In this document: piece by piece, positions 1 to 64,000 of the stretch
Layout: each line of letters begins with the position of its first letter
Numbering within the stretch: the first letter of the stretch is position 1
Assembly: GCF_003325375.1 (NCBI RefSeq)
Contig: NZ_CP030862.1
Span: 186,001 to 250,000, forward strand
From: Streptomyces globosus
GTDB taxonomy: Bacteria > Actinomycetota > Actinomycetes > Streptomycetales > Streptomycetaceae
Length of the DNA: 64,000 bases
Direction of reading: 5' to 3'
Made by a program: the position numbers and the translations under genes
Notes under the pieces: model-generated
Database searches by the model: none
What the model saw: only the letters and a program-made list of their open reading frames with translations
Told to the model about the DNA's origin: nothing

Positions 1-875
1 TATCCGCTGGTCACGCCCTTGGCGAAGCACAGCAGGTCGGGGGTGACGCCCCAGTGCTCGGCGGCGAACCACCGGCCGGTGCGCCCGAAGCCGACCATCA
101 CCTCGTCCAGCACGAACACGATGCCGTACCGGTCGCACAGCTCTCGGACGCCCGCCAGGTAGCCGTCGGGGTGCACGAGCACGCCCGGCGCCCCGCCGAC
201 GGTCTCCAGGACGATCGCGGCGATCGAGGCGGGCCCCTCGAAGACGACGGTGTCCTCCAGGTGGCGCAGCGCCCGCTCGCACTCCTCGGCCGGCGTGGCG
301 GAGTAGAAGGGCGACCGGTAGGCGAACGGCCCCCAGAAGTGGACGACGCCGGCGGTCGCGCTGTCGTTGCCGAAGCGGCGGGCGTCGCCGGTCAGGTTGA
401 TCGCCGTGCTGGTGGCGCCGTGGTAGGAGCGGTACGCGGACAGCACCTTCGGCCGCCCGGTGTGCAGGCGGGCCATGCGGACGGCGTTCTCGACGGCCTC
501 GGCGCCGCCGTTGGTGAAGAAGACCTTGTCCAGGTCGCCGGGGGTGCGCTCGGCGATGAGGCGTGCGGCCTCGGAGCGGACGTCGACGGCGAATCCGGGC
601 GCGAGCGTGCACAGGCGGCCGGCCTGCTCCTGGATGGCCGCGACGACCCTGGGGTGCTGGTAGCCGATGTTGGTGTAGACGAGCGCGCTGGAGAAGTCGA
701 GGTAGCGGTTGCCCTCGTGGTCCCAGAAGTACGCGCCCTCGGCCCCGGCCACGGCGAGCGGGTCGATGAGTTCCTGCGCCGACCACGAGTGGAAGACGTG
801 GGCGCGGTCGGCGGCCTTGACGCGGGCGGCCTCGTCGGCGGCTGCCGTGTTCACGGCGGGGAAGGGGTTGTCCAT
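1..875 (-). CDS. Class III PLP-dependent aminotransferase (C-terminus cut by window edge)
   Basis: The reverse-strand frame opens at ATG 875 (MDNPFPAVNTAAADE) and runs off the left edge, so about 290 residues of the usual 430-460 are visible. Family landmarks appear in order: FFTNGGAEAVENAVRMA near residue 120 (cofactor phosphate-binding loop), LDEVMVGFGRTG near 255 (the Asp that contacts the pyridine nitrogen), and FAKGVTSG with the Schiff-base Lys at residue 286. Class III enzymes transfer an omega- or alpha-amino group to pyruvate or 2-oxoglutarate; the substrate cannot be told from sequence. The upstream region holds an inverted repeat (969-985) that could be an operator. It is not coupled to the biosynthetic operon that starts 2 kb downstream. 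Confidence 0.9.
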   Translation of the reverse strand, partial: MDNPFPAVNTAAADEAARVKAADRAHVFHSWSAQELIDPLAVAGAEGAYFWDHEGNRYLDFSSALVYTNIGYQHPRVVAAIQEQAGRLCTLAPGFAVDVRSEAARLIAERTPGDLDKVFFTNGGAEAVENAVRMARLHTGRPKVLSAYRSYHGATSTAINLTGDARRFGNDSATAGVVHFWGPFAYRSPFYSATPAEECERALRHLEDTVVFEGPASIAAIVLETVGGAPGVLVHPDGYLAGVRELCDRYGIVFVLDEVMVGFGRTGRWFAAEHWGVTPDLLCFAKGVTSG

Positions 876-968
876 GGCTGCGCACTCCTGGACCTGGCGT
901 GAGGGACGGGCGGCCGGTCGCGCCCGCCGTTCCTGGCACCGCCCATGCTACCGCACTGCGAAAATGCA

Positions 969-985
969 ATTCCGCATGACGGAAT
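969..985. promoter_or_regulatory. Perfect inverted repeat upstream of the aminotransferase
   Basis: ATTCCG and CGGAAT arms separated by CATGA form a perfect 6-5-6 repeat about 95 bases upstream of the aminotransferase start, in a locally AT-richer patch. Repeats of the TTCCG-N5-CGGAA type are typical operators; which regulator binds is unknown. Confidence 0.45.
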
Positions 986-1001
986 GGCCCTGCGCGTGGA
1001 C

Positions 1002-1029
1002 GGGCCCCGGGCCGGTGGACCCGGGGCCC
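1002..1029 (-). terminator. Hairpin after the DUF1059 gene
   Basis: GGGCCCCGGG and CCCGGGGCCC arms (10 bp) around an 8-base loop, 15 bases past the DUF1059 stop. It would also separate that gene from the aminotransferase downstream on the same strand. Confidence 0.6.
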
Positions 1030-1044
1030 GCGCGCGGCGGCTGT

Positions 1045-1236
1045 TCAGGCGTGCTGCGGCACCTCGTCCTTCAGCATCTTCCGGAGGGTGTCGCGCAGCT
1101 CCGGGGTGTCCGTCTCGCCGTGCACGGACGCGGCGTGCTCCGCGGCGGCCCGGATCACTTCCTCCTCCTCGCCCGTGATGGTGAGGGTGCAGTTCATCTC
1201 GCTCGGGTAGTCCCGGCAGTCGGCTACCTTGCGCAT
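1045..1236 (-). CDS. DUF1059 family small protein
   Basis: A 63-residue protein starting MRKVADCRDYPSE. The N-terminal pattern with Cys7, the RDYPSE segment and Cys16, followed by an acidic helical C-terminus rich in HAxxVHG-like sequence, is the DUF1059 signature. Members are short cytoplasmic proteins, widespread in actinobacteria, with no settled function. I chose ATG 1236 because the homologous region begins exactly there; the open frame extends upstream to 1326, but that extension is only Arg/Pro-rich shadow sequence. Confidence 0.8.
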   Translation of the reverse strand: MRKVADCRDYPSEMNCTLTITGEEEEVIRAAAEHAASVHGETDTPELRDTLRKMLKDEVPQHA

Positions 1237-1420
1237 GGGATGCCTCCCGGTGGGTGGTGGCTGCCGGCGTCGCCGCCCGGATGCCCGGGCGGGAGGGCGG
1301 AGGCAGGTGCGTGCGGCTCTTCTCACCTCCCACGATCCTCCTTGCGCCCCCGGACCGCAGCCCTGAGGGCCCGCCCGGGCCGGCGGCAGCCGTCCGGCTC
1401 GGATCAGGCGGGCCGCTGCG

Positions 1421-1828
1421 TCACGCCGGGCCGGACACGGAATCCGCGACGAGCCGCACCATCTGCGCGTCCCATGTCAGGAGGAGCAGGACGACCTCTT
1501 CCCCGGAACCGCCGGCCGGGTCGGCGGCGGTGCACGTCAGCGCCGTCCCGCCCCGACCGCCGCCCGTCGCGGCGGACACCGGGCCGGTGAGCCGCAGGGC
1601 CTGCCCGCCCGGCCGTTCCAGGACGGTGCCCGACCGGCTCAGGACGATCTTCCCGCGCGCCATGGCCGGGGCCTGCGCGCCCTTCCGGTAGCGGCAGCGC
1701 ACCGTGACCGCCTCGCCGCGCCCGAACGCCGCGATGCGGCGCGCCGAACGCGCACGGTCCCATGTCCTTCCCCCCGCCCACAGCACGAGATCCATCAGCG
1801 AATACACCGCAAGCTCCAGCAACAGCAC
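1421..1828 (-). CDS. Hypothetical protein with N-terminal hydrophobic segment
   Basis: A 135-residue frame read from GTG 1828, preceded by a strong AGGAGGAG ribosome site. It opens with a hydrophobic stretch (LLLELAVYSLMDLVLW) that could be a membrane anchor, followed by a basic RTWDRARSARR segment and a beta-rich domain. I recognise no catalytic motif. The general plan (one membrane segment plus a cytoplasmic beta-rich domain) resembles DUF2550-type actinobacterial proteins, but I would not assign it to that family. The open frame extends upstream to 2020 without a good start. Confidence 0.5.
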   Translation of the reverse strand: MLLLELAVYSLMDLVLWAGGRTWDRARSARRIAAFGRGEAVTVRCRYRKGAQAPAMARGKIVLSRSGTVLERPGGQALRLTGPVSAATGGGRGGTALTCTAADPAGGSGEEVVLLLLTWDAQMVRLVADSVSGPA

Positions 1829-2139
1829 CCGTTCGCTCCTCCTTCGGGAATCGATGGAGGGCCGGGCGCCGCCGCATACGCTCCCGGCCGCTTGCCCGGA
1901 CCCGGCTGCGGCACGCACTCCGGCCCGGGCCGCTCCGGCCTCGCCGACGGCATTCCCGTGCAGGTCAGCGCGCTGCCGACCGCCCCCCGCCTCACCGTAG
2001 CGGGTGAGTCGGCCCGCCATCCCCGCAGGTCCGCGGGTCGGGCGGAACCCTGCAGCGGCGCCGGCGGAGGGGCGGAACCGGTCATTCGCTGCGGCCTCGG
2101 CCCTCCCGCGGCGCGGCGGGGTGAATAGAATCGAGCCTC

Positions 2140-2499
2140 ATGTCGAAGCCTGACGAACTGCTCGTGGACCTCGCCGCCAAGGTCGAGTCGGGGCAGAGCA
2201 ATCAGATGTCCCTGACCGTCATCACCGGAGGGGCCGTCATCACGGGCCGGCTGGCCCCCGAAGCGGTGTGGCGGCAGCGGGTGACGGAGGTCCTGGCCGA
2301 TTCCGACAGACTGGGCGAGTTCGCCGGCGTCTTCGACGGACCGGGCCGCAAGGACACGCCGCCGACCCACCTGCACTTCCACGTCGCCCGGATCATCCAG
2401 GGCACGGTCGGCATCCCCGAGACGGGCGGCATGTACCGCGTGGCCATCGCGGACGTGAGCGCCTGGACGGTGGGGGACTTCAGCTTCTCCGACCACTGA
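2140..2499 (+). CDS. GvpU-like accessory protein, orphan
   Basis: A 119-residue protein beginning MSKPDELLVDLAAKVE. The layout resembles the gas vesicle accessory protein GvpU: a short N-terminal helix, a glycine-marked strand pair (SLTVITGGAVITGRL), a mid-region helix, and a C-terminal strand block with YRVAIADVSAWTVGDFSF matching the WRGRISEVDGF-type ending of that family. No gvp structural genes occur in the window, so if the assignment holds it is an orphan copy and may serve another role. The match is by pattern only. It has its own short upstream region and about 460 bases of non-coding sequence behind it. Confidence 0.5.
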   Translation: MSKPDELLVDLAAKVESGQSNQMSLTVITGGAVITGRLAPEAVWRQRVTEVLADSDRLGEFAGVFDGPGRKDTPPTHLHFHVARIIQGTVGIPETGGMYRVAIADVSAWTVGDFSFSDH

Positions 2500-2871
2500 C
2501 GCAGGCAGGACGCAGGGGCCGACCGGTGCGAACGACCGGCCGGTCCCTGCGGCATGCCCGGGGGCGGGCCTCGGACGGCCGACCGCGGCCCGGCCGTCGC
2601 GGTGTATGCATGCGGTTTTTCACCGGACAGGCGTCCCGGCGCCGTATTGGCCGAAAATATTCAGTCGGCGGGAGGGAATGTCGCTCTTTTTGGGATTGTC
2701 GGGTGTCGGGGCGGCCTGAAATTCAGCTGAAACAGTTCGCACCGGCGGGTCTCGGCCACAAGGGAGCCGCCGGCCCCCGGGGCGCCCGCCCCCTTGCTGT
2801 GAACGGGGTCGCGGGGCGAAACGGGGGCGCCGGCAAATCGGAGAAGTGAATTCCGGTTGTGTGGGAAACCG
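2500..2871. other. Non-coding stretch with a low-GC patch
   Basis: No convincing gene on either strand. Bases 2608-2700 are clearly AT-richer than the surroundings (runs such as GGTTTTTCACC, AAAATATTC, CTCTTTTTGG), consistent with a regulatory region or the edge of transferred DNA in front of the biosynthetic operon. Confidence 0.5.
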
Positions 2872-2901
2872 TTGACAGCTGCTGAGCAGGCTTGCGATGT
2901 T
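2872..2901 (+). promoter_or_regulatory. Possible sigma-70-type promoter of the ATP-grasp/radical SAM operon
   Basis: TTGACA at 2872-2877 followed, 17-18 bases on, by CGATGT/GATGTT, about 60 bases before the first ATP-grasp start. The -35 hexamer is a consensus match; the -10 is weak. Start-site mapping would settle it. Confidence 0.4.
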
Positions 2902-2957
2902 TCTCACCGCGCCGGTCGAACGAATGGTCGGCGAGCGGTACGGGGGAAGTAGGTGCA

Positions 2958-4193
2958 GTGGGGGCGGCAGATGGAATGCGGCATGACCGGCACGTGCCGG
3001 GCCGGAATCAGCCGGCGGACGGGGGCGGTGAGACGGTCCTCGTGATCGTCGGGGCCAATCCGACCGTCGCCCGGGAGGCAGCGGCCCTGCCCGCCGAGTC
3101 GGTGCACGTGCAGCTGCCCGGCGCGCCTGCCCTCGACCCGGGGGCCAGGGTCCTCACCGCCGACTTCCTGGACCTGCCCGCCTTCCTCGCCTTCACCGAC
3201 GAGGTCCTGCGGCCGCTGGCGCCGGCCGCCGTCGTCTCGCTCACCGAGCTGGGCCTGGAGCCGGCCGCCCTGGCGGCCCGCCGGCTCGGCGTCGCCGGCG
3301 TCGACCCGGCCGCCGTACGGGCCACCCGCGACAAGCTGGAGATGCGGCGCATCCTGGAGCGCGAGGCCCCGCACCTGAACCCGGCCTTCGCGGCGGGCGA
3401 CGACGCCGAGGCCGTGGCCCGCCTGTTCGCCGCCCACGGCCGGGCGGTGGCCAAGCCGGTGGACGGCGTCGGCAGCACCTCCATCGCCCTGGTCGAGGGC
3501 ATCGACGCACTCCCCGCCGACCGCCGCACGGCCGCCACCCTGATCGAGCAGTTCGCCGAGGGGCGCGAGTTCAGCGTCGAGGCCCTGTCGGCGGCCGGTC
3601 GGCACACCGTCCACGGCATCGCCGAGAAGGGCACCACCGACGGGTTCATCGAGGTCAGCCACATGATGCCGCCGCCGTCCCTGGACGCGCGCCGGCAGGA
3701 GCTGGTCGCCCGTGCCGTCGGCGAGCTGCTCGACGCCCTCGGCGTCACCGACGGCCCCAGCCACACCGAGGTCAAGGTCGACGGCGACAAGGTCGTCGTG
3801 ATCGAGACCCACACCCGCCTCGGCGGCGACGGCATCGCCGACCTGGTCCGCCTCACCACCGGCGTCGAGTGGCGCCGCGCCGCCCTCGGCTGGGCCGTCG
3901 GCGCCGAGGTCGTCCGGGGGCCCGCCGCGGCGGCCGCGGCCGCCACCGTCTTCCTCACCGCCCCGCCCGGGCGGGTGACGGCCGTCGCGCCGCCGCCCGT
4001 ACTCGCCCACGGGGACGTCCACACCTGGGACGTGTCCGTCCGCCCGGGCGACCCGGTCGGTGCCCTGCGCTCCTCCTCGGACCGGCTGGGCATGGCCGTC
4101 CTGACCGCAGCGGACACCGACGCATGCGCGGCAGCCGTCACGGAGCTGATCGGCCACCCGGTGGTCACCACCGCACCCGATCCGAACCTCTGA
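2958..4193 (+). CDS. ATP-grasp ligase, first of two in a biosynthetic operon
   Basis: About 411 residues from GTG 2958, chosen because GGGGGAAG lies 8 bases upstream; ATG 2976 is an alternative. The fold order is that of the ATP-grasp superfamily: an N-terminal Rossmann-like domain (VLVIVGANPTVAREAA), a central ATP-binding domain with AVAKPVDGVGSTSIALV (lysine plus glycine-rich loop), the hinge LIEQFAEGREFSVEAL, then the metal site VVVIETHTRLGGDG, in which the usual Asn of E-x-N is Thr, as in some carnosine-synthase-like members. Such enzymes activate a carboxylate as acyl phosphate and join it to an amine. It is followed at 96 bases by a radical SAM gene and then a second ATP-grasp gene, so peptide or amide bond formation in a natural product pathway is likely. 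Confidence 0.85.
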   Translation: MGAADGMRHDRHVPGRNQPADGGGETVLVIVGANPTVAREAAALPAESVHVQLPGAPALDPGARVLTADFLDLPAFLAFTDEVLRPLAPAAVVSLTELGLEPAALAARRLGVAGVDPAAVRATRDKLEMRRILEREAPHLNPAFAAGDDAEAVARLFAAHGRAVAKPVDGVGSTSIALVEGIDALPADRRTAATLIEQFAEGREFSVEALSAAGRHTVHGIAEKGTTDGFIEVSHMMPPPSLDARRQELVARAVGELLDALGVTDGPSHTEVKVDGDKVVVIETHTRLGGDGIADLVRLTTGVEWRRAALGWAVGAEVVRGPAAAAAAATVFLTAPPGRVTAVAPPPVLAHGDVHTWDVSVRPGDPVGALRSSSDRLGMAVLTAADTDACAAAVTELIGHPVVTTAPDPNL

Positions 4194-4288
4194 CGAGCAC
4201 CCCGCACGTCCGGGGGCACGGCCCCGCGCGGCCCGTCACACCGTCACTTCTCCACCGATCACGCCACCGCAACCGCAGGGGGGAACAC

Positions 4289-5542
4289 ATGTCTGTCCAG
4301 AACGCGCCCATTTCCTACGATTTCCACGGAGACGCCCCGTTCTCGATGCCCTTCAAGGACATCAAGCCCGAGGACATCCACATCTACCTCGACCTCGACA
4401 CCAAGGTAGGCAAGAACACCTGCGGCCAGAAGTGCACGCACTGCTGGTTCGTCAACTACGAGAAGGTCTACGACAAATCCTTCGCGATGGAGGAGGGCCC
4501 CCGCATCCTGGAAGGCCTCCAGTCGCACGGCTACCACGTCTACCCCCGCTACGTGGACAGCTTCGCCTACGACGGCGAGTTCATGCGCCTCTACGGCCCC
4601 GCCAACAACCGGGAGTTCCGCCAGGAAGCCGACCACACGCCCACCGAGACGATGGAGAAGGGCGACGCCTGGACCAGCGGCCGCCCCCTGCTCGCGGACA
4701 ACTGGACCGAGCTCCTCGACCTGGCCGTCAAGAACGGCTACGGCACCATCTCCATCACCTACCACGGCGTGATCGACGAGAACCTGCAGGTCACCGACCA
4801 CAAGACGTACCCCATCAAGGGCGTCTTCTCCGGCGCGGAGACCGAGGAGGTGCTGCGCCGCATAGCCGAGTACAACAAGGGCGTCGCCCCCGAGGACGCC
4901 TTCCGCGTCAACATCGGCGTCACCATCGGCCGCCACAACCACGGCCGCACCTCCCTGGAGCGCTACGCCCACTACTTCAACAACCTCGGCGTCGACACCG
5001 TCCGCTTCAACAACTTCACCGACCACGGCGGACGCCACCCCGAGCTGCGCCTGACGCGCGAGGAGATCGAGCAGGCGTACCGCGACTTCAAGTGGGTCCA
5101 CGAGACGATCCCGCTCCGCTTCCAGCTCGGCGTCAGCGAGGACTTCGGCACCTTCGGCATCAAGGCCATGGGCTTCCCCTCCCACGTCGGCTGGTGCCGC
5201 GCCGGCCGCCAGCTGTTCGCCGCCATCCCGGCCCAGGAGGAGGTCCTCTCCGACAGCCCCGCGGGCCGCCGCGAGAAGATCGGCGACGTCGTCGGCTGCG
5301 TCAACACCTTCGAGCCGCACCTCGGGATCCTCGTCCGCACGGTCACCACCGGCGAGGACGGCGAGCACACCGCCTACGACGTCGAGTTCGACCACGACGC
5401 GATCGAGGCCTTCACCGCCAAGCGCCTCTCCGGCGTCTACAAGGACGGCTGCTTCGCCACCGAGCTGTCCGAGGAGCTCGGCCTGATCTCCCGCGTCCCC
5501 CAGCGGCGCCGGCTGCCGCTCCTCGTCGACGCGCAGTCCTGA
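4289..5542 (+). CDS. Radical SAM enzyme of the biosynthetic operon
   Basis: 417 residues from ATG 4289, 5 bases after a GGGGGGAA ribosome site. The [4Fe-4S]-binding Cx3CxxC motif is CGQKCTHC with Cys45, Cys49 and Cys52, preceded by a strand typical of the radical SAM barrel (DIHIYLDLDTKVG). Further cysteines occur in GWCRAG (about 303), VGCVNT (about 337) and DGCFAT (about 387); they might hold an auxiliary cluster, but no SPASM motif is obvious. The substrate is unknown. Placement between two ATP-grasp genes and upstream of sulfurtransferase and C-S lyase genes suggests radical modification of an amino acid or dipeptide, possibly with sulfur chemistry; that is inference. No leader-peptide gene is visible, which argues against a RiPP. 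Confidence 0.88.
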   Translation: MSVQNAPISYDFHGDAPFSMPFKDIKPEDIHIYLDLDTKVGKNTCGQKCTHCWFVNYEKVYDKSFAMEEGPRILEGLQSHGYHVYPRYVDSFAYDGEFMRLYGPANNREFRQEADHTPTETMEKGDAWTSGRPLLADNWTELLDLAVKNGYGTISITYHGVIDENLQVTDHKTYPIKGVFSGAETEEVLRRIAEYNKGVAPEDAFRVNIGVTIGRHNHGRTSLERYAHYFNNLGVDTVRFNNFTDHGGRHPELRLTREEIEQAYRDFKWVHETIPLRFQLGVSEDFGTFGIKAMGFPSHVGWCRAGRQLFAAIPAQEEVLSDSPAGRREKIGDVVGCVNTFEPHLGILVRTVTTGEDGEHTAYDVEFDHDAIEAFTAKRLSGVYKDGCFATELSEELGLISRVPQRRRLPLLVDAQS

Positions 5543-5621
5543 CGCCGCGGCCCCGCCGCAGCTCCGATGCCGTCCTGACGCCGTCCCGACGCCGTCCTGA
5601 CCCGAGAGAAAGACCGCCGCG

Positions 5622-6848
5622 ATGCGCCACGTCCTCGTCTTCGCCAAGACGCCCCACTCCAAAACCCCGTACGACCAGTGGCTGGCCGGCTCGGGGATCA
5701 CCCCGGTCATCGTGACCGCGACGGAGTACGCGGCGGGATACTCCCACCTCCCGCACGTGCACGCCTTCGACGCGTACGACACCAACCAGCTCGTCGAGAA
5801 GACCGCGCTTCGCCTGGCCCGCGAGTTCGCGGTCGAGGCGGTCTTCGCCCGTGCCGAGGCGGACGTCGTACGGGCCGCGCAGCTGCGGGAGCTGCTCGGC
5901 CTGCCCGGCCAGCACACCGCGAGCGCGCTCGCCTTCCGCGACAAGGTCGTCATGAAGGACCACCTCGCGGGCGGGCCCGTCGAGATCCCCGCCTACCGGC
6001 GGCTCGACTCGGCATACACCGCGCTCGGATTCGTCGCCGAGCACGGCTACCCGGTCGTCATCAAGCCGGTGTCCGAGTCGGGCTCGCTGGGCGCGGCGAT
6101 CATCCGCGACGAGGCGGAGCTGGACGCGTACCTGGCCAGCCCGTGGCGCGGCTCCAGCGAGGTCGAGGCGTTCGTCCCCGGCCAGATGTACCACGTGGAC
6201 GGGCTGGTCGCGGGCGGCGAGGTGGTCTTCGTCCACCCCTTCCGCTACCTCCACGACTGCCTGTCCTTCCGGGACAACGACTGGGTGGCCAACCTGCCGC
6301 TCACCCCTCAGGACCCGGCGTACGACCGGCTGGTCAAGGCGGCGCGGGCGGTCCTCGCCGAGCTGCCGACCCCGCCGCAGACCGCCTTCCACGCCGAGTT
6401 CTGGATCACTCCGGACGACCGGCTGGTCTTCTGCGAGATCGCCAGCCGCACCGGCGGCGGCATGATCAGCTCGATGGTGCGGCACGCCTTCGGCATCGAC
6501 CTGGACAAGGAGTGGCTGTACGCGGAGTGCGGCCTGCCCCCGACACTCGGCACCCCCGCGTACCGGCCCGCCGGGGCGCTGTGCATCCCGCCGCAGAACG
6601 GCGTGCTGGAGCAGCTCCCGGCCGCCGGGGCGGGCACGGACCGGCCCGGGTGCGTCCGCGAGGCGATGCTGACCGGGACGGTCGGCCAGGAGTTCCACGG
6701 CGGCGTCAAGTCCGGGCTGTTCCTGGCCGGCTATGTGGTCGACGGGGACACCGAGGAGGATGTGGCGGCCAACCTCGAACGCGTGGCGCGCTGGTTCTCC
6801 GACAACACCCGCTGGCGGCCCGCCGACTCCTCCGGAGGCACCGCATGA
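5622..6848 (+). CDS. ATP-grasp ligase, second of two in the operon
   Basis: 408 residues from ATG 5622, preceded by GAGAGAAAG. N-terminal Rossmann-type domain (HVLVFAKTPHSKTPYD), then the substrate region ALAFRDKVVMKDHL, the ATP-grasp core YPVVIKPVSESGSLGAAII (lysine and glycine-rich loop near residues 145-165), the hinge VEAFVPGQMYHVDGLV, and the metal-binding FCEIASRTGGG, where the usual E-x-N is E-x-A-S. Large C-terminal part of about 110 residues. It resembles carnosine-synthase/amino-acid ligase members that condense free amino acids. Its stop overlaps the next start (ATGA), the first of three 4-base overlaps, so genes from here to 10229 form one translationally coupled unit. Confidence 0.88.
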   Translation: MRHVLVFAKTPHSKTPYDQWLAGSGITPVIVTATEYAAGYSHLPHVHAFDAYDTNQLVEKTALRLAREFAVEAVFARAEADVVRAAQLRELLGLPGQHTASALAFRDKVVMKDHLAGGPVEIPAYRRLDSAYTALGFVAEHGYPVVIKPVSESGSLGAAIIRDEAELDAYLASPWRGSSEVEAFVPGQMYHVDGLVAGGEVVFVHPFRYLHDCLSFRDNDWVANLPLTPQDPAYDRLVKAARAVLAELPTPPQTAFHAEFWITPDDRLVFCEIASRTGGGMISSMVRHAFGIDLDKEWLYAECGLPPTLGTPAYRPAGALCIPPQNGVLEQLPAAGAGTDRPGCVREAMLTGTVGQEFHGGVKSGLFLAGYVVDGDTEEDVAANLERVARWFSDNTRWRPADSSGGTA

Positions 6849-7753
6849 ACGACGCGACCGCATCCCCCGCCCCTGCTGCGGGAACTGCCGACGGCGGCCT
6901 GCCCGGCCCCCTCGTCTCCGCCGACTGGCTCGCCGCGCGGCTCGGGGAGGGCGCGGGCACCGTCCTCTTCGACGCCTCCGTCGGCGCCCACCGCGGCGCC
7001 GCCCTGCGCATCCCCGGGGCCCGGCCCTTCGACCTCGACGGCGACCTGTCCGACCACACCTCCGCCGTACCGCACACCATGCCCGGCGCCCCGCAGTTCA
7101 CCGAGGCCATGCGCGCGCTCGGCGTGCACGACACCGACACCGTCGTCGTCTACGACGCGCAGGGCATCTACTCCAGCGCCCGCGCCTGGTGGATGCTGCG
7201 CGCCATGGGCTTCGACCGGGTCGCCGTCCTCGACGGCGGCCTGCCCGCCTGGACCGCCGCCGGCCACCCCGCCGAGCCCGTGGCCGCCGCGTACGACGGC
7301 CCCCGCGGCGACTTCACCGCCCGGCCCCGGCCCGGCCTGCTCGTGGACGCCGACACCGTCGCCGCCGCCCTCGCCGACCCGGCCGCCGCCGTCCTCGACG
7401 CCCGCACCCGCGAGCGGTACGCCGGCACCGCACCCGAGCCGCGCCCCGGCCTGCGCGGAGGCCACATGCCGGGCTCCGCCAGCCTGCCCTTCGGGGAACT
7501 CCAGCGGGACGGCGGGCTGATGCGCCCCGCGGACGAGCTGCGGACGGCGTTCGCCGCCGCTGCCGGGGAGCGCGAGCGGCTGTACTTCAGCTGCGGATCC
7601 GGCGTCACCGCCTGCGTCCTCGCACTCGGCGCCACCCTCGCCGGGTACGGCGGTCTCGCCGTGTACGACGGCTCGTGGAGCGAGTGGGGCATGCCCTCCG
7701 ACCGCCCGGTCGCCACCGGGGCGGGGGCGGCCGGAGGGAGCGGCTCACCGTGA
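6845..7753 (+). CDS. 3-mercaptopyruvate-type sulfurtransferase (tandem rhodanese)
   Basis: 302 residues from ATG 6845 with two rhodanese domains. The first (about 25-135; FDASVGAHRG, VVVYDAQGIYSSARAWWML, VLDGGLPAW) is catalytically inactive, as usual. The second (about 165-285) carries CGSGVTAC with the persulfide-forming Cys near residue 248; CG[ST]GVT is the 3-mercaptopyruvate form, not the CRxGxR loop of thiosulfate sulfurtransferase. Linker EPRPGLRGGHMPGSASLPF is also typical. It can transfer a sulfane sulfur from a mercapto acid to an acceptor. Sitting between an ATP-grasp and an MFS gene with 4-base overlaps on both sides, it is probably the sulfur donor of this pathway, not housekeeping. 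Confidence 0.9.
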   Translation: MNDATASPAPAAGTADGGLPGPLVSADWLAARLGEGAGTVLFDASVGAHRGAALRIPGARPFDLDGDLSDHTSAVPHTMPGAPQFTEAMRALGVHDTDTVVVYDAQGIYSSARAWWMLRAMGFDRVAVLDGGLPAWTAAGHPAEPVAAAYDGPRGDFTARPRPGLLVDADTVAAALADPAAAVLDARTRERYAGTAPEPRPGLRGGHMPGSASLPFGELQRDGGLMRPADELRTAFAAAAGERERLYFSCGSGVTACVLALGATLAGYGGLAVYDGSWSEWGMPSDRPVATGAGAAGGSGSP

Positions 7754-9036
7754 CCGGGAAGCGGACCGGCCGCGGCGGCGGACCGGCGGCTGCATGGCGC
7801 ACGTTCACCGGGCTGCCGTCCGGCCTCAAGGCCCTGATCGGCCTGTCCTTCGTCGTCGCCCTCGGCAGTTACATGGTCACCCCGTTCATCGGGGTGCTCA
7901 TGGTCGAGGCCGTCGGCATGGACGTCCGGGTGGCCGGTGTCCTGGTGGCGGTGGCCACCTTCATCCAGTTCGGCGGGAGCATCCTCGGCGGCCCGGTCGT
8001 GGACCGGCTCGGGCTCAAGCGGACGATGGTGCTCGCGCTGGCCCTCCGCACGGTCGGGCTGGTGCTGTTCGGCCTGGCCGTCGCGGTGCCCTGGGTCGCG
8101 TACCCGGCCGTCGTCCTCGTGGCGGCCGGCCCGGCGCTGTACCTCCCCGCGAACAAGGCGTACATCGTCACCAGCGTGTCCGACACCCTGCGCCCGCTCT
8201 TCCTCGGCGTGAGCAGCGCCGCCCTCAACGCGGGCATGGGGCTCGGACCGCTGCTCGCCGCGCTGCTCGTCGACGCCGACCCGGTGCTGCTGCTGATCGG
8301 CCTCGCCGCGCTCTTCGCGCTGATCACCGCGGCGCACCAGGCCGCCCTGAAGCCGGTGGAACGCCGACCGGCCGAGCCGCCGGCGGAGGCGGCCCCGGTC
8401 GGGGCCGCGGCCGGGACCCGGGGGAGGCGGGCGGCGCTCCGCTCCGCGCTCCGCCCGATCCTCTTCACGTCCCTCGCCTTCTACGTCTACTTCTTCTTCC
8501 AGAGCTTCATGGGCCTGTACGCGGCCGGGGTCGGCAACATCCAGGTCCTCGGCTGGGTCATGCTGCTCAACTGCGCCATGGTGGTCGTGCTCCAGCCGGT
8601 GTGGGCCGACCGCATCGCCCGTGCCGACTACCGCCTGCTGGTGGCCGGCTCGTTCGCGCTGATGGCCCTCGGTACGGCGGCCATGGCCCTCGGCAGCATC
8701 CCCGCCCTGCTGGCGGGCACCGCCCTCTTCACGCTGGGCGAGATCTTCCTCTTCCTGCGCTGCGACCTGGAACTTGTCGACCGGGTGCCGGGCAATCCGG
8801 CCTTCGCCTTCGGCGTCCAGCGGCTGACCGCCGGCATCGGCGGACTCCTCGCCGGTGTCGTCGGCGGCTTCGTCTTCGCCCACTACCAGGCGGCAGGCGA
8901 CATCGACGCGTTCTGGCTGGCGGTGGCGGCCCAGTCCGCGGGCGCGGCCCTCCTCGCCGCCCTGCTGGGCGCCGGCCGCCGTACCGCCGCGCAGGCACCG
9001 ACCGAACCCGAACAGGCAGTGGCGGCGACCCGATGA
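7750..9036 (+). CDS. MFS transporter, likely product exporter
   Basis: 428 residues from GTG 7750, overlapping the previous stop (GTGA). About 12 hydrophobic segments in two bundles with a basic central loop near residues 200-235. The inter-helix 2/3 signature appears as GGPVVDRLGLKR. Residues 17-40 (FTGLPSGLKALIGLSFV) start the first helix. The location inside a coupled biosynthetic operon, directly followed by the lyase gene, suggests export of, or self-resistance to, the product. There is no cofactor or substrate signature to define what it moves. Confidence 0.88.
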   Translation: MTGKRTGRGGGPAAAWRTFTGLPSGLKALIGLSFVVALGSYMVTPFIGVLMVEAVGMDVRVAGVLVAVATFIQFGGSILGGPVVDRLGLKRTMVLALALRTVGLVLFGLAVAVPWVAYPAVVLVAAGPALYLPANKAYIVTSVSDTLRPLFLGVSSAALNAGMGLGPLLAALLVDADPVLLLIGLAALFALITAAHQAALKPVERRPAEPPAEAAPVGAAAGTRGRRAALRSALRPILFTSLAFYVYFFFQSFMGLYAAGVGNIQVLGWVMLLNCAMVVVLQPVWADRIARADYRLLVAGSFALMALGTAAMALGSIPALLAGTALFTLGEIFLFLRCDLELVDRVPGNPAFAFGVQRLTAGIGGLLAGVVGGFVFAHYQAAGDIDAFWLAVAAQSAGAALLAALLGAGRRTAAQAPTEPEQAVAATR

Positions 9037-10229
9037 CACACGAGGCACCCCTCTCCCCGGAGACACAGCTCGTCCACGCCGGCTCCGACCCGGGCCGGCA
9101 GGGGGGCTACGTCAACCCGCCCGTCCACCGCGCCTCCACGGCCCTCTACCGCGACACGGCCGAGATGGACGCCTCCCAGGCCGACCCGCTCAAGCGCGGC
9201 ACCCCGGTCTACGGCCGCTTCGGCACCCCGACCGGCCGCGCCTTCGAGGAGGCCCTGACCGTCCTGGAGGGCGGCCACGCCACGGTGGCGACCTGCTCCG
9301 GCCTCGCGGCGATCACCACGGCGATCCTCGCGTACGTCCGGGCCGGCGACCACATCCTCGTCAGCGACTCCGTCTACCTGCCGACCCGCAAGTTCTGCGA
9401 CTCGCTCGCCGCCCTGGGCGTGGAGACCGAGTACTACGACCCGTGCGCGACCGGCGCCGCGATCGACGCGCTGATCCGCCCCCGCACCCGCCTGCTCTAC
9501 CTGGAATCCCCCGGCTCGACCACCTTCGAGGTCCAGGACATCCCGGCGATCACCGAGGTGTGCCGGGCCCGCGGGGTGGCCACCATCGCGGACAACACCT
9601 GGGCGACCCCCGCCTTCTGCCGGCCGCTGGAGCTGGGCGCGGGCGTGGACGCGGTCGTCCACTCCGCGACGAAGTACCTGACGGGGCACGCGGACAGCAT
9701 CCTCGGTGCGATCGTCTGCACGCAGGAGAGCTACCCGCTCATCCGCGGCGCGGCCATCCGCCTCGGCCAGTGCGCGGGCGCCGACGACCTCTACCTGGGC
9801 CTGCGCGGCCTGCGCACCCTGGGCCCCCGGCTGGCCCGCCACCAGGAACAGGCCCTGGACCTGGCCCGCTGGACCGCCGCCCAGGACGGCGTGGCATCCG
9901 TCCTCCACCCCGCCCTCCCGGAGGACCCGGGCCACACCCTGTGGCGCCGCGACTTCACGGGCGCGGCGGGCCTGTTCGGCGTGGAGCTGGACCCGCGGTT
10001 CACGAAGCCCGCCGTGGAGGCCATGCTGAACGCCTTCCGCATCTTCGGCCTGGGCCACAGCTACGGCGGCTACGAAAGCCTGGTCGTCCCCGCCGACCCC
10101 GCCGCCGGCCGCCTCCCGGGCACCTGGTCGGGCCGCGGCCCCCTGATCCGCGTGCACGTCGGCTTCGAGTCCCCGGCCGACCTGAGGGAAGACCTCCGGA
10201 CAGCCCTCAAAGCCCTCCACACCGCCTGA
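9033..10229 (+). CDS. Cystathionine beta-lyase-like PLP enzyme (MetC/Cys-Met metabolism family)
   Basis: 398 residues from ATG 9033, overlapping the MFS stop (ATGA). Family landmarks: TQLVHAGSDPGRQGGYVNPPVHRAST at the N-terminus, YGRFGTPTGRAFEEAL (Tyr and Arg contacting the cofactor phosphate), SGLAAITTAILA, ADNTWATP (Asp binding the pyridine N), HSATKYLTGHAD with the Schiff-base Lys214, and a C-terminal SYGGYESL. The SYGG ending is closer to MetC beta-lyases than to gamma-synthases. Such enzymes break or make C-S bonds in thioether amino acids. With the adjacent mercaptopyruvate sulfurtransferase it points to a sulfur-containing product, though an elimination step on another substrate is equally possible. 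Confidence 0.88.
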   Translation: MTHEAPLSPETQLVHAGSDPGRQGGYVNPPVHRASTALYRDTAEMDASQADPLKRGTPVYGRFGTPTGRAFEEALTVLEGGHATVATCSGLAAITTAILAYVRAGDHILVSDSVYLPTRKFCDSLAALGVETEYYDPCATGAAIDALIRPRTRLLYLESPGSTTFEVQDIPAITEVCRARGVATIADNTWATPAFCRPLELGAGVDAVVHSATKYLTGHADSILGAIVCTQESYPLIRGAAIRLGQCAGADDLYLGLRGLRTLGPRLARHQEQALDLARWTAAQDGVASVLHPALPEDPGHTLWRRDFTGAAGLFGVELDPRFTKPAVEAMLNAFRIFGLGHSYGGYESLVVPADPAAGRLPGTWSGRGPLIRVHVGFESPADLREDLRTALKALHTA

Positions 10230-10454
10230 CGCCCGCCACACCACCCGCCCGGGCCGACTCCGGGAGTCCCGGGCCCGCCACGCCGGGTGACACAGACGAC
10301 ATCCGGCATCACGCATCGTGGCATGCTGGCGGGGAAGGATCCCTTCCGCAGTGACGCCGGGAGCCGGGTACGGGCCGCAGCACGACACGCGCGGCGGGTG
10401 AGTCCGACCGGCAATCGACGGCTCTCGTACCGCCTCATTGACCGGAGAGAAGGC

Positions 10455-10931
10455 ATGAACATCAAGGACATCGGGCCGGACCCCCAGAGCTTCGACCTCG
10501 AGAAGGCGACGGTCGGCAACACGGACTACCGCACGGTCGCCTGGTCCGGGAAGTACCTGCAGCTGACCCTCATGTCGATCCCGGTGGGCGAGGACATCGG
10601 CCTGGAGGCGCACCCGGAGACCGACCAGTTCCTCCGGCTCGACGCAGGCCGGGGCCGCGTCCAGATGGGCCCCGCGAAGGACCGGCTGGACTTCGAGCAG
10701 GAGGTCGAGGACGGCTGGGCGATCTTCGTGCCGGCCGGCACGTGGCACAACGTCACCAACATCGGCGACGAGCCGATGCAGCTCTACGCCGTGTACGCGC
10801 CGGTCCACCACGCGCCGGGCAGGGTCCACGCGACGGCCGCCGACGCGGAGGCCGACGAGGAGGCGGGCGGCGACGAGCCGCCGAGCTGGTCGGTGCAGCC
10901 CGTCCGCCAGCCGTCGGACAAGCACGCCTGA
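10455..10931 (+). CDS. Cupin-domain protein
   Basis: 158 residues from ATG 10455, preceded by GGAGAGAAGG. A single small beta-barrel: YRTVAWSGKYLQLTLMSIPVGED, then EAHPETDQFLRLDAGRG (motif 1, with a His, a Glu and an Asp available for metal) and FVPAGTWHNVTNIGDEPM (motif 2 with His), followed by YAVYAPVHHAPG, the usual end of this cupin_2 group. The last 40 residues are acidic and disordered. Conserved stand-alone proteins of this type are common in Streptomyces; a role as metal-binding isomerase or dioxygenase is not provable. A 225-base gap separates it from the biosynthetic operon, so membership in that operon is doubtful. Confidence 0.85.
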   Translation: MNIKDIGPDPQSFDLEKATVGNTDYRTVAWSGKYLQLTLMSIPVGEDIGLEAHPETDQFLRLDAGRGRVQMGPAKDRLDFEQEVEDGWAIFVPAGTWHNVTNIGDEPMQLYAVYAPVHHAPGRVHATAADAEADEEAGGDEPPSWSVQPVRQPSDKHA

Positions 10932-11044
10932 CGGCCCCGCGCGCGGCTGCGGCGGGGGAGGGGCAGGACGGCCGCGCCGCCCGTCACGGCCGCGCCGGGT
11001 GCCTCGTATGCCGCATCGGGCAGGCGCCGCCGGGGCGGTGTCCC

Positions 11045-11158
11045 TCAGGCGGTGTCCTCGGCTTCGGCGTACGAGCCGAGCATCCGGTAGCAGTATCCGG
11101 TCAGTTCCGCCCGGTGCTCCTCCAGCCGCACCGCCGCCTCATGCCCGCCGTCACCCAC
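11045..11158 (-). pseudogene. Truncated ECF sigma factor N-terminus
   Basis: A 37-codon frame from GTG 11158 with a well-placed GGAAGGA site reads VGDGGHEAAVRLEEHR, then AELTGYCYRMLGS, then YAEAEDTA and stop. This is the sigma region 2 opening of SigG/ECF41-type sigma factors (normally AELTGYCYRMLGSxxEAEDxVQET). The stop falls just where region 2.2 should continue, so only a remnant with intact initiation signals is left. It could still yield a short peptide, but no sigma activity is expected. Confidence 0.6.
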
Positions 11159-11261
11159 GCCGCGGTCCTTCCCGCTCGCTCCGCCCCGTGGCCCCAACGT
11201 GCAAGCCCCGGAGGGTGGTTCGGGGTACGGGCGGCGAACTCCGCGACGGCGGGGACCGGGC

Positions 11262-12242
11262 TCATGCGTCCGCTTGCCGGCCTGCGCAGTAGGCGTTGAG
11301 GAGCGCGGCGCCGCGTTCGGAGTCGTCGACGCTCACAGCGAACTCGGCACCCTCGCGGGGGCGGATGACCAGGCACTCGCCGGACCGGAGCATGACCGTG
11401 GTGCCCAGTCCGCCGAGCCGGTAGCCCCAGCCGCCGACCTGTGCCGGGGAGCGGTCCTCGGAGCGCGCCGACACGATCTCGGCGGCCGTCCAGCGGCGGA
11501 CCGGTCGGCCCAGGGGGCCGAAGGAGACCTCCAGGCCGGCCCCGGTCACGCGCGCCTGCACCGAGGAGCAGGCGAGAACCAGGACCGAGGCGCTCGCGAA
11601 CGGGGTGATCACCGCCCACTGCATACCGGTCAGGAGCCCACCCGCGGCCGCCACGGCGGCCGCGACGGCGATCAGACCCGTGAGGGCAGCGGTGAGGTGG
11701 AGCCAGGGGTTCGACGTACGGGAGAGCCAGACCCGGCGCTCCCCGGCCGGGATCTCCATGACGGCGCCTCCGACGGGCTGCCCCGGCGCAGCGGGCAGCG
11801 CCGCGTGCCGCCAGGCCACCCAGCCGAGCAGCCCCGCGGCCGCAGCAGCCGCGACGGTGACCACCACTCCGGTGTCGACCGGGCCGGCGTCCTTCCAGTC
11901 GGCCCGGTCCAGGTTGGCCCGCACGATCGACGCCTGGGTGCCCGCCAGGAAGACGCCCCCGGACAGCAGCGCAGCCCCGACCCACCCTCCCGAGGGTGAG
12001 CCGCCCCGCCGCCCGGCGAAGGACAGCGAGAGGACCAGTACGGCCCAGAGCGCCGCCGGGAGGAGCGCTGCCGCCCACAGCGGCATCGAACCGTCAGGGG
12101 AGCCGTCCCCCCAGTGCGTGGCGAGCCGCTCCGGGAGCCGCCTGTTCGCCGAGAGGGGGAGTGCGGCCAGGACGGCCAGCACGCCGGCCGCCCATATCGC
12201 CGCCCCCCACCGGGCGCCGTCCCTCTTCGTACGGTCAGTCAC
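11262..12242 (-). CDS. DUF1648-domain membrane protein, partner of the GntR regulator
   Basis: 326 residues from GTG 12242, which overlaps the GntR stop (GTGA). The N-terminus has a helix followed by LPERLATHWGDGSPDGSMP, the DUF1648 signature. Seven or so hydrophobic segments follow, then a soluble C-terminal domain of about 110 residues (VTGAGLEVSFGPLGRPVRRW, GYRLGGLGTTVMLRSGE) that resembles PH-like membrane-associated domains. GntR (YtrA type) plus DUF1648 membrane protein is a recurrent actinobacterial pair, in which the regulator controls its own operon. Transport or envelope-stress function is presumed but not shown. Confidence 0.82.
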   Translation of the reverse strand: MTDRTKRDGARWGAAIWAAGVLAVLAALPLSANRRLPERLATHWGDGSPDGSMPLWAAALLPAALWAVLVLSLSFAGRRGGSPSGGWVGAALLSGGVFLAGTQASIVRANLDRADWKDAGPVDTGVVVTVAAAAAAGLLGWVAWRHAALPAAPGQPVGGAVMEIPAGERRVWLSRTSNPWLHLTAALTGLIAVAAAVAAAGGLLTGMQWAVITPFASASVLVLACSSVQARVTGAGLEVSFGPLGRPVRRWTAAEIVSARSEDRSPAQVGGWGYRLGGLGTTVMLRSGECLVIRPREGAEFAVSVDDSERGAALLNAYCAGRQADA

Positions 12243-12586
12243 GAAAGCCCCCTGATCATCGCGATGAGATCGTTCTTGCTGTAGCCGAGGTGCGCCGCGT
12301 CGGCCACCAACTGCCGTGCCCGGTCGAGCAACTGCGCGCGCTGGTCGGCGGCCTCGGCGACGGTGACGCCGCGCCCGCGCCGGAACTCCAGCACCCCCTC
12401 GTCCCGCAGGGCGCGCAGCCCGCGGAGGACGGTGTTCGCGTTCACGCCCAGCGCGCGGGACAGGTCCCGCGCCGGAGGCAGCCGGTCCCCCGGCGCGCAC
12501 TCGCCCTCGGCAATGGCCCGCCGGATCGCTCCCGCCACCTGCTCGTGCAGGGGGCGGCTGTCCGTGGTGTCCAGTCTCAGCAACAT
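12239..12586 (-). CDS. GntR-family regulator, YtrA type
   Basis: 115 residues from ATG 12586. The N-terminal winged helix is complete: RPLHEQVAGAIRRAIAEGE, CAPGDRLPPARDLSRALGVNANTVLRGLRALRDEGVLE, FRRGRGVTV. The C-terminal part is a short two-helix extension (about 40 residues, ending LGYSKNDLIAMIRGLS), which defines the YtrA subfamily, usually autoregulators of a downstream membrane-protein operon. Here the coupled gene is the DUF1648 protein. The leader is very short: CCTATAGTGCTACTGTCATTAGCATC lies immediately before the start and may contain both -10 and operator. Confidence 0.88.
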   Translation of the reverse strand: MLLRLDTTDSRPLHEQVAGAIRRAIAEGECAPGDRLPPARDLSRALGVNANTVLRGLRALRDEGVLEFRRGRGVTVAEAADQRAQLLDRARQLVADAAHLGYSKNDLIAMIRGLS

Positions 12587-12722
12587 GATGCTAATGACAG
12601 TAGCACTATAGGTGTCATGGTGGCGATGCAGCTGTGCCGTAGAACCTGGGGACGCGGTGCACCGTGCGAGCCGCAAGGGCGCACGCCGCATGCGGCGGGG
12701 GCTCCGAGCAGCGCAGCCCTGC

Positions 12723-12744
12723 GTTGGGGCACGCGGAGGGCGCG
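12723..12744. repeat. 22-base match to the flank of the tRNA-Gly att sites
   Basis: Starting GTTGGGGCACGCGGAGG, this segment is identical over 22 bases to 40481-40502 and differs by one base from 41932-41953, the sequence just left of the tRNA-Gly terminator. Scattered matches continue (CGACGAA, GCCC, GGTC) but the tRNA core is absent. It lies in the non-coding gap between GntR and DUF5994. Confidence 0.5.
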
Positions 12745-12867
12745 TCGAGGGCACGAGAGAGCCGCATGGCGACGAACGCCCCGGTCTCCGACGAGGGCGC
12801 GTGGGCGCAGCAGCGGGGCACTTCTCCCGACCGGGGAGCGGCGGTACCGCCGCGGGGACGGCAGGCG

Positions 12868-13413
12868 TCACCTCCACGTGCTCCGCGGCACGTAGATCAT
12901 GCGCGCCCCCACCACGGGGCGGGGCTGCGGGGAGGTGTCGCCCTCCGCCTGAGGGTCGCCCCCACCGGCCCGTACCTCCCGCAGGCGGCGGCCGGTCGCG
13001 TCCTCGTCGGCCATGAGGGTGTCCGTGGTGCGGACATTGCCCGGGGCGGAGGCGGCGGCCATCAGGCGCGCGGCGGACGCGCGTTCGGTCTCGGGGGGAA
13101 GCACGAGCAGGTCGCAGCGGCCGAGGCTGTACGAGAGCAGGATCATCGTGTCGCGGGGCTGGCCGGTGAACCAGCCGATGTGCACGGCGTATCCGCCGAC
13201 GGAGACCCTGTACGGGGCCGGCGGCCACGGCGCGGGGTTCGCGGTGATGCGCGTGACGCGTCCGAAGCGGTCCCGCAGCGCGTCCACCAGGGGCGGCAGC
13301 TCGGCGGCCAGATCGCGTGAGTACGGCCACCAGGCGCCGTCCAGCAGGCCGGCCATGGAGGTGTGCGGGGTGAGTGCCAGGCGCGCCTGGTGGGTGGGAG
13401 CGGTGGTGGCCAT
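12868..13413 (-). CDS. DUF5994 family protein (copy 1)
   Basis: 181 residues from ATG 13413. Family landmarks: RLALTPHTSMAGLLDGAWWPYSRDLAAELPPLVDAL near the N-terminus (the LDGAWWPxSRDL motif), VGGYAVHIGWFTGQ, MILLSYSLGRCDLLVLPPETE, and an AARLMAAA helix. The C-terminal 35 residues are low-complexity and end MIYVPRSTWR. Function unknown; no catalytic residues are evident. The window has four DUF5994 genes in two loci with the same divergent layout. Copy 1 lies downstream of a repeated GTAC element (13502-13525) shared with the other locus. Confidence 0.85.
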   Translation of the reverse strand: MATTAPTHQARLALTPHTSMAGLLDGAWWPYSRDLAAELPPLVDALRDRFGRVTRITANPAPWPPAPYRVSVGGYAVHIGWFTGQPRDTMILLSYSLGRCDLLVLPPETERASAARLMAAASAPGNVRTTDTLMADEDATGRRLREVRAGGGDPQAEGDTSPQPRPVVGARMIYVPRSTWR

Positions 13414-13501
13414 GAGACCGGGACCCGTCCCCGGGACGCCTGCGGGCGCCCCGGCCTAGTGATCGCCGGGAACGACATCCGCGTGAGGGCGGCTGTGCGA
13501 A

Positions 13502-13525
13502 GTACTCCCGGTACCTCCAACGTAC
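13502..13525 (-). promoter_or_regulatory. Triple GTAC element upstream of DUF5994 copy 1
   Basis: GTAC occurs at 13502, 13511 and 13522, spaced 9 and 11 bases. On the minus strand it reads as direct repeats of GGAnGTAC-like units. The same spacing and nearly the same bases occur at 33046-33069 in front of the other divergent DUF5994 pair. It is a probable binding site for a shared regulator. Confidence 0.55.
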
Positions 13526-13564
13526 TCCGCGCCGGAACCGGACGCGCCGAGCCCCGCGGGCCGG

Positions 13565-13807
13565 TCAGGGTTCCTCGGAGTGCGGGCCGGTGCCGCTCGG
13601 GGGTCTGCTGGTGGCCAGCCAGGACCGGGCCGGTTCGGCGGCGTGGTCGGTGTCGACGGTGAGGTGGAGGCGGGTGCCTCCGCCCGGGGCGGGATAGCTG
13701 CGCTGCTCGTCGCCGCCGAAGCACCGGCGCAGCACGTCGGCCACCCTGCGGGCGGCTTCCGGGGTGGCGGAGACGATCCGCACTTCGGCATGGCCCGGCG
13801 GCGGCAT
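13565..13807 (-). CDS. Small hypothetical protein (paralogue of 31761-32027)
   Basis: 80 residues from ATG 13807; the in-frame TTG at 13837 is an alternative supported by the paralogue, which also appears to use TTG. The sequence has an alpha/beta pattern: AEVRIVSATPEAARRVADVLRRCF, then a basic/aromatic turn (QRSYPAPGGGTRLHLTVDTD) and ending PPSGTGPHSEEP. About two thirds of residues match the second copy. Function unknown; the fold pattern (strand, helix, two strands) would suit a small binding domain. It sits between the two DUF5994 genes, an arrangement seen in both loci. Confidence 0.65.
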   Translation of the reverse strand: MPPPGHAEVRIVSATPEAARRVADVLRRCFGGDEQRSYPAPGGGTRLHLTVDTDHAAEPARSWLATSRPPSGTGPHSEEP

Positions 13808-13905
13808 GGCCTCCGCGTCTGGCTCGTGGCGGTCCAACGCTGCACCGTCCTCTTCTCCCGCAGGAGGCCCGCCCGCGACGCCCGGAGCGGGCCGGACCGG
13901 CCTTG

Positions 13906-13920
13906 GTACCTCCACGGTAC
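13906..13920. promoter_or_regulatory. Double GTAC element between the small gene and DUF5994 copy 2
   Basis: GTAC at 13906 and 13917 (11-base spacing) in the context GGTACCTCCACGGTACGTCC, matching the right-hand part of the triple element at 33046-33069. It lies about 100 bases upstream of the small reverse gene and 160 upstream of DUF5994 copy 2. Confidence 0.5.
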
Positions 13921-14077
13921 GTCCGGAGCGCGGTGCCGACCGGTTCCCCGGCGGGGAGCGGCGTGTCCGCGCGGCCCCGCGGAGTACGGTGAAGGAACGG
14001 GGCCGTCGCCCCGCCTGCCGGCCACCGCAGCCCGGGACCGGGCAGCCGCGGCACCACGCCGGACGGACGGACTGATC

Positions 14078-14614
14078 ATGACCGACGCAGGTACTTCCCC
14101 GCACGACGGCGCCCCGCCGCCGCGCCTCCTGCCGGACGAGGTCCACGCGGCCGTGGCACCCGGCACCGCGCTGCTCCGGCTGGAGACGACGGGGGCGCGG
14201 CAGAGCCTCCTCGACGGTGCGTGGTGGCCCCGCTCGCGTGACGTCGAGCGGGAGCTCCCGCCGCTGATCACCGCTCTGACCGAGCACCTCGGGCCCCTCA
14301 CCCGGGTCGGCCTGGACGCCTCCGCCTGGAACCGCATCCCGACCCGCCTGGTCGTCGACGACCGGGTCGTGCACCTCGACTCCTTCCCCGTCGGCGACGA
14401 CACCGTCCTGATCACCCGCGGCGAAAACGACCACTTCTCCCTCATGGTCGTCCCGCCGGCCACCGAGCCCGAGGCCGCCCGTACGGCCATGGCCCGCGCC
14501 GTCCACGCAGACAACGTCATCGGGGCAGCCGACATCCTGCTGGCCGAACTCCACCGCCCGGCGGGCCCGCGGGGCGGCAGGGCCGCGGAGAACGACGAAG
14601 GCCCGGGTCTCTGA
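14078..14614 (+). CDS. DUF5994 family protein (copy 2)
   Basis: 178 residues from ATG 14078. Opens with PRLLPDEVHAAVAPGTALLRLETT, then SLLDGAWWPRSRDVERELPPL, TRLVVDDRVVHLDSFPVGDDTVLITRGENDHFSLMVVPP and EAARTAMARAVHADN. The order matches copy 1, but this copy belongs to the subtype also found at 33265-33762, with which it shares most residues. It is transcribed away from the small gene at 13565-13807. Function unknown. The stop lies within the ascending arm of a terminator hairpin. Confidence 0.85.
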   Translation: MTDAGTSPHDGAPPPRLLPDEVHAAVAPGTALLRLETTGARQSLLDGAWWPRSRDVERELPPLITALTEHLGPLTRVGLDASAWNRIPTRLVVDDRVVHLDSFPVGDDTVLITRGENDHFSLMVVPPATEPEAARTAMARAVHADNVIGAADILLAELHRPAGPRGGRAAENDEGPGL

Positions 14615-14630
14615 CCGGAGCCCGGGCCCT
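14599..14630 (+). terminator. Hairpin overlapping the DUF5994 copy 2 stop
   Basis: AGGCCCGGGT and AGCCCGGGCCCT arms around CTCTGACCGG. The stop codon is in the loop region. It probably terminates both this gene and the convergent SCO5918-like gene. Confidence 0.6.
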
Positions 14631-14667
14631 CTTCGCTTCGCGTGCCGACGGAAGCCGGCCGTGTCCG

Positions 14668-14979
14668 TCAGGTGTTCCGGCGGGCACCGAGCAGCGCGGA
14701 TTCCTGCGGGAGCAGGCCGAGCAGGCCCGTCGCCCCGGCGGCCGGAGGGGCCGTGTGGCACGTGAACCCGAGCCGGGCCATGGCCCGGAGCACTTCGCCG
14801 GCGCTGAAGTCGCGGCGGTCCTGGCCGGTGATGATCTGGCCGACCTGCTTGACGGGGTAGGTGCGGCGGCCGATGGTCACCGATGCGCCGGTGACCGGCT
14901 CGGGCGCAATGCCCTTCATCGACTCAAGGACACCGCTCTTGGTCAGGTCGAACGGGAAACGTGCGATGACACAGCGCAT
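14668..14979 (-). CDS. SCO5918 family protein
   Basis: 103 residues from ATG 14979, beginning MRCVIARFPFDLTKSGVLESM. The body (GASVTIGRRTYPVKQVGQIITGQDRRDFSAGEVLRAMARLGF) is the family pattern; it ends in a Gly/Ala-rich tail. It occurs next to a CBS protein, a DEAD-box helicase and a cold-shock protein, an order conserved in streptomycetes (SCO5918-SCO5921 region of S. coelicolor). A role in cold or RNA-related stress is plausible from context only. Confidence 0.82.
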   Translation of the reverse strand: MRCVIARFPFDLTKSGVLESMKGIAPEPVTGASVTIGRRTYPVKQVGQIITGQDRRDFSAGEVLRAMARLGFTCHTAPPAAGATGLLGLLPQESALLGARRNT

Positions 14980-15026
14980 GAGGCCTCACAGAAAGGAAGG
15001 GGAACGGTCGTGTCGCGCGGCGTGGT

Positions 15027-15446
15027 TCAGCGCGCAAGGTCGAGGACGCCGACGGCGCTGCCCTCTTCGTCGACGACGGGCAGGAGGTCGACACTGCGGT
15101 GGCGCATGGCCCGTTCGGCTTCGGCCATGGCGGTCAGGGGCGAGGTGAACGGCCCGCGGCCGCCCAGGACGTCGCGCAGTCGGGCCCGGTCGGTGTAGGC
15201 CGGGCTGTCGCGGATGGCGGTGAGCCGGGCCCGCGTGACCAGCCCGGTGCACAGGCCGTGCTCGTCGCTGACGAGCAGATGGCCGGCGCGGGCGCCGGCC
15301 ATGACGGCCAGGGCCACTTCGACCGTCATGTCGTCGCAGACCTGCGGCCCTGTCGCCTCCATCGCGTCGCGCACCGTCCGGTGCGAGCGGTGCAAGCGGT
15401 TCGAGCCGGGGTTCGACACGGGGGGCTGCATCCGGGCCGGTGTCAC
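15027..15446 (-). CDS. CBS-domain protein
   Basis: 139 residues from GTG 15446, chosen because AGGAGG stands six bases upstream; an earlier ATG at 15485 lacks such a site. Two CBS motifs follow: VRDAMEATGPQVCDDMTVEVALAVMAGARAGHLLVSDEHG and a second ending MRHRSVDLLPVVDEEGSAVGVLDL. Paired CBS motifs form a Bateman module that binds adenine nucleotides and gates partner proteins. No catalytic domain is attached. It lies 46 bases behind the helicase stop, so it is probably co-transcribed with the helicase. Confidence 0.82.
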   Translation of the reverse strand: MTPARMQPPVSNPGSNRLHRSHRTVRDAMEATGPQVCDDMTVEVALAVMAGARAGHLLVSDEHGLCTGLVTRARLTAIRDSPAYTDRARLRDVLGGRGPFTSPLTAMAEAERAMRHRSVDLLPVVDEEGSAVGVLDLAR

Positions 15447-15492
15447 AAGGTGCCTCCTGAAGAGATGTGCCGGTTTCCTGCTCATGCGGCTC

Positions 15493-16884
15493 TCAGGCCG
15501 CCGGGTCGAGCCCGGTCTGCCGCACCCTCGTGCGGCGGTCCGTCGGAGCAGGCCGGCGCCGCCTGCCGGGGTCGGACGTCCTGCGCCTCGCCCGTTCGGC
15601 GGCCGGCGGGGTGAGGACGACGGGGACGCCGGTGGGCGGCTGGGCGCCGGTGATGCGGTTGAGGGCTTCCTCGCCGGAGCGGACCCGGGTGGTCTGCGGG
15701 GTGATGCCGGCGGCCGCCATCAGGCGGGTCATGTCGCGGCGCTGGTCGGGGGTGACGAGGGTGACGACGCTGCCGGACTCCCCGGCGCGGGCGGTACGGC
15801 CGCCCCGGTGGAGGTAGTCCTTGGGGTCGGTCGGGGGGTCGACGTTGACGACGAGGTCGAGGTTGTCGACGTGGATGCCGCGCGCCGCCACGTCCGTCGC
15901 GACCAGCACGGTCACGTGGCCGGTCTTGAACTGGGCGAGGGTGCGGGTGCGCTGCGGCTGGGACTTGCCGCCGTGCAGGGAGGCGGCACGCACCCCGCTG
16001 TTCAGGAGGTCACTGGTCAGCCGGTCGACGGCGTGCTTGGTGTCCAGGAACATGATCACCCGGCCGTCGCGCGCCGCGATCTCCGTCGTCGTCCGGTGCT
16101 TGTCGGCGGCGTCGACGTGCAGCACGTGGTGCTCCATCGTCGTCACCGCACCGGCCGAGGGGTCCACCGAGTGCACGACGGGGTCGGTCAGGTAGCGCCG
16201 GACCAGCCGGTCGACGTTGCGGTCGAGGGTGGCGGAGAAGAGCATCCGCTGCCCGTCGGGCCGCACCTGGTCCAGGAGCGCGGTGACCTGCGGCATGAAC
16301 CCCATGTCGGCCATCTGGTCGGCCTCGTCGAGGACGGTGGTGCCGACGTCGTCCAGGATGCAGGCGCCCCGGTCGAGGAGGTCCTTCAGCCGTCCGGGCG
16401 TGGCCACGACGACCTCCGCGCCTCCCCGCAGCGCCCCGGCCTGCCTGCCGATCGGCAGACCCCCGACGACTGTGGTCAGGCGCAGCTGCACGGCGCGGGC
16501 GTACGGGCCGAGGGAGTCGGTCACCTGCTGGGCCAGCTCGCGCGTGGGGACGAGGACGAGGGCGAGCGGTCGGCGCGGTTCGGCGCGCCGACCGGCGGTA
16601 CGGGCCAGCAGGGCGAGGCCGTACGCCAGGGTCTTGCCGGAGCCGGTGCGGCCGCGGCCGAGCACGTCACGGCCGGCGAGGGTGTTGGGCAGCGTTGCGC
16701 CCTGGATGGGGAAGGGCACGGTCACCCCCTGGGCGCCGAGGGCGGCCAGCAGCGCGGCCGGCATGTCGAGCTCGGCGAAGGCGCGGACGGCGGGCAGCGC
16801 GGGCGTGAGGGTCTCCGGCAGGGCGAATTCGCCTCGGACGGCGCGCATGCGCCGGGGACGGTCGTTCGTGCGTGTGCGGTTCAT
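15493..16884 (-). CDS. DEAD-box ATP-dependent RNA helicase
   Basis: 463 residues from ATG 16884. All core motifs are visible in order: Q motif (FPIQGATLP), I GRTGSGKT near 78-85, Ia PTRELAQQ, GG and TPGR, II DEAD, III SAT, then ARGIHVDNLDLVVNVD and VI HRGGRTARAG. The C-terminal 50 residues are Arg-rich and likely bind RNA. It unwinds or remodels RNA using ATP. With the nearby cold-shock protein and CBS protein it forms a conserved block, suggesting a part in RNA handling at low temperature. An independent hairpin separates it from the cold-shock gene. Confidence 0.93.
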   Translation of the reverse strand: MNRTRTNDRPRRMRAVRGEFALPETLTPALPAVRAFAELDMPAALLAALGAQGVTVPFPIQGATLPNTLAGRDVLGRGRTGSGKTLAYGLALLARTAGRRAEPRRPLALVLVPTRELAQQVTDSLGPYARAVQLRLTTVVGGLPIGRQAGALRGGAEVVVATPGRLKDLLDRGACILDDVGTTVLDEADQMADMGFMPQVTALLDQVRPDGQRMLFSATLDRNVDRLVRRYLTDPVVHSVDPSAGAVTTMEHHVLHVDAADKHRTTTEIAARDGRVIMFLDTKHAVDRLTSDLLNSGVRAASLHGGKSQPQRTRTLAQFKTGHVTVLVATDVAARGIHVDNLDLVVNVDPPTDPKDYLHRGGRTARAGESGSVVTLVTPDQRRDMTRLMAAAGITPQTTRVRSGEEALNRITGAQPPTGVPVVLTPPAAERARRRTSDPGRRRRPAPTDRRTRVRQTGLDPAA

Positions 16885-17022
16885 TCAGAACCTTCCCTGA
16901 TGCGGCACGTGTCAGGGAATTCCCGCGGTGGAGAACACGGCAGGGAATAACGAGAACGAGCCGAACGGAATGCGGATGCTGCTCTTTGTGCGCCCCTGGG
17001 GAGTGGGTGTGTGAAACGCGTG

Positions 17023-17062
17023 CAGCTGGGGCCCGCACCCCGAAGGATGCGGGCCCCAGCTG
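17023..17062 (-). terminator. Strong terminator after the cold-shock gene
   Basis: Perfect 15-bp stem (CAGCTGGGGCCCGCA paired with TGCGGGCCCCAGCTG) with a 10-base loop, 17 bases past the cold-shock stop. Confidence 0.85.
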
Positions 17063-17079
17063 TGAAATGCGCGTCGGCG

Positions 17080-17283
17080 TCAGGCGGGAACGATGTTCTC
17101 GGCCGTCGGGCCCTTCTGGCCCTGCGCGATGTCGAAGGTGACCTTCTGGCCCTCCTGCAGCTCGCGGAAGCCCTGGGTGGCGATGTTCGAGTAGTGGGCG
17201 AAGACGTCGGCGCCGCCGCCGTCCTGCTCGATGAAGCCGAAGCCCTTTTCCGCGTTGAACCACTTCACGGTGCCAGCAGCCAT
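17080..17283 (-). CDS. Cold-shock protein, CspA family
   Basis: 67 residues from ATG 17283 with a GGAG ribosome site. Both RNA-binding motifs are intact: RNP1 KGFGFI and RNP2-like VFAHYS. Length and ending ([12 protein letters not shown]) are standard. It binds single-stranded RNA or DNA through the OB fold. The upstream region contains two AAGCGCTT palindromes and a probable long untranslated leader, which suits cold-responsive control. It is terminated by a strong hairpin before the helicase. Confidence 0.95.
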
Positions 17284-17375
17284 GTTTTTCTCCTTTGGGG
17301 CAGTACGCAGGCGTCCGCACTGTGCGGATGCCGTGTCGCCGCGATGATGCCCTGCCGGAAATAACCGGAAATACG

Positions 17376-17414
17376 AAGCGCTTCAGTGCGGCACGGAGGC
17401 CGGGCGAAGCGCTT
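17376..17414. promoter_or_regulatory. Two AAGCGCTT palindromes upstream of the cold-shock gene
   Basis: The 8-base palindrome AAGCGCTT occurs at 17376-17383 and 17407-17414, start to start 31 bases (about three helical turns), 93-131 bases before the cold-shock start. Possible paired operator. Beyond it, 17415-17700 is AT-rich for this genome (AAAACAGAAAATTG) and carries no gene. Confidence 0.4.
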
Positions 17415-17760
17415 GAAATTCATGGGTACCAAAACTGCAACTGGGATCGACAGTAGCACGCCCGAGAGGTTTTTGTGCGCGGCTTATTTCGCTGCGCGCG
17501 GCGGGGGTAAAAACCCTCCCGGTGGCACCCGCCAAAATCTGCAGCGGCGAAAACAGAAAATTGAACCCCCGAGTGCGGCGTTTCGCGGGAGGTCCCGCGC
17601 TTGCACGGTGCGGCCCCGACCGCGGCTCCCGGCCGCAGGAGGGCGGGACTGCGCCCGGTGTGAATCGCCGTGTATGACGCGCGGCCAAGGCACGTCCGGC
17701 CGGCCCGGCCATGGCAGTCTTCTCGCCAGGCAGGGTTCTCGGAGTGGAGGTACGTCCGCC

Positions 17761-18654
17761 GTGGGTGTCACTGGAAACCCCACCGTCAGCAGGCGCCGAC
17801 TGGGCTCGGAGCTACGGCGGCTCCGGGAGATCAGCGGTATGACGACGCAACAGGTGGCGGCACGCCTGTTGATCTCCCAGCCCAAGATCAGCCTGCTGGA
17901 GAACGGCCGCCGCAACGTCAAGCCACGCGACGTGCGAGACCTCTGCGGGCTGTACGGAGTCCGGGACCAGCGGCGTGTGGACGATCTGATGCGGATGGCC
18001 AGGGAATCGGGCCGGCAGGGCTGGTGGCACGCCTACGACGACATCCGGTACGGCGCCTACATCGGTCTCGAGAGCGAAGCGGCCGCGGTCCGCTGCTACG
18101 AGGCCCAGGTGGTCCCCGGCCTGCTGCAGACTTCCGCCTATGCGCGGTCCGTCATCGCAGGAACGATCCCTCAAGCCACTGCCGAACAGGCCGCCAGACG
18201 GCTCGAGGTGCGGATGCGGCGCCAGGACCGCCTGCGCACCACGGGCACTCCGCTGCGCTTGTGGGCTGTGATGGACGCATCGGTGCTCTGGCGCGTCGTG
18301 GGCAGCCGCGAGGTCATGCGCGCACAGCTGGAACACCTGATCCGCATCAGCGCCCAGCCGCACATCACCCTGCAGGTTCTCCCCCACGACGCCGGTGCGC
18401 ACCCGGGTGTCGCGGGACAGTTCACGCTGCTCGATTTCGCTGAGGCCACCGACGGCAGCGTGGTGTATCTGGAGAGGTTCACCAGCGACCTCTACCTGGA
18501 GAAGCGATCCGACGTGCGGCGCTACAGCGACATGTACGCGCACGTGCAGGCCCGGGCACTGAGCCCGGACGGCACCCGGAGATTCGTCGAGGACGTCATC
18601 AAGGTGTACGCCGGCCCGGAACCGTCACCGGACGACCACTCGCGCAGCCGCTGA
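17761..18654 (+). CDS. XRE-family regulator with DUF5753 (Scr1-type)
   Basis: 297 residues from GTG 17761, preceded by GGAGG at 10 bases. The N-terminal HTH spans about 10-70 (LGSELRRLREISGMTTQQVAARLLISQPKISLLENGRRNVKPRDV). The DUF5753 domain follows (AAVRCYEAQVVPGLLQTSAYARSVI, LWAVMDASVLWRVVGS, HITLQVLPHDAGAHPGVAGQFTLLDF, SVVYLERFTSDLYLE). These regulators are widespread in Streptomyces and usually precede a small DUF397 partner, considered antitoxin and toxin-like respectively. No DUF397 gene is visible nearby, so this is a solitary copy. Confidence 0.92.
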   Translation: MGVTGNPTVSRRRLGSELRRLREISGMTTQQVAARLLISQPKISLLENGRRNVKPRDVRDLCGLYGVRDQRRVDDLMRMARESGRQGWWHAYDDIRYGAYIGLESEAAAVRCYEAQVVPGLLQTSAYARSVIAGTIPQATAEQAARRLEVRMRRQDRLRTTGTPLRLWAVMDASVLWRVVGSREVMRAQLEHLIRISAQPHITLQVLPHDAGAHPGVAGQFTLLDFAEATDGSVVYLERFTSDLYLEKRSDVRRYSDMYAHVQARALSPDGTRRFVEDVIKVYAGPEPSPDDHSRSR

Positions 18655-18737
18655 GCCCCGCCGGCGGACGGCCGGTGCCGTTGAGCGGGCTCCATCCCCT
18701 GCCTGCCAGGGGCAGGCCCTGGAGGGTGGTCCGTGAC

Positions 18738-18776
18738 GGGGCCCGGCCGGGTCGCTCCGGACCGGCGGCCGGGCCC
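18738..18776. terminator. Hairpin between convergent genes
   Basis: GGGCCCGGCC and GGCCGGGCCC arms, 10 bp, around a 19-base loop, lying between the XRE gene and the convergent small hydrophilic gene. Confidence 0.5.
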
Positions 18777-18801
18777 TGCGGGTGTGCGAGGGGCGTTCCG
18801 G

Positions 18802-18999
18802 TCAGAGGTTCTCGTCGTGCAGGTCTTCTTCGCGCAACAGGTCGTCCTCGCGGCGGTGGGAGGTCTCCGCTTGGTCCTGCTTCCGGCCCTGCGCGCGCGA
18901 TGACTTGCCCGGCCGGGGGTGAGCGGGGTCTCCGGAGCGGTGGTGCTGCTGCGCCTCGCTGCCCTTGCCCGGCTGGGGCTTGTCCTGCGTACCGCCCAT
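18802..18999 (-). CDS. Small, highly charged hypothetical protein
   Basis: 65 residues from ATG 18999, preceded by AAGAGGAG. Composition is almost wholly hydrophilic: Gln/Gly/Lys at the start (GGTQDKPQPGKGSEAQQHH), then basic, then an acidic end (RREDDLLREEDLHDENL). No hydrophobic core, so it is probably disordered in isolation, like small stress-associated proteins. I know no named family. A frame open further upstream to 19098 lacks a ribosome site. Confidence 0.6.
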   Translation of the reverse strand: MGGTQDKPQPGKGSEAQQHHRSGDPAHPRPGKSSRAQGRKQDQAETSHRREDDLLREEDLHDENL

Positions 19000-19129
19000 G
19001 ACGGCGACTCCTCTTGATGAGTGGGGTACGGATGCCTCACCGACGACGCTGACACGCACCGCCGCACTCTGCACCCTCTCGCCGCCGAAGCGAGGCACGC
19101 AGGTGACGCCCGTCCCCGATGTGGCGGCG

Positions 19130-20377
19130 TCAGAGGGCGGGTCGGCCGATCGGTGCCGAGGACGGGTCGGACGCGAGCCCGGTGGCCGGCGTGGTGTCCT
19201 TCGGCGCAGGGGCGGCTCGGCGCCCGGTGCCGGGTACGCGGGTCCTGCCCTGCGGCGGTACGGTTCCTGACCCCGCCGCCCGGCCGGGTGCCGGCCGCCG
19301 CATCCCCGTGCGCCGGGCCGCGCGCCGCCACAGGTGAGGCAGGAAGGCGTAGAAGCGGTCGGGAAGGAAGACGGCGTCCGCGACGATCATCGCGCCGGAG
19401 AAGAGGGGCAGCCCCAGGAGCACCGCGATGCCGAGGTGCATGCCCAGCAGCACGGTCAGTACCGGGTACTTGAGTCGGCCGAAGAGCACGAACGGGAAGG
19501 CCACCTGCAGGAGCACCGTCACGTGGCCGGCGATCGCGATCACCATCGGGTACTCGTCCACGAGGTGGGAGAGCGCGGGCCAGGGCTGGAAGAGCTCGAG
19601 GTTCAGCGCGTAGTGGAGGGCGGTGCCGCCGCCCCAGGTGGAGCCCTGGATCTTGTACAGGCCGGACGATCCGTAGAGGAAGCAGACCTGTGCCGCGATG
19701 ACGAGCATCCCGCAGTTGTGCACCGCCGTGGTCAAGGTGGTGCGGGCGGCCCGGAGCTGCTCTGCGTGAAAGCGCCTCACCGGCTCCGGTGCCTGGTCCG
19801 CACGAGCCGCCCTGAGCCGCTCTCGGCGTGCGTCCAGGGACCAGCGCCGACCGCACGCGGTGAGGACGAGGTAGAGGGCCATCAGCAGGACCAGGTTGTC
19901 GCCTCCGTCCGTCATGAAGATCGACCTGGCGTGGAAGGAGGTCACCACGACGGCGAAGAGGATGGACATGGCGCGGGTCCGCCAGCCCAGCATGAACAGC
20001 GCGGAGGTGAGGAGGGCCGCCGCGTAGCAGAGTTCGAAGTAGGCGCGGCTGTCGGACAGGATCAGGATGCTGTTCCAGCCCGTCTGGTCGAAGAGCTGGT
20101 GTGCCAGCGCGGGCGTCCAAGGGGAGCCGGGGCCCCAGATCTCGTCGCGGTGCGGGAACTCGCGCAGCAGGAAGACCAGGTAGAGCAGCCCGTAGCCGAT
20201 GCGCAGGACCGACGCGGCGTAGAGGGAGATCGGCCGGTCGGTGAGAAGCGCCCACAGGGCGCCGATCCGGTCGAGCAGGCGGCGGCGGGCCGCGAGGGCG
20301 ATCGAAGTCTCCTGGCCCGGCGGGTGGTGCGGCCCGGCTGCCGTGGAAGGGTGCTGGGGGGCCTGTTCATTTCCCAT
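19130..20377 (-). CDS. HTTM-domain membrane protein
   Basis: 415 residues from ATG 20377. Multiple hydrophobic segments between residues 50 and 340, with the HTTM layout: SVLRIGYGLLYLVFLLREFPHRDEIWGP, FELCYAAALLTSALFMLGWRTRAMSI, SIFMTDGGDNLVLLMALYLVL, GLYKIQGSTWGGGTALHYALNLELF. The HTTM domain is shared with vitamin K-dependent gamma-carboxylase, but the bacterial stand-alone proteins have no proven reaction. The C-terminal 60 residues are Pro/Arg-rich. Its first codons overlap the DUF5819 gene by 11 bases, so the two are coupled and probably work as one complex. Confidence 0.88.
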   Translation of the reverse strand: MGNEQAPQHPSTAAGPHHPPGQETSIALAARRRLLDRIGALWALLTDRPISLYAASVLRIGYGLLYLVFLLREFPHRDEIWGPGSPWTPALAHQLFDQTGWNSILILSDSRAYFELCYAAALLTSALFMLGWRTRAMSILFAVVVTSFHARSIFMTDGGDNLVLLMALYLVLTACGRRWSLDARRERLRAARADQAPEPVRRFHAEQLRAARTTLTTAVHNCGMLVIAAQVCFLYGSSGLYKIQGSTWGGGTALHYALNLELFQPWPALSHLVDEYPMVIAIAGHVTVLLQVAFPFVLFGRLKYPVLTVLLGMHLGIAVLLGLPLFSGAMIVADAVFLPDRFYAFLPHLWRRAARRTGMRRPAPGRAAGSGTVPPQGRTRVPGTGRRAAPAPKDTTPATGLASDPSSAPIGRPAL

Positions 20378-21107
20378 GGGGGGTCACCTTCCACCAGGGC
20401 AGGAGCCGGTCCTCGGTGGGTGCCGGCGGGCGGTTCCCGGCCGGTGCGCCGGGCGCGGCAACGGGCAGTGTGACGACCCGGAGCTGAATGAAGCCGAAGG
20501 CGCGGCCGCCGTGGTGGGCGGCGAAGCGGTCCGCGGCGATGTTGCGCAGGTACGTCTGCAGCATCACGGCGCGTTCCGAGCGCGCCGTGTCACTTCCGCC
20601 GTGGGTCTCGACGTAGGAGGTCCAGGCGCGGCGCAGCAGGTTCTGGGACGTGTGGCTCGGAAACGGATTGTGGTCGACTGCGGAATGGTCCACCGCAGCC
20701 AGGTCGAACCAGGGGGTCACCTGCACCGATCCTGTGGAGTCGGTGTGTGCGGTTCTCGCCAGGATCTTTCGGTTGAAGGAGTCGGGGTCCGGGGCGAAGA
20801 GCCGCCAGTTCTGTTCGAAGAGCGGGAACACCCATCCATTCACCTGGGAGCTGTACCGCTTCGACACGGGGCTGGCGGGGGCCACGTGGAGGAACACCAG
20901 GGCGATATGGACCAGGGCCGTCACCAGGCAGAGGGCCACGGCGGTGTGCAGCCCCGCTTTCAGTGCACGAACGCCCATGGGGGACCCGCCCGGTCTGACC
21001 GCTTCGCCAGGGCGCTGCACGGGGACCGGACCGGAATCGGACTGAGGGAGTTCCTTCACGTCCGCAGATTCAATCCCGCTCGACACCGCCCACCCGGTCC
21101 TTCTCAT
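20367..21107 (-). CDS. DUF5819 family protein, partner of the HTTM protein
   Basis: 246 residues from ATG 21107; a shorter start at MGVRALKAG is possible. One transmembrane helix near 50-75 (LHTAVALCLVTALVHIALVFLHV), then an exported domain with NGWVFPLFEQNWRLFAPDPDSFNRKILARTA, typical of DUF5819, and TSQNLLRRAWTSYVETHGG. DUF5819 and HTTM genes are regular neighbours in actinobacteria. The overlap of 11 bases with the HTTM gene supports translational coupling. Function unknown; exported domain with an aromatic-rich face. Confidence 0.85.
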   Translation of the reverse strand: MRRTGWAVSSGIESADVKELPQSDSGPVPVQRPGEAVRPGGSPMGVRALKAGLHTAVALCLVTALVHIALVFLHVAPASPVSKRYSSQVNGWVFPLFEQNWRLFAPDPDSFNRKILARTAHTDSTGSVQVTPWFDLAAVDHSAVDHNPFPSHTSQNLLRRAWTSYVETHGGSDTARSERAVMLQTYLRNIAADRFAAHHGGRAFGFIQLRVVTLPVAAPGAPAGNRPPAPTEDRLLPWWKVTPHGK

Positions 21108-21145
21108 GTCTGTTGATCGCCTGAGGTACCTGCGCGACTCTCACC

Positions 21146-21189
21146 GGCGGCGCGCGGCGGACTCGATGAGCATCCCGCCGCGCGCCGCC
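21146..21189 (-). terminator. Terminator of the ice-binding-type gene
   Basis: A 15-bp stem, GGCGGCGCGCGGCGG paired with CCGCCGCGCGCCGCC, with a 14-base loop, 33 bases past the stop. Confidence 0.8.
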
Positions 21190-21221
21190 CTTCGGTGATC
21201 GGGTTTCGTGCAGGCTGCTGC

Positions 21222-22595
21222 CTAGCCCTCGATGCCCGCGGGCTTGTTGCCGTAGCCGTAGTGGTCGTCCGGCTTCCCCGTGCCGTCGCGGCCGTGGTCA
21301 TGGCCCGGCTTGCCGGGTGCCTCCTCGTGCCCGTGGTCGTGGCCTGGCTTGCCGGGTGCCTCCTCGTGCCCGTCGCCCGGGCCGCCGTGCTCCGGCCCGT
21401 GGTGTTCCAGGCCGCTGTGGTCCCGGCCCGGCCCGCCGTGGTCCGGTGCGCCGGGCTTGCCGCCCTGCCCGCCGGTGACGTTTCCGCCGGTGATGGTTCC
21501 GCCGGTGGTGTTCCCCCCGATGGTGTTCCCACCGACCGTGTTCCCGGCCGTGTTGCCCGCGGTGTTCCCGGAGGTGTTGCCGGCGATGTTCCCCGAGGTG
21601 CCGCCGGACACGAGGTCGACGATCGGGCCGCCCAGGAGGCCGCCACCGATCAGACCCACGGTCGTGCCGGTCGTCGTGCCGGCCGTCGGCGTGCCGGTGG
21701 TCGTTCCGGTGGTCGTTCCTGCGGTCGTGCCGGTGGTCGTTCCGGTGGTCGTTCCTGCGGTCGTGCCGGTGGTCGTTCCGGTGGTCGTTCCTGCGGTCGT
21801 GCCGGTGGTCGTTCCGGTGGTGGTTCCGGTGGTGGTCCCGGTTGTCGTGCCGCCGGTGGCGCAGCCGCCGAGGAAGATCCTGTTGTTGTTGAGGGTCACC
21901 TCGCCCTCACGGGCCAGCGCCCGGCCCTCGATGTTCGCCCCCTGATTCACGAAGATGGAGGTCAGAGCCATGATGGTGCCGACGAACGTGGAGGTGGTGC
22001 CGATGGTCGCCGAACTCCCGATCTGCCAGAACACGTTGCACGGCGAAGCGCCGTTCGTGAGGAGGATCCGGCTGCTGGACGCCGTGGTCAGGGCTTCGGG
22101 AACCTGGAAGACCCAGACCGAGTTGGGGTTGCCCCCGGCGTTCAGGATCAGGTCGCCGGTGAGTCCGACACCGGATGTGGCCCTGTGGACGCCGGGAAGC
22201 AGTTCCTGGCCCCCGCCGATCCCGGCCGCGAGCGCGAAGTCCGGTGCCTGTCCGGCCGCCTGGTTGTACGCCACGATCAGATCGCTCTTGGCCTGAGCGG
22301 CCGCGGCGTCCGCAGCGTGCACCGCGCCGAGCACCAGTCCGGGCGGGAACCCGGTGATGGCCGGGTTCGGGTGCGTCCCAAGGTCGTGGTCGAGTACCGA
22401 GGGACCGGTGTTCGTGACTCCCTGACCTGCCAGGACGGAGTAGCTGGCGGTGGTGCCCAGCGGCACGGGTGTCGCGATGGCGATTGCCTGTGTCGGCAAT
22501 CCGGCGACCATTACAGCGGCAACCGTGACGGCGACGGCCGAGGACAGCCAGCCGGAAAGAGTGCGGCGCCGGGCCGCCTGGATTTTCAGCTTCAT
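21222..22595 (-). CDS. Secreted DUF3494 (ice-binding type) protein with Thr/Gly repeat tail
   Basis: 457 residues from ATG 22595. A signal peptide covers about 1-40 (basic start, SAVAVTVAAVMVAGLPTQAIA). The DUF3494 beta-helix domain spans about 45-245: LGTTASYSVLAGQGVTNTGPSVLDHDLGTHPNPAITGFP, NPNSVWVFQVPEALTTASSSRI, CNVFWQIGSSATIGTTSTFVGTIMAL, RALAREGEVTLNNNRIFLGGC. The family includes ice-binding adhesins, but most members are untested. Next come about 60 residues of GTTTGTTAG-type repeats, a GNT/GGN repeat block, and a His/Gly/Pro-rich end (GHDHGHEEAPGKPGHDHGHE). There is no LPXTG sorting signal; the repeats may act as a stalk or cell-wall spacer. The histidines could bind metal. Confidence 0.88.
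   Translation of the reverse strand: MKLKIQAARRRTLSGWLSSAVAVTVAAVMVAGLPTQAIAIATPVPLGTTASYSVLAGQGVTNTGPSVLDHDLGTHPNPAITGFPPGLVLGAVHAADAAAAQAKSDLIVAYNQAAGQAPDFALAAGIGGGQELLPGVHRATSGVGLTGDLILNAGGNPNSVWVFQVPEALTTASSSRILLTNGASPCNVFWQIGSSATIGTTSTFVGTIMALTSIFVNQGANIEGRALAREGEVTLNNNRIFLGGCATGGTTTGTTTGTTTGTTTGTTAGTTTGTTTGTTAGTTTGTTTGTTAGTTTGTTTGTPTAGTTTGTTVGLIGGGLLGGPIVDLVSGGTSGNIAGNTSGNTAGNTAGNTVGGNTIGGNTTGGTITGGNVTGGQGGKPGAPDHGGPGRDHSGLEHHGPEHGGPGDGHEEAPGKPGHDHGHEEAPGKPGHDHGRDGTGKPDDHYGYGNKPAGIEG
21661..21855. repeat. Short tandem repeats encoding the Thr/Gly tail
   Basis: Units of about 36 bases built from GTCGTTCC, GCGGTCGTGCC and GGTGGTC recur roughly three to four times and grade into 12-base GTGGTCGTTCCG units. 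They stay in frame with the gene, so length change would only shorten or lengthen the stalk. Confidence 0.8.
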
Positions 22596-22779
22596 CAAGA
22601 GGCCATTTCCTGTGGGGGGCGTGGCGTACCGGGCCCTACCGTTCGCCCGGGAAGCCCTGGTGTGTCGCTCGCCGCATATTACGCAGGAAATTTCGCGCAG
22701 CTACAACAGATGAGGGGTGGGGAGGGGGGTTAATACAAACACATACATGACTGAAATCGTGCCGAAAATAACCGGACTC

Positions 22780-22803
22780 GCATTGTTGATCATCCGACAA
22801 TGC
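22780..22803. promoter_or_regulatory. Inverted repeat in the AT-rich region upstream of the ice-binding-type gene
   Basis: GCATTGT and ACAATGC arms around a 10-base spacer, in a notably AT-rich stretch (22730-22835, with TTAATACAAACACATACATG). Lies about 190 bases upstream of the DUF3494 start; possible operator. The remainder of 22596-22897 holds no gene. Confidence 0.4.
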
Positions 22804-22897
22804 CGCCGAATAGGCAGAGCGCGATTAACTCGTAGGAGGGTGCATCGCACACCTGCCCCAGCACATCCGGTGGCCCGTCGCGGACATGTGCCGCCGG

Positions 22898-23146
22898 TCA
22901 GGTGATCTCGCGGATCCGCGGGCGCGGGCGTGGCGGCCGGTTCGCCGCCATGTTCCCCGCTCCGGCGGCGCTGTTGGTCTGCTTCTGCCGCTGCGGCCCG
23001 ATGCGCCCGGACGGGCAGGCGGCCCTGCGCGGGGCCTCGGCCGCCGGGCGGCACCGGGCCGAGGCCCGCGCGGACTCCGTGTGTCCGCCGGCGTCCCAAC
23101 TCCCGCCGACGCCCCGGCCCGAGGTCCGCTGCGGCTCGCGGCGCAT
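22898..23146 (-). CDS. Possible small basic protein
   Basis: An 82-residue frame from ATG 23146 begins 11 bases after the hydrolase stop and is composed of Arg, Ala, Gly and Pro with few hydrophobics, ending MAANRPPRPRPRIREIT. The ribosome site is weak and I recognise no family. It may be non-coding; a forward frame over the same bases is equally open. Confidence 0.25.
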   Translation of the reverse strand: MRREPQRTSGRGVGGSWDAGGHTESARASARCRPAAEAPRRAACPSGRIGPQRQKQTNSAAGAGNMAANRPPRPRPRIREIT

Positions 23147-23157
23147 CTGCGCGAGCC

Positions 23158-24096
23158 CTATGCCTCGACCGCGGCGGGGCGGGGGGAGTCGACGTCGTCC
23201 ATGAAGGACAGCATCCGGGCGTTGACCACGTCGGGGTGGTCGATCTGCGGGCCGTGCCCCGTCGCGGTGATGATCTCGGCGCGGGCTCCGGGGACGAGGC
23301 GCGGTACGCGTTCCAGCTGCCGCCTGGGGTGAACGAGCAGGCTGTGCTTGCCCATGATGACGTAGAGCGGGGTCCGGATGGACCGCAGCGCGTCCTCGTC
23401 CAGCGGCAGCGGCGCGGGGCGGCGGATCCGGTACGCGCGGGCGCCGAGCTGGATCCACTTGCGCATCTCGGGGACGGCGATGACCGGCTGGTCCAGCCAC
23501 TTGGCGAGCCGGGGACGCAGCGCCTTCGGGGCGAAGGTGGCGAACAGGCTCACGAAGACCCAGGCGAAGAAGCGCAGACCGACCTTCTCCAGGCCGCCGG
23601 GGTCGAGGGCGGTGACCGAGGCGAGCCGTCCGGACCGCCGGTGGGCCTGGTTGAGCACCAGCCAGCCGCCGTAGGAGGAGCCGACGAGGTGGACCCGGTC
23701 GAGGCCGAGCGCGTCGAGGGCCTCGTCCATCCACTGGGCGGCACGCTCCGGCTGCCACATGGGCTCGCGGTGGACGCTGCGGCCTGCATCGCCGGGCGTG
23801 TCGAGAGCGTAGACAGGGCGGTCGAGGCTGAGCCCAGGGGTGTTGGGGTACCACATCGCCGAGCTGTAGCCGGCGCCGTGGATCAGGACGATCGGGGTCC
23901 GGGACTCGGCGGCGGGGTCCGAGGGCCCGTACCGGTAGACGTGGGTGGTGCCGAAGCTGGTCTCCACGTCCGTCTCGGAGCGGGCGGGCGCCCCCATCGC
24001 GTAGAGGGCGTCGGCGGCGGCGAAGTAGCGGTCGCGCAAGGCGTCGTTGACGTAGCGGCCGACATCTCGGCGTACGCGGGCTTTGTTCTCGGGCAC
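23158..24096 (-). CDS. Alpha/beta hydrolase
   Basis: 312 residues from GTG 24096 with CCGGAGG eight bases upstream. Alpha/beta fold markers: IVLIHGAGYSSAMWYP (oxyanion loop HGAG), VYALDTPGDAGRS, VHLVGSSYGGWLVLN with the nucleophile Ser in GSSYG, and a terminal HGPQIDHPDVVNARMLSF supplying the catalytic His. Substrate unknown. It is divergent from a TetR gene with two palindromes between them, the usual layout for a hydrolase controlled by its neighbour. Confidence 0.9.
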   Translation of the reverse strand: MPENKARVRRDVGRYVNDALRDRYFAAADALYAMGAPARSETDVETSFGTTHVYRYGPSDPAAESRTPIVLIHGAGYSSAMWYPNTPGLSLDRPVYALDTPGDAGRSVHREPMWQPERAAQWMDEALDALGLDRVHLVGSSYGGWLVLNQAHRRSGRLASVTALDPGGLEKVGLRFFAWVFVSLFATFAPKALRPRLAKWLDQPVIAVPEMRKWIQLGARAYRIRRPAPLPLDEDALRSIRTPLYVIMGKHSLLVHPRRQLERVPRLVPGARAEIITATGHGPQIDHPDVVNARMLSFMDDVDSPRPAAVEA

Positions 24097-24127
24097 GGCG
24101 GCACCTCCGGTGAAGTCCCCTGGTTGT

Positions 24128-24163
24128 GGTACGACCGTACCATCAAAATGGTACGCCGGTATC
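24128..24163. promoter_or_regulatory. Tandem operator between hydrolase and TetR genes
   Basis: GGTACGACCGTACC at 24128-24141 and GGTACGCCGGTATC at 24150-24163, each an interrupted palindrome with 4-base centre, 22 bases apart. Position between divergent genes fits a TetR binding site. Confidence 0.65.
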
Positions 24164-24221
24164 ATGAAAGGCCCGGGCAGGAGAGCACGGCCCCACCGAC
24201 GACGGGCGGAGACACGGAACC

Positions 24222-24899
24222 ATGCCGAAGCGGGTGGACCACGAGGAGCGGCGCGCCCAGATTGCCGAGGCGCTCATCCGGGTCGCAGGGCGGCGGGGGC
24301 TGCATGCCGTCGGCATGCGCGACGTGGCCGCAGAGGCCGGTGTGTCGCTCCGGCTCGTGCAGTACTACTTCGAGACCAAGGAGAAGCTGCTCTTCTACGG
24401 CCTCCGGCACCTGACCGACCGCTTCACTGCAAGGGTGGGGGCGCGCCTGGCTGCTGCCGGCCCGAACCCGGGCGCGCGCGCCACCGCGGAGGCGCTGCTC
24501 CTGGCCTCGCTGCCCACCGACGAGGAGAGCCGGACGTTCCACCTGCTGTACAGCTCCTACGCGATCCTGTCCGTCACCGACGGGGCGCTGGCTGCGCAGC
24601 CGTTCATCGACAAGCCCGACGCTGCGGAGAACGCCCTGGCCGGGCTCCTTGAGCAGGCGCAGGCGGCCGGCCTGGCAGACCCGGGCGCCGACGCGCGCAC
24701 GGAGGCGATCAGCCTGCTCGCGATGGCGGCGGCCATGGGTACCAGCATCCTCGTGGGCCAGCGCAGCCCGGAGTCGGCGATCGCGGTGCTCCGCCACCAC
24801 CTGGACCGGATCTTCAGGACTGCTTCCGCCGCGGAGCGGATGCCGGAAGCCGAACCCGCGCCCCGGGCTTGGGGATCACCCGGCGCGAGGTCTGTGTAA
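24222..24899 (+). CDS. TetR-family regulator; C-terminus reaches into an att remnant
   Basis: 225 residues from ATG 24222. The N-terminal HTH (RRAQIAEALIRVAGRRGLHAVGMRDVAAEAGVSLRLVQYYFETKEKLL) is classic. The ligand domain has ARTEAISLLAMAAAMGTSILVGQRSPESAIAVLRHHLDRIF, the TetR_C family 6 style ending. The last 20 residues are encoded by a degenerate copy of the tRNA-Gly 3' end (24835-24875), so the original tail may have been replaced or extended by insertion. It probably represses the divergent hydrolase. Confidence 0.88.
   Translation: MPKRVDHEERRAQIAEALIRVAGRRGLHAVGMRDVAAEAGVSLRLVQYYFETKEKLLFYGLRHLTDRFTARVGARLAAAGPNPGARATAEALLLASLPTDEESRTFHLLYSSYAILSVTDGALAAQPFIDKPDAAENALAGLLEQAQAAGLADPGADARTEAISLLAMAAAMGTSILVGQRSPESAIAVLRHHLDRIFRTASAAERMPEAEPAPRAWGSPGARSV
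24835..24875 (-). repeat. Degenerate att remnant 1 (tRNA-Gly 3' half)
   Basis: Matches the tRNA 3' half at 31 of 41 positions, including CGAACCCGCGC and GCTTGGG, and is followed by ATCACCCGGCGC exactly as remnant 3 is. A GTCCGCC...GTACGTGCGGCAC block about 90 bases right matches the arms of the other remnants. The 24900-25136 gap holds this arm and no gene. Confidence 0.6.
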
Positions 24900-25136
24900 A
24901 GGGAGTTCGACCTGCGCGCGAGCCGGTTCGAGGCCGGCGTCCCGTCGTTCCCTCGCACCATGGTGTCCGCCTGCAAGCGCCGCTGCCGGTACGTGCGGCA
25001 CCCCCTTCCCGGTGGCGCGTGCGCAGAGGGAGCCGCCCCGGGGTGCATGTGATCCAGTGCACACCGCCGGGAGCGATGACTTCGCCTCCTGCCGCCGGTC
25101 ATACAAGCGAAACCACCGAGGGAAGGAAGGCCCGCC

Positions 25137-25805
25137 ATGCCTCACACGCTGACCGCCCCGCGCGACACCGTCTCCCACGCGCCCGCCCCGCGCCCCGCGG
25201 CACGATGGACGGCGAGCGGCGGCGTGGTGGCAGGTCCGCTGTTCCTGGCGGCCGGGCTCGCCCAGGGCATGGTGCGGGACGGCTTCGACTTCACCCGGAA
25301 CGCGATCAGCCAGCTCGCCCTCGGTGACTCCGGATGGATCCAGACGGCGAACTTCCTGCTCGCCGGCGCGCTGCTGCTCGCCGGTGCGACGGGCATGCGG
25401 TGGGTGCTGCGCGGTATGCCGGGCGGGACCTGGGGCCCGGTCCTGGTCGGCGTGTTCGCCCTGTCCTTCTGGACCGCCGCGGTGTTCCCGGCCGACGCCG
25501 GGGCAGGCTTCCCCGCCGGCTCGCCCGAGGCGACCGTGATGAGCGTGCACGGTGCCGTCCACATGGCCGGCGGGCTGGCCGGGTACCTCGCCCTGTGCGC
25601 GGCGTTCGTCGTCCTGGCCCGTCCGCTCGCCGCGCGCGGCCTGCGGGGATGGGCCGTCGCCACCCGCCTCGTACCGGTGGCCGTCCTCGCCGGCTTCATG
25701 GCCTCGGCCGTCTCCGTCCTGGCTTTCACCGCCGGTGCGGGACTGGGCCTGCTGTGGCTGACCGCGGTGACGGCCCGGCTGGCCGCAGCTCCGGGCACCC
25801 CCTGA
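25137..25805 (+). CDS. DUF998 membrane protein
   Basis: 222 residues from ATG 25137 with GGAAGGAAGG upstream. Six hydrophobic segments; markers are GPLFLAAGLAQGMVRDGFDFTRNAISQLALGDSGWIQTANFLL and VFPADAGAGFPAGSPEATVMSVHGAVHMAGG, which are the DUF998 hallmarks (the NAISQLALG and HGAVH segments). Function unknown. These genes are common next to TetR regulators in actinobacteria. It lies at the left end of the island, 73 bases before the DUF4287 gene, so they may be co-transcribed. Confidence 0.88.
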   Translation: MPHTLTAPRDTVSHAPAPRPAARWTASGGVVAGPLFLAAGLAQGMVRDGFDFTRNAISQLALGDSGWIQTANFLLAGALLLAGATGMRWVLRGMPGGTWGPVLVGVFALSFWTAAVFPADAGAGFPAGSPEATVMSVHGAVHMAGGLAGYLALCAAFVVLARPLAARGLRGWAVATRLVPVAVLAGFMASAVSVLAFTAGAGLGLLWLTAVTARLAAAPGTP

Positions 25806-25878
25806 CGGACCGCTTCTCCCACAGGCACCATCGACACCAACCAGCCCATTCCGCTGTGACATACAGAAGGGGATACCC

Positions 25879-26091
25879 GTGACCGCCGCTGTGAAGGGCC
25901 CTGCCGCCTACTTCCCGTCCATCGAGAAGAAGTACGGCCGTCCGATCGCCGAGTGGAAGGACCTCATCCGCTCTTCCCCGCTGACCAGGCACATGGAGCT
26001 CGTGAACTGGCTCAAGTCCGAGCACGGCCTGGGCCACGGCCACGCCAACGCTCTCGTCGCCCACACTCTCGCCGAGAACAGCGGTCGGTGA
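25879..26091 (+). CDS. DUF4287 domain small protein
   Basis: 70 residues from GTG 25879 with AGAAGGGG nearby. The sequence YFPSIEKKYGRPIAEWKDLIRSSPLTRHMELVNWLKSEHGLGHGHANALVAHTL is the full DUF4287 domain, a small helical unit often fused to DUF5655. Here it stands alone, 73 bases after the DUF998 gene, and may be in one operon with it. Function unknown; the His-rich GLGHGHANALV turn is the most conserved part. It is followed by decayed sequence. Confidence 0.85.
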   Translation: MTAAVKGPAAYFPSIEKKYGRPIAEWKDLIRSSPLTRHMELVNWLKSEHGLGHGHANALVAHTLAENSGR

Positions 26092-26257
26092 ACCCCGTGG
26101 CGGCCCGCTACCCGGGTGGCGGCGGATCGCGAGACCTCGCGAGCAACGTACGGCGCCCCGGCAGGCGCGGATGGCGCACAGGAGGCGCGTGATGCCCGGC
26201 AGATGTTCCGTGTCTGCGACCACTCGGTACGGGCCGGCAGCGTGATGGACGCGATGA

Positions 26258-26540
26258 TTCGGCAACCTGATCGCCCATGCGGAGATCCGTCCCGCCTGTT
26301 CGCGGGAACTCCGTCGCACCGGCCTCCGGTCTGAGGCCTTCGAGGAGACCCTGTGTCCTGACCTGCCGCTGGCCGGCCGGCTACGCAATACCACCCGCGA
26401 AGTCGACCTCGCCGGAACGCTGATCCCGGCCGGAGCGCACCTACTGCACCTGCCCGCCGCCGCATTCCGCGACGAATGCCACCGGCTCACCTTCATCCAC
26501 CCGGAACGGTGCCACCCCGACACCCGGCAGGTAGGCACGG
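26258..26540 (+). pseudogene. Cytochrome P450 fragment
   Basis: The frame reading FGNLIAHAEIRPACSREL, then SEAFEETLCPDLPLAGRL, then TREVDLAGTLIPAGAHLL, then AAFRDECHRLTFIHPERC corresponds to the P450 stretch from the end of helix I/J through the ExxR helix (degenerate, EETL), the meander strands and the NRDP/F-P-R segment. An upstream stop, no start, loss of the ExxR arginine and lack of the heme-cysteine loop show it is a relic. It ends against the convergent TetR gene. Confidence 0.65.
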
Positions 26541-26556
26541 TACGGCCCGCCGTCTC

Positions 26557-27180
26557 TCACGGGCTGCCTGGTGCCCGGTACGCCGCGAGGAAGGCGCGGA
26601 TGCCGGCCGTCGCGTAGAGGTCGAGGTCGGCCTCCGTGTGCTGGACGCCGCCGTGGAACATGGCCCGGTTCACGGGGATCCACAGCAGCAGTCCGGCGAA
26701 GTGGTGGGCGGCCAGCATGGGGTCGTCGGCCTTGAGTGCTCCCTGGTCGGTCAGGCGCTCGAAAGTGGCCGCCAGGGTGGCCAGGACCCGTTCGAAACCG
26801 TGCTCGTACCAGGCGGCTCCCAGCGCGGGGAAGGTGTCGGCGTTGGCGATGATCAGTCGGCGCAGCTGGATGACCTGGGGCTGGGTGAGGGCTGCGAGGA
26901 ACCGGCGGGCGAGACGAGTCAGGTTCTCGTCCAGGGCGTCGGCGTCGGCGGGCACCTCGGCCACCAGGTCGATCATGCCGTCGATGCGGTCGGTGGTGGC
27001 CATGACGATCGCGGCGAAGAGCTTCTCCTTGTCCGCGAAGTGCTTGTAGACGGTCTGCTTGGAGACCGCTGCCAGCTTCGCGATGTCGTCCATGCTCGCC
27101 CCCGAATACCCCTTGTCCAGGAACACGGTGGTCGCGGCATCCAGGATCGCCTGGTGCTTGCGTGCCGAACGGCTGTCCAT
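26557..27180 (-). CDS. TetR-family regulator with AefR-like C-terminus
   Basis: 207 residues from ATG 27180 with a GGAGGAG site. HTH: HQAILDAATTVFLDKGYSGASMDDIAKLAAVSKQTVYKHFADKEKLF, near consensus. The C-terminal domain (FLAALTQPQVIQLRRLIIANADTFPALGAAWYEHGFERVLATLA; LKADDPMLAAHHFAGLLLWIPVNRAMF) matches the AefR-like TetR group. It is divergent from an alpha/beta hydrolase, with an 18-bp-arm palindrome between them. Repression of both genes, relieved by a small molecule that the hydrolase may act on, is the likely scheme. Confidence 0.93.
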   Translation of the reverse strand: MDSRSARKHQAILDAATTVFLDKGYSGASMDDIAKLAAVSKQTVYKHFADKEKLFAAIVMATTDRIDGMIDLVAEVPADADALDENLTRLARRFLAALTQPQVIQLRRLIIANADTFPALGAAWYEHGFERVLATLAATFERLTDQGALKADDPMLAAHHFAGLLLWIPVNRAMFHGGVQHTEADLDLYATAGIRAFLAAYRAPGSP

Positions 27181-27224
27181 CTTCGACTCCTCCTGCCCGT
27201 CGTCGCCGGTGCACCCGAAGAGTA

Positions 27225-27264
27225 CTGGACCGTGCAGTACTCGACCGAGTACTGTACGGTCCAG
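27225..27264. promoter_or_regulatory. Long palindromic operator between TetR and hydrolase
   Basis: Two 18-base arms (CTGGACCGT.GCAGTACTC and its complement, one mismatch) around GACC. Inside, AGTACTCGACCGAGTACT is itself a perfect palindrome. Such length suggests two TetR dimers or overlapping divergent promoters. Confidence 0.8.
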
Positions 27265-27317
27265 TTCCGAACGGGTGGAGTCTCACGGCAGACCCGCACA
27301 CCTATGGGGGGTTTCAC

Positions 27318-28121
27318 ATGGACAAGGTCTTCTCGGCCGACGCCACGGCCATCGCCTTCGAGCAGCGGGGATCCGGCCCCGCGCTGGTGCTCGTCGGGGG
27401 AGCGTTCATGACACGGCACGAGTCGGCGGAGCTCGCCGCCCTGCTGGCCGAGCGCTTCACGGTGATCACGTACGACCGCCGCGGACGGGGCGACAGCGGC
27501 GACAGCCCGGCGTACGACGTGCAGCGTGAGGTCGAGGACCTGGACGCCCTGATCGAGCACGCCGGCGGCGAGGCCATGCTCTTCGGCATGTCCTCCGGCG
27601 CCGTCCTGGCGCTGGAGGCCGCGGCGCGGGGCAGCGCCGTGACCCGGCTGGCCCTGTACGAGCCGCCCTTCGTCACCGACGACAGCCGTCCGCCGCTGCC
27701 CGCCGACTACGTCGCCCACCTGGACGAACTGGTGGAACAGAGGGCGTACGGCGATGCGGTGGCGTACTTCATGACCGCGGCCGTGGGCATGCCCGCCGAG
27801 GCCGTCGCCGCCATGCGGCAGGCCCCCTTCTGGGCGGGCATGGAGGCCGTCGCCCGGACGCTGCCCTACGACGGCCGGGTCATGGGCGGCACCATGTCCG
27901 GCCGTCCTCTGCCTGCCGACCGCTGGCAGTCCGTGACGGTTCCCGTCCTCGTCGGCAGCGGCGACGCCGGTGCACCGCACATGCTCACCGGCGCCCGTGA
28001 ATTCGCCGCCTTGGCAGACAACTTCACTTTTCGGGTCTTTCCCGGGCAGGAGCACACCATCGCCCCCGCCGTCCTCGCCCCCGTCCTGGCGGACTTCTTC
28101 ACCGCCGGGGAGCAGGTGTGA
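27318..28121 (+). CDS. Alpha/beta hydrolase
   Basis: 267 residues from ATG 27318. Markers: ALVLVGGAFMTRHESAELAALLAERFTVITYDRRGRGDSGDSPAYDVQREVEDL, then MLFGMSSGAVLALEAA with nucleophile Ser in GMSSG, and EHTIAPAVLAPVL with the catalytic His; the acid is probably the Asp in GSGDAG. This group (DRRGRGDSGD) is common in Streptomyces next to TetR genes. Substrate unknown. Its last 4 bases overlap the start of a broken dihydrofolate reductase-like gene, indicating an old operon. Confidence 0.9.
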   Translation: MDKVFSADATAIAFEQRGSGPALVLVGGAFMTRHESAELAALLAERFTVITYDRRGRGDSGDSPAYDVQREVEDLDALIEHAGGEAMLFGMSSGAVLALEAAARGSAVTRLALYEPPFVTDDSRPPLPADYVAHLDELVEQRAYGDAVAYFMTAAVGMPAEAVAAMRQAPFWAGMEAVARTLPYDGRVMGGTMSGRPLPADRWQSVTVPVLVGSGDAGAPHMLTGAREFAALADNFTFRVFPGQEHTIAPAVLAPVLADFFTAGEQV

Positions 28122-28540
28122 GGAGGGTCTTCGCCAGTCTGGGCATGCCCCTGGACGGCTTCATCTCCGCTCCCGACTCCGGCCCCGACAACCCGCCCGG
28201 TACGGCGGGATGCGCATCCGCGAAGGCGTCTTCGGCATCGAGAGCCGACGGGCCCCCGCCCTTCCGCGCCTCCTCTGCGTCCTCACCCGCGCCCGTCGGG
28301 AGCCGTAGGTGCGGCAGGGTGCCAGGCCCTTGACCTTTGCGACCGAGGGGATCGACAGCGTGCCGGCCCAAGCACGCCGGGCCGCAGGGAGGAGGGGCGT
28401 CCAGATCTCCGGCGGTGCCGACACCGTACGGCAGTTCATCGACGCCGGACTCGTGAGCGAACTCCAGATCCACCTCGCGCCCCTCGTCCTCGGAGCCGGT
28501 CTCACGTACCGGCTCGCAGTGCCCTGGCTCCGAAAGGCCA
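28118..28540 (+). pseudogene. Dihydrofolate reductase-family (RibD C-terminal) pseudogene
   Basis: Starts at GTG 28118 in the hydrolase stop overlap with MRRVFASLGMPLDGFISAPDSGPDN, a good N-terminus. The frame then breaks; GGMRIREGVFG continues in a second frame and TFATEGIDSVPAQARRAAG, then VQISGGADTVRQFIDAGLVSELQIHLAPLVLGAG in a third. The order matches the family throughout, so at least two frame breaks and probably a deletion occurred. The C-terminus is cut off by the att remnant at 28.55-28.63 kb, so insertion there likely ended the gene. Confidence 0.75.
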
Positions 28541-28552
28541 GGACAACAAGCC

Positions 28553-28577
28553 AGCCCCAGGTCGCTGACCTGGGGCT
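28553..28577 (-). terminator. Hairpin paired with att remnant 2
   Basis: AGCCCCAGGT and ACCTGGGGCT arms around CGCTG, in the same place relative to the att core as the tRNA-Gly terminator at 41981-42011. It is a variant carried by the inserted element. Confidence 0.65.
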
Positions 28578-28586
28578 TTGCTGTGG

Positions 28587-28627
28587 AGCGGATGACGGTA
28601 ACCGAACCCGCGCCAGAGGCTTGGGAA
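28587..28627 (-). repeat. att remnant 2 (tRNA-Gly 3' half)
   Basis: 36 of 41 bases match the tRNA 3' half. Followed on the right by a diverged copy of the conserved arm, ending near 28780 with GGGCACGTCGTGGCACGG. The 28628-28825 gap is this arm. Confidence 0.8.
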
Positions 28628-28825
28628 TCAGCCGGTACCGGGGTGCGCGAACGCCCTCTGACCTCCGGAAACGGTCACTTCCGGCTCTGGTCTGGCCGCT
28701 TCGCCGACCCCTTGCGGACCGCTGTTTCTCCGCCCCCACGGGCACGTCGTGGCACGGAGCCGGCCGAAGGAGCGCCACGGTGGGCGCCGTCTCCGGCACT
28801 CACCCCGCGCGTCAGCCGGTCGTGG

Positions 28826-29155
28826 TCAGACCTGCCACTCGATCCGTTCCACCGTGTCGTTGTGCTCCGCCGGCTCTTCCAGCTTCTCGCCGGCCTTCAG
28901 GATGCGCGTGCCCTTCTTGCTGATCAGCTTCGCGTCGGTGTCCGTGTTGTTGAACCATGACGACACGTTCTTGGACATGGTGTCGCCGCCGGGCAGGGGC
29001 AGGAGGCCGAGGTCCACCTTGTAACCGGGGCCGATCCCGTATGCCTCGCCTGCGCGGTTGTAGTGCCGCCACAGCCCCAGGGTCATCTGCGGGCAGGGTG
29101 CGCCCTCAGGCGGGCTGATGATGACGACGCCTGCGGGCAGGGTGGGTGCGCTCAT
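28826..29155 (-). CDS. Hypothetical protein, possibly peptidase-inhibitor I36-like
   Basis: 109 residues from ATG 29155 with GGAGAGAG just upstream. Begins SAPTLPAGVVIISPPEGAPCP; the body LGLWRHYNRAGEAYGIGPGYKVDLGLLPLPGGDTMSKNVSSWFNNTDTDAKLI has the beta/gamma-crystallin rhythm of I36-type inhibitors (xxSSWxNxT). No signal peptide is visible, which argues against the extracellular inhibitor role. It is the only likely gene in the small island segment between att remnants 2 and 3. The frame is open upstream to 29686, so a longer product cannot be excluded. Confidence 0.5.
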   Translation of the reverse strand: MSAPTLPAGVVIISPPEGAPCPQMTLGLWRHYNRAGEAYGIGPGYKVDLGLLPLPGGDTMSKNVSSWFNNTDTDAKLISKKGTRILKAGEKLEEPAEHNDTVERIEWQV

Positions 29156-29805
29156 GACTCTCTCCGTTCTCGCGATCCCGCCGGTCTGTCCGGCGGGTGC
29201 GCCACCAACGTCCCGCCGGAAGCCCCTGGCGTATGCCAATGGCACGGGAGTGATCGTTTCTGCCGTGTGCATGACCACCCGTCCGGCCGAGAGGCGGCCC
29301 GGGCCCGTCACCACCGTCCCGGCAACCCGGACGACGCTGCCCGCGCCGATGAGGAAGCCCTTGCCGGTACGGACAGGACGGCGCTCGATCAGGTCCGAAC
29401 CCGGCGTGCTTTGCAGCGTCACGGCGAGCCCGCTGCTGTGGGTGAAGACCTCGGCGCGGACGCCGATGGGCGCACTGCTCTCCCGGCCCCGACCGGCGCA
29501 TCCGCCGCGAACGCGCCCCTCAGGCACGGAGCGTCGCCGGGCCCGGACACCATCACGCGGCGCCCCGACCTGTCCCAGGCCCGTCGCCCCCTCGGGCACC
29601 ATCCGGCACGGAACTTCGACCGGGGCCTGCAGGACACCATCCGATGGGCCCGGCACCTGGGCCCGTATGCCCTCACCCTCGACCACGAGACTCGGCCCGT
29701 CCGTGGACCGGTCCCGAGGCCGAAACGAAGGCGCGGGCGACCTGGTTGACGTCGTCGCCGGCGCGGCCGAGGCACCGACGGGCGGCGACCCAGTAGGCAG
29801 TAAAC
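29156..29805. other. Decayed stretch with overlapping open frames
   Basis: No gene I can support. On the minus strand the frame of the preceding gene stays open to 29686 and contains protein-like sequence (SGLAVTLQSTPGSDLIERRP; GFLIGAGSVVRVAGTVVTG). On the plus strand a separate frame has NFDRGLQDTIRWARHLGPYA. Both look like fragments of older genes. Confidence 0.35.
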
Positions 29806-29832
29806 AAGCCCCAGGCCGCTGACCTGGGGCTT
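29806..29832 (-). terminator. Hairpin paired with att remnant 3
   Basis: AAGCCCCAGG and CCTGGGGCTT arms around CCGCTGA, directly left of att remnant 3; same relative place as the native tRNA terminator. Confidence 0.7.
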
Positions 29833-29840
29833 TGTCGTGG

Positions 29841-29881
29841 AGCGGATGACGGGAATCGAACCCGCGCTATAAGCTTGGGAA
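29841..29881 (-). repeat. att remnant 3, perfect copy of the tRNA-Gly 3' half
   Basis: All 41 bases match 42018-42058 of the tRNA-Gly gene, from discriminator base through the anticodon. To the right follows the arm with CTGACCTGCGG and, at about 29970-30010, ACCGCCCCTACTGGCACG then TTGTGGCACGG, shared almost base for base with remnant 4. No integrase gene adjoins it. Confidence 0.9.
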
Positions 29882-30018
29882 TCACCCGGCGCTTGCGCCG
29901 TGGAATCGCATCTGACCTGCGGAAACGTTAGCCTGGCGTCGCGTCTTCGCTGTCTCCCCGGGTTCGTTGTTGTCCGCTGCTGACCGCCCCTACTGGCACG
30001 TTGTGGCACGGCGGTGGA

Positions 30019-31206
30019 TCAGCCGCGCCACTCGACCAGGACGAGGGTGGCATCGTCCGAGGTGGCTTCGCCGCGTGCTCGCTTGAGCGTGTGGGACAGG
30101 TCCCGTGCCACCGCGCGGACGCCTCGGTCCGTCTTCTCCAGCTGGTTCACCCAGTCGAGCAGCTGTTCCTCGCCGAACTGCTCCTGGCCGCTCTCGTGTT
30201 CCTCGATCAGGCCGTCGGTGAAGCAGAGGACGCGGTCCCCCGGTTCGAGCAGCACACTGCTGACCTGCGGCTGTGCTCCGCCGAAGCCCACGGGCAGGGT
30301 GGTGGGGCTGTCCAGGCGGCCCATGACGCGGTGCTTGCGGATCAGGACGGGGGCGGGGTGTCCGGCGTTGACCCACTGGAGATGGCCGGTGGTCGTGTCC
30401 AGTTCCAGCATCTGCGCGGTGACGAAGTGGTCGGGGGCGAACTGCTCGGCCACGGCCCGGTCCATGAAGAGGTAGATCTCTGGTAGATCGATGCCGATGC
30501 GGCGGGCGTGCCGGTACGCGCCGATGGCCACGGTGGCCATGGTGGCCGCGTCCAGGCCGTGGCCCATGGCGTCGATCACGGCGAGGTGGAAGGTGTCGCC
30601 GTTCAGGGCGTAGTCGAAGCTGTCGCCCGCGACGTCGTAGGCGGGCTCCAGGACTCCGGCGACGGCGACGCGCGGCATGGTCATCGCCAGTGGTGGCAGG
30701 AGCGCCCATTGGATCTCGGCGGCGACGCTCATCGGCTCGCCGCGGCGGGTGCGGAAGAAGAGATCGGTGTGGCCGTTCTTGGTCTGCAGCAGGTCGGCGA
30801 CCAGCCCCGCGATCCTGCGCAGGAGTCGGCGGTCCTCCTCGTCGACCGCGTCCAGGGTGACGGCCAGGACGCCGCCGTCCAGCAGCGCCACGTGGACGCG
30901 TACTCCGTCTTCCACCGCCAGCTCGACCGGGAGCGACGTCAGGAAACACCTGCCGGCGTCCGAGCCGTCGATGGACAGCGGCTCGCCGCCCGTCAGCCCT
31001 TCGGCGAGCAGCGGAACGAGCCTCTGCTGCCCGTAGTCCTGGAGCAGGATCTGCGGGTTCCTGCCGCCTAGCCGGGCCACCGTCTCGGCGACGACCAGTC
31101 CGACCCGGTGGGGCGGCAGCTCGTCGGCGCGGTCCAGGATCGTTCCCAGGAGTTCCTCTCCGAAGCTCTCCGAGCGATCGGGTTTCCCGAACCGTCCGAC
31201 GGCCAT
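30019..31206 (-). CDS. PP2C-type SpoIIE-family serine phosphatase
   Basis: 395 residues from ATG 31206. The N-terminal half (about 1-165) is a sensor-like domain without a named match. The C-terminal PPM/SpoIIE domain spans about 185-395: AGVLEPAYDVAGDSFDYAL with the first metal Asp, VIDAMGHGLDAATMATVAIGAYRHARR with the second (DAMGHG), LQWVNAGHPAPVLIR, GDRVLCFTDGLIE and TSDDATLVLVEW with the last Asp. All metal ligands are present, so it should be active. Such phosphatases in Streptomyces usually act on anti-sigma antagonists. It is the first cargo gene right of att remnant 3. Confidence 0.92.
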   Translation of the reverse strand: MAVGRFGKPDRSESFGEELLGTILDRADELPPHRVGLVVAETVARLGGRNPQILLQDYGQQRLVPLLAEGLTGGEPLSIDGSDAGRCFLTSLPVELAVEDGVRVHVALLDGGVLAVTLDAVDEEDRRLLRRIAGLVADLLQTKNGHTDLFFRTRRGEPMSVAAEIQWALLPPLAMTMPRVAVAGVLEPAYDVAGDSFDYALNGDTFHLAVIDAMGHGLDAATMATVAIGAYRHARRIGIDLPEIYLFMDRAVAEQFAPDHFVTAQMLELDTTTGHLQWVNAGHPAPVLIRKHRVMGRLDSPTTLPVGFGGAQPQVSSVLLEPGDRVLCFTDGLIEEHESGQEQFGEEQLLDWVNQLEKTDRGVRAVARDLSHTLKRARGEATSDDATLVLVEWRG

Positions 31207-31442
31207 CCCGTTGCCTCCAACCGAGCGGCGACGGCCTGGTTCGGGTCATGCCGTACGGGGCGGGTGTCGAGGCCCTGCGGCGGCCGGGGGCGGGCGCGGC
31301 GCGGACCAGAGACGCGGCCTCCAGGATGCATCTCGGCTGCCGGTCGCGCCACTCGGCCTCCGCTGTGCGGGGCCCGGTCGCGGGTCGTCGCGTCGCCCTC
31401 TCCGGGCCCTTTCGAGTCCGCCTGGGCCTGAGGTGGACCGGC

Positions 31443-31715
31443 TCAGTCGCCCTTTTCCTCCTCCGCCTCCATGAGGCGGATGCCCTGATGGGTGAGCGAG
31501 ACCATCGCGGGTGTGTTTCCCGGCTCCCAGTCGACCGTGACCAGTCCCTCGCCCGCGAGGTAGGAGCAGGCGGCGGCGAGGTCCTGCTCCGGGATGCGCA
31601 GGTCGTGGTTGAGCGCGGCTCCGGTGATACCGAGCAGGCGGTTGCCTTCGGCGGCCGTGTAGAGGGCCTGGAGGATCTGTCGGCGGTACCGCTGCCGCTC
31701 GTGGAGTGTCGCCAT
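31443..31715 (-). CDS. Small winged-helix-like hypothetical protein
   Basis: 90 residues from ATG 31715. Pattern HERQRYRRQILQALYTAAEGNRLLGITGAALNHDLRIPEQDLAAACSYLAGEGLVTVDWE then MVSLTHQGIRLME is that of a winged helix (helix 1, turn, recognition helix, wing, final helix). The LTHQGIRLME ending is common to actinobacterial and archaeal DNA-binding wHTH proteins. It could be the regulator of the DUF5994 locus beside it. 45 bases separate it from the small paralogue gene. Confidence 0.6.
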   Translation of the reverse strand: MATLHERQRYRRQILQALYTAAEGNRLLGITGAALNHDLRIPEQDLAAACSYLAGEGLVTVDWEPGNTPAMVSLTHQGIRLMEAEEEKGD

Positions 31716-31760
31716 GGCCGCGTGGTCCTGTCGTCGTGCGTGGCGGTCGTTCGTGACCGG

Positions 31761-32027
31761 TCAGGGTTCCTCGATGTGAGGTCCGGAGCCGGTGGGCTGT
31801 CTGCTGGTGGCGAGCCAGGTGCGGGCGGGTCCGGCGGCGGTCTTGGTGTCGACGGTGAGGTGGAGCCGTGTGCCGCCGCCCGGCCCGGGGTAGCTGCGGT
31901 GCTCCGCCCCGGCGAAGCACCGGCGGATCACCTCGGCGACCGCGCGGGCGGCCTCGGGGGTGGCGGAGACGATGCGGATCTCGGTGTGACCCGCCTCCGG
32001 CAGGGTCTCGTTCTCGGTGGGGCGCAA
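31761..32027 (-). CDS. Small hypothetical protein (paralogue of 13565-13807)
   Basis: 88 residues from a probable TTG start at 32027; GGAG is 10 bases upstream and no in-frame ATG or GTG exists before the conserved part. HTEIRIVSATPEAARAVAEVIRRCFAGAEHRSYPGPGGGTRLHLTVDT closely parallels the other copy, and both end in S..GPH.EEP. Unknown function. Its retention beside DUF5994 genes in two separate loci suggests a common role. Confidence 0.62.
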   Translation of the reverse strand: MRPTENETLPEAGHTEIRIVSATPEAARAVAEVIRRCFAGAEHRSYPGPGGGTRLHLTVDTKTAAGPARTWLATSRQPTGSGPHIEEP

Positions 32028-32130
32028 GACGGTGTGCTCCGTTCGGGACGAAGGCGAGAGGCCGGCGGGTGGGTTGTCCCTGCTGTCGGGTGCCCCACCC
32101 GCGGCCTTCGGTCGGAGGAGCGGTCTGCGG

Positions 32131-32340
32131 TCAGGGCCAGGAGCCCGTGGGCCGGCGATGGGCGATGTGCTCGGGCGGCCCGGGGTTGCCCTGGCCGGGG
32201 GGACGGCTGAGGGAGGGGTAGGGGTCGCTGAAGCGGTGGGCCGCTATGCGTGCGTCGTGCTGGGCGTTGAGCCGGTGGATCAGGCGTGTGCCGAGCGCGA
32301 TCAGGAGAGCGCCTGCCAGGAGGGTGATCACGGTTTCCAT
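32131..32340 (-). CDS. Small single-pass membrane protein
   Basis: 69 residues from ATG 32340. One N-terminal hydrophobic segment (TVITLLAGALLIALGTRLI) and a Pro/Gly/His-rich cytoplasmic tail (FSDPYPSLSRPPGQGNPGPP). It lies 4 bases behind the DUF5994 copy 3 stop, so it is co-transcribed with it. No homologue is present in the other DUF5994 locus. Confidence 0.6.
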   Translation of the reverse strand: METVITLLAGALLIALGTRLIHRLNAQHDARIAAHRFSDPYPSLSRPPGQGNPGPPEHIAHRRPTGSWP

Positions 32341-32344
32341 GCCC

Positions 32345-32959
32345 TCACCTCCCGGTGTGTCCCGGCAGCGGAATCATCCGCGCGCCGACGGCGGGGTGCG
32401 CCGTTGGGCGCGGCTGCGGCTGCGGCTGCGGCTGCGGCTGGGGTGCCGGGCCGGCCCCTCCCTCACTCTCCCAGGCGCTCTCGCTGCTTGGCGCCTCCCG
32501 CATGCGGCGGCCGGTCGCGGCCTCGTCGGACATCAGCGCGCCCGCGGTGAGGACGCTGCCGGGGAGGGCGGCGGCGGTCATCAGCCGGGCCGCGGAGGCC
32601 GGGTCGGTCTCGGGCGGAATCACGAGCAGGTCGCAGCGGCCGGTCGTGTAGGACAGCAGAATGATCTTGTCCGGGTCCTGCTCGGTGAACCAGCCCGAGT
32701 GCAGCACGTGGCCGATGACGGCGACCTTGTGCGGGACGACCGGCCAGTGGGAGGGGTTCACCAGGACGCGGGTGATGCGGCCCCAGCGCCCTTCGAGGGC
32801 GTCGACCAGCGCCGGCAGCTCGGCTGCCAGGTCGCGTGAACGGGGCCACCAAGCGCCGTCGAGACGACCGGTGAGCGTGGTCTTCGGGGTGAGTGACAGG
32901 CGGACCGGAAGTCCTGGGTCGAGGGCGCGGTTCGCTGTCCTGTGGAGGGTGGTGGTCAT
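32345..32959 (-). CDS. DUF5994 family protein (copy 3)
   Basis: 204 residues from ATG 32959, with GGGGGCAGG upstream; the frame stays open to 33022. Same plan as copy 1: RLSLTPKTTLTGRLDGAWWPRSRDLAAELPALVDAL, VAVIGHVLHSGWFTEQ, IILLSYTTGRCDLLVIPPETD, AARLMTAAA. The tail has a PQPQPQPQ run and ends RMIPLPGHTGR, parallel to copy 1. Divergent from copy 4 with the triple GTAC element between. Confidence 0.85.
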   Translation of the reverse strand: MTTTLHRTANRALDPGLPVRLSLTPKTTLTGRLDGAWWPRSRDLAAELPALVDALEGRWGRITRVLVNPSHWPVVPHKVAVIGHVLHSGWFTEQDPDKIILLSYTTGRCDLLVIPPETDPASAARLMTAAALPGSVLTAGALMSDEAATGRRMREAPSSESAWESEGGAGPAPQPQPQPQPQPRPTAHPAVGARMIPLPGHTGR

Positions 32960-33045
32960 GGCGGACCTGCCCCCGGGCTGCCCGTCGACAGCCCGGTTTT
33001 TCGTGTTCCCCGGAAATGACACCTGCGTGGAAGCTGGTGCTCGAA

Positions 33046-33069
33046 GTACTTCCGGTACTTCCAGCGTAC
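33046..33069. promoter_or_regulatory. Triple GTAC element between DUF5994 copies 3 and 4
   Basis: GTAC at 33046, 33055 and 33066, the same 9 and 11 spacing as at 13502-13525. Minus strand reads GGACGTACGCT, GGAAGTACC, GGAAGTACT, i.e. three direct GGAnGTAC units. It is about 90 bases upstream of copy 3 and 200 upstream of copy 4. The rest of the 305-base gap has no gene. Confidence 0.6.
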
Positions 33070-33264
33070 GTCCGATCGGTCCGTTTTCGGCCTTTTATGA
33101 GGAAAAGCTTCCGGTCCGTACGGACGCGTGCGCGGCGACGGGCGGACAGGCGTGCGACGGGGTTACCGTGAGGTGACGGCACAGTCGCCCGCCGTTGGCC
33201 CGGCAGCACCCAGGTGAGGCCACGAGGGCCCCTGCGGCTCACCCGTAGACGAGCGGATCCAATC

Positions 33265-33762
33265 ATGGCCGACTCAGACATCCCGTCCACGCCCCAGAGG
33301 CTCCTGCCGGACGAGATCCACCAGGCGGTACGGCCCGGTACGGCGCTGCTCCGGCTGGAGACGACGCACTCCCGGCAGGGCGTCCTCGACGGGGCCTGGT
33401 GGCCGCGCACCCGCGACGTGGAGCAGGAGCTCCCCGCGCTGGTGTCCGTGCTGGCCGAACACCTCGGACCCATCACCCGGGTCGGCCTGGACGCCACCGC
33501 CTGGGACGGGATTCCGACCCGGCTGATCATCGACGACCGGGTCGTCCACCTCGACTCCTTCCCTGTCGGTGACGACACCGTCCTGGTCACCCGAGGCGAC
33601 AAGGACCACTTCGCACTGATGGTGGTTCCGCCGGACACGGAGCCCGTTGCCGCCCGCACGGCCATGGCCCGCGCGGTCCACGCCGACAACATCACGCAGG
33701 CCACCGAGCTCCTCGTCGCCCCGCTTCCCCCACCGGCGGCCGAACAGGGAGGAGAGACATGA
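33265..33762 (+). CDS. DUF5994 family protein (copy 4)
   Basis: 165 residues from ATG 33265. QRLLPDEIHQAVRPGTALLRLETTHSRQGVLDGAWWPRTRDVEQELPALV and RLIIDDRVVHLDSFPVGDDTVLVTRGDKDHFALMVVPPDTE match copy 2 almost throughout. First gene of a forward operon with PRC-barrel (4-base overlap) and small membrane protein genes, neither of which is found at the other locus. Confidence 0.85.
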   Translation: MADSDIPSTPQRLLPDEIHQAVRPGTALLRLETTHSRQGVLDGAWWPRTRDVEQELPALVSVLAEHLGPITRVGLDATAWDGIPTRLIIDDRVVHLDSFPVGDDTVLVTRGDKDHFALMVVPPDTEPVAARTAMARAVHADNITQATELLVAPLPPPAAEQGGET

Positions 33763-34115
33763 TCCAGACGGCGGACATCCGCGAGTGGCGCAACCAGGTC
33801 GTGATGGACCCCGACGGCCACAAGATCGGCGAACTGGAATCCGTCTACGTCGACACCAGCACCGACGAACCGGCCATGGCGACGGTCCGCGTCGGCCTGC
33901 CCACTCGGCACCGCCTGGTGTTCGTCCCCCTGGAAGGGGCGACGGTGGGGCCGGGGTACGTGCGGGTCGCCCACGACAGGAAACTGGTGAAACAGAGCCC
34001 CTCCATCGGCACGGACGGTGTCCTGCCCTTCGAGGACGAGGAAGCCGTCTTCCGCCACTACGGCCTCGCTTACGAACCCGGTGCGAACGGCGAACGGCAA
34101 CTCGCCCGACGCTGA
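33759..34115 (+). CDS. PRC-barrel domain protein
   Basis: 118 residues from ATG 33759, overlapping the DUF5994 stop (ATGA). IREWRNQVVMDPDGHKIGELESVYVDTSTDEPAMATVRVG, then RLVFVPLEGATVGPGYVRVAHDRKLVKQSP, is the PRC-barrel beta fold (strand-D-x-x-G-x-K-IG-x-V). The C-terminus DEEAVFRHYGLAYEPG recurs in streptomycete PRC proteins of unknown role. PRC barrels occur in RNA metabolism and photosynthetic complexes, but function here is unassigned. Confidence 0.88.
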   Translation: MIQTADIREWRNQVVMDPDGHKIGELESVYVDTSTDEPAMATVRVGLPTRHRLVFVPLEGATVGPGYVRVAHDRKLVKQSPSIGTDGVLPFEDEEAVFRHYGLAYEPGANGERQLARR

Positions 34116-34143
34116 GCCCCCGACCGCCGGGGAGGCGGCCCCC

Positions 34144-34314
34144 ATGACACTCTTCCTCGCCTTGATCATCGTCGCGATCATCCTGGGCCTCATCGGCGTC
34201 GTCGCCGACGGACTCCTCTTCCTGCTCTTCATCGGCATCGCGGTACTCGTGGCAGACCTCCTCTACATGGCCCTGCGCACCCGCCGCTCCGCCCGCCACC
34301 GCCCGCTCCGGTGA
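34144..34314 (+). CDS. Small hydrophobic membrane peptide
   Basis: 56 residues from ATG 34144, 28 bases after the PRC-barrel stop. Almost entirely hydrophobic (FLALIIVAIILGLIGVV, LLFLLFIGIAVLVADLLY) with a basic end (RTRRSARHRPLR), giving two closely spaced membrane helices with the C-terminus probably inside. Similar short proteins follow PRC-barrel genes in other Streptomyces. Function unknown. Confidence 0.7.
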   Translation: MTLFLALIIVAIILGLIGVVADGLLFLLFIGIAVLVADLLYMALRTRRSARHRPLR

Positions 34315-34406
34315 TGTGAGGACCCTGCCGAGCCCGTATCGACCCTGCACCGGCTCCGCCACAGGGCCCCCGACCCACGACGCCGAGGACGGGCCCCTCC
34401 ACCGCC

Positions 34407-34529
34407 ATGCTTCCGGCGTGCTCCCGGCACGCTTCCGTCCGTTCCGTGGAGCGGTACGCGCGTCCAGGCGTCGACGCGGTGGCCCGGCACATCGCCGAGC
34501 GCGACCCTGCCGCCCGCCGCCGAGGCTGA
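34407..34529 (+). pseudogene. C-terminal scrap of a tyrosine recombinase/integrase
   Basis: The frame gives HASVRSVERYARP, then GVDAVARHIAERDPAARRR and stop. This is the ending of streptomycete tyrosine recombinases: the active-site His-x-SVRS-ERY segment with the nucleophile Tyr, then the final helix. Upstream the frame has no catalytic Arg/Lys/HxxR region, so the rest of the gene is gone. It is the only recombinase sequence in the island. Confidence 0.55.
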
Positions 34530-34675
34530 ACAGCATCCCCGAGGGTGCTCGTCCGCCCTGGCAGGTGGGGACCGATGGTGCGTAAAGAACGCGTCAAGAG
34601 ATGCGGTGTGTGCCGGGAAGCCTGGTCAGCGAACAAGGGCGCGTGTGCCATTTGCCGATGCCCCGGAGGACCCGT

Positions 34676-35992
34676 ATGCCTGCTGCCCCGCGTGAGCGTT
34701 CCGTCTTCCTCGCCCTGCTGCCGTGGCCGGAGCGTGTACGGGTGGCGCGGGCCCTGCGCACCGAGACGGTCGGCGGGCTGGTGCTGCTGGCGGCGGCCGT
34801 GGTGGCGCTCGCGTGGGCGAACACCCCCATCAGCGGAACGTACGAGCAGATACGCGACGCCCACTTCGGCATACCCGCGCTCGGCCTGGACCTCTCGGTG
34901 GAGCATTGGACCGCCGACGGTCTTCTGGCCGTCTTCTTCCTCGTCGCCGGGATCGAGCTGAAACGCGAGCTGGTGGTGGGCGAGCTGCGCACCCCGGCCA
35001 CCGCGGCCCTGCCGGTGGTCGCCGCACTGTGCGGCATGGCCGTCCCTGCCGCCCTCTACCTGGCCACCACCGGGCTCGGCGGGGGAAGAGCGCAGGGCTG
35101 GGCGGTGCCGATGGCCACGGACATCGCCTTCGCGCTCGCAGTCCTCGCGGTGCTCTCCACCCACCTGCCCTCCGCCCTGAGGGCCTTCCTGCTGACCCTG
35201 GCCGTGGTCGACGACCTGGGCGCGATCCTGGTCATCGCCGTCTTCTTCACCGCCGACCTCAACCCGGCCGCGCTCGGCGGTGCGGTGGCCGGGCTGGTCC
35301 TCTTCTACCTGCTCCAGCGCTACCGGGTCCGCGGCTGGTGGTGGTACGTGCCCCTCGGGCTGGCGATCTGGGCGCTGATGTACAACGGCGGGGTGCACGC
35401 CACCGTGGCCGGCGTGGCGATGGGCCTGATCCTGCGCACCACCCGCGACCAGGGCGAGAAGGCATCGCCCGGGGAGCGGACCGAGCACCTCCTGCGGCCG
35501 GTCTCGGCCGGTGTGGCCGTGCCGCTGTTCGCCCTGTTCGCCGCCGGGGTGGCCATCTCGGCCGCTTCACTGGGCGAGGTGTTCACACGCCCGGAGCCGC
35601 TGGGCGTGGTCCTCGGCCTGGTCGTGGGCAAGACCGTGGGAATCTTCGCCGGCACCTACCTGGCGGCCCGGTTCACACGGGCCCGCCTCAACCCGGACCT
35701 GGCGTGGGCGGACGTGCTCGCCGTGGCGGTGCTGGCCGGGATCGGCTTCACCGTGGCCCTGCTGATCGGCGAGCTCGCCTTCCCCGACCCGGCCGATGCC
35801 GAGCACATCAAGGCCGCCGTCCTGATCGGCTCGCTGATCGCCGCAGCCGTGGCCGCGCTGCTGGTCAAGCGTCGCAACGGGATCTACCGCCGCCTGTGGG
35901 AGGCCGAGACTCTCGATGAAGACGCCGATGGCCTTCCGGACATCTACCAGCAGACCGACCGCCGAAACCGCGGCACCGCCGGCGACAGCTAG
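34676..35992 (+). CDS. nhaA: Na+/H+ antiporter NhaA
   Basis: 438 residues from ATG 34676 with GGAGGA six bases upstream. Family landmarks: GGLVLLAAAVVALAWANTP, AVFFLVAGIELKRELVVGEL, PMATDIAFALAVLAVL (the essential Asp of the TDIAFA helix), TLAVVDDLGAILVIAVFFT with the Asp pair that binds Na+/H+, and KTVGIFAGTY with the Lys. About 11-12 membrane segments and a short acidic tail. It exchanges internal sodium for protons to control pH and salt. Its place inside the island is unusual, since nhaA is often chromosomal core; a second copy may exist elsewhere. Confidence 0.93.
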   Translation: MPAAPRERSVFLALLPWPERVRVARALRTETVGGLVLLAAAVVALAWANTPISGTYEQIRDAHFGIPALGLDLSVEHWTADGLLAVFFLVAGIELKRELVVGELRTPATAALPVVAALCGMAVPAALYLATTGLGGGRAQGWAVPMATDIAFALAVLAVLSTHLPSALRAFLLTLAVVDDLGAILVIAVFFTADLNPAALGGAVAGLVLFYLLQRYRVRGWWWYVPLGLAIWALMYNGGVHATVAGVAMGLILRTTRDQGEKASPGERTEHLLRPVSAGVAVPLFALFAAGVAISAASLGEVFTRPEPLGVVLGLVVGKTVGIFAGTYLAARFTRARLNPDLAWADVLAVAVLAGIGFTVALLIGELAFPDPADAEHIKAAVLIGSLIAAAVAALLVKRRNGIYRRLWEAETLDEDADGLPDIYQQTDRRNRGTAGDS

Positions 35993-36137
35993 AGGAGGAA
36001 GGTCGTGCGCGCACGGGATCCCGCCGAGCCCTCCCCTTCGTGACCACCGACGACATCCCCGCCGCACTGCCCGCCCTGACCTACCTGGGTGGCATCACCG
36101 CGATGACCACGACACCTGTCAGGCAGGGACGCAGCAG

Positions 36138-36377
36138 ATGCTTGCCGACGTTCGGGCGTACCGCTTGGCGGAGGTGCGGAAGCGTCAGCACATCACGCAG
36201 AACCAGGTCGCGGAGATCTTGGGTGCCACTCAGGGCCGCGTCTCAGCCATCGGCTTGGGTGCTTTCGTCGGGGCGGGTCATGCGGGCGGTGACCTGGCGG
36301 ATTCCGTCGGCTGCGTGGCGGACGGCGGTGATGGGCGCATCGAGATCGTCGGGTGCGACGCCACCTCGACGGTGTAG
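36138..36377 (+). pseudogene. Broken HTH (HigA-like) antitoxin
   Basis: ATG 36138 opens MLADVRAYRLAEVRKRQHITQNQVAEILGATQGRVSAI, the exact start of a common actinobacterial XRE/HigA antitoxin (MLxDVRAYRLAEVR). After VSAI the expected E-RGE helix is replaced by unrelated residues and only GGDGRIEIVG recalls the usual C-terminus (GGRLEIVADFG), so an internal frameshift pair or indel is likely. No toxin partner is seen. The rest of 35993-36402 holds no gene. Confidence 0.6.
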
Positions 36378-36402
36378 CCGGAGCCGGCCGGGAGGCCGGG
36401 GC

Positions 36403-37761
36403 ATGCCGAGCCAGGGAGCGTTACCGGACGTGATCGCAGAATCGTTTCTTTACCACTCGATCCTCGGAAACCTCCAGGGGCCGCACGGTGGGTCCTCGCT
36501 CACCGCGCCTCGCCCGCCCGCGCTGGTTGCCCGGATCCCAGGCGTCGGGGACGCCTGGGCGAACGCCCGGTCGCTGCTGCGCCGCCGCGTCGACGAGGCA
36601 CACGATGTCGTCGATGCCGTGCTTGCCGAGGCACCCGCCGTGTTCCCGGACGTGCCGCCGGCCCCAGCGGACCGCCGGTCACTGGAGGAGCACGCGCGCA
36701 CGTTGCTGCGCACCTACCTCGACCCCTTCATGGCCCTGGTGTTCAACGGCGAGCAATCGGTCCGCTTCGCGGTCAGCGGCAAGCGGCTGAAGAAGGTGGC
36801 CCGCCGACTGCACGACGCGCTCGAGGAGTGCGCCGCGGCATTCGAGCCCGCTGAGCGTCTTGCCGGGGCACTGGCGGAGGAGTACCCGCACTTCCTTCCC
36901 GACACGTACGACGGGGTGTCGGCCGCGCTCCTCGTGCTCGCCGCGTGGGACGCCTCGCACCGGCACCCCACCCGGGAACTCACGGAGAGTCTGTTGCGGA
37001 GCGTCGAGCGGGACGGCCGTATCAGACTTGGACTCTTCGTGTGCCCGCCCGTGGACTTCACTCGGCTCCATGGCGAGCGGCCCGAGCTGTACGTGCGGGA
37101 TCACATGCACGGGAGCGTGCTCAGCCGTCTGGCCGGGCGTCTGCGGGAGCTGTTCCGTGGCCTGGAGGGCGCGCAGGTCGAGGTCGAACTCCGGGCTATC
37201 GTCGGCGACACCGACGAGGACGACTACCTCTGGTACGGCGTGCCAGCCCCCGCACACCTCGACCGGGTGGCTCTGGACGCACGCAGGGAAGCGCTGGTCA
37301 CGACGGTCGCGAACTACCTGACCGAGGAAGTATCCGCTCCTCGAGGGGGCCAGCCGAGAATCTTCCGCGGCACGGCCCTCACCGTGCAGCGACTCTCCGC
37401 GATGGCACCCTCAGCGGAGTCCCGGAACGTGTACGCGGCCGTACTGGCGAACCCGCTCGCGTATTTCGACCGCCGCGACGTTGAAGCGGAGAAGGGCATC
37501 ATGCGGGGGCTGTGGGAGCCGGGCTCCTACTACGAGGGGCTGTCCCAGCCCGATGACGCCACCCTCGCCGACATCGTCGTACGCAAGTTCGCGACCTACG
37601 CGATGCAGGGCCGGATGCTGCACGAACTCGACCCCGACATGGTGCTGGTCCAGACCGAACGCCCCCCGTTGCTACGCGCCCGGATGCTGAACGCGGGCTG
37701 GGACCAAACCGGCCGTTCCCCCCTCCCGACGGTCGAATTCTTCGAGCCCGAAGACGGCTGA
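36403..37761 (+). CDS. Unknown 452-residue protein next to a PGM1-like ligase
   Basis: 452 residues from ATG 36403, GGGAGG at 8 bases. I recognise no family. Visible features: VIAESFLYHSILGNLQGPHGG at the start; a helical first half with ARTLLRTYLDPFMALVFNGEQS and KRLKKVARRLHDALEECAAAF; strands GRIRLGLFVCPPVDF and VEVELRAIVGDTDEDDYLWYGVP; a DLxxR-type helix; then SRNVYAAVLANPLAYFDRRDVE and a conserved-looking ending FATYAMQGRMLHELDPDMVLVQTERPPLLRARML. Soluble, no signal or membrane segment. 57 bases before the peptide-ligase gene, so probably co-transcribed and part of the same pathway, perhaps supplying or modifying a substrate. That role is inferred only from position. Confidence 0.75.
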   Translation: MPSQGALPDVIAESFLYHSILGNLQGPHGGSSLTAPRPPALVARIPGVGDAWANARSLLRRRVDEAHDVVDAVLAEAPAVFPDVPPAPADRRSLEEHARTLLRTYLDPFMALVFNGEQSVRFAVSGKRLKKVARRLHDALEECAAAFEPAERLAGALAEEYPHFLPDTYDGVSAALLVLAAWDASHRHPTRELTESLLRSVERDGRIRLGLFVCPPVDFTRLHGERPELYVRDHMHGSVLSRLAGRLRELFRGLEGAQVEVELRAIVGDTDEDDYLWYGVPAPAHLDRVALDARREALVTTVANYLTEEVSAPRGGQPRIFRGTALTVQRLSAMAPSAESRNVYAAVLANPLAYFDRRDVEAEKGIMRGLWEPGSYYEGLSQPDDATLADIVVRKFATYAMQGRMLHELDPDMVLVQTERPPLLRARMLNAGWDQTGRSPLPTVEFFEPEDG

Positions 37762-37818
37762 CCACGCCGGGGCGCGTCCCGACGCCCAACGATGAACACG
37801 AGAAGAGCGACCTGACAC

Positions 37819-39126
37819 ATGCCGAAGATCATCATTCTGAACGTGGGCACGGCGCACGCGCTCGGCGACCACACCTCCAGCACCCACCCCATCACCAGGT
37901 CCGGCTGGCGGCATGCCTGGTTCGCGGAGCGGGGGGACATCATCGTCAGCCCCGTCGCCGTGGACGGGGACTTCCTGCGGTACTTGGCCGGGACGATGGG
38001 GTTCGACCCGGACACCGTCACGGTCCTCAGCCGGGAACGGCTCGTCACGGACGAGTTCCTGATGAGCGACGACGTTCTCGGGGAACTGGGCGAGCTGACC
38101 GCCGACGGCGCAGCCTGGCAGCTGATGCCGTGCTTCTGGACGCAGGGCGTCGCCGATCTGGCCGCGCGGCTCGGCATCGACTCCCGGGCCGGACTCGCCT
38201 TCGCCGCCCAGCGCGGGTCGGACCTGCTCAACCGAAAGACCCACTTCCGGCAGTTTGCCGCAGGAGCCGGCCTGCCGCTGCCTGAAGGCTCCGTCGCACG
38301 GACACCGTATGAGCTGGCCAGGGCGATCGAACGGCACCTGCCGCTTACCGGGACGGTGATCGTCAAGCAGGACGACGGCGCCGGGGGCCTGGGCAACCTG
38401 ACGCTGACGCGGGGAGAGACGGGGCCGCTGCCCGGCTCCCGCGAGACCCTGAAGGTCGGCGACGACCTCCCCGCGCTGGCCGACGAGGTGTGGGCCGCGC
38501 TGGCAGACGAACTGAGCCACGGCCTCGTGGTGGAGAGCTACCACTCCTCCACCCGCCAGTTCTACCTGGAGTACGTCATCGGTGACGACGGCGTACCCAC
38601 ATTCCTCGACAGCGGCGAGATACGGCTGCGCCCGGACGCCGACCCGGGGTCCACCGAACTCGTCTGGGTCGGCCTGGACATACCGGCCGCCCTGCCGCCG
38701 GCGCTGAGCGCCCAGGCCGTGCACCACTCCCTGCGGCTGGCCGAACTCACCGCGCAGGTCGGCTATCGCGGCCACATCAACATCGACGCCATCGCCACCG
38801 CCTCCGGCGACCTGGTGTTCAACGAGGTCAACGCTCGGTGGGGCGGGGGACTCGTCGCCCACGACATCTGTGAACGTCTGCTCGGCAGCGGGTACGCGGA
38901 CCGCCACGTGGCCGCCACCGTCCGGGACGTGCCCCCGGCCCCGTTGGATGCCGTCCTGCGGACCCTTCGTGAGGAGCGACTCCACTTCAGCCGCGATTCG
39001 AGTGAGGGAGTGTTCGTCCTCGCCTGTGACCCGTCCCTGGTCACCCCCATGGAATGCCTGGTCGTGGGGGCGACGAGGGACCGGGTGCGGGAGATCGAGG
39101 CACAGCTGAGGAAGGCCCTGGCATGA
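37819..39126 (+). CDS. ATP-grasp peptide ligase, PGM1-related
   Basis: 435 residues from ATG 37819. N-terminal domain: IIILNVGTAHALGDHTS, SGWRHAWFAERGDIIVSPVAVDGDFLRYLAGTMGFDPDTVTVL, as in the PGM1 (pheganomycin ligase) family. ATP-grasp core: LLNRKTHFRQFAAGAGLPLPEG, GTVIVKQDDGAGGLGNLTL (Lys and Gly loop), LVVESYHSSTRQFYLEYVI, and the metal motif VFNEVNARWGGGLVAHDI with a canonical E-x-N. PGM1-type enzymes couple a nonproteinogenic amino acid to a peptide. The following exporter gene starts in its stop codon (ATGA) but is truncated. Confidence 0.85.
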   Translation: MPKIIILNVGTAHALGDHTSSTHPITRSGWRHAWFAERGDIIVSPVAVDGDFLRYLAGTMGFDPDTVTVLSRERLVTDEFLMSDDVLGELGELTADGAAWQLMPCFWTQGVADLAARLGIDSRAGLAFAAQRGSDLLNRKTHFRQFAAGAGLPLPEGSVARTPYELARAIERHLPLTGTVIVKQDDGAGGLGNLTLTRGETGPLPGSRETLKVGDDLPALADEVWAALADELSHGLVVESYHSSTRQFYLEYVIGDDGVPTFLDSGEIRLRPDADPGSTELVWVGLDIPAALPPALSAQAVHHSLRLAELTAQVGYRGHINIDAIATASGDLVFNEVNARWGGGLVAHDICERLLGSGYADRHVAATVRDVPPAPLDAVLRTLREERLHFSRDSSEGVFVLACDPSLVTPMECLVVGATRDRVREIEAQLRKALA

Positions 39127-39760
39127 GGGCGAGCCCCCTGCGCCAGCGTGCCTTCCGCCGGCTCTTCCTGGGACGGTCGTTCTCCCTCGTCGGTGACGCC
39201 GTTATCCCCGCCGCCCTCGCTCTGGCCGTGCTGCGCGCCACGGGATCGGTCTCGTCGCTTGCCTTCGTCCTCGGGTGCGCGATGGTACCCAAGCTGCTCC
39301 TGCTGCCGGTGGGCGGCGTCATCGCTGACCGGTTCAACCCACGGACCGTTGCGGTCGGCACCGATCTTGTCCGATGCGGCATGCAACTGCTCGTCGGGCT
39401 GCAGCTCCTCGGCACCGAACCGTCGATCGGGCTCATTGCCGCAGCCGAGGCGGTGGGCGGCGCCGCGTCGGCGTTCGCCACTCCCGCGTTGTCTCCGCTC
39501 GTCGGGGCCACGGTGGGCAACGAGGACCGGCAGCGCGCCAACTCCCTGCTGGGTACGGCAGGAAGCATCGCCCGGCTGGGTGGGCCCGGGCTCGCCGGAG
39601 TGCTGATCTGGTCGGCCGGGCCGGGCAGGGCCTTTGTTCTCGACGCGGTGACCTTTGCGGCCAGCGCGGCTCTGCTGGCCGGTATCCGGATCCCCCACGC
39701 CACCGCGCCGAAACGATCCTTCCGTAGAGGTTCCCTGCACACCGACCTGACCAGGCATTT
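39123..39760 (+). pseudogene. Truncated MFS exporter
   Basis: Begins at ATG 39123 in the ligase stop (ATGA) and encodes the first half of an enterobactin-exporter-like MFS protein: AFRRLFLGRSFSLVGDAVIPAALALAVLRATGSV, LLLPVGGVIADRFNPRTVAVGTDLVRC, LGTAGSIARLGGPGLAGVLI. After about residue 212 (LLAGIRIP...) similarity to MFS ends and the frame runs on into sequence of the next gene, so helices 7-12 are missing. The breakpoint is near 39760. Coupling shows it once served the peptide ligase. Confidence 0.75.
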
Positions 39761-39796
39761 ACCCTCAACGACCCCTTGGCCGCCAGGAGACGCCCC

Positions 39797-40294
39797 ATGT
39801 TCGTATCCGCCGCGCACCGCTCTTCCGTTTCCGCTTCCGGACTGTCCGGAACCGGCCAGAAGGATGCCGAAACCGTCTGGTCCGTCGTCTCCGGGCTGTA
39901 CGCGGCACACGCGCACGGTGATCGGGGGAAGGTGGACGAACGGCTGGATCCCGAAGCCACGATCTGGCACTCGGAGGCGGAGGAGCTCCTGCTGGGCAGG
40001 AAGGATCTCGACCGGCTCCGCGCCGGGCGCGACGCCACGGCCGCCGGTCCGGCGGTGGCGGCGTACCGGGCCCACGACCCGGTGACCGACGTGTCAGGCC
40101 ACATGGCCGTGGTGCGCTACTGGCTCGAGGTCCAGTACGTCCCCGCGGCGGACGGAGCGACGCTGTGCCCCGAGCGGGTGCGGAACACGGCGGTGCTGCG
40201 TCGCAGCGCTGGCGTCTGGCGCATCGTCCACCTTCATGAAGAGGTGTGGGTGGCGGGCGGCATGCCTGACATGACCGCCGGCACGCCGAAATAA
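39797..40294 (+). CDS. SnoaL/NTF2-like protein
   Basis: 165 residues from ATG 39797 with AGGAGA upstream. After a 20-residue lead, KDAETVWSVVSGLYAAHAHGDRGKVDERLDPEATIWHSEAEELLLGRKDL gives the family helix-helix-strand start, and TDVSGHMAVVRYWLEVQYVP, TAVLRRSAGVWRIVHLHEEVW the final strands. The NTF2-like cone fold serves as isomerase, hydratase or simple binding domain; no dyad is clear, so the activity is open. It is the last gene before att remnant 4. Confidence 0.82.
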   Translation: MFVSAAHRSSVSASGLSGTGQKDAETVWSVVSGLYAAHAHGDRGKVDERLDPEATIWHSEAEELLLGRKDLDRLRAGRDATAAGPAVAAYRAHDPVTDVSGHMAVVRYWLEVQYVPAADGATLCPERVRNTAVLRRSAGVWRIVHLHEEVWVAGGMPDMTAGTPK

Positions 40295-40529
40295 CGAAAC
40301 GGAACCGCGTCATGCAGGGGCAGCGTCTGCCGCAGTGCGACCACGCGGCCGCCGGCACTGCCCCCGCCCACGCTGAGGTGACGCAGATCACTCTAGATGT
40401 GCCTCGCCATCTGGGGCGGCGACGCGCCTGAGCGGCCCGCGTGGTGCGCCGAAGGGTCTGCGGTCAGGGCATTTGTGGGAGTTGGGGCACGCGGAGGGCG
40501 CGGCGAGGCTGGAGAGGTTTGGACAACGA

Positions 40530-40560
40530 CGAAGGCCCAGGTCGCTGACCTGGGCCTTCG
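40530..40560 (-). terminator. Copy of the tRNA-Gly terminator beside att remnant 4
   Basis: CGAAGGCCCAGGT and ACCTGGGCCTTCG arms around CGCTG, identical to 41981-42011. The matching sequence continues left to about 40481 (GTTGGGGCACG region). The rest of 40295-40776 contains the att core and arm; no gene. Confidence 0.8.
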
Positions 40561-40566
40561 TGTCTG

Positions 40567-40607
40567 AGCGGATGACGGGAATCGGACCCGCGCTATAAGC
40601 TTGGGAA
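40567..40607 (-). repeat. att remnant 4 (tRNA-Gly 3' half)
   Basis: 40 of 41 bases match the tRNA 3' half. The right arm (40608-40740) has CTGACCTGCGAATACG and ends GACCGCTGTTTACC, then GCCCCTACTGGCACGTTG and TGGCACGGC, nearly the same as at remnant 3. Confidence 0.88.
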
Positions 40608-40776
40608 TCACTCGGTACTTGGGTAGGCGCACAGTCTCTGACCTGCGAATACGACCGCTGACGATGCCGTTATGGCTGCTTCGGTGCGACCCTTGTTGAC
40701 CGCTGTTTACCGCCCCTACTGGCACGTTGTGGCACGGCTTCCGCGCCGGCTGGATGCGCGAGGGTGCTGTCGCAGG

Positions 40777-41097
40777 TCACTGCCAGAACACCTCCTCGAC
40801 GATGATCTGCGGGTCGGCGGTGCGGCGGGTGAACGTGTAGTGGATCCAGCCCCGGCCGTGATCGAAGTAGCAGACGTACAGTCCGTTCGGCACCGTCGAC
40901 CGAAGCGGGGCGATACGGCAGCCGGGTGGGAGATCCGGGATGTTGTCGGTACCGCGTAAATAGGGGTCCTCGACGGTGACCAGTTCGGCTCGGATGCCGT
41001 CGATCAGGTCGCGTACCGGCTTGGGTAGGGAGTCGCGGGCGGTCCGGGCCGTATCGACCCAGTCCATCTGCCAGGGCGGCCCCATGAAGTCGCTCAC
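40777..41097 (-). CDS. RelE/ParE-like putative toxin
   Basis: 106 residues from GTG 41097 in the preceding stop (GTGA). Helices (ARDSLPKPVRDLIDGIRAELVTVEDPYLRG) followed by strands CRIAPLRSTVP, GLYVCYFDHGRGWIHYTFTRRTADPQIIVEEVFWQ have the RelE/ParE order, with basic residues on the strands. Catalytic residues cannot be assigned with certainty. Third gene of a tightly coupled set with a DUF6247-like protein and a small helical protein, which supports a toxin-antitoxin reading. Confidence 0.6.
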   Translation of the reverse strand: MSDFMGPPWQMDWVDTARTARDSLPKPVRDLIDGIRAELVTVEDPYLRGTDNIPDLPPGCRIAPLRSTVPNGLYVCYFDHGRGWIHYTFTRRTADPQIIVEEVFWQ

Positions 41098-41435
41098 TGG
41101 CCGGGCTCCGCCTTCCCCGCCTCGCGCCGAAGGTGCGCGGCTTGCGTGAGCAACTGTGTGGCCTCGGCGTTCGTCGACGCGTCGGCTGCCCGGCTTTCCA
41201 GGTCGTGGATGTGCCGGTCGAGTGAGGGATCGCGGGCGATGGCAAACTCGGCCCACCACTGGGCGAGGAACGCCGGTACCGGGGCGATGTCGTGCGCGTC
41301 GCCGATGGCCCACTTCCAGTGGGCGTCGAAGTCGGCGAGGAGCTGCGGTGTGTGCTCGGCGATCGCGGTGCGCAACGCCTTCGTGTTCCGCTCGGGCATG
41401 GGCGGGATGCCGGACGGCCTGGGGGCGGTCGTCAT
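41094..41435 (-). CDS. DUF6247-like protein, putative antitoxin component
   Basis: 113 residues from ATG 41435, overlapping the previous stop by 4 bases. NTKALRTAIAEHTPQLLADFDAHWKWAIGDAHDIAPVPAFLAQWWAEFAIARDPSLDRHIHDLESRA follows the DUF6247 layout (short helix, EHxPxxLxxF, FLAQWWxxxAIxRDP). Such proteins often precede RelE-type genes in Streptomyces. The C-terminus is a helix (EATQLLTQAAHLRREAG) that may wrap the toxin. Confidence 0.65.
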   Translation of the reverse strand: MTTAPRPSGIPPMPERNTKALRTAIAEHTPQLLADFDAHWKWAIGDAHDIAPVPAFLAQWWAEFAIARDPSLDRHIHDLESRAADASTNAEATQLLTQAAHLRREAGKAEPGQ

Positions 41436-41701
41436 GCCGCCACCTCCTCGGTCTCGCTGCCCTTGGCGGCCTGCTTGGCCTTGTAGGCGGCGGCGAGGGT
41501 GGACGCGTACTGGGGTGTCCACTCCATGTGCCGGGCGACGGCCGGCGCTCCGCCGCGGCCGAGGTCTACGGCGATACGCCCCGCGGTCTCACGGAAGTGC
41601 GCGACGGCATCGTCGGCGGCCTTCTTCGCCCGATCCAGTTCGAGCTTCTGCGCGTCGGTCAGGGCGGCCTGCGGAGCTCGGGCGCGGGGCTTGTCGGTCA
41701 T
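41432..41701 (-). CDS. Small helical protein, first gene of the TA-like operon
   Basis: 89 residues from ATG 41701. Mostly helical: LTDAQKLELDRAKKAADDAVAHFRETAGRIAVDL, then ARHMEWTPQYASTLAAAYKAKQAAKG. The GGAPAVARHMEWTPQYASTL segment is HTH-like and would suit a DNA-binding, autoregulatory part. Next gene starts in its stop (ATGA). Its 41702-42017 upstream gap holds a short promoter region and the tRNA-Gly flank. Confidence 0.6.
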   Translation of the reverse strand: MTDKPRARAPQAALTDAQKLELDRAKKAADDAVAHFRETAGRIAVDLGRGGAPAVARHMEWTPQYASTLAAAYKAKQAAKGSETEEVAA

Positions 41702-41980
41702 GGGAGCAGTGTGGACCCCACGTCAATAAATCGCAAGGGCTACTTGTCATTAAGGGCCTCGTCCGAAAGGAAAGGCCTTGCGTCGAGGGTGACACCAAGT
41801 CCAGCGGCTGGTGTGTGGGTGAGTGGGCGACCTGCCGGCCGTCCTCTCCGTCGAGGTCGAGCGGCACCTTGGTTCGCGGAGTAGGGGTGCCGGTGGCGCG
41901 CGAAGGCGCTGTGGGCAGGATATTCCTGCGAGTTGGGGCACGTGGAGGGCGCGGAGACCCCTGAGAGGTCTAGACAACGA

Positions 41981-42011
41981 CGAAGGCCCAGGTCGCTGAC
42001 CTGGGCCTTCG
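41981..42011 (-). terminator. Terminator of tRNA-Gly
   Basis: A 13-bp stem CGAAGGCCCAGGT/ACCTGGGCCTTCG with loop CGCTG, 7 bases past the tRNA 3' end. Copied at 40530-40560. Confidence 0.85.
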
Positions 42012-42017
42012 TTGAAG

Positions 42018-42088
42018 AGCGGATGACGGGAATCGAACCCGCGCTATAAGCTTGGGAAGCTCATGTTCTACCATTAAACTACATCCGC
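42018..42088 (-). tRNA. tRNA-Gly (anticodon CCC)
   Basis: 71 nt on the minus strand. Acceptor GCGGATG pairs with CATCCGC, discriminator U; D-arm GTTT-AATGGTA-GAAC; anticodon stem TGAGC/GCTTA with loop TTCCCAA, anticodon CCC at 34-36; T-arm GCGGG-TTCGATT-CCCGT. CCA is not encoded. It decodes GGG. The 3' half serves as attB: four further copies lie at 24.8, 28.6, 29.8 and 40.6 kb, all in the same orientation, so the gene has been the target of repeated integration and has stayed intact each time. Confidence 0.95.
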
Positions 42089-42324
42089 AGGTCGCTCCAG
42101 GGGTCTGGAGCGGTACCGTTGCACACTCTACCTCATGATCGACCCCCGGTGAATCGGCCGCGGGGTCGTCGTGTGTTTGCGGGGTGCACCGGCCGTCGCG
42201 GGGGCGGGAGTTGGGGCGTAACGTACCGGTGTGGCGGGCCGCGGGGTGGCGGCTGGAGCGCGGTCTCGATCATCCCCTAATGTGGCGATTCGTCGCAGTA
42301 CGGCAGGTTGGGGAAAGGGACTCG

Positions 42325-42492
42325 ATGGAGAACACCGTCGTCCGTTGTGCCGAAGGGCATGTGTTCAGCACCGCTTCGTTCCCGCTGCAGCACCTCGGTG
42401 CCGGCCGGATCGGGCCGGGACGGCTGCTGCGGTGTCCGCGGTGCGCCCGGCTGAGGCACGCCGTGCCCGTCGGGGCGGCCGTCAAGCGGTAG
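42325..42492 (+). CDS. Small zinc-ribbon protein
   Basis: 55 residues from ATG 42325, with GGGAAAGG upstream. Two metal-binding pairs: CAEGH at Cys9/His13 and CPRC near residues 38-41, giving a one-zinc ribbon. It is a familiar short gene just upstream of dcd in streptomycetes. Role unknown; the fold suggests nucleic-acid or protein binding. Confidence 0.72.
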   Translation: MENTVVRCAEGHVFSTASFPLQHLGAGRIGPGRLLRCPRCARLRHAVPVGAAVKR

Positions 42493-42603
42493 GCGTCACG
42501 GCGTCCCGGCCGTCCGCGGCCGCCCCGCCCCCGCGGCGGGCGCCGCGGCCCGGGCGCCGTACTCGATTGGGGGCGGCTCGCGCCCACTGCGTATCCTCGG
42601 GAC

Positions 42604-43191
42604 GTGCTTCTCTCCGACAAAGACATCCGGGCCGAGATCGACAGCGGACGGGTGCTCATCGACCCGTTCGACGAGTCGATGGTGCAGCCCTCCAGCATCG
42701 ACGTGCGTCTCGACCGCTATTTCCGGGTGTTCGAGAACCACCGCTACGCCCACATCGACCCCGCCATCGAGCAGCCGGACCTGACCCGTCTGGTCGAGCC
42801 CGAGGGGGACGAGGCGTTCATCCTGCATCCGGGCGAGTTCGTGCTCGCTTCGACCTACGAGGTCATCTCGCTGCCCGACGACATCGCCTCCCGGCTGGAG
42901 GGGAAGTCCAGCCTGGGCCGCCTGGGACTGGTGACGCACTCGACCGCCGGGTTCATCGACCCCGGCTTCTCCGGCCACGTCACGCTCGAGCTGTCGAACC
43001 TCGCCACCCTCCCGATCAAGCTCTGGCCCGGCATGAAGATCGGGCAGCTGTGCATGTTCCGGCTCAGCTCGCCCGCCGAGTTCCCCTACGGGAGCGAGCG
43101 GTACGGATCGCGGTACCAGGGTCAGCGCGGGCCCACGGCCTCGCGCTCCTTCCAGAACTTCCACCGCACCCAGGTGAGGCACGAGGCATGA
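42604..43191 (+). CDS. dcd: dCTP deaminase
   Basis: 195 residues from GTG 42604; most bacterial Dcd proteins are 189-193. Hallmarks: [92 protein letters not shown] with the catalytic Glu in TLELSN and the SSLGR triphosphate loop, and [13 protein letters not shown] at the C-terminus. Converts dCTP to dUTP for dTMP synthesis; the actinobacterial enzyme may also carry out dUTP hydrolysis. The stop overlaps the next start. Confidence 0.95.
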
Positions 43192-43685
43192 GTGTTGTAC
43201 GCGAGTCCCTGAACTACGAGGGCTTCGGCCGCGCCGTGCGCGAGCTGGCGAAGACCATCGCGGACGACGGCTACGAGCCGGACATCATCCTGTCCATCGC
43301 GCGCGGCGGCGTCTTCGTCGCCGGCGGTCTGGCGTACGCCCTGGACTGCAAGAACATCCACCTCGTGAACGTGGAGTTCTACACCGGCGTCGGCACCACC
43401 CTCGAAATGCCGGTCATGCTCGCCCCCGTCCCGGACGCGATCGACTTCTCCGACAAGAAGGTCCTGATCGCCGACGACGTCGCCGACACCGGCAAGACGC
43501 TCAAGCTCGTCCACGACTTCTGTGTCGGCACCGTCGCCGACGTCCGCTCCGCGGTCATCTACGAGAAGCCCCAGTCGCTCGTGAAGTGCGAGTACGTCTG
43601 GAAGCGGACCGACGACTGGATCGAGTTCCCCTGGTCGGTCGAGCCGCCCGTCGTCCAGCGCGAGGGCCAGATCCTCGACGCCTGA
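43188..43685 (+). CDS. Phosphoribosyltransferase
   Basis: 165 residues from ATG 43188 (ATGA overlap with dcd). Type I PRT fold: [19 protein letters not shown] (first substrate loop), [19 protein letters not shown], and the PRPP-binding motif [32 protein letters not shown] is typical of the xanthine/hypoxanthine-PRT-like group that follows dcd in actinobacteria. Substrate probably a purine base; not fixed by sequence. Confidence 0.9.
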
Positions 43686-43712
43686 GCCGCGGCCGGGCGT
43701 CTTCGGACGCGG

Positions 43713-43756
43713 AAGGGCCCGCCGCCGCACCCTGCAGGTGCGGCGGCGGGCCCTTT
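43713..43756. terminator. Bidirectional terminator
   Basis: AAGGGCCCGCCGCCGCAC and GTGCGGCGGCGGGCCCTT arms, 18 bp, loop CCTGCAG; between the convergent phosphoribosyltransferase and Yip1 genes. Confidence 0.9.
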
Positions 43757-43776
43757 CGTCCTCGCTGCGGACCCCC

Positions 43777-44751
43777 CTACAGGGTGCCGAGCTTGATGAT
43801 CGACAGCAGCGCCACCAGCTGGATCGCGGACGCGCCCAGCGCCTTCGGCCACGGCAGGTCGTGCGACTTGCTGATCAGCGACGTGAACAGCGCGCCCGCC
43901 GCCACCCAGGTCGCCCAGCCGAGCACCTGCACGAACATGTTGTCGCCGCCGAGGAACACCGCGAAGATCAGGCGCGGCGCGTCAGAGATCGACATGACCA
44001 GCATCGACAGGCCGACGGTCGGCTGCCAGGCCCCCTCGCCGCCCAGCTGGCGGGCCAGGGTGTGGGTGACGGCGCCGAGGATCAGGCCGCAGATGACGAA
44101 CGCCACGCCGGCGCTCAGGACGATCGGGACGGCGTTCGCGAGGGTGGCGCTGATGACGTCCTTGCGGGCCTCGTCGAAGCCGAAGACCGCGAGCAGGCCG
44201 TAGAGGAACGTCACGATCAGCGCGGGGCCCCACACCGGGTAGTCGCGCATCTGGAAGAACGTCGGCCCCGGGCGCATCACGATGCCCTTGAGCAGCTCCT
44301 TCCACGGCAGCCGCGGGCCGGCCGGGGCCGCGGCTGCCGCGCCGCCGTCCGCCTGGTAGGTGCCGGGGGGGCCGTACGGGTCCTCGCCGTAGGCGAAGAC
44401 CTGGGTGTGGCCGGGGTTGTCGTTCGCGTACGAGCCGCCGCCGTGGCCGCCCTGGCTGCCGCCGGGCGGGCCGTACGGGGGCTGCTGCGGGTACGCCTGC
44501 GGGGGCTGCTGGTGCTGCCCCTGCTGGTGGCCGTGCGGGTGCCCGTACGGGTCGAAGTACTCGGGCTCGCCGTGCCCCCCGCTACCGCTCGCGGCCTGCT
44601 GCGGCCACTGCTGCTGGGGAGGGTAGGGCTGTCGGCCGTACGGCGCCCCCTGCGGCTGCTGCTGCGGGTGCTGCTGACCGTACGGCTGCTGCCGCGGGGG
44701 TTGTTGTGCGCGGTCGTCGTCCCTGCCGCGTCCGATCCTGAATCCAGCCAC
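43777..44751 (-). CDS. Yip1-domain membrane protein
   Basis: 324 residues from GTG 44751 (VAGFRIGRGRDDD). The first 155 residues are disordered and rich in Gln, Pro, Gly, His and Tyr (PPRQQPYGQQHPQQQP, GHPHGHQQGQHQQPPQ). The C-terminal part has five hydrophobic segments: PALIVTFLYGLLAVFGFDEARKDVI, AVPIVLSAGVAFVICGLILGAVTH, TVGLSMLVMSISDAPRLIFAV, VLGWATWVAAGALFTSLI, LGASAIQLVALLSII, the Yip1 pattern. Conserved in streptomycetes. Function unknown; the tail may bind other proteins. Confidence 0.85.
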   Translation of the reverse strand: MAGFRIGRGRDDDRAQQPPRQQPYGQQHPQQQPQGAPYGRQPYPPQQQWPQQAASGSGGHGEPEYFDPYGHPHGHQQGQHQQPPQAYPQQPPYGPPGGSQGGHGGGSYANDNPGHTQVFAYGEDPYGPPGTYQADGGAAAAAPAGPRLPWKELLKGIVMRPGPTFFQMRDYPVWGPALIVTFLYGLLAVFGFDEARKDVISATLANAVPIVLSAGVAFVICGLILGAVTHTLARQLGGEGAWQPTVGLSMLVMSISDAPRLIFAVFLGGDNMFVQVLGWATWVAAGALFTSLISKSHDLPWPKALGASAIQLVALLSIIKLGTL

Positions 44752-44899
44752 GTGATCGAACGTACCTGGTCCCGCGCAATCGGGTGCAGTCGGTGCCGGA
44801 TTAAGCACCCTTTGCGGCTGAGCTGTGACATCCCTTAGGGGAACCCCGGGGGGCTGTCCCCCCTGGCGTGCGCGGCCGGGCGGGCCGGGCCGGGGAAGC

Positions 44900-44935
44900 G
44901 GAACGGCCGGCCCCCGGGCGGGGGCCGGCCGTTCC
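44900..44935 (-). terminator. Terminator of the Fe-S oxidoreductase gene
   Basis: GGAACGGCCGGCCCCC and GGGGGCCGGCCGTTCC arms, 16 bp, loop GGGC; 39 bases past the stop. Confidence 0.9.
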
Positions 44936-44974
44936 GGCGCGGTTGCGCTGAGCCGATCCGGGCTGCGGTTCGGG

Positions 44975-47476
44975 CTACTTGGCCGTGTTGGCCTCGGCCG
45001 CGTCGCCGTCGGCCTCCGCCTCGGCCTCCGGCGCCTTGCCGGCCTCCGGCTCCTTTTCCGCCTCGGGCTTGGGCTCGGGCTCGGGCTCGGTCTTTGCCGC
45101 CGCTTCGGCTTCTGCCTTTGCCTTCGCCTTCGCTTCCGCCTCGGCCTTTGCCTTCGCCTCGGCTTCCGCCTTTGCCTTCGCCTCGGCCTCGGCCTTCGCC
45201 GCCGCTTCGGCCTCGGCCTCCGCTGCGGCCGCCGCCTCCGCCTCCGCCAGTTCGGCCTCCGTCGGGGCCGGGGCCTTCACCGACTCCAGGAGCAGCTGGG
45301 CCACGTCCACGACCTGGACGGACTCCTTGGCCTGGCCGTCGTTCTTCTTGCCGTTCACCGAGTCGGTCAGCATCACCAGGCAGAACGGGCACGCCGTCGA
45401 CACGATGTCCGGGTTGAGGGAGAGGGCCTCGTCGACGCGCTCGTTGTTGATGCGCTTGCCGATCCGCTCCTCCATCCACATGCGCGCACCGCCGGCGCCG
45501 CAGCAGAAGCCGCGCTCCTTGTGGCGGTGCATCTCCTGCTGGCGCAGGCCCGGGACGGCGGACATGATCTCCCGCGGCGGCGTGTAGACCTTGTTGTGGC
45601 GGCCCAGGTAGCAGGGGTCGTGGTAGGTGATCAGGCCGTCGACCGGGGTCACCGGCAGCAGCTTGCCCTCGTCGATGAGGTGCTGGAGGAGCTGCGTGTG
45701 GTGGATGACCTCGTACTCGCCGCCCAGCTGCGGGTACTCGTTCGCGATGGTGTTGAAGCAGTGCGGGCAGGTCGAGACGATCTTCTTCGCGGACTTCGGC
45801 TTCTTCGTCGACTCGTCCTCGTCGTCCTCGCCGAAGGCCATGTTCAGCATGGCCACGTTCTCCTGGCCCAGCTGCTGGAACAGCGGCTCGTTGCCCAGGC
45901 GCCGCGGCGAGTCGCCGGTGCACTTCTCCTCGCCGCCCATGATCGCGAACTTGACGCCTGCCATGTGCAGCAGCTCGGCGAAGGCCTTGGTGGTCTTCTT
46001 GGCCCGGTCCTCCAGCGCGCCCGCGCAGCCGACCCAGTACAGGTAGTCGACCTCGGTGAGGTCCTCGACGTCCTTGCCGACGATCGGGACCTCGAAGTCG
46101 ACCTCCTTGGTCCACTCGACGCGCTGCTTCTTCGCCAGGCCCCAGGGGTTGCCCTTCTTCTCCAGGTTCTTGAGCATCGTGCCCGCCTCGGACGGGAACG
46201 CGCTCTCGATCATGACCTGGTAGCGGCGCATGTCGACGATGTGGTCGATGTGCTCGATGTCGACCGGGCACTGCTCGACGCACGCACCGCAGGTGGTGCA
46301 GGACCACAGCACGTCCGGGTCGATGACGCCGTTCTCCTCGGCCGTGCCGACCAGCGGGCGCTCCGCCTCGGCGAGGGCCGTCGCGGGGACGCCGGCGAGC
46401 TGCTCCTCGGTCGCCTTCTCCTCGCCCTCCATGGTCTTGCCGCCGCCGGCCAGCAGGTACGGGGCCTTGGCGTGCGCGTGGTCGCGCAGCGACATGATCA
46501 GGAGCTTCGGGGAGAGCGGCTTGCCCGTGTTCCAGGCGGGGCACTGCGACTGGCAGCGGCCGCACTCGGTGCAGGTGGAGAAGTCGAGGATGCCCTTCCA
46601 GGAGAACTGCTCGACCTGGGAGACGCCGAAGACGTCGTCCTCGCCCGGGTCCTCGAAGTCGATCTCCTTGCCGCCCGAGGTCATCGGCTGGAGCGCGCCG
46701 AGCGCGGTCGCGCCGTCGGCGTTCCGCTTGAACCAGATGTTCGGGAAGCCGAGGAAGCGGTGCCAGGCGACACCCATGTTGGTGTTCAGCGAGACCGTGA
46801 TCATCCAGATCAGCGAGGTGCCGATCTTGATCATGGCGGTGAAGTAGATGGCGTTCTGCAGGGCCGGCAGCGACAGGCCGTCGAACGCGAGCACCAGCGG
46901 GTACGACACGAAGTACGCCGGCTCGTACGAGTCGACGTGGTGGATGGCGCCCTCGAGGCCGCGCAGGGCGAGGATCGCCAGGCCGATGGTGAGGATCACG
47001 TACTCGACGAAGTACGCCTGCCAGGCCTTCGAGCCCGCGAAGCGCGACTTGCGGCCGGCCCGCGACGGCAGCGACAGCAGGCGGATCACCATCAGCACGG
47101 CGATGCCGACGACCGTCATCAGGCCGATGAACTCGATGTACATCTCGAACGGCAGGAACCCGCCGAGGACCGGCAGCGTCCAGTCGGCCTGGAAGAGCTG
47201 GCCGTACGCCTGGGCGAGGGTCGGCGGCAGGGTCAGGAAGCCGATCGCCACGAACCAGTGCGCGAAGCCGACGATGCCCCAGCGGTTCATCCGGCTGTGG
47301 CCCAGGAACTCGCGGACCAGGGTGAGCGTTCGGGCCTTCGGGTCGTCCGTGCGGCTGCCCGCCGGCACGGGTTGGCCGAGTTTCACGAACCGGTAGATCT
47401 GCGCCACGGCTCGGGCGAGCAGCGCGACGCCGACCACGGTCAGGACCAGCGACACGATGATCGCGGCGAGTTGCAT
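44975..47476 (-). CDS. Membrane (Fe-S) oxidoreductase, HdrD/GlpC-like
   Basis: 833 residues from ATG 47476. Four or five membrane helices in the first 245 residues (NarI-like cytochrome region with His in GFAHWFVAIGF and GVAWHRFLGFP). Two 4Fe-4S ferredoxin motifs: CTECGRCQSQCP near 310 and CTTCGACVEQCP near 400. Two CCG-type domains follow with GCAGAL...KCTGD, CPHCFNTIANEYP, HDPCYLGRHNKVY, RGFCCGAGGARMWMEE and ACPFCLVML. It likely passes electrons between menaquinone and an unknown donor. The last 110 residues are an Ala/Glu/Lys repeat tail (KAEAEAKAKAEAEAKA) that family members elsewhere lack or vary. Conserved in Streptomyces. Confidence 0.92.
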   Translation of the reverse strand: MQLAAIIVSLVLTVVGVALLARAVAQIYRFVKLGQPVPAGSRTDDPKARTLTLVREFLGHSRMNRWGIVGFAHWFVAIGFLTLPPTLAQAYGQLFQADWTLPVLGGFLPFEMYIEFIGLMTVVGIAVLMVIRLLSLPSRAGRKSRFAGSKAWQAYFVEYVILTIGLAILALRGLEGAIHHVDSYEPAYFVSYPLVLAFDGLSLPALQNAIYFTAMIKIGTSLIWMITVSLNTNMGVAWHRFLGFPNIWFKRNADGATALGALQPMTSGGKEIDFEDPGEDDVFGVSQVEQFSWKGILDFSTCTECGRCQSQCPAWNTGKPLSPKLLIMSLRDHAHAKAPYLLAGGGKTMEGEEKATEEQLAGVPATALAEAERPLVGTAEENGVIDPDVLWSCTTCGACVEQCPVDIEHIDHIVDMRRYQVMIESAFPSEAGTMLKNLEKKGNPWGLAKKQRVEWTKEVDFEVPIVGKDVEDLTEVDYLYWVGCAGALEDRAKKTTKAFAELLHMAGVKFAIMGGEEKCTGDSPRRLGNEPLFQQLGQENVAMLNMAFGEDDEDESTKKPKSAKKIVSTCPHCFNTIANEYPQLGGEYEVIHHTQLLQHLIDEGKLLPVTPVDGLITYHDPCYLGRHNKVYTPPREIMSAVPGLRQQEMHRHKERGFCCGAGGARMWMEERIGKRINNERVDEALSLNPDIVSTACPFCLVMLTDSVNGKKNDGQAKESVQVVDVAQLLLESVKAPAPTEAELAEAEAAAAAEAEAEAAAKAEAEAKAKAEAEAKAKAEAEAKAKAKAEAEAAAKTEPEPEPKPEAEKEPEAGKAPEAEAEADGDAAEANTAK

Positions 47477-47586
47477 GGGAGGGCTCCTCGGGCGGGACTT
47501 ACTAAGCAGTAACTTATTGAGTCAAGGCTTGAGGTTACCCATTCTCCGCGCTGCACTGTAGGTGAGCGTGCGGTGATCTGTGTCGC

Positions 47587-48252
47587 TCAGGCATGCCTGT
47601 GTGCACGGGCCGCGCGGGGGGTCCGGGCGAGGATCGCGAGATCCATCCCCAGCCAGTGGCTCTCCACATAGTGCCTGTCCAGGAGGGCCATCTCCTCCCA
47701 GGGAAGGTCCGACCGGGCGCTGACCTGCCACAACCCGGTCATTCCGGGGCGTACGAGCAGCCTGTCGGGCCGGTCCGTACGGGCCTGCGGCCGCGGACCG
47801 ACGAGCGACATCTCGCCCCGGAGCACGTTCAGCAGTTGCGGCAGCGCGTCGAGTCCGCACCGCCGGACCGCCGCCCCGGCGCGCCCGGCTCCCGCGGTGC
47901 GCAGCCGCCAGGTGCGGAACGGCCGCCCGCCGAGCCCCGCCGCCGGCTCCCGCAGCAGGATCCTGCGGCCCGCGCGCGGCCGGGCCAGGAAGAGTGCGGC
48001 GGCCGCGGCGAGGAGCGCCGGCAGGGCCGCGGCCAGCAGGAGGAGGCCCGCGGCGAGGTCGAAGGCCCGCTTGGCCGGATACGCGGGCACCCGTGGCACC
48101 CGCAGCGCGGGCCGCGGCATCCGCAGCGCGGGCCGGGGCGGCCGCGGCGAGGGCCGCGGGGCCGCGGGCCGCGGGCGGGGGCCGGTGCGCCGGGCGGGGC
48201 GCCGGACCCGGGGGAACCGGACCCGGGGGAAGGGGAGGGGCGGCAGCGGCAT
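47587..48252 (-). CDS. Bacterial sugar transferase (short form)
   Basis: 221 residues from ATG 48252. About 55 Pro/Arg-rich residues lead into KRAFDLAAGLLLLAAALPALLAAAAALFLA (membrane helix), then RRCGLDALPQLLNVLRGEMSLVGPRPQ (catalytic LRGEMSLVGPRP), RLLVRPGMTGLWQVSARSDLPWEEM and DRHYVESHW. This is the C-terminal phosphoglycosyl-transferase part of the WcaJ/WbaP family, which moves a sugar phosphate to undecaprenyl phosphate in polysaccharide synthesis. The usual DxxR-like FKxRTM motif appears as FRTWRL and is weak. Stand-alone; no other polysaccharide genes are adjacent. Confidence 0.85.
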   Translation of the reverse strand: MPLPPLPFPRVRFPRVRRPARRTGPRPRPAAPRPSPRPPRPALRMPRPALRVPRVPAYPAKRAFDLAAGLLLLAAALPALLAAAAALFLARPRAGRRILLREPAAGLGGRPFRTWRLRTAGAGRAGAAVRRCGLDALPQLLNVLRGEMSLVGPRPQARTDRPDRLLVRPGMTGLWQVSARSDLPWEEMALLDRHYVESHWLGMDLAILARTPRAARAHRHA

Positions 48253-48375
48253 GCAGGCACCGTGCCCTGCCGCCGCCCCCGCCGCCGGGCGCCGCGCAGC
48301 GCGCGGGCGCCTGCGTCCCCCACTCGGCCCCGCCCGCTTGACGTCCGCTCGCGGCTGAGCATAAGACCGGGATAA

Positions 48376-50318
<1,943 letters not shown>

Positions 50319-50319
<1 letters not shown>

Positions 50320-51008
50320 TGCCGGAGGAGACCGCGGGTTTCGAGGAGAAGCCCGAAGTCCCCGACGGCGCCGCCCCTGAGGACGCCGCCGAGCCGAAGG
50401 CCGCCGACTCCTCCGCGGAGGAGCCGGCGGCCCCGGCCGGGGACTCCGGAGCACGGTCCGCCACGTCCGCCGCGCAGGACGCGGACGCGGCCCTCCTGGC
50501 GCAGCTGGACCAGGCGCGCACGGCCCTCGCCGAGCGCACCGGCGACCTCCAGCGGCTCCAGGCCGAGTACCAGAACTACCGCCGCCGCGTGGAGCGGGAC
50601 CGGGTCGCCGTCAAGGAGATCGCGGTCGCGAACCTGCTGACGGAGCTGCTGCCCACCCTGGACGACATCGGCCGGGCGCGGGACCACGGCGAGCTGGTCG
50701 GCGGCTTCAAGTCGGTGGCCGAATCGCTGGAGACCGCAGTCGCCAAGCTCGGCCTGCAGCAGTTCGGCAAGGAGGGCGAGCCCTTCGACCCGACGATCCA
50801 CGAGGCCCTGATGCACTCGTACGCGCCGGACGTCACCGAGACGACCTGCGTGGCGATCCTGCAGCCCGGGTACCGGATCGGGGAGCGCACCATCCGCCCG
50901 GCACGGGTCGCCGTGGCCGAGCCCCAGCCGGGCGCGGCGCCCAAGTCCGAGTCCGGGGAGGGCGACGCGCCGTCGGACAAGGACGCGGATGCTCCCGAAA
51001 AGGGCTGA
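50319..51008 (+). CDS. grpE: Nucleotide exchange factor GrpE
   Basis: 229 residues from ATG 50319, overlapping the dnaK stop by one base (TGATG). N-terminal 70 residues acidic and Ala/Pro-rich, then the coiled coil (QLDQARTALAERTGDLQRLQAEYQNYRRRVERD) and the C-terminal beta domain with EGEPFDPTIHEALMH and VAILQPGYRIGERTIRPARVAVAE, the GrpE signature. Releases ADP from DnaK; long N-terminal extension is normal in streptomycetes. Confidence 0.97.
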
Positions 51009-51056
51009 CGTCCGCGAGCGCGGTCAGGTGAAGGCACGGGAGGAGGGACACCGGGG

Positions 51057-52229
51057 ATGAGCACGAAGGACTTCGTCGAGAAGGACTACTACAAGGTCCT
51101 CGGTGTCCCGAAGGACGCCACCGAGGCCGAGATCAAGAAGGCGTACCGGAAGCTCGCCCGCGAGTACCACCCGGACGCCAACAAGGGCGACGCCGCGGCC
51201 GAGGAGCGCTTCAAGGAGATCTCCGAGGCGAACGACGTCCTCGGCGACGCCAAGAAGCGCAAGGAGTACGACGAGGCCCGCGCCCTGTTCGGGAACGGCG
51301 GCTTCCGCCCCGGGCCGGGCGCGGGCGGCTCGTTCAACTTCGACCTGGGGGACCTCTTCGGGGGCTCCCAGCCCGGCGCGGGCGGCTTCGGCGGCGGCGG
51401 CCTCGGCGACGTGTTCGGCGGGCTGTTCAACCGCGGCGGCGCCGGCCCGGGCGCCCGGACCCAGCCGCGCCGGGGCCAGGACATCGAGTCGGAGGTCACC
51501 CTCTCCTTCACGGAGGCGGTGGACGGGGCCACGGTCCCGCTGCGGATGTCCTCCCAGGCGCCCTGCAAGGCCTGTTCGGGCACCGGCGACAAGAACGGCA
51601 CCCCGCGGGTGTGCCCGACCTGCGTCGGCACCGGCCAGGTGTCGCGGGGCAGCGGCGGCGGCTTCTCGCTGACCGACCCGTGCGCGGACTGCAAGGGCCG
51701 CGGCCTGATCGCGGAGAGCCCCTGCGAGGTCTGCCACGGCAGCGGCCGCGCCAAGTCCTCCCGGACGATGCAGGTCCGGATCCCGGCGGGCGTCTCCGAC
51801 GGCCAGCGGATCCGGCTGCGCGGCAAGGGCGCGCCGGGCGAGCGCGGCGGACCCGCCGGCGACCTGTACGTGGTGGTCCACGTGGGCAGCCACCCGGTGT
51901 TCTCCCGCAAGGGCGACAACCTGACCGTGACGGTCCCCGTCACGTTCACCGAGGCCGCCCTGGGCGCCGACATCAGGGTCCCGACCCTGAACGGCCCCGC
52001 GGTGACGCTGAAGCTTCCGCCGGGCACCCCGTCCGGCCGTACGATGCGCGCCCGCGGCAAGGGCGCCGTCCGCAAGGACGGCACCCGCGGCGACCTGCTC
52101 GTCACGGTGGAGGTCGCGGTCCCGGCCACGCTGTCGGACAAGGCCCGCGAGGCCCTGGAGATGTACCGCGACGCGACGGTGTCGGAGGACCCGCGCGCCG
52201 CGCTGTTCGAGTCCGCGAAGGGAGCATGA
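51057..52229 (+). CDS. dnaJ: Co-chaperone DnaJ
   Basis: 390 residues from ATG 51057. J domain 10-75: [36 protein letters not shown] with HPD; Gly/Phe-rich linker ([20 protein letters not shown]); zinc-finger domain with four CxxCxGxG-type repeats, [32 protein letters not shown]; then the two C-terminal beta domains. It delivers clients to DnaK and stimulates ATP hydrolysis. Operon gene three, 48 bases after grpE, and hspR begins 1 base after its stop. Confidence 0.97.
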
Positions 52230-52230
52230 C

Positions 52231-52701
52231 ATGGACGGCCGCCGACGACAGCCGCGGTTCGGTGGCGGGGCGTACGAGCTGACCGACGAGACCCCGGTCT
52301 ACGTGATCTCGGTGGCCGCCCAGCTCTCCGGCCTGCACCCGCAGACGCTGCGCCAGTACGACCGTCTCGGGCTGGTCTCCCCCGACCGGACCGCGGGCCG
52401 CGGCCGCCGGTATTCGGCCAGGGACATCGAGCTGCTCCGCACGGTGCAGGCGCTGTCCCAGGACGAGGGCATCAACCTCGCCGGCATCAAGCGCATCATC
52501 GAACTCCAGAACCAGGTGGCCGCCCTCCAGGCGCGCGTGGCCGAGCTGTCGGCCGCGGTCGACGGAGCGGCCGCGGTGATGCAGCAGCGCGAGGCCCAGG
52601 TGCACGCCTCGTACCGGCGGGATCTGGTCAAGTACCAGCCGCCGGTCGGGGGCAACGCCCTGGTCGTCTGGCGGCCCGCGCCGAAGCGGTCCGCGGACTG
52701 A
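52231..52701 (+). CDS. hspR: Heat shock repressor HspR (MerR family)
   Basis: 156 residues from ATG 52231. MerR-type HTH at about 28-95: PVYVISVAAQLSGLHPQTLRQYDRLGLVSPDRTAGRGRRYSARDIELLRTVQALSQDEGINLAGIKRIIELQNQ, followed by a helical dimer segment and a short basic end. Represses the dnaK operon and clpB through CTTGAGT-N7-ACTCAAG sites, using DnaK as co-repressor so that free chaperone level sets expression. Both target sites are present in this window. Confidence 0.97.
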   Translation: MDGRRRQPRFGGGAYELTDETPVYVISVAAQLSGLHPQTLRQYDRLGLVSPDRTAGRGRRYSARDIELLRTVQALSQDEGINLAGIKRIIELQNQVAALQARVAELSAAVDGAAAVMQQREAQVHASYRRDLVKYQPPVGGNALVVWRPAPKRSAD

Positions 52702-52755
52702 CCGCAGCCCCGCCCCGGCCCGTCGCCCGGGGGCCGCTGGAGGCCCGTACAGCGC

Positions 52756-52796
52756 GCGCAAGGCCCCGCCCGGTGTTTCCGGGCGGGGCCTTGCGC
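52756..52796 (+). terminator. Terminator of the dnaK operon
   Basis: GCGCAAGGCCCCGCCCGG and CCGGGCGGGGCCTTGCGC arms (18 bp) with loop TGTTT; 54 bases past hspR. Confidence 0.93.
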
Positions 52797-52855
52797 GTCC
52801 GGCCCGCAGGGGCCGGCCCGGGGCTCTGCGCGGGCCTGCCGGGCCCGCCGCCTGC

Positions 52856-53872
52856 TCAGTCGGGGTCGTCCTCCTCCAGGATCCCCGACCGGGCTATGAG
52901 GAAACCGAGTTGGGCGCGGCTGCCGCTGCCGAGGATGCCGGCGAGCTTGGCGATGTGCGCGCGGCAGGTCCGTACGTTCATGCCCAGCCGGCGGGCGATC
53001 GCCTCGTCCACGTGCCCCTCGACGAGGAGTTGGGCGATGGTGCGCTGGACGCCCGAGATGCCGTCGCGGGTGTGCCGGTAGGTGACCTCCTCCTGGAGCG
53101 GCACGGCGCGGTGCCACAGCTGCTCGAACACCTTGATGAGGTAGTCGACGAGGCCGGGGTGGCGCAGTTCCAGGGCGACCTGGCGGTCGTCGCTGGCGGG
53201 GATGAAGGCGACGGTGCGGTCGAAGATGATGAGCCGCTCGAAGAGCTCCTCCAGCGTGCGCACCTCGACCTTGCCGGCCTTCAGGATGTCGATGTACGCG
53301 AGGGTGCCGCGGCTGTGGCGGACGGTGTGCTGGTAGAGGGTACGGATTCGGACACCGCGGTCGGTGAGCGGCTGGTCCCGCTCCAGGGCTTCCGTAAGCT
53401 CCAGACTGGGGCGTGCGCCTCCGGGCTGGACGGTGAGCATCTCGGTGTGGCATTCGGCGGTGGCCAGGTTGAGGGCGGCGTTGATGGCGTCGAAGCCCTC
53501 CAGCACGGTGATGGCGTGGGTGCTGGCGGGTGCCTGCGCGCTGATGGCGAGGAACGGCTCGAATGCCTCGGACAGTTCGAGGGAGTCGCGCCGGCGGTCG
53601 CGGATCTCGCGCTCGATCGGGTGCAGCCGCTGGGCCAGTGCGACCGCCGGGGGAACCGGGCGGAGCGAATTGACGTCATCGGGATCCGGCTGCAACAACG
53701 CCAGATCGAGCAGGCAAGGAGCCGTTTTCACGTCCGCACGTGCAATGCGACCGGTCCGCAGCGCGCTCGTGTAGAGCCGTGCGCCCTCGCTGCACAGGTC
53801 GGTGACCGCGTGGGGATGTGTCGCTTTTGTTGTGTTTAGTGCCAAATCTCCACCCCCCAGGGTCCTGAACAT
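52856..53872 (-). CDS. LuxR-type (GerE HTH) regulator with large sensor-like N-terminus
   Basis: 338 residues from ATG 53872 (MFRTLGGGDLALNTTKA); a TTG start at LALNTTKA is possible. No response-regulator receiver. The N-terminal 260 residues are helical (VTDLCSEGARLYTSALRTGRI; LDLALLQPDPDDVNSLRPVPPAVAL) and include RTLEELFERLIIFDRTVAFIPASDDRQVALELRHPGLVDYLIKVFEQLW, a pattern of streptomycete regulators with a TrmB-like effector part. The C-terminal HTH is ISGVQRTIAQLLVEGHVDEAIARRLGMNVRTCRAHIAKLAGILGSGSRAQLGFLIARSG. Divergent from a DSGWR-repeat exported peptide (102-base gap), which it may sense or control. Confidence 0.85.
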   Translation of the reverse strand: MFRTLGGGDLALNTTKATHPHAVTDLCSEGARLYTSALRTGRIARADVKTAPCLLDLALLQPDPDDVNSLRPVPPAVALAQRLHPIEREIRDRRRDSLELSEAFEPFLAISAQAPASTHAITVLEGFDAINAALNLATAECHTEMLTVQPGGARPSLELTEALERDQPLTDRGVRIRTLYQHTVRHSRGTLAYIDILKAGKVEVRTLEELFERLIIFDRTVAFIPASDDRQVALELRHPGLVDYLIKVFEQLWHRAVPLQEEVTYRHTRDGISGVQRTIAQLLVEGHVDEAIARRLGMNVRTCRAHIAKLAGILGSGSRAQLGFLIARSGILEEDDPD

Positions 53873-53974
53873 GCAAGAACATGATGCATCGTCCCTGTGG
53901 CAGCGACGTGCCTGAATGAGCCATCGTCTGACAGGCGGGGGAGAGGATTTCATCAAGTGAGGACGAAGCCGACC

Positions 53975-54229
53975 ATGAACAAGAGAATGCTTCGCTCGGC
54001 GCTTGCCACCGTCATCTTCTCGGCTGTGGCCGGTCTGGGACTCGCCGGGGCCACTCTGGGGGGCGCCGGAGGAGGTGCCGCGGACATCCGGGCGGCGCTG
54101 CTGGAGGACAGCGGATGGCGTGAGCCGTCGATGGACAGCGGATGGCGTGCCGCCCCGCTGGACAGCGGATGGCGCTCCGCCCCCGCCGACACCGCGTCCG
54201 CCGGACTTGTCGTGGAGAGCGCGGCATGA
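53975..54229 (+). CDS. Exported peptide precursor with three DSGWR repeats
   Basis: 84 residues from ATG 53975. Signal-like N-terminus: MNKRMLRSALATVIFSAVAGLGLAGATLGG (basic start, hydrophobic core, small residues at the end). The mature part holds three spaced copies, EDSGWREPS, MDSGWRAAP and LDSGWRSAP, then ADTASAGLVVESAA. No cysteines. Repeated short acidic-Ser-Gly-Trp-Arg units in an exported precursor are like multi-copy signalling peptide precursors, but no processing site is obvious. The stop overlaps the next start (ATGA), and a LuxR-type regulator is divergent. Confidence 0.7.
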   Translation: MNKRMLRSALATVIFSAVAGLGLAGATLGGAGGGAADIRAALLEDSGWREPSMDSGWRAAPLDSGWRSAPADTASAGLVVESAA

Positions 54230-54540
54230 CCCCCGACGACCGCGGCTTCCGCCGCGAGATGGCTTCCGCATACCGCTCCGGCTGGCAGTTCATCGACCTT
54301 GCGACGGCCATCCCCCAGGTCGGCGACTCGCTGATGGTCACCCTCTTCGGCCAGCCGATCGTGATCACGCGCGAGGAGGACGAGGACGTCCGGGCCTACC
54401 GCTGCCTGCGCCGCCCCCGCGGCGCGCCGCAGCCCGTCCGCTGCGAGGTGCGCTACGGCATGGTCTTCGTGAACCTCGATCAGCGCGACCACCAGCTCTT
54501 CGAACCCGACATCACCACCGCCACCCCCCGCAGTGCCTGA
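54226..54540 (+). CDS. Small Rieske-like protein with ligand His replaced by Arg
   Basis: 104 residues from ATG 54226. The order follows the start of a Rieske domain from aromatic-ring dioxygenases: YRSGWQFIDLATAIPQVGDSLMVTLFGQPIVITREEDE, then DVRAYRCLRRPRGAPQ and CEVRYGMVFVNLD. The expected CxH...CxxH ligand set reads C-L-R and C-E-V-R: both cysteines stay, both histidines are Arg. A [2Fe-2S] centre of the normal type is therefore not expected. Translationally coupled to the DSGWR peptide gene. Function unknown, perhaps a peptide-associated or regulatory protein. Confidence 0.62.
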   Translation: MTPDDRGFRREMASAYRSGWQFIDLATAIPQVGDSLMVTLFGQPIVITREEDEDVRAYRCLRRPRGAPQPVRCEVRYGMVFVNLDQRDHQLFEPDITTATPRSA

Positions 54541-54584
54541 GGCGATTCCCCCGTCGTTGCAGATCGCCCCAGGTGCTTCCCCCA

Positions 54585-54628
54585 CACAACGGCGCCATCG
54601 TGGACCTGACCACGATGGCGCCGTTGTG
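54585..54628. terminator. Perfect 19-bp terminator
   Basis: CACAACGGCGCCATCGTGG paired with its exact complement around ACCTGA, downstream of the Rieske-like gene and facing the convergent PPOX gene. Confidence 0.93.
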
Positions 54629-54696
54629 ATGTCCGCGTCCAGTAGTCGAACCGGACAAGCAGAACCGGACAGGGCCGGCCCGGCGGGCGGCCCCGC

Positions 54697-55110
54697 TCAG
54701 GCGCGGCCCATCGCCCGGTCCAGGGCGATCTCGATGACCACCCGGTCCGGGTTCGGCGAGGGCGTGCGCCCGTACCGCTCCGCGTAGCGCGCCACCGCCT
54801 CGGCGACCGCCTCCGCTTCCGTACGGACGACCGCGCGGCCCTCCAGCGTCGCCCAGCGGCGCCCCTCCATCTGGCACACCGCGACGCGGGCCGCGCCGGC
54901 CGCGGACGCCTGGGCGGCCAGCACGTTGCGGACCTTCTTGCTGTGCCGGTTGCTGATCACGCGGGCGAGCCCGGCGCCGGGGTCGTAGGTCACGCCGACC
55001 GGCACCACGTGCGGGGTGCCGTCGGGGCGGGGCGTGGTCAGCGTGCACACGTGCCGCTCCCGCCAGAAGGCCAGGTACTCGGGCGTCGGGTGGAGGACGT
55101 CATGGGACAT
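54697..55110 (-). CDS. PPOX-class F420/FMN-dependent oxidoreductase
   Basis: 137 residues from ATG 55110. Split-barrel markers: YLAFWRERHVCTLTTPRPDGTPHVVPVGVTYDPGAGLARVISNRHSKKVRNVLA and VAVCQMEGRRWATLEGRAVV, VARYAERYGRTP. This pattern (LATxRPDGxPHVxPV and SxRxxKKVRN) is that of pyridoxamine-oxidase-like proteins, many of which use F420 in actinobacteria. Substrate unknown. It is divergent from clpB, with the HAIR element 22 bases before its start, so HspR might also affect it. Confidence 0.85.
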   Translation of the reverse strand: MSHDVLHPTPEYLAFWRERHVCTLTTPRPDGTPHVVPVGVTYDPGAGLARVISNRHSKKVRNVLAAQASAAGAARVAVCQMEGRRWATLEGRAVVRTEAEAVAEAVARYAERYGRTPSPNPDRVVIEIALDRAMGRA

Positions 55111-55132
55111 GCCCCGAGACTACGATCCCGGC

Positions 55133-55153
55133 CTTGAGTGGAATAGACTCAAC
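55133..55153. promoter_or_regulatory. HAIR element of clpB (HspR operator)
   Basis: CTTGAGT-N7-ACTCAAC: one mismatch in the last base from the perfect repeat at dnaK. Lies 80 bases before clpB and 22 before the divergent PPOX gene. Confidence 0.9.
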
Positions 55154-55232
55154 TTTGCGCACGTTGTCTCTGTCAGATCCTGCCTGACCCGTATCCCCTG
55201 ACCCGTATCCGTAGGGAGAGGAGAAGCCGCCC

Positions 55233-57818
<2,586 letters not shown>

Positions 57819-57953
57819 GCCCGGCGGGGGCGGCCTGCGGTGGCTCCGGGCGGACCAATCGTGTCCGCTCGGAGCGGATCGCACGTGCGGGGCTGGACAC
57901 GGGGTAGGCGCCATGGGGGAGGATGACACCATCCGCACGAAGGGAAGAACACG

Positions 57954-58490
57954 GTGAGCATCGACCCGGCCTCGATTCCGAATTTCGGAGGGCAGCAGCC
58001 CGAACCGCAGGCCACAGGACCGGCGGGCCCCGTGGTCCCCGACCAGGATCTGGTCAAGCAGCTGCTGGAGCAGATGGAGCTCAAGTACGTCGTCGACGAC
58101 GAGGGCGACCTCGCGGCGCCGTGGGAGGAATTCCGCACCTACTTCATGTTCCGCGGTGAGGCCGAGCAGCAGGTCTTCTCCGTCCGCACCTTCTACGACC
58201 GTCCGCACGCGATCGAGGAGAAGCCGAGGCTCCTGGAGACGATCGACGACTGGAACCGCCGCACCCTGTGGCCGAAGGTCTACAGCCACACCCACGACGA
58301 CGGCTCCGTCCGCCTGATCGGCGAGGCGCAGATGCTGATCGGCACCGGCGTCAGCCTGGAGCACTTCGTGTCCTCCACGGTCAGCTGGGTCCGCGCCTCC
58401 ATCGAGTTCGACAAGTGGCTCGTGGAGCAGCTGGGCCTGGAGAAGGACCTGGAGGCCGGCGAGGACGGCAAGGACGACGAGGAGTCCTGA
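57954..58490 (+). CDS. YbjN-domain protein
   Basis: 178 residues from GTG 57954. After a 25-residue disordered lead, the YbjN fold runs LVKQLLEQMELKYVVDDEGDLAAPWEEFRTYFMFRGEAEQQVFSVRTFYDRPHAIEEKPRLLETIDDWNRRTLWPKVYSHTHDDGSVRLIGEAQMLIGTGVSLEHFVSS. The tail is acidic. YbjN-like proteins resemble type III secretion chaperones; actinobacterial members have unknown partners. It follows clpB but has its own upstream region. Confidence 0.88.
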   Translation: MSIDPASIPNFGGQQPEPQATGPAGPVVPDQDLVKQLLEQMELKYVVDDEGDLAAPWEEFRTYFMFRGEAEQQVFSVRTFYDRPHAIEEKPRLLETIDDWNRRTLWPKVYSHTHDDGSVRLIGEAQMLIGTGVSLEHFVSSTVSWVRASIEFDKWLVEQLGLEKDLEAGEDGKDDEES

Positions 58491-58663
58491 CTCCTCCCCG
58501 CCGCCGAACAAGAGCCCGGCCGGGCCCGCGGTCCCTTGACCGCGGCGCCTGACCGGGCTCTGTCACGCAGCGAGCCGCCCGAGGCGGGCGCCCGCCTCCT
58601 GGAGGACCAGTCCGCTTGCTCCAGGGCAAGGCATGAGCAGCGCGCGACCACGGAGACTGTGGC

Positions 58664-58695
58664 ACTCAGAACACAGTCTGAGTACAGTCTGAGTA
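58664..58695 (+). promoter_or_regulatory. Operator at the start of the toxin-antitoxin pair
   Basis: Two abutting copies of CAGTCTGAGTA (58674-58684 and 58685-58695) run into the start codon, and ACTCAGA (58664) is inverted relative to TCTGAGT (58677-58683). Repeats that overlap the translation start fit autorepression by the antitoxin complex. Confidence 0.7.
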
Positions 58696-59180
58696 TGAGC
58701 CTTGCTTACCTGGGAGCCGAGCCCGAGTCGGTCTCGTTCACGGACCTTTCAAGAAACCCCAAGGCCGTGGCCGCCCGGGCTGCCGCCCTCGGTGTTCTGC
58801 GGGTTACGCATCGCGACGCACCCGACATGGTGCTGACGACTGCCCTGCACGCGGAGCGCACCGAGGAGAACCTCACGACGGCGTCCCGGCTCTTCCTCGC
58901 GCTCATGAAGCACGACGACGGAGCCCGGTCGCTCCTGCTGGCGCTGCCCGAAGTCTTCCCTTGGGTGCGGCATCTGGACGACGCAGAGATGCGCGCGTTC
59001 ACCGTGGAACTCCTGGAAGCGCTGTCCGATGCGGCGGAGCTGGGCGCGCGGGAGGCCGTGCACCGCGCGCTCGTCTCCTGGAGGGCGACGGCTCGTGTCA
59101 ACGCGGACCCGGAGCAGCTCAGGGAGGCTCTTCGCCCGCTCGACGGGGATGATCTGGGGCCGGTCGAGGTGGGCGGGTGA
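58695..59180 (+). CDS. Putative antitoxin, Phd-like N-terminus
   Basis: 161 residues from ATG 58695, right at the operator, so the leader is very short or absent. N-terminal ESVSFTDLSRNPKAVAARAAALGVLRVTHRDAPDMVLTTALH follows the Phd/YefM plan (S-FTDLxRNPKxV, then strand pair) that binds DNA. The C-terminal 100 residues are helical (EENLTTASRLFLALMKHDDGARSLLLALPEVFPWVRHLDDAEMRAFTVELLEAL), longer than in the usual 80-100-residue antitoxin. The toxin-like gene starts in its stop (GTGA). Confidence 0.75.
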   Translation: MSLAYLGAEPESVSFTDLSRNPKAVAARAAALGVLRVTHRDAPDMVLTTALHAERTEENLTTASRLFLALMKHDDGARSLLLALPEVFPWVRHLDDAEMRAFTVELLEALSDAAELGAREAVHRALVSWRATARVNADPEQLREALRPLDGDDLGPVEVGG

Positions 59181-59527
59181 GCCCGAAGAAGGGCGATCGC
59201 GTCAGCGTGCCGCCCCTGAGCGGGTGGAACGTGGTCTTCGGGACCACGGAGGCGGTGGCGGGGTGGGAGGAGCTGTGTCGCGCGGCGCTTCCCAGTGCCC
59301 ACCGCTGCCTGGAGGCGCTGCGCACCGACCCGCTGTCGCGTGAGCACTGGAACCGTCAGCACCAGCTGCGCGGGCGGCTCGCCACCAAGGAGTGGAAGGG
59401 CTCCGCGCTGGAGCAATGGGAGTTCGAGGTTACGAGTGGCGGCCGTGTGCGCTATCTGGTCAGCCCCGAGACATCGACCGTCATCCTGGTCTACGCATCC
59501 ACGCGGCACCCGAAGGACACCGAGTAA
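59177..59527 (+). CDS. Putative RelE-type toxin
   Basis: 116 residues from GTG 59177, overlapping the antitoxin stop. KKGDRVSVPPLSGWNVVFGTTEAVAGWEELCRAALPSAHRCLEALRTDPLSREHWNRQHQLRGRLATKEWKGSALEQWEFEVTSGGRVRYLVSPETSTVILVYASTRHPKDTE has the RelE order: strand, two helices, then LRG...LEQWEFEVTSGGRVRYLV strands and ASTRHPK with a C-terminal basic/His set. Likely an mRNA interferase held by its partner. Confidence 0.78.
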   Translation: MSPKKGDRVSVPPLSGWNVVFGTTEAVAGWEELCRAALPSAHRCLEALRTDPLSREHWNRQHQLRGRLATKEWKGSALEQWEFEVTSGGRVRYLVSPETSTVILVYASTRHPKDTE

Positions 59528-59543
59528 CCCGTAGTTCCCGTGC

Positions 59544-59579
59544 GGCACGGGCTCCGGCTGAACGGCCGGGCCCCGTGCC
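59544..59579. terminator. Hairpin between convergent genes
   Basis: GGCACGGG and CCCGTGCC arms with a further internal GGCTG/CGGCC pairing, between the toxin gene and the convergent aminotransferase. Confidence 0.6.
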
Positions 59580-59601
59580 TGCACGTCCATCCGGCTCGCG
59601 C

Positions 59602-60789
59602 TCAGCGAGACAGCCGACCGAGGCGCTCAACCGCCTCTTCCAGAACAACCGTGCGTTTGCAGAAGGCCCAGCGGACGTGGGTCGCGCCCGCTGTGCGGTC
59701 GTCGTAGAAGACCTGGTTCGGGATGGCGACGACGCCGCACCGCTCCGGCAGGGAGCGGCAGAACGCCAGGCCGTCCTTCTCGCCCAGCGGGGTGATGTCG
59801 GTGGTGATGAAGTACGTGCCCTGCGGGCGGAACACCTCGAAGCCCGCCGCGGCCAGGCCGCCGGCGAGGAGGTCCCGCTTGGCCGCCAGGTCCGCGCGGA
59901 AGTCCGCGTAGTAGGAGTCCGGCAGGTCGAGGGCCTCCGCGACCGCGTACTGGAACGGCCCCGACGAGACGAATGTCAGGAACTGCTTCGCGGAGCGGAC
60001 CGCCGCGACGAGCTCCGGCACGGCCGTGACCCAGCCGACCTTCCAGCCGGTGAACGAGAACGTCTTGCCGGCCGAGGAGATCGTGACCGTCCGGTCGCGC
60101 ATGCCCGGGAGCGACGCCAGCGGTGTGTGGACGCCCTCGAAGACCAGGTGCTCGTACACCTCGTCCGTCACGACGAGCAGGTCCCGCTCCACCGCCAGCT
60201 CGGCGACCGCGGCCAGCTCCGCGGGGCCCAGTACGGTGCCCGTCGGGTTGTGCGGGCTGTTCAGCAGCAGCAGGCGGGTCCGCGGGGTGACCGCGGCGCG
60301 CAGCTCGTCGACGTCGAGGGCGAACGCGCCGCCGTGCGGGCGGAGCGTGACCGGGACGCGGGCGGCGCCGGCCATGGCGATGCAGGCGGCGTACGAGTCG
60401 TAGTACGGCTCCAGGGCGACGACCTCGTCGCCCGGTTCGAGCAGCGCCAGCAGTGACGCGGCGATCGCCTCGGTCGCACCCGCGGTGACCAGCACCTCGG
60501 CGTCCGGGTCCCACGACAGGCCGTAGAACCGCTCCTGGTGGCGGGCGACGGCGGCCCGCAGCTCGGGGACCCCCGGGCCGGGCGGGTACTGGTTGCCGAG
60601 CCCGGTCAGGACGGCGCGGGAGGCGGCCTCGGCGATCTGTGCGGGCCCGTCGGTGTCGGGGAACCCCTGGCCGAGGTTGATGGAGCCGGTGCGCGCGGCC
60701 AGCGCGGACATCTCCGCGAAGATCGTCGTGCCGAAGGACGCCAGGCGGCGGTTGAGGAGGGGGCGGCGGCCGGCCGCGGGTTCGGTCAT
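59602..60789 (-). CDS. Class I/II aminotransferase (kynurenine aminotransferase/DapC-like)
   Basis: 395 residues from ATG 60789, AGGA at 8 bases; ATG 60798 is 3 codons earlier. Markers: IFAEMSALAARTGSINLGQGFPDTDGPAQI (the GFPD substrate motif of this subgroup), NQYPPGPGVPELRAAVA, TAGATEAIAASLLA, PHNPTGTVL, DEVYEHLVF, and SSAGKTFSFTGWKVGW with the PLP lysine. Close relatives are annotated as succinyldiaminopimelate or kynurenine aminotransferases; the gene is conserved in streptomycetes and either activity is possible. Confidence 0.9.
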   Translation of the reverse strand: MTEPAAGRRPLLNRRLASFGTTIFAEMSALAARTGSINLGQGFPDTDGPAQIAEAASRAVLTGLGNQYPPGPGVPELRAAVARHQERFYGLSWDPDAEVLVTAGATEAIAASLLALLEPGDEVVALEPYYDSYAACIAMAGAARVPVTLRPHGGAFALDVDELRAAVTPRTRLLLLNSPHNPTGTVLGPAELAAVAELAVERDLLVVTDEVYEHLVFEGVHTPLASLPGMRDRTVTISSAGKTFSFTGWKVGWVTAVPELVAAVRSAKQFLTFVSSGPFQYAVAEALDLPDSYYADFRADLAAKRDLLAGGLAAAGFEVFRPQGTYFITTDITPLGEKDGLAFCRSLPERCGVVAIPNQVFYDDRTAGATHVRWAFCKRTVVLEEAVERLGRLSR

Positions 60790-60927
60790 GGGCGCCATCC
60801 TGGGGCGAACCTCTGGAGTTGCTCAAGTGCGCTTTGGGCGAGGCGGCCGCCGGGAATCGTTGCTGCACGCGGGACGAGGGGATCCCGCTCCTCGGGCGAC
60901 CGAGGCCTAGGCAAAGGGGGTCGAAGG

Positions 60928-61236
60928 ATGGTCCTGGGTGTTCTGATACTGGTGGCCGTGCTCGTTGTCGGCGTGGGGGTCATCGTGGCCGTCGCCGCCA
61001 GGTTCGCCGCCGCCAAGCCCGCCACGTCCCTGTCCAAGCCCGCGGTCAGGCGGCACGGCTCGTCCTCGTCCTCGTCGTCTTCGTCGTCCTCGTCGTCCTC
61101 CACCGACTCCTGGTGGTGGGTCGGCACGTCGTCCTGCGGGTCGTCCTCGTCCTCCTCCTGCGGAACCTCCTCCTCTTCCTGCGGTTCCTCCTCGTCCTCG
61201 TCCTGCGGGGGCGGGGGCTGCGGCGGCGGCAGCTGA
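60928..61236 (+). CDS. Membrane-anchored Ser/Cys/Gly-rich peptide
   Basis: 102 residues from ATG 60928 with GAAGG upstream. One N-terminal membrane helix (VLGVLILVAVLVVGVGVIVAVAARFAA), a basic stretch ending AVRRHG, a run of 14 serines, TDSWWWVGTSSCG, then SSSSSSCGTSSSSCGSSSSSSC and a GGGGCGGGS end. Four spaced cysteines within Ser and Gly. No family recognised; the composition recalls short metal-binding or lantibiotic-like low-complexity tails, but no modifying enzyme is near. A terminator follows at 61265. Confidence 0.6.
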   Translation: MVLGVLILVAVLVVGVGVIVAVAARFAAAKPATSLSKPAVRRHGSSSSSSSSSSSSSSTDSWWWVGTSSCGSSSSSSCGTSSSSCGSSSSSSCGGGGCGGGS

Positions 61237-61264
61237 CACGGGGCAGCTGCACCGCGCGCACGGA

Positions 61265-61296
61265 GCGCCCGGCGGCGCACGGAAGCCGCCGGGCGC
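61265..61296 (+). terminator. Terminator after the Ser/Cys-rich gene
   Basis: GCGCCCGGCGG and CCGCCGGGCGC arms (11 bp) with a 10-base loop, 28 bases past the stop. Confidence 0.8.
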
Positions 61297-61387
61297 CCCC
61301 GTATCCATCACCCGGAAGGGTCAGGCGGCGGGGTTCGGAAATGCTGCCGGTGAACACGTGAACTGGCGGGCCCCCGCGGGGATGTAA

Positions 61388-61404
61388 ACCCAACCAAGTT
61401 GGGT
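61388..61404. promoter_or_regulatory. Perfect 7-3-7 inverted repeat upstream of DUF2617
   Basis: ACCCAAC-CAA-GTTGGGT followed by an A-rich run (AAAAAC), in an AT-rich pocket about 165 bases upstream of the DUF2617 gene. Operator candidate. The remainder of 61297-61567 has no gene. Confidence 0.5.
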
Positions 61405-61567
61405 AAAAACGCTGTGAGTGCCGTGCCTTTCATGATTCCCTCGGTTGAGTAGACCAGTCCCCGGGCCCCGCGGGATCTCCTGCGGACCCGAGCCGGTTTC
61501 CCCCCACCCGTTGACCACCGCTGGCGGGGTCCGGCCCCTCTCCCTCGCGCGTTTGCGGAGCCGACTC

Positions 61568-62110
61568 ATGCTCACGACCCTCCAGACCACCTACACCGAC
61601 ACGCGTGCTGCCGACCTGGCCTGGGCCCTGGGCCGTGGCCGGCTGCCCGCCCTGGCCGTGCTGAACCTCGAACTGAACGGTGCCAAGGTGGAGTTGCGCC
61701 TGCTGGGGGCCTCGCACCAGGTGCTCCTGGAGGAGGGCGAGGTCGTCTGCTCGGAGACGGTCGCCTGCATGCCCGGCAGCAGCACGCCCCTCCCGCTCGG
61801 CGTGGCGAAGCGGATGAGCGGCTGGGAGTACGAGTTCGCCGCCCGCGTCGAGACCCTGTCGCAGGGCTCCTTCGCCGGCCGGGCCCAGGAGCTGCTCGCC
61901 CTGGTCGCGGACCACCCGAACGGATTGGCCGGAACCTTTCCCGGCAGCCCGCACGCCTTCACCGCGATGCTCGCGCAGCGCCACGAGGGGCAGGTGCGCT
62001 GGCGGACCTGGCACGCATACCCGCAGGAAGGCCAGTTGGTGGCCACCCGTACGAGGGTCGGGGTGCGCGCGGGTGCACCGGCCGGCGCGTTGGAGCCGGC
62101 CGCGCCCTGA
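61568..62110 (+). CDS. DUF2617 family protein
   Basis: 180 residues from ATG 61568. TTYTDTRAADLAWALGRGRLPALAVLNLELNGAKVELRLLGASHQVLLE, ETVACMPGSSTPLPLGVAKRMSGWEYEFAARVETLSQGSFAGRAQELLALVADHPNGLAGTFPGSPHAFTAML is the full DUF2617 pattern. Cytoplasmic protein confined to actinobacteria, function unknown. It lies directly before a spermidine-synthase-like membrane protein gene, a neighbour relation repeated in streptomycetes. Confidence 0.88.
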   Translation: MLTTLQTTYTDTRAADLAWALGRGRLPALAVLNLELNGAKVELRLLGASHQVLLEEGEVVCSETVACMPGSSTPLPLGVAKRMSGWEYEFAARVETLSQGSFAGRAQELLALVADHPNGLAGTFPGSPHAFTAMLAQRHEGQVRWRTWHAYPQEGQLVATRTRVGVRAGAPAGALEPAAP

Positions 62111-62253
62111 CAGCCGCCGGTGCGCCCCCGCCCCGGCGCCGCAGCCGCCCTCCGCTGCGCAAATCACCGCCGGGGCCGGGGGCGCAGGGTCTCGCGACCC
62201 CGCTGCACCGGCCCGGCGCATTGCGCCAACCGGCTGAAACAGGCGGGTACTTG

Positions 62254-62267
62254 CACCCATGTGGGTG
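62254..62267. promoter_or_regulatory. 14-base palindrome upstream of the spermidine-synthase-like gene
   Basis: CACCCATGTGGGTG, perfect over 14 bases, centred 45 bases before the start of the next gene; a likely operator overlapping the promoter. Confidence 0.55.
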
Positions 62268-62304
62268 ACTTGATGCCCGTGGGCGGTGACATACGGTTCG
62301 CTGC

Positions 62305-63945
62305 ATGATCGACCGTTCCGTCCCCCGCCGGGTGCGCCCGGCTCCGGAGCCGCCGGCCGCGGCGGCGCCGGCGGCCGCCCTCCCCGTACGGCCCCGGACC
62401 GGCCGACTCCTCGTCCTGGCCACCGTCTTCGTCTGCGCCGCCTGCGGCCTCGTCTACGAGCTGGAGCTGCTGGCCCTCGGCTCCTACCTCATCGGGGACT
62501 CCGTCACCCAGACGTCCGTCGTGCTGTCCGTCATGGTCTTCGCCATGGGTGTCGGATCCCTGCTGGCGAAGCGGCTGCGGACCCGGCCCGCCGTCGGGTT
62601 CGCCCTCATCGAGGCGGGCCTCGCCCTGCTCGGCGGGCTGTCTGCGATGGCGCTGTACGCGACCTTCGCCTGGCTGGGCGAGTCCCGGCCGGCGCTCGTC
62701 GCGTTCTCCCTCCTGATCGGGGTGCTGATCGGCGCGGAGATCCCGCTGCTGATGGCCCTCATCCAGCGGATCCGCAGGCAGGACGCCGGGGGCGCCGTCG
62801 CCGACCTGTTCGCCGCCGACTACGTGGGCGCCCTCGTCGGCGGCCTCGCCTTCCCCTTCCTGGTGCTGCCGGTGCTCGGCCAGCTCACCGGCGCCCTCCT
62901 GACCGGCACCGTCAACGCCGTCGCCGGCGCAGCCCTGGTCCTGTGGCTCTTCCGCGGCGACCTCACCCCCCGCTGGCGCCGGCTCCTCCTCGCCGTGAAC
63001 GCCGCCGTCCTCGCCGTCCTCGGCGCCGCGACCGTCCTCGCCGACGACTTCGAGGAGGTCGCCCGCCGGGCCGTCTACGGCGGAGAGGTCCGCGTCGCCC
63101 GGCAGACCGGCATGCAGGAGCTCGTCATCACCGGCCCCGCCGGCGGCCCGCCGCGCTCCCTCGACCTGTTCCTGGACGGGCGCCTGCGGGTCAGCGGCTA
63201 CGACGAGCACCGCTACCACGAGGCGCTCGTCCACCCCGCCATGACCGGCCCGCACGAGCGGGTCCTCGTCCTCGGCGGCGGCGACGGCCTCGCCGCCCGC
63301 GAGGTGCTGCGCCACCCCGGCGTGGCCTCCGTGACCGTCGTCGACCTCGACCCCGGCGTGGTCCGCCTCGCCCGCACCGACCCGGTGCTGTCCGCACTGA
63401 ACGGCCGCGTCTACGAGGACCCGCGGACCGCCGTCGTCACGCAGGACGCGTTCCGCTGGCTGCGCGGCCCGGCGGCCGCCCTCCGCTTCGACGTCATCGT
63501 CTCCGACCTGCCGGACCCGGGCGTCACCCCCAGCACCAAGCTGTACTCGCAGGAGTTCTACGGGCTCGCCGCCCGCGCCCTGGCCCCCGGAGGCCGCCTC
63601 GCCGTGCACGCCGGCTCCCCCGCCGCCCGCCCCCGTACGTTCTGGACCGTCGACGCCACCCTCCGCGCGGCCGGCCTCGCCACCGCCCCCTACAGCGCCG
63701 GAGGCCGCCTCGCCGGGTTCGCCGGGCCCGACCGCAGCCCGCGGGCCGGCGACGCACCGCCGCAGGAGTGGGGCTTCGTCCTCGCGGGACGCGGGCCGGA
63801 CGCCCCCGAGCTGCGCGTCGACCAGGGCACGCCCGCGCTGCGCTCGCTGACCACCCGGTCCCTGCGCGACGCCGCCCGCGACACGGAGCGGACCCGGGTG
63901 GCGGGGCTGCCGCCGTCGACGCTCCCGCATCCGCGCTACTCCTGA
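62305..63945 (+). CDS. Membrane-bound spermidine-synthase-like protein
   Basis: 546 residues from ATG 62305. Seven membrane helices in the first 250 residues ([89 protein letters not shown]). The C-terminal domain is aminopropyltransferase-like: [79 protein letters not shown]. The DGxxQxxxxDExxYHE core has R for Q ([16 protein letters not shown]), the Asp of the GGGDG loop is kept. Integral-membrane members of this family are widespread in actinobacteria; polyamine activity is unproven for them. Confidence 0.9.
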
Positions 63946-64000
63946 CCGCTCCCGCGGATCGCGGTGCGCCGCGGGGGGCCCGCGGGCGGCCCGCGTCGGT

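Follow-up and report, generated by a model that had tools for sequence, protein, structure and literature searches.

Three genes in a 64,000-nt stretch of Streptomyces globosus DNA (the window; GCF_003325375.1, NZ_CP030862.1 positions 186,001-250,000, forward strand) are the remnant of a larger cluster. They encode an orphan protein, a peptide ligase and the first part of an exporter of the major facilitator superfamily (MFS). The search for an intact version of this gene set that had been proposed at the outset yielded one, in Streptomyces tricolor NRRL B-16925 (L003, a single 10-kb contig and the sole source of the fuller version of the cluster). In that locus, a threonyl-tRNA synthetase (ThrRS) gene follows the exporter, and a SnoaL-like gene comes next; apart from the ThrRS gene, the order orphan, ligase, MFS and SnoaL-like is shared with the window. 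We give an even chance to the reading that a longer specialised-metabolite cluster has lost both of its sides in this strain, leaving the three window genes from its centre. In the same reading, the product would be a dipeptide built from an aziridine or from a beta-oxidised amino acid, with ThrRS as its target, and the additional ThrRS would protect the producer. The product and the target of the cluster are what we infer from sequence.

The second of the three genes (37819-39126, + strand) is classified as a full-length PGM1-type ATP-grasp peptide ligase of 435 aa. The PreAtp-grasp (E 8.8e-24, 84.3 bits against a Pfam cut-off of 27.5) and PGM1_C (E 2.4e-6, 27.4 bits against 22.5) domains both score above their thresholds, and the closest PDB sequences are 8ynd (E 3.6e-80, 273 bits) and PGM1 itself (3wvq, E 1.2e-32, 116.5 bits), which confirms the family proposed in the original prediction. 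The motifs VIVKQDD, VVESYH and FNEVNARWGGG align without gaps with 11 other ligases, including 8ynd; the ligase tree comprises 12 chosen ligases.

The orphan protein gene (36403-37761, + strand) is open throughout and encodes 452 aa from the ATG at 36403. Its real start may be the GTG at 36430, giving 443 aa, because this codon aligns with an in-frame ATG at position 3638 of the S. tricolor contig and homology to that contig starts at 36425; gene starts in the compared neighbourhoods come from a simple gene caller and are approximate. As originally stated, the protein belongs to no recognised family. Nothing exceeded the cut-off in Pfam (best GfcC_N, E 0.039, 14.6 bits against 22.1 required), NCBIfam and plasmids gave no match, the best hit among PDB sequences had an E of 0.092, and a two-row profile found none there. 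In the phylum sample, a profile search found the orphan in one of 396 genomes, which was its own. Both the genus and the phylum samples are draws out of larger groups, with four candidates scored per genome. The scan of genome contigs detects close relatives only, and S. tricolor is the only other genome in which a relative is known. A second genus match (G282, E 8.6e-4, 36% over 117 aa) was rejected as chance, having an internal stop and being overlapped by other long frames. The expected co-occurrence with PGM1-like ligases held in the one other genome that has the orphan and failed in all 12 other Streptomyces ligase neighbourhoods, three of which (L032, L034 and L035) are shortened by contig ends. 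The orphan is a rare add-on and no general partner of PGM1-like ligases.

The start codon of the MFS gene (ATG at 39123) overlaps the ligase stop codon as ATGA (39123-39126). Only the 5' part of about 200 codons is left (39123-39724, + strand), with an 85% match over these 200 codons to the MFS gene that is intact in S. tricolor (6332-7594 of its contig). The coupled and half-cut exporter gene seen earlier is therefore upheld, with homology ending at 39724, slightly before the initial estimate of about 39760, and the frame continuing to 40085. The window is collinear with the S. tricolor contig from 36425 to 39724 (3633-6933, 84%) and, after 11 bases without a match at the deletion junction (39725-39735), again from 39736 to 39859 (9865-9989, 78%). 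The approximately 2.9 kb in between (6934-9864 in S. tricolor), comprising the 3' part of the MFS gene and the entire ThrRS gene, has no counterpart in the window and is missing as a single block. Since the MFS gene is whole in S. tricolor, a deletion in the window is indicated rather than an insertion in the other locus. Past the junction lies a gene for a SnoaL-like/DUF4440 protein of 165 aa (39797-40294, + strand), the first bases of which match the end of the S. tricolor contig, beyond the ThrRS gene; the remainder was sought in S. tricolor and not found, and the gene has two relatives in Embleya. The junction is seen in assembled sequence, and an assembly error that joined two places is highly improbable. 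The 7.54-Mb genome is in three contigs, only 11 bases separate the end of homology from its return in the gene that should come next, and the genome has no second ThrRS. A DNA search of the genome with the S. tricolor contig (40 of 970 candidates scored; divergent homologues would escape) did not find the lost MFS portion elsewhere.

On the left edge (36138-36424, + strand), the window is unrelated to the S. tricolor contig and contains a 79-aa frame (36138-36377) with a weak helix-turn-helix likeness, all below Pfam cut-offs. The same search, with the same reach, gave no match in the S. globosus genome for the four genes located upstream of the orphan in S. tricolor. The original prediction of an island-borne peptide pathway, perhaps silent since its exporter is lost, was right about the ligase type, the coupling and the broken exporter and understated the loss, which extends to the ThrRS gene and to those four unmatched genes. 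Compared with S. tricolor, the retained genes have dN/dS values of 0.33, 0.22 and 0.21 and lack internal stops. Purifying selection over this divergence and the full length of the orphan and ligase genes would also fit a small working pathway, consisting of these two genes and the SnoaL-like gene and served by another transporter, with the additional S. tricolor genes forming a separate, adjoining cluster. However, homology begins at the orphan start codon with the upstream region absent, and relatives of the additional S. tricolor genes adjoin such ligases in other bacteria, which makes a working pathway of this kind quite unlikely. Returning to the remnant of a larger cluster, the pathway is probably dead in the window strain, in which it is incomplete despite whole ligase and orphan genes.

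The segment is flanked by direct repeats derived from tRNA-Gly, with a left copy at 29806-30012 (repeat core 29851-29881) and a right copy at 40450-40738 (core 40577-40607). Their source is an intact tRNA-Gly (CCC) gene at 42017-42088 (- strand), which contains a third copy; none of the three is expected by chance. The frames between the repeats, apart from one of 69 aa at 32131-32340, were scanned and none was identified as an integrase gene. The repeats on both sides support the proposed island setting.

In addition to the shared genes, the S. tricolor locus encodes a TqaL-like oxygenase, a desaturase-like protein, a GFA protein and a radical SAM protein. The oxygenase (180-1130) is a probable aziridine-making enzyme, to judge from its similarity to TqaL (PDB 7eeh; E 1.5e-112, 59% identity over 288 columns) and the retention of all nine named substrate-site residues, including Phe345. 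The desaturase-like protein matches PF00487, with GntB as the best NCBIfam model far under its cut-off and no PDB relative, and the radical SAM protein has generic similarity only. Genes for TqaL-like proteins and such ligases lie within 1 kb of each other in four of the nine plasmid records that have a TqaL-like match, and the ligase match is absent in the other five (PLSDB annotation is incomplete). The two genes also occur together in Streptomyces L031, and 11 of the 12 Streptomyces ligase neighbourhoods lack the TqaL-like gene. Because relatives of the 2OG, desaturase-like and GFA proteins adjoin such ligases in other bacteria, these three appear to belong with the ligase. In the pathway that we favour, the TqaL-like enzyme would convert a valine- or 2-aminobutyrate-like amino acid to an aziridine or, by beta-hydroxylation, to a threonine-like residue, and the stand-alone ligase would couple this residue with another amino acid. 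Tailoring or extension of the resulting dipeptide may fall to the orphan and to the desaturase-like, GFA and radical SAM proteins, and the MFS protein would export it. ThrRS would be the target of this product or of an amino acid set free from it, and for that reason the divergent extra ThrRS would shield the producer.

The S. globosus genome has one ThrRS gene, whereas S. tricolor has the copy in this locus and a 67% copy. The locus copy is divergent, with a Tsukamurella copy as its closest relative, and has a Val at the HRA motif that is absent in six other ThrRS compared; the changed residue adjoins a position that we take to be a zinc ligand. The Gly463 change associated with obafluorin and borrelidin resistance (ObaO) was sought in this copy and is absent, the motif AAFYGPK being kept. 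This unchanged residue, the orientation of the gene on the opposite strand and the occurrence of extra ThrRS genes without such clusters (L050) would suit a stray second copy that was acquired with the region and is unrelated to the pathway. We consider this unlikely, given the Val at the HRA motif, the rarity of this ThrRS type (2 of 392 genus genomes at E <= 1e-300) and the location of the gene between the MFS and SnoaL-like genes, both of which persist in the window. A similar extra ThrRS gene adjoins a PKS in L051.

The C-terminal part of the orphan may have a class-I aminoacyl-tRNA synthetase fold, as found in cyclodipeptide synthases (CDPSs) and PvcA. The first predicted model is poor (pLDDT 44); for its residues 184-452, structural alignment gives Z scores of up to 10.8 with CDPSs (about 200 residues aligned), 9.0 with PvcA and 8.2 with TyrRS. 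The second model is poorer, has no strands and does not reproduce this fold, and Foldseek gave no match at E <= 0.001. At the sequence level, hhalign probabilities against CDPS and PvcA are 0.1-0.3, compared with 0.2 and 2.3 for the reversed control. In shuffle tests with 12 of 26 PvcA and 12 of 29 CDPS sequences, the PvcA score of the C-terminal part was reached by 4/60 and 2/60 shuffles and the CDPS score by 27/60 and 10/60; the figure for CDPS against PvcA themselves was 2/60. If the fold is real, the S. tricolor ThrRS could be a supplier rather than a shield. The orphan would then be a CDPS-like enzyme that forms a bond from aminoacyl-tRNA, the dedicated ThrRS would load the tRNA for it with threonine or with a similar residue, and the ligase would make the second bond. 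Bacteria are known to employ paralogous synthetases in making peptides (PMC2922099), and the structural alignments point the same way. The quality of the two models, the Foldseek result and the absence of CDPS/PvcA sequence support argue against this role, as does the housekeeping ThrRS, with which charging requires no second enzyme; on balance, the supplier role is doubtful.

A more far-reaching version of the protective reading, which we hold as a speculative proposal and rather unlikely in full, is that the intact locus encodes a new kind of pathway to an antibiotic directed at ThrRS. In it, an aziridine or threonine mimic would come from a bacterial TqaL-type enzyme, the ligase and an orphan of CDPS/PvcA fold would build an NRPS-free short peptide, and the producer would be protected by a ThrRS gained through horizontal transfer and altered in its amino-acid pocket; the window would represent decay after the exporter end and the resistance gene were lost in one event. 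If the pathway that we favour is right, TqaL-type chemistry, treated as fungal in the two review sections concerned, would extend to bacterial ligase-made dipeptides, and ThrRS would be a target predicted in advance. Moreover, an orphan family of two genomes would gain a testable role, and the window would show clearly how an exporter and a presumed resistance gene can disappear from a cluster together.

Among known systems, PGM1 of pheganomycin biosynthesis and 8ynd share PreAtp-grasp, PGM1_C and full-length similarity with the window ligase, which is nearer to 8ynd. The pheganomycin cluster, as far as the section of PMC8939145 describes it, has other neighbour genes, except for the radical SAM gene found in S. 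tricolor. A pheganomycin-like pathway was rejected on this difference, and pheganomycin is a weaker comparison than the TqaL- or desaturase-linked ligases. CDPSs (PF16715) and the isonitrile synthase PvcA (PF05141) both align with the low-confidence first model of the orphan and differ in having no sequence-level match to it. With an additional, divergent ThrRS encoded among biosynthetic genes, the S. tricolor locus resembles the self-resistance of obafluorin and borrelidin producers, but its copy lacks the ObaO change and is 48.3% identical to the thrS product of L054, which lies in a gene set that we take to be borrelidin-type. In the beta-ethynylserine (bes) pathway of S. cattleya, an ATP-grasp ligase and an Fe/2OG enzyme produce a dipeptide form of a threonine analogue. 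The S. tricolor locus has the same two enzyme types, compared by description only, whereas no halogenase or PLP lyase was seen in it. Beta-ethynylserine is a threonine antimetabolite that is incorporated into protein, as stated in the portion of PMC10250548 on this compound. Finally, in relation to the fungal TqaL/TqaF/TqaM aziridine pathway, the window has no TqaL-like gene, and the S. tricolor version is bacterial, is joined to an ATP-grasp ligase and has no dehalogenase in view. The likeness lies in the S. tricolor TqaL homologue, with the identity and nine retained residues given above, and in Paraburkholderia L042, which pairs a TqaL-like protein with a type II haloacid dehalogenase, the class of TqaF.

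The original prediction named a 452-aa protein (36403–37761), an ATP-grasp ligase (37819–39126) and a cut MFS gene (from 39123), and all three are real according to frame, domain and PDB checks. Both a PreAtp-grasp and a PGM1_C domain are present in the ATP-grasp protein, which is full length. The MFS gene starts inside an ATGA overlap and is truncated. The window covers 186–250 kb of a 6.86-Mb contig (genome 7.54 Mb, three contigs). Copies of a tRNA-Gly(CCC)-derived repeat flank the locus at 29851 and 40577, and the intact tRNA lies at 42017. The three copies (29806–30012, 40450–40738 and 41901–42088), which lie ~10.7 and 1.45 kb apart beside an intact tRNA-Gly, mark two integration events, nested or adjacent. 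The frames between the repeats include SpoIIE, two DUF5994 proteins, a PRC-barrel protein and NhaA, and no integrase was recognized among them; the simplest interpretation is a segment of an island in decay. Just left of the 452-aa gene, a 79-aa frame (36138–36377) with weak helix-turn-helix similarity may represent a disrupted gene for a regulator or antitoxin.

A contig of Streptomyces tricolor NRRL B-16925 (L003) carries a fuller locus. It comprises genes for an Fe/2OG oxygenase (180–1130), a desaturase-like protein (1127–2059), GFA (2052–2486), a radical SAM protein (about 2536–3594), the orphan 452-aa protein (about 3602–4969), the ATP-grasp ligase (5028–6335) and an intact MFS protein (6332–7594), with a threonyl-tRNA synthetase (ThrRS) gene on the other strand (7677–9764). 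To the right of the latter a SnoaL-like gene starts, with a window counterpart at 39797–40294. Window positions 36425–39724 match L003 3633–6933 (84%) and 39736–39859 match 9865–9989 (78%). Because these stretches are collinear, the MFS 3' part and the entire ThrRS gene (~2.9 kb) are absent from the window as one block. The left edge of homology is the orphan start, and L003 1–3632 is represented in none of the nine matches listed for a DNA search of the S. globosus genome with all of L003. A protein search of that genome found one ThrRS, the housekeeping enzyme. The retained parts contain no internal stop, and their dN/dS values (orphan 0.33, ligase 0.22, MFS part 0.21) are compatible with selection across most of the divergence from L003 but give no date for the loss.

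The L003 oxygenase has TqaL (7eeh) as its top PDB match (E 1.5e-112). All nine named TqaL residues are identical (Arg144, Phe168, Arg178, Arg185, Phe187, Phe234, Glu251, Ile343 and Phe345), with numbering set by the one offset that brings six or more of them into register. According to two papers (PMC10764440, PMC11880133), TqaL is a fungal aziridine synthase acting on L-valine, and Phe345 mutants, as well as 2-aminobutyrate as substrate, lead to β-hydroxylation. The product could thus be an aziridine or a threonine-like residue.

Besides the L003 copy, S. tricolor has a ThrRS copy of 67% identity and a partial match of 45%. The L003 enzyme is 65% identical to the housekeeping copies of both species, 71.5% to that of Tsukamurella, and 70.4% and 68.0% to those of L050 and L051, the only two of 392 Streptomyces genomes with matches at E ≤ 1e-300. 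Its CPFH corresponds to CPMH in the two housekeeping copies and in Tsukamurella; at the variable position L050 and L051 likewise have F, and L054, whose thrS lies in a borrelidin-type gene set, has H. In its motif IHRVLFG, V replaces the A of six other aligned ThrRSs, and the 45% partial copy (L007) has S. Both places adjoin zinc-ligand positions of E. coli ThrRS. The Gly463 change, which underlies ThrRS resistance to obafluorin and borrelidin according to PMC11252418, is absent from the L003 sequence in our alignment. Our reading from sequence is that this gene probably represents target-copy self-resistance; alternatively, it may supply charged tRNA or may merely adjoin the locus. In L051 (8242–19501) the extra ThrRS gene adjoins a modular polyketide synthase, possibly indicating another ThrRS-directed product, and in L050 it lies beside MFS and TetR-like frames (judged by eye). 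Among plasmids, Klebsiella accounted for 569 of 700 records with ThrRS matches; those listed were about 41–42% identical, several annotated thrS.

Parts of the L003 set recur elsewhere. Nine plasmid records had a TqaL-like match. On four of them (Paraburkholderia, Rhodococcus, Rhizobium and Kocuria) a PGM1-related ligase lies less than 1 kb away, and no ligase match was obtained for the remaining five (Psychrobacter, two Proteus, Azospirillum and one Streptomyces). The Rhizobium row (L044) is TqaL-like, ligase, desaturase and GFA, and Rhodococcus (L043) has GFA, TqaL-like and ligase genes. Paraburkholderia (L042) also has a type II haloacid dehalogenase, the class of TqaF according to one of the two papers cited above on TqaL. 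The Rhizobium set (7959–12219) adjoins dnd DNA-phosphorothioation genes, and on a 6.7-kb Psychrobacter plasmid (L045 2742–4564) a DMT transporter gene directly follows the TqaL-like gene. Ligase matches (E ≤ 1e-40) occurred in 13 of 384 Streptomyces genomes, including S. globosus. Among the 12 other neighborhoods, three of them shortened by contig ends, one has TqaL-like and GFA genes (L031), two have a desaturase (L029 and L030), and the orphan occurs in none. A tree built from 12 selected ligases places those of the window, L003, L029, L030, L031, L043 and L044 in one group (support 0.998). Gamma-glutamyltranspeptidase genes (PF01019) in L029 and L030 and an annotated gamma-glutamylcyclotransferase in L044 hint that these ligases may add glutamate. 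L029 and L030 are NRPS-like loci from two Streptomyces genomes that unite ligase, desaturase and gamma-glutamyltranspeptidase.

The orphan has no recognized family in domain-family and PDB searches. A scan of 84,980 species (one genome each), which detects close relatives only, yielded 163 pattern matches, with a single relative confirmed, on S. tricolor contig 26 (L003; 76% identity, residues 4–452). It was found only in S. globosus itself among 392 sampled genus genomes, where a second, weak match was dismissed, and among 396 sampled phylum genomes, and no plasmid record matched. AlphaFold gave a poor first model (pLDDT 44, pTM 0.41). Even so, residues 184–452 of this model align with structures of one fold class, which occupies ranks 1–45: cyclodipeptide synthases (Z up to 10.8), PvcA (9.0) and TyrRS (8.2). 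Foldseek ranked the isonitrile synthases PIsnA and PvcA first and second (E 3.7e-3 and 7.3e-3). A second model was worse and had no strands, and sequence methods gave no support for the match. A cyclodipeptide-synthase/PvcA-type fold is a lead from modeling rather than a finding. A genuine cyclodipeptide synthase gene lies elsewhere in the S. globosus genome (G000:C1:1287828-1288487; PF16715, E 7.5e-83).

No report of a bacterial cluster combining TqaL, ATP-grasp and ThrRS was found in the literature searched, which left most subscription journals out of reach, and such a cluster may well have been published before, for instance together with 8ynd. The window ligase is nearer to PDB 8ynd (273 bits) than to PGM1 (3wvq, 116.5 bits).
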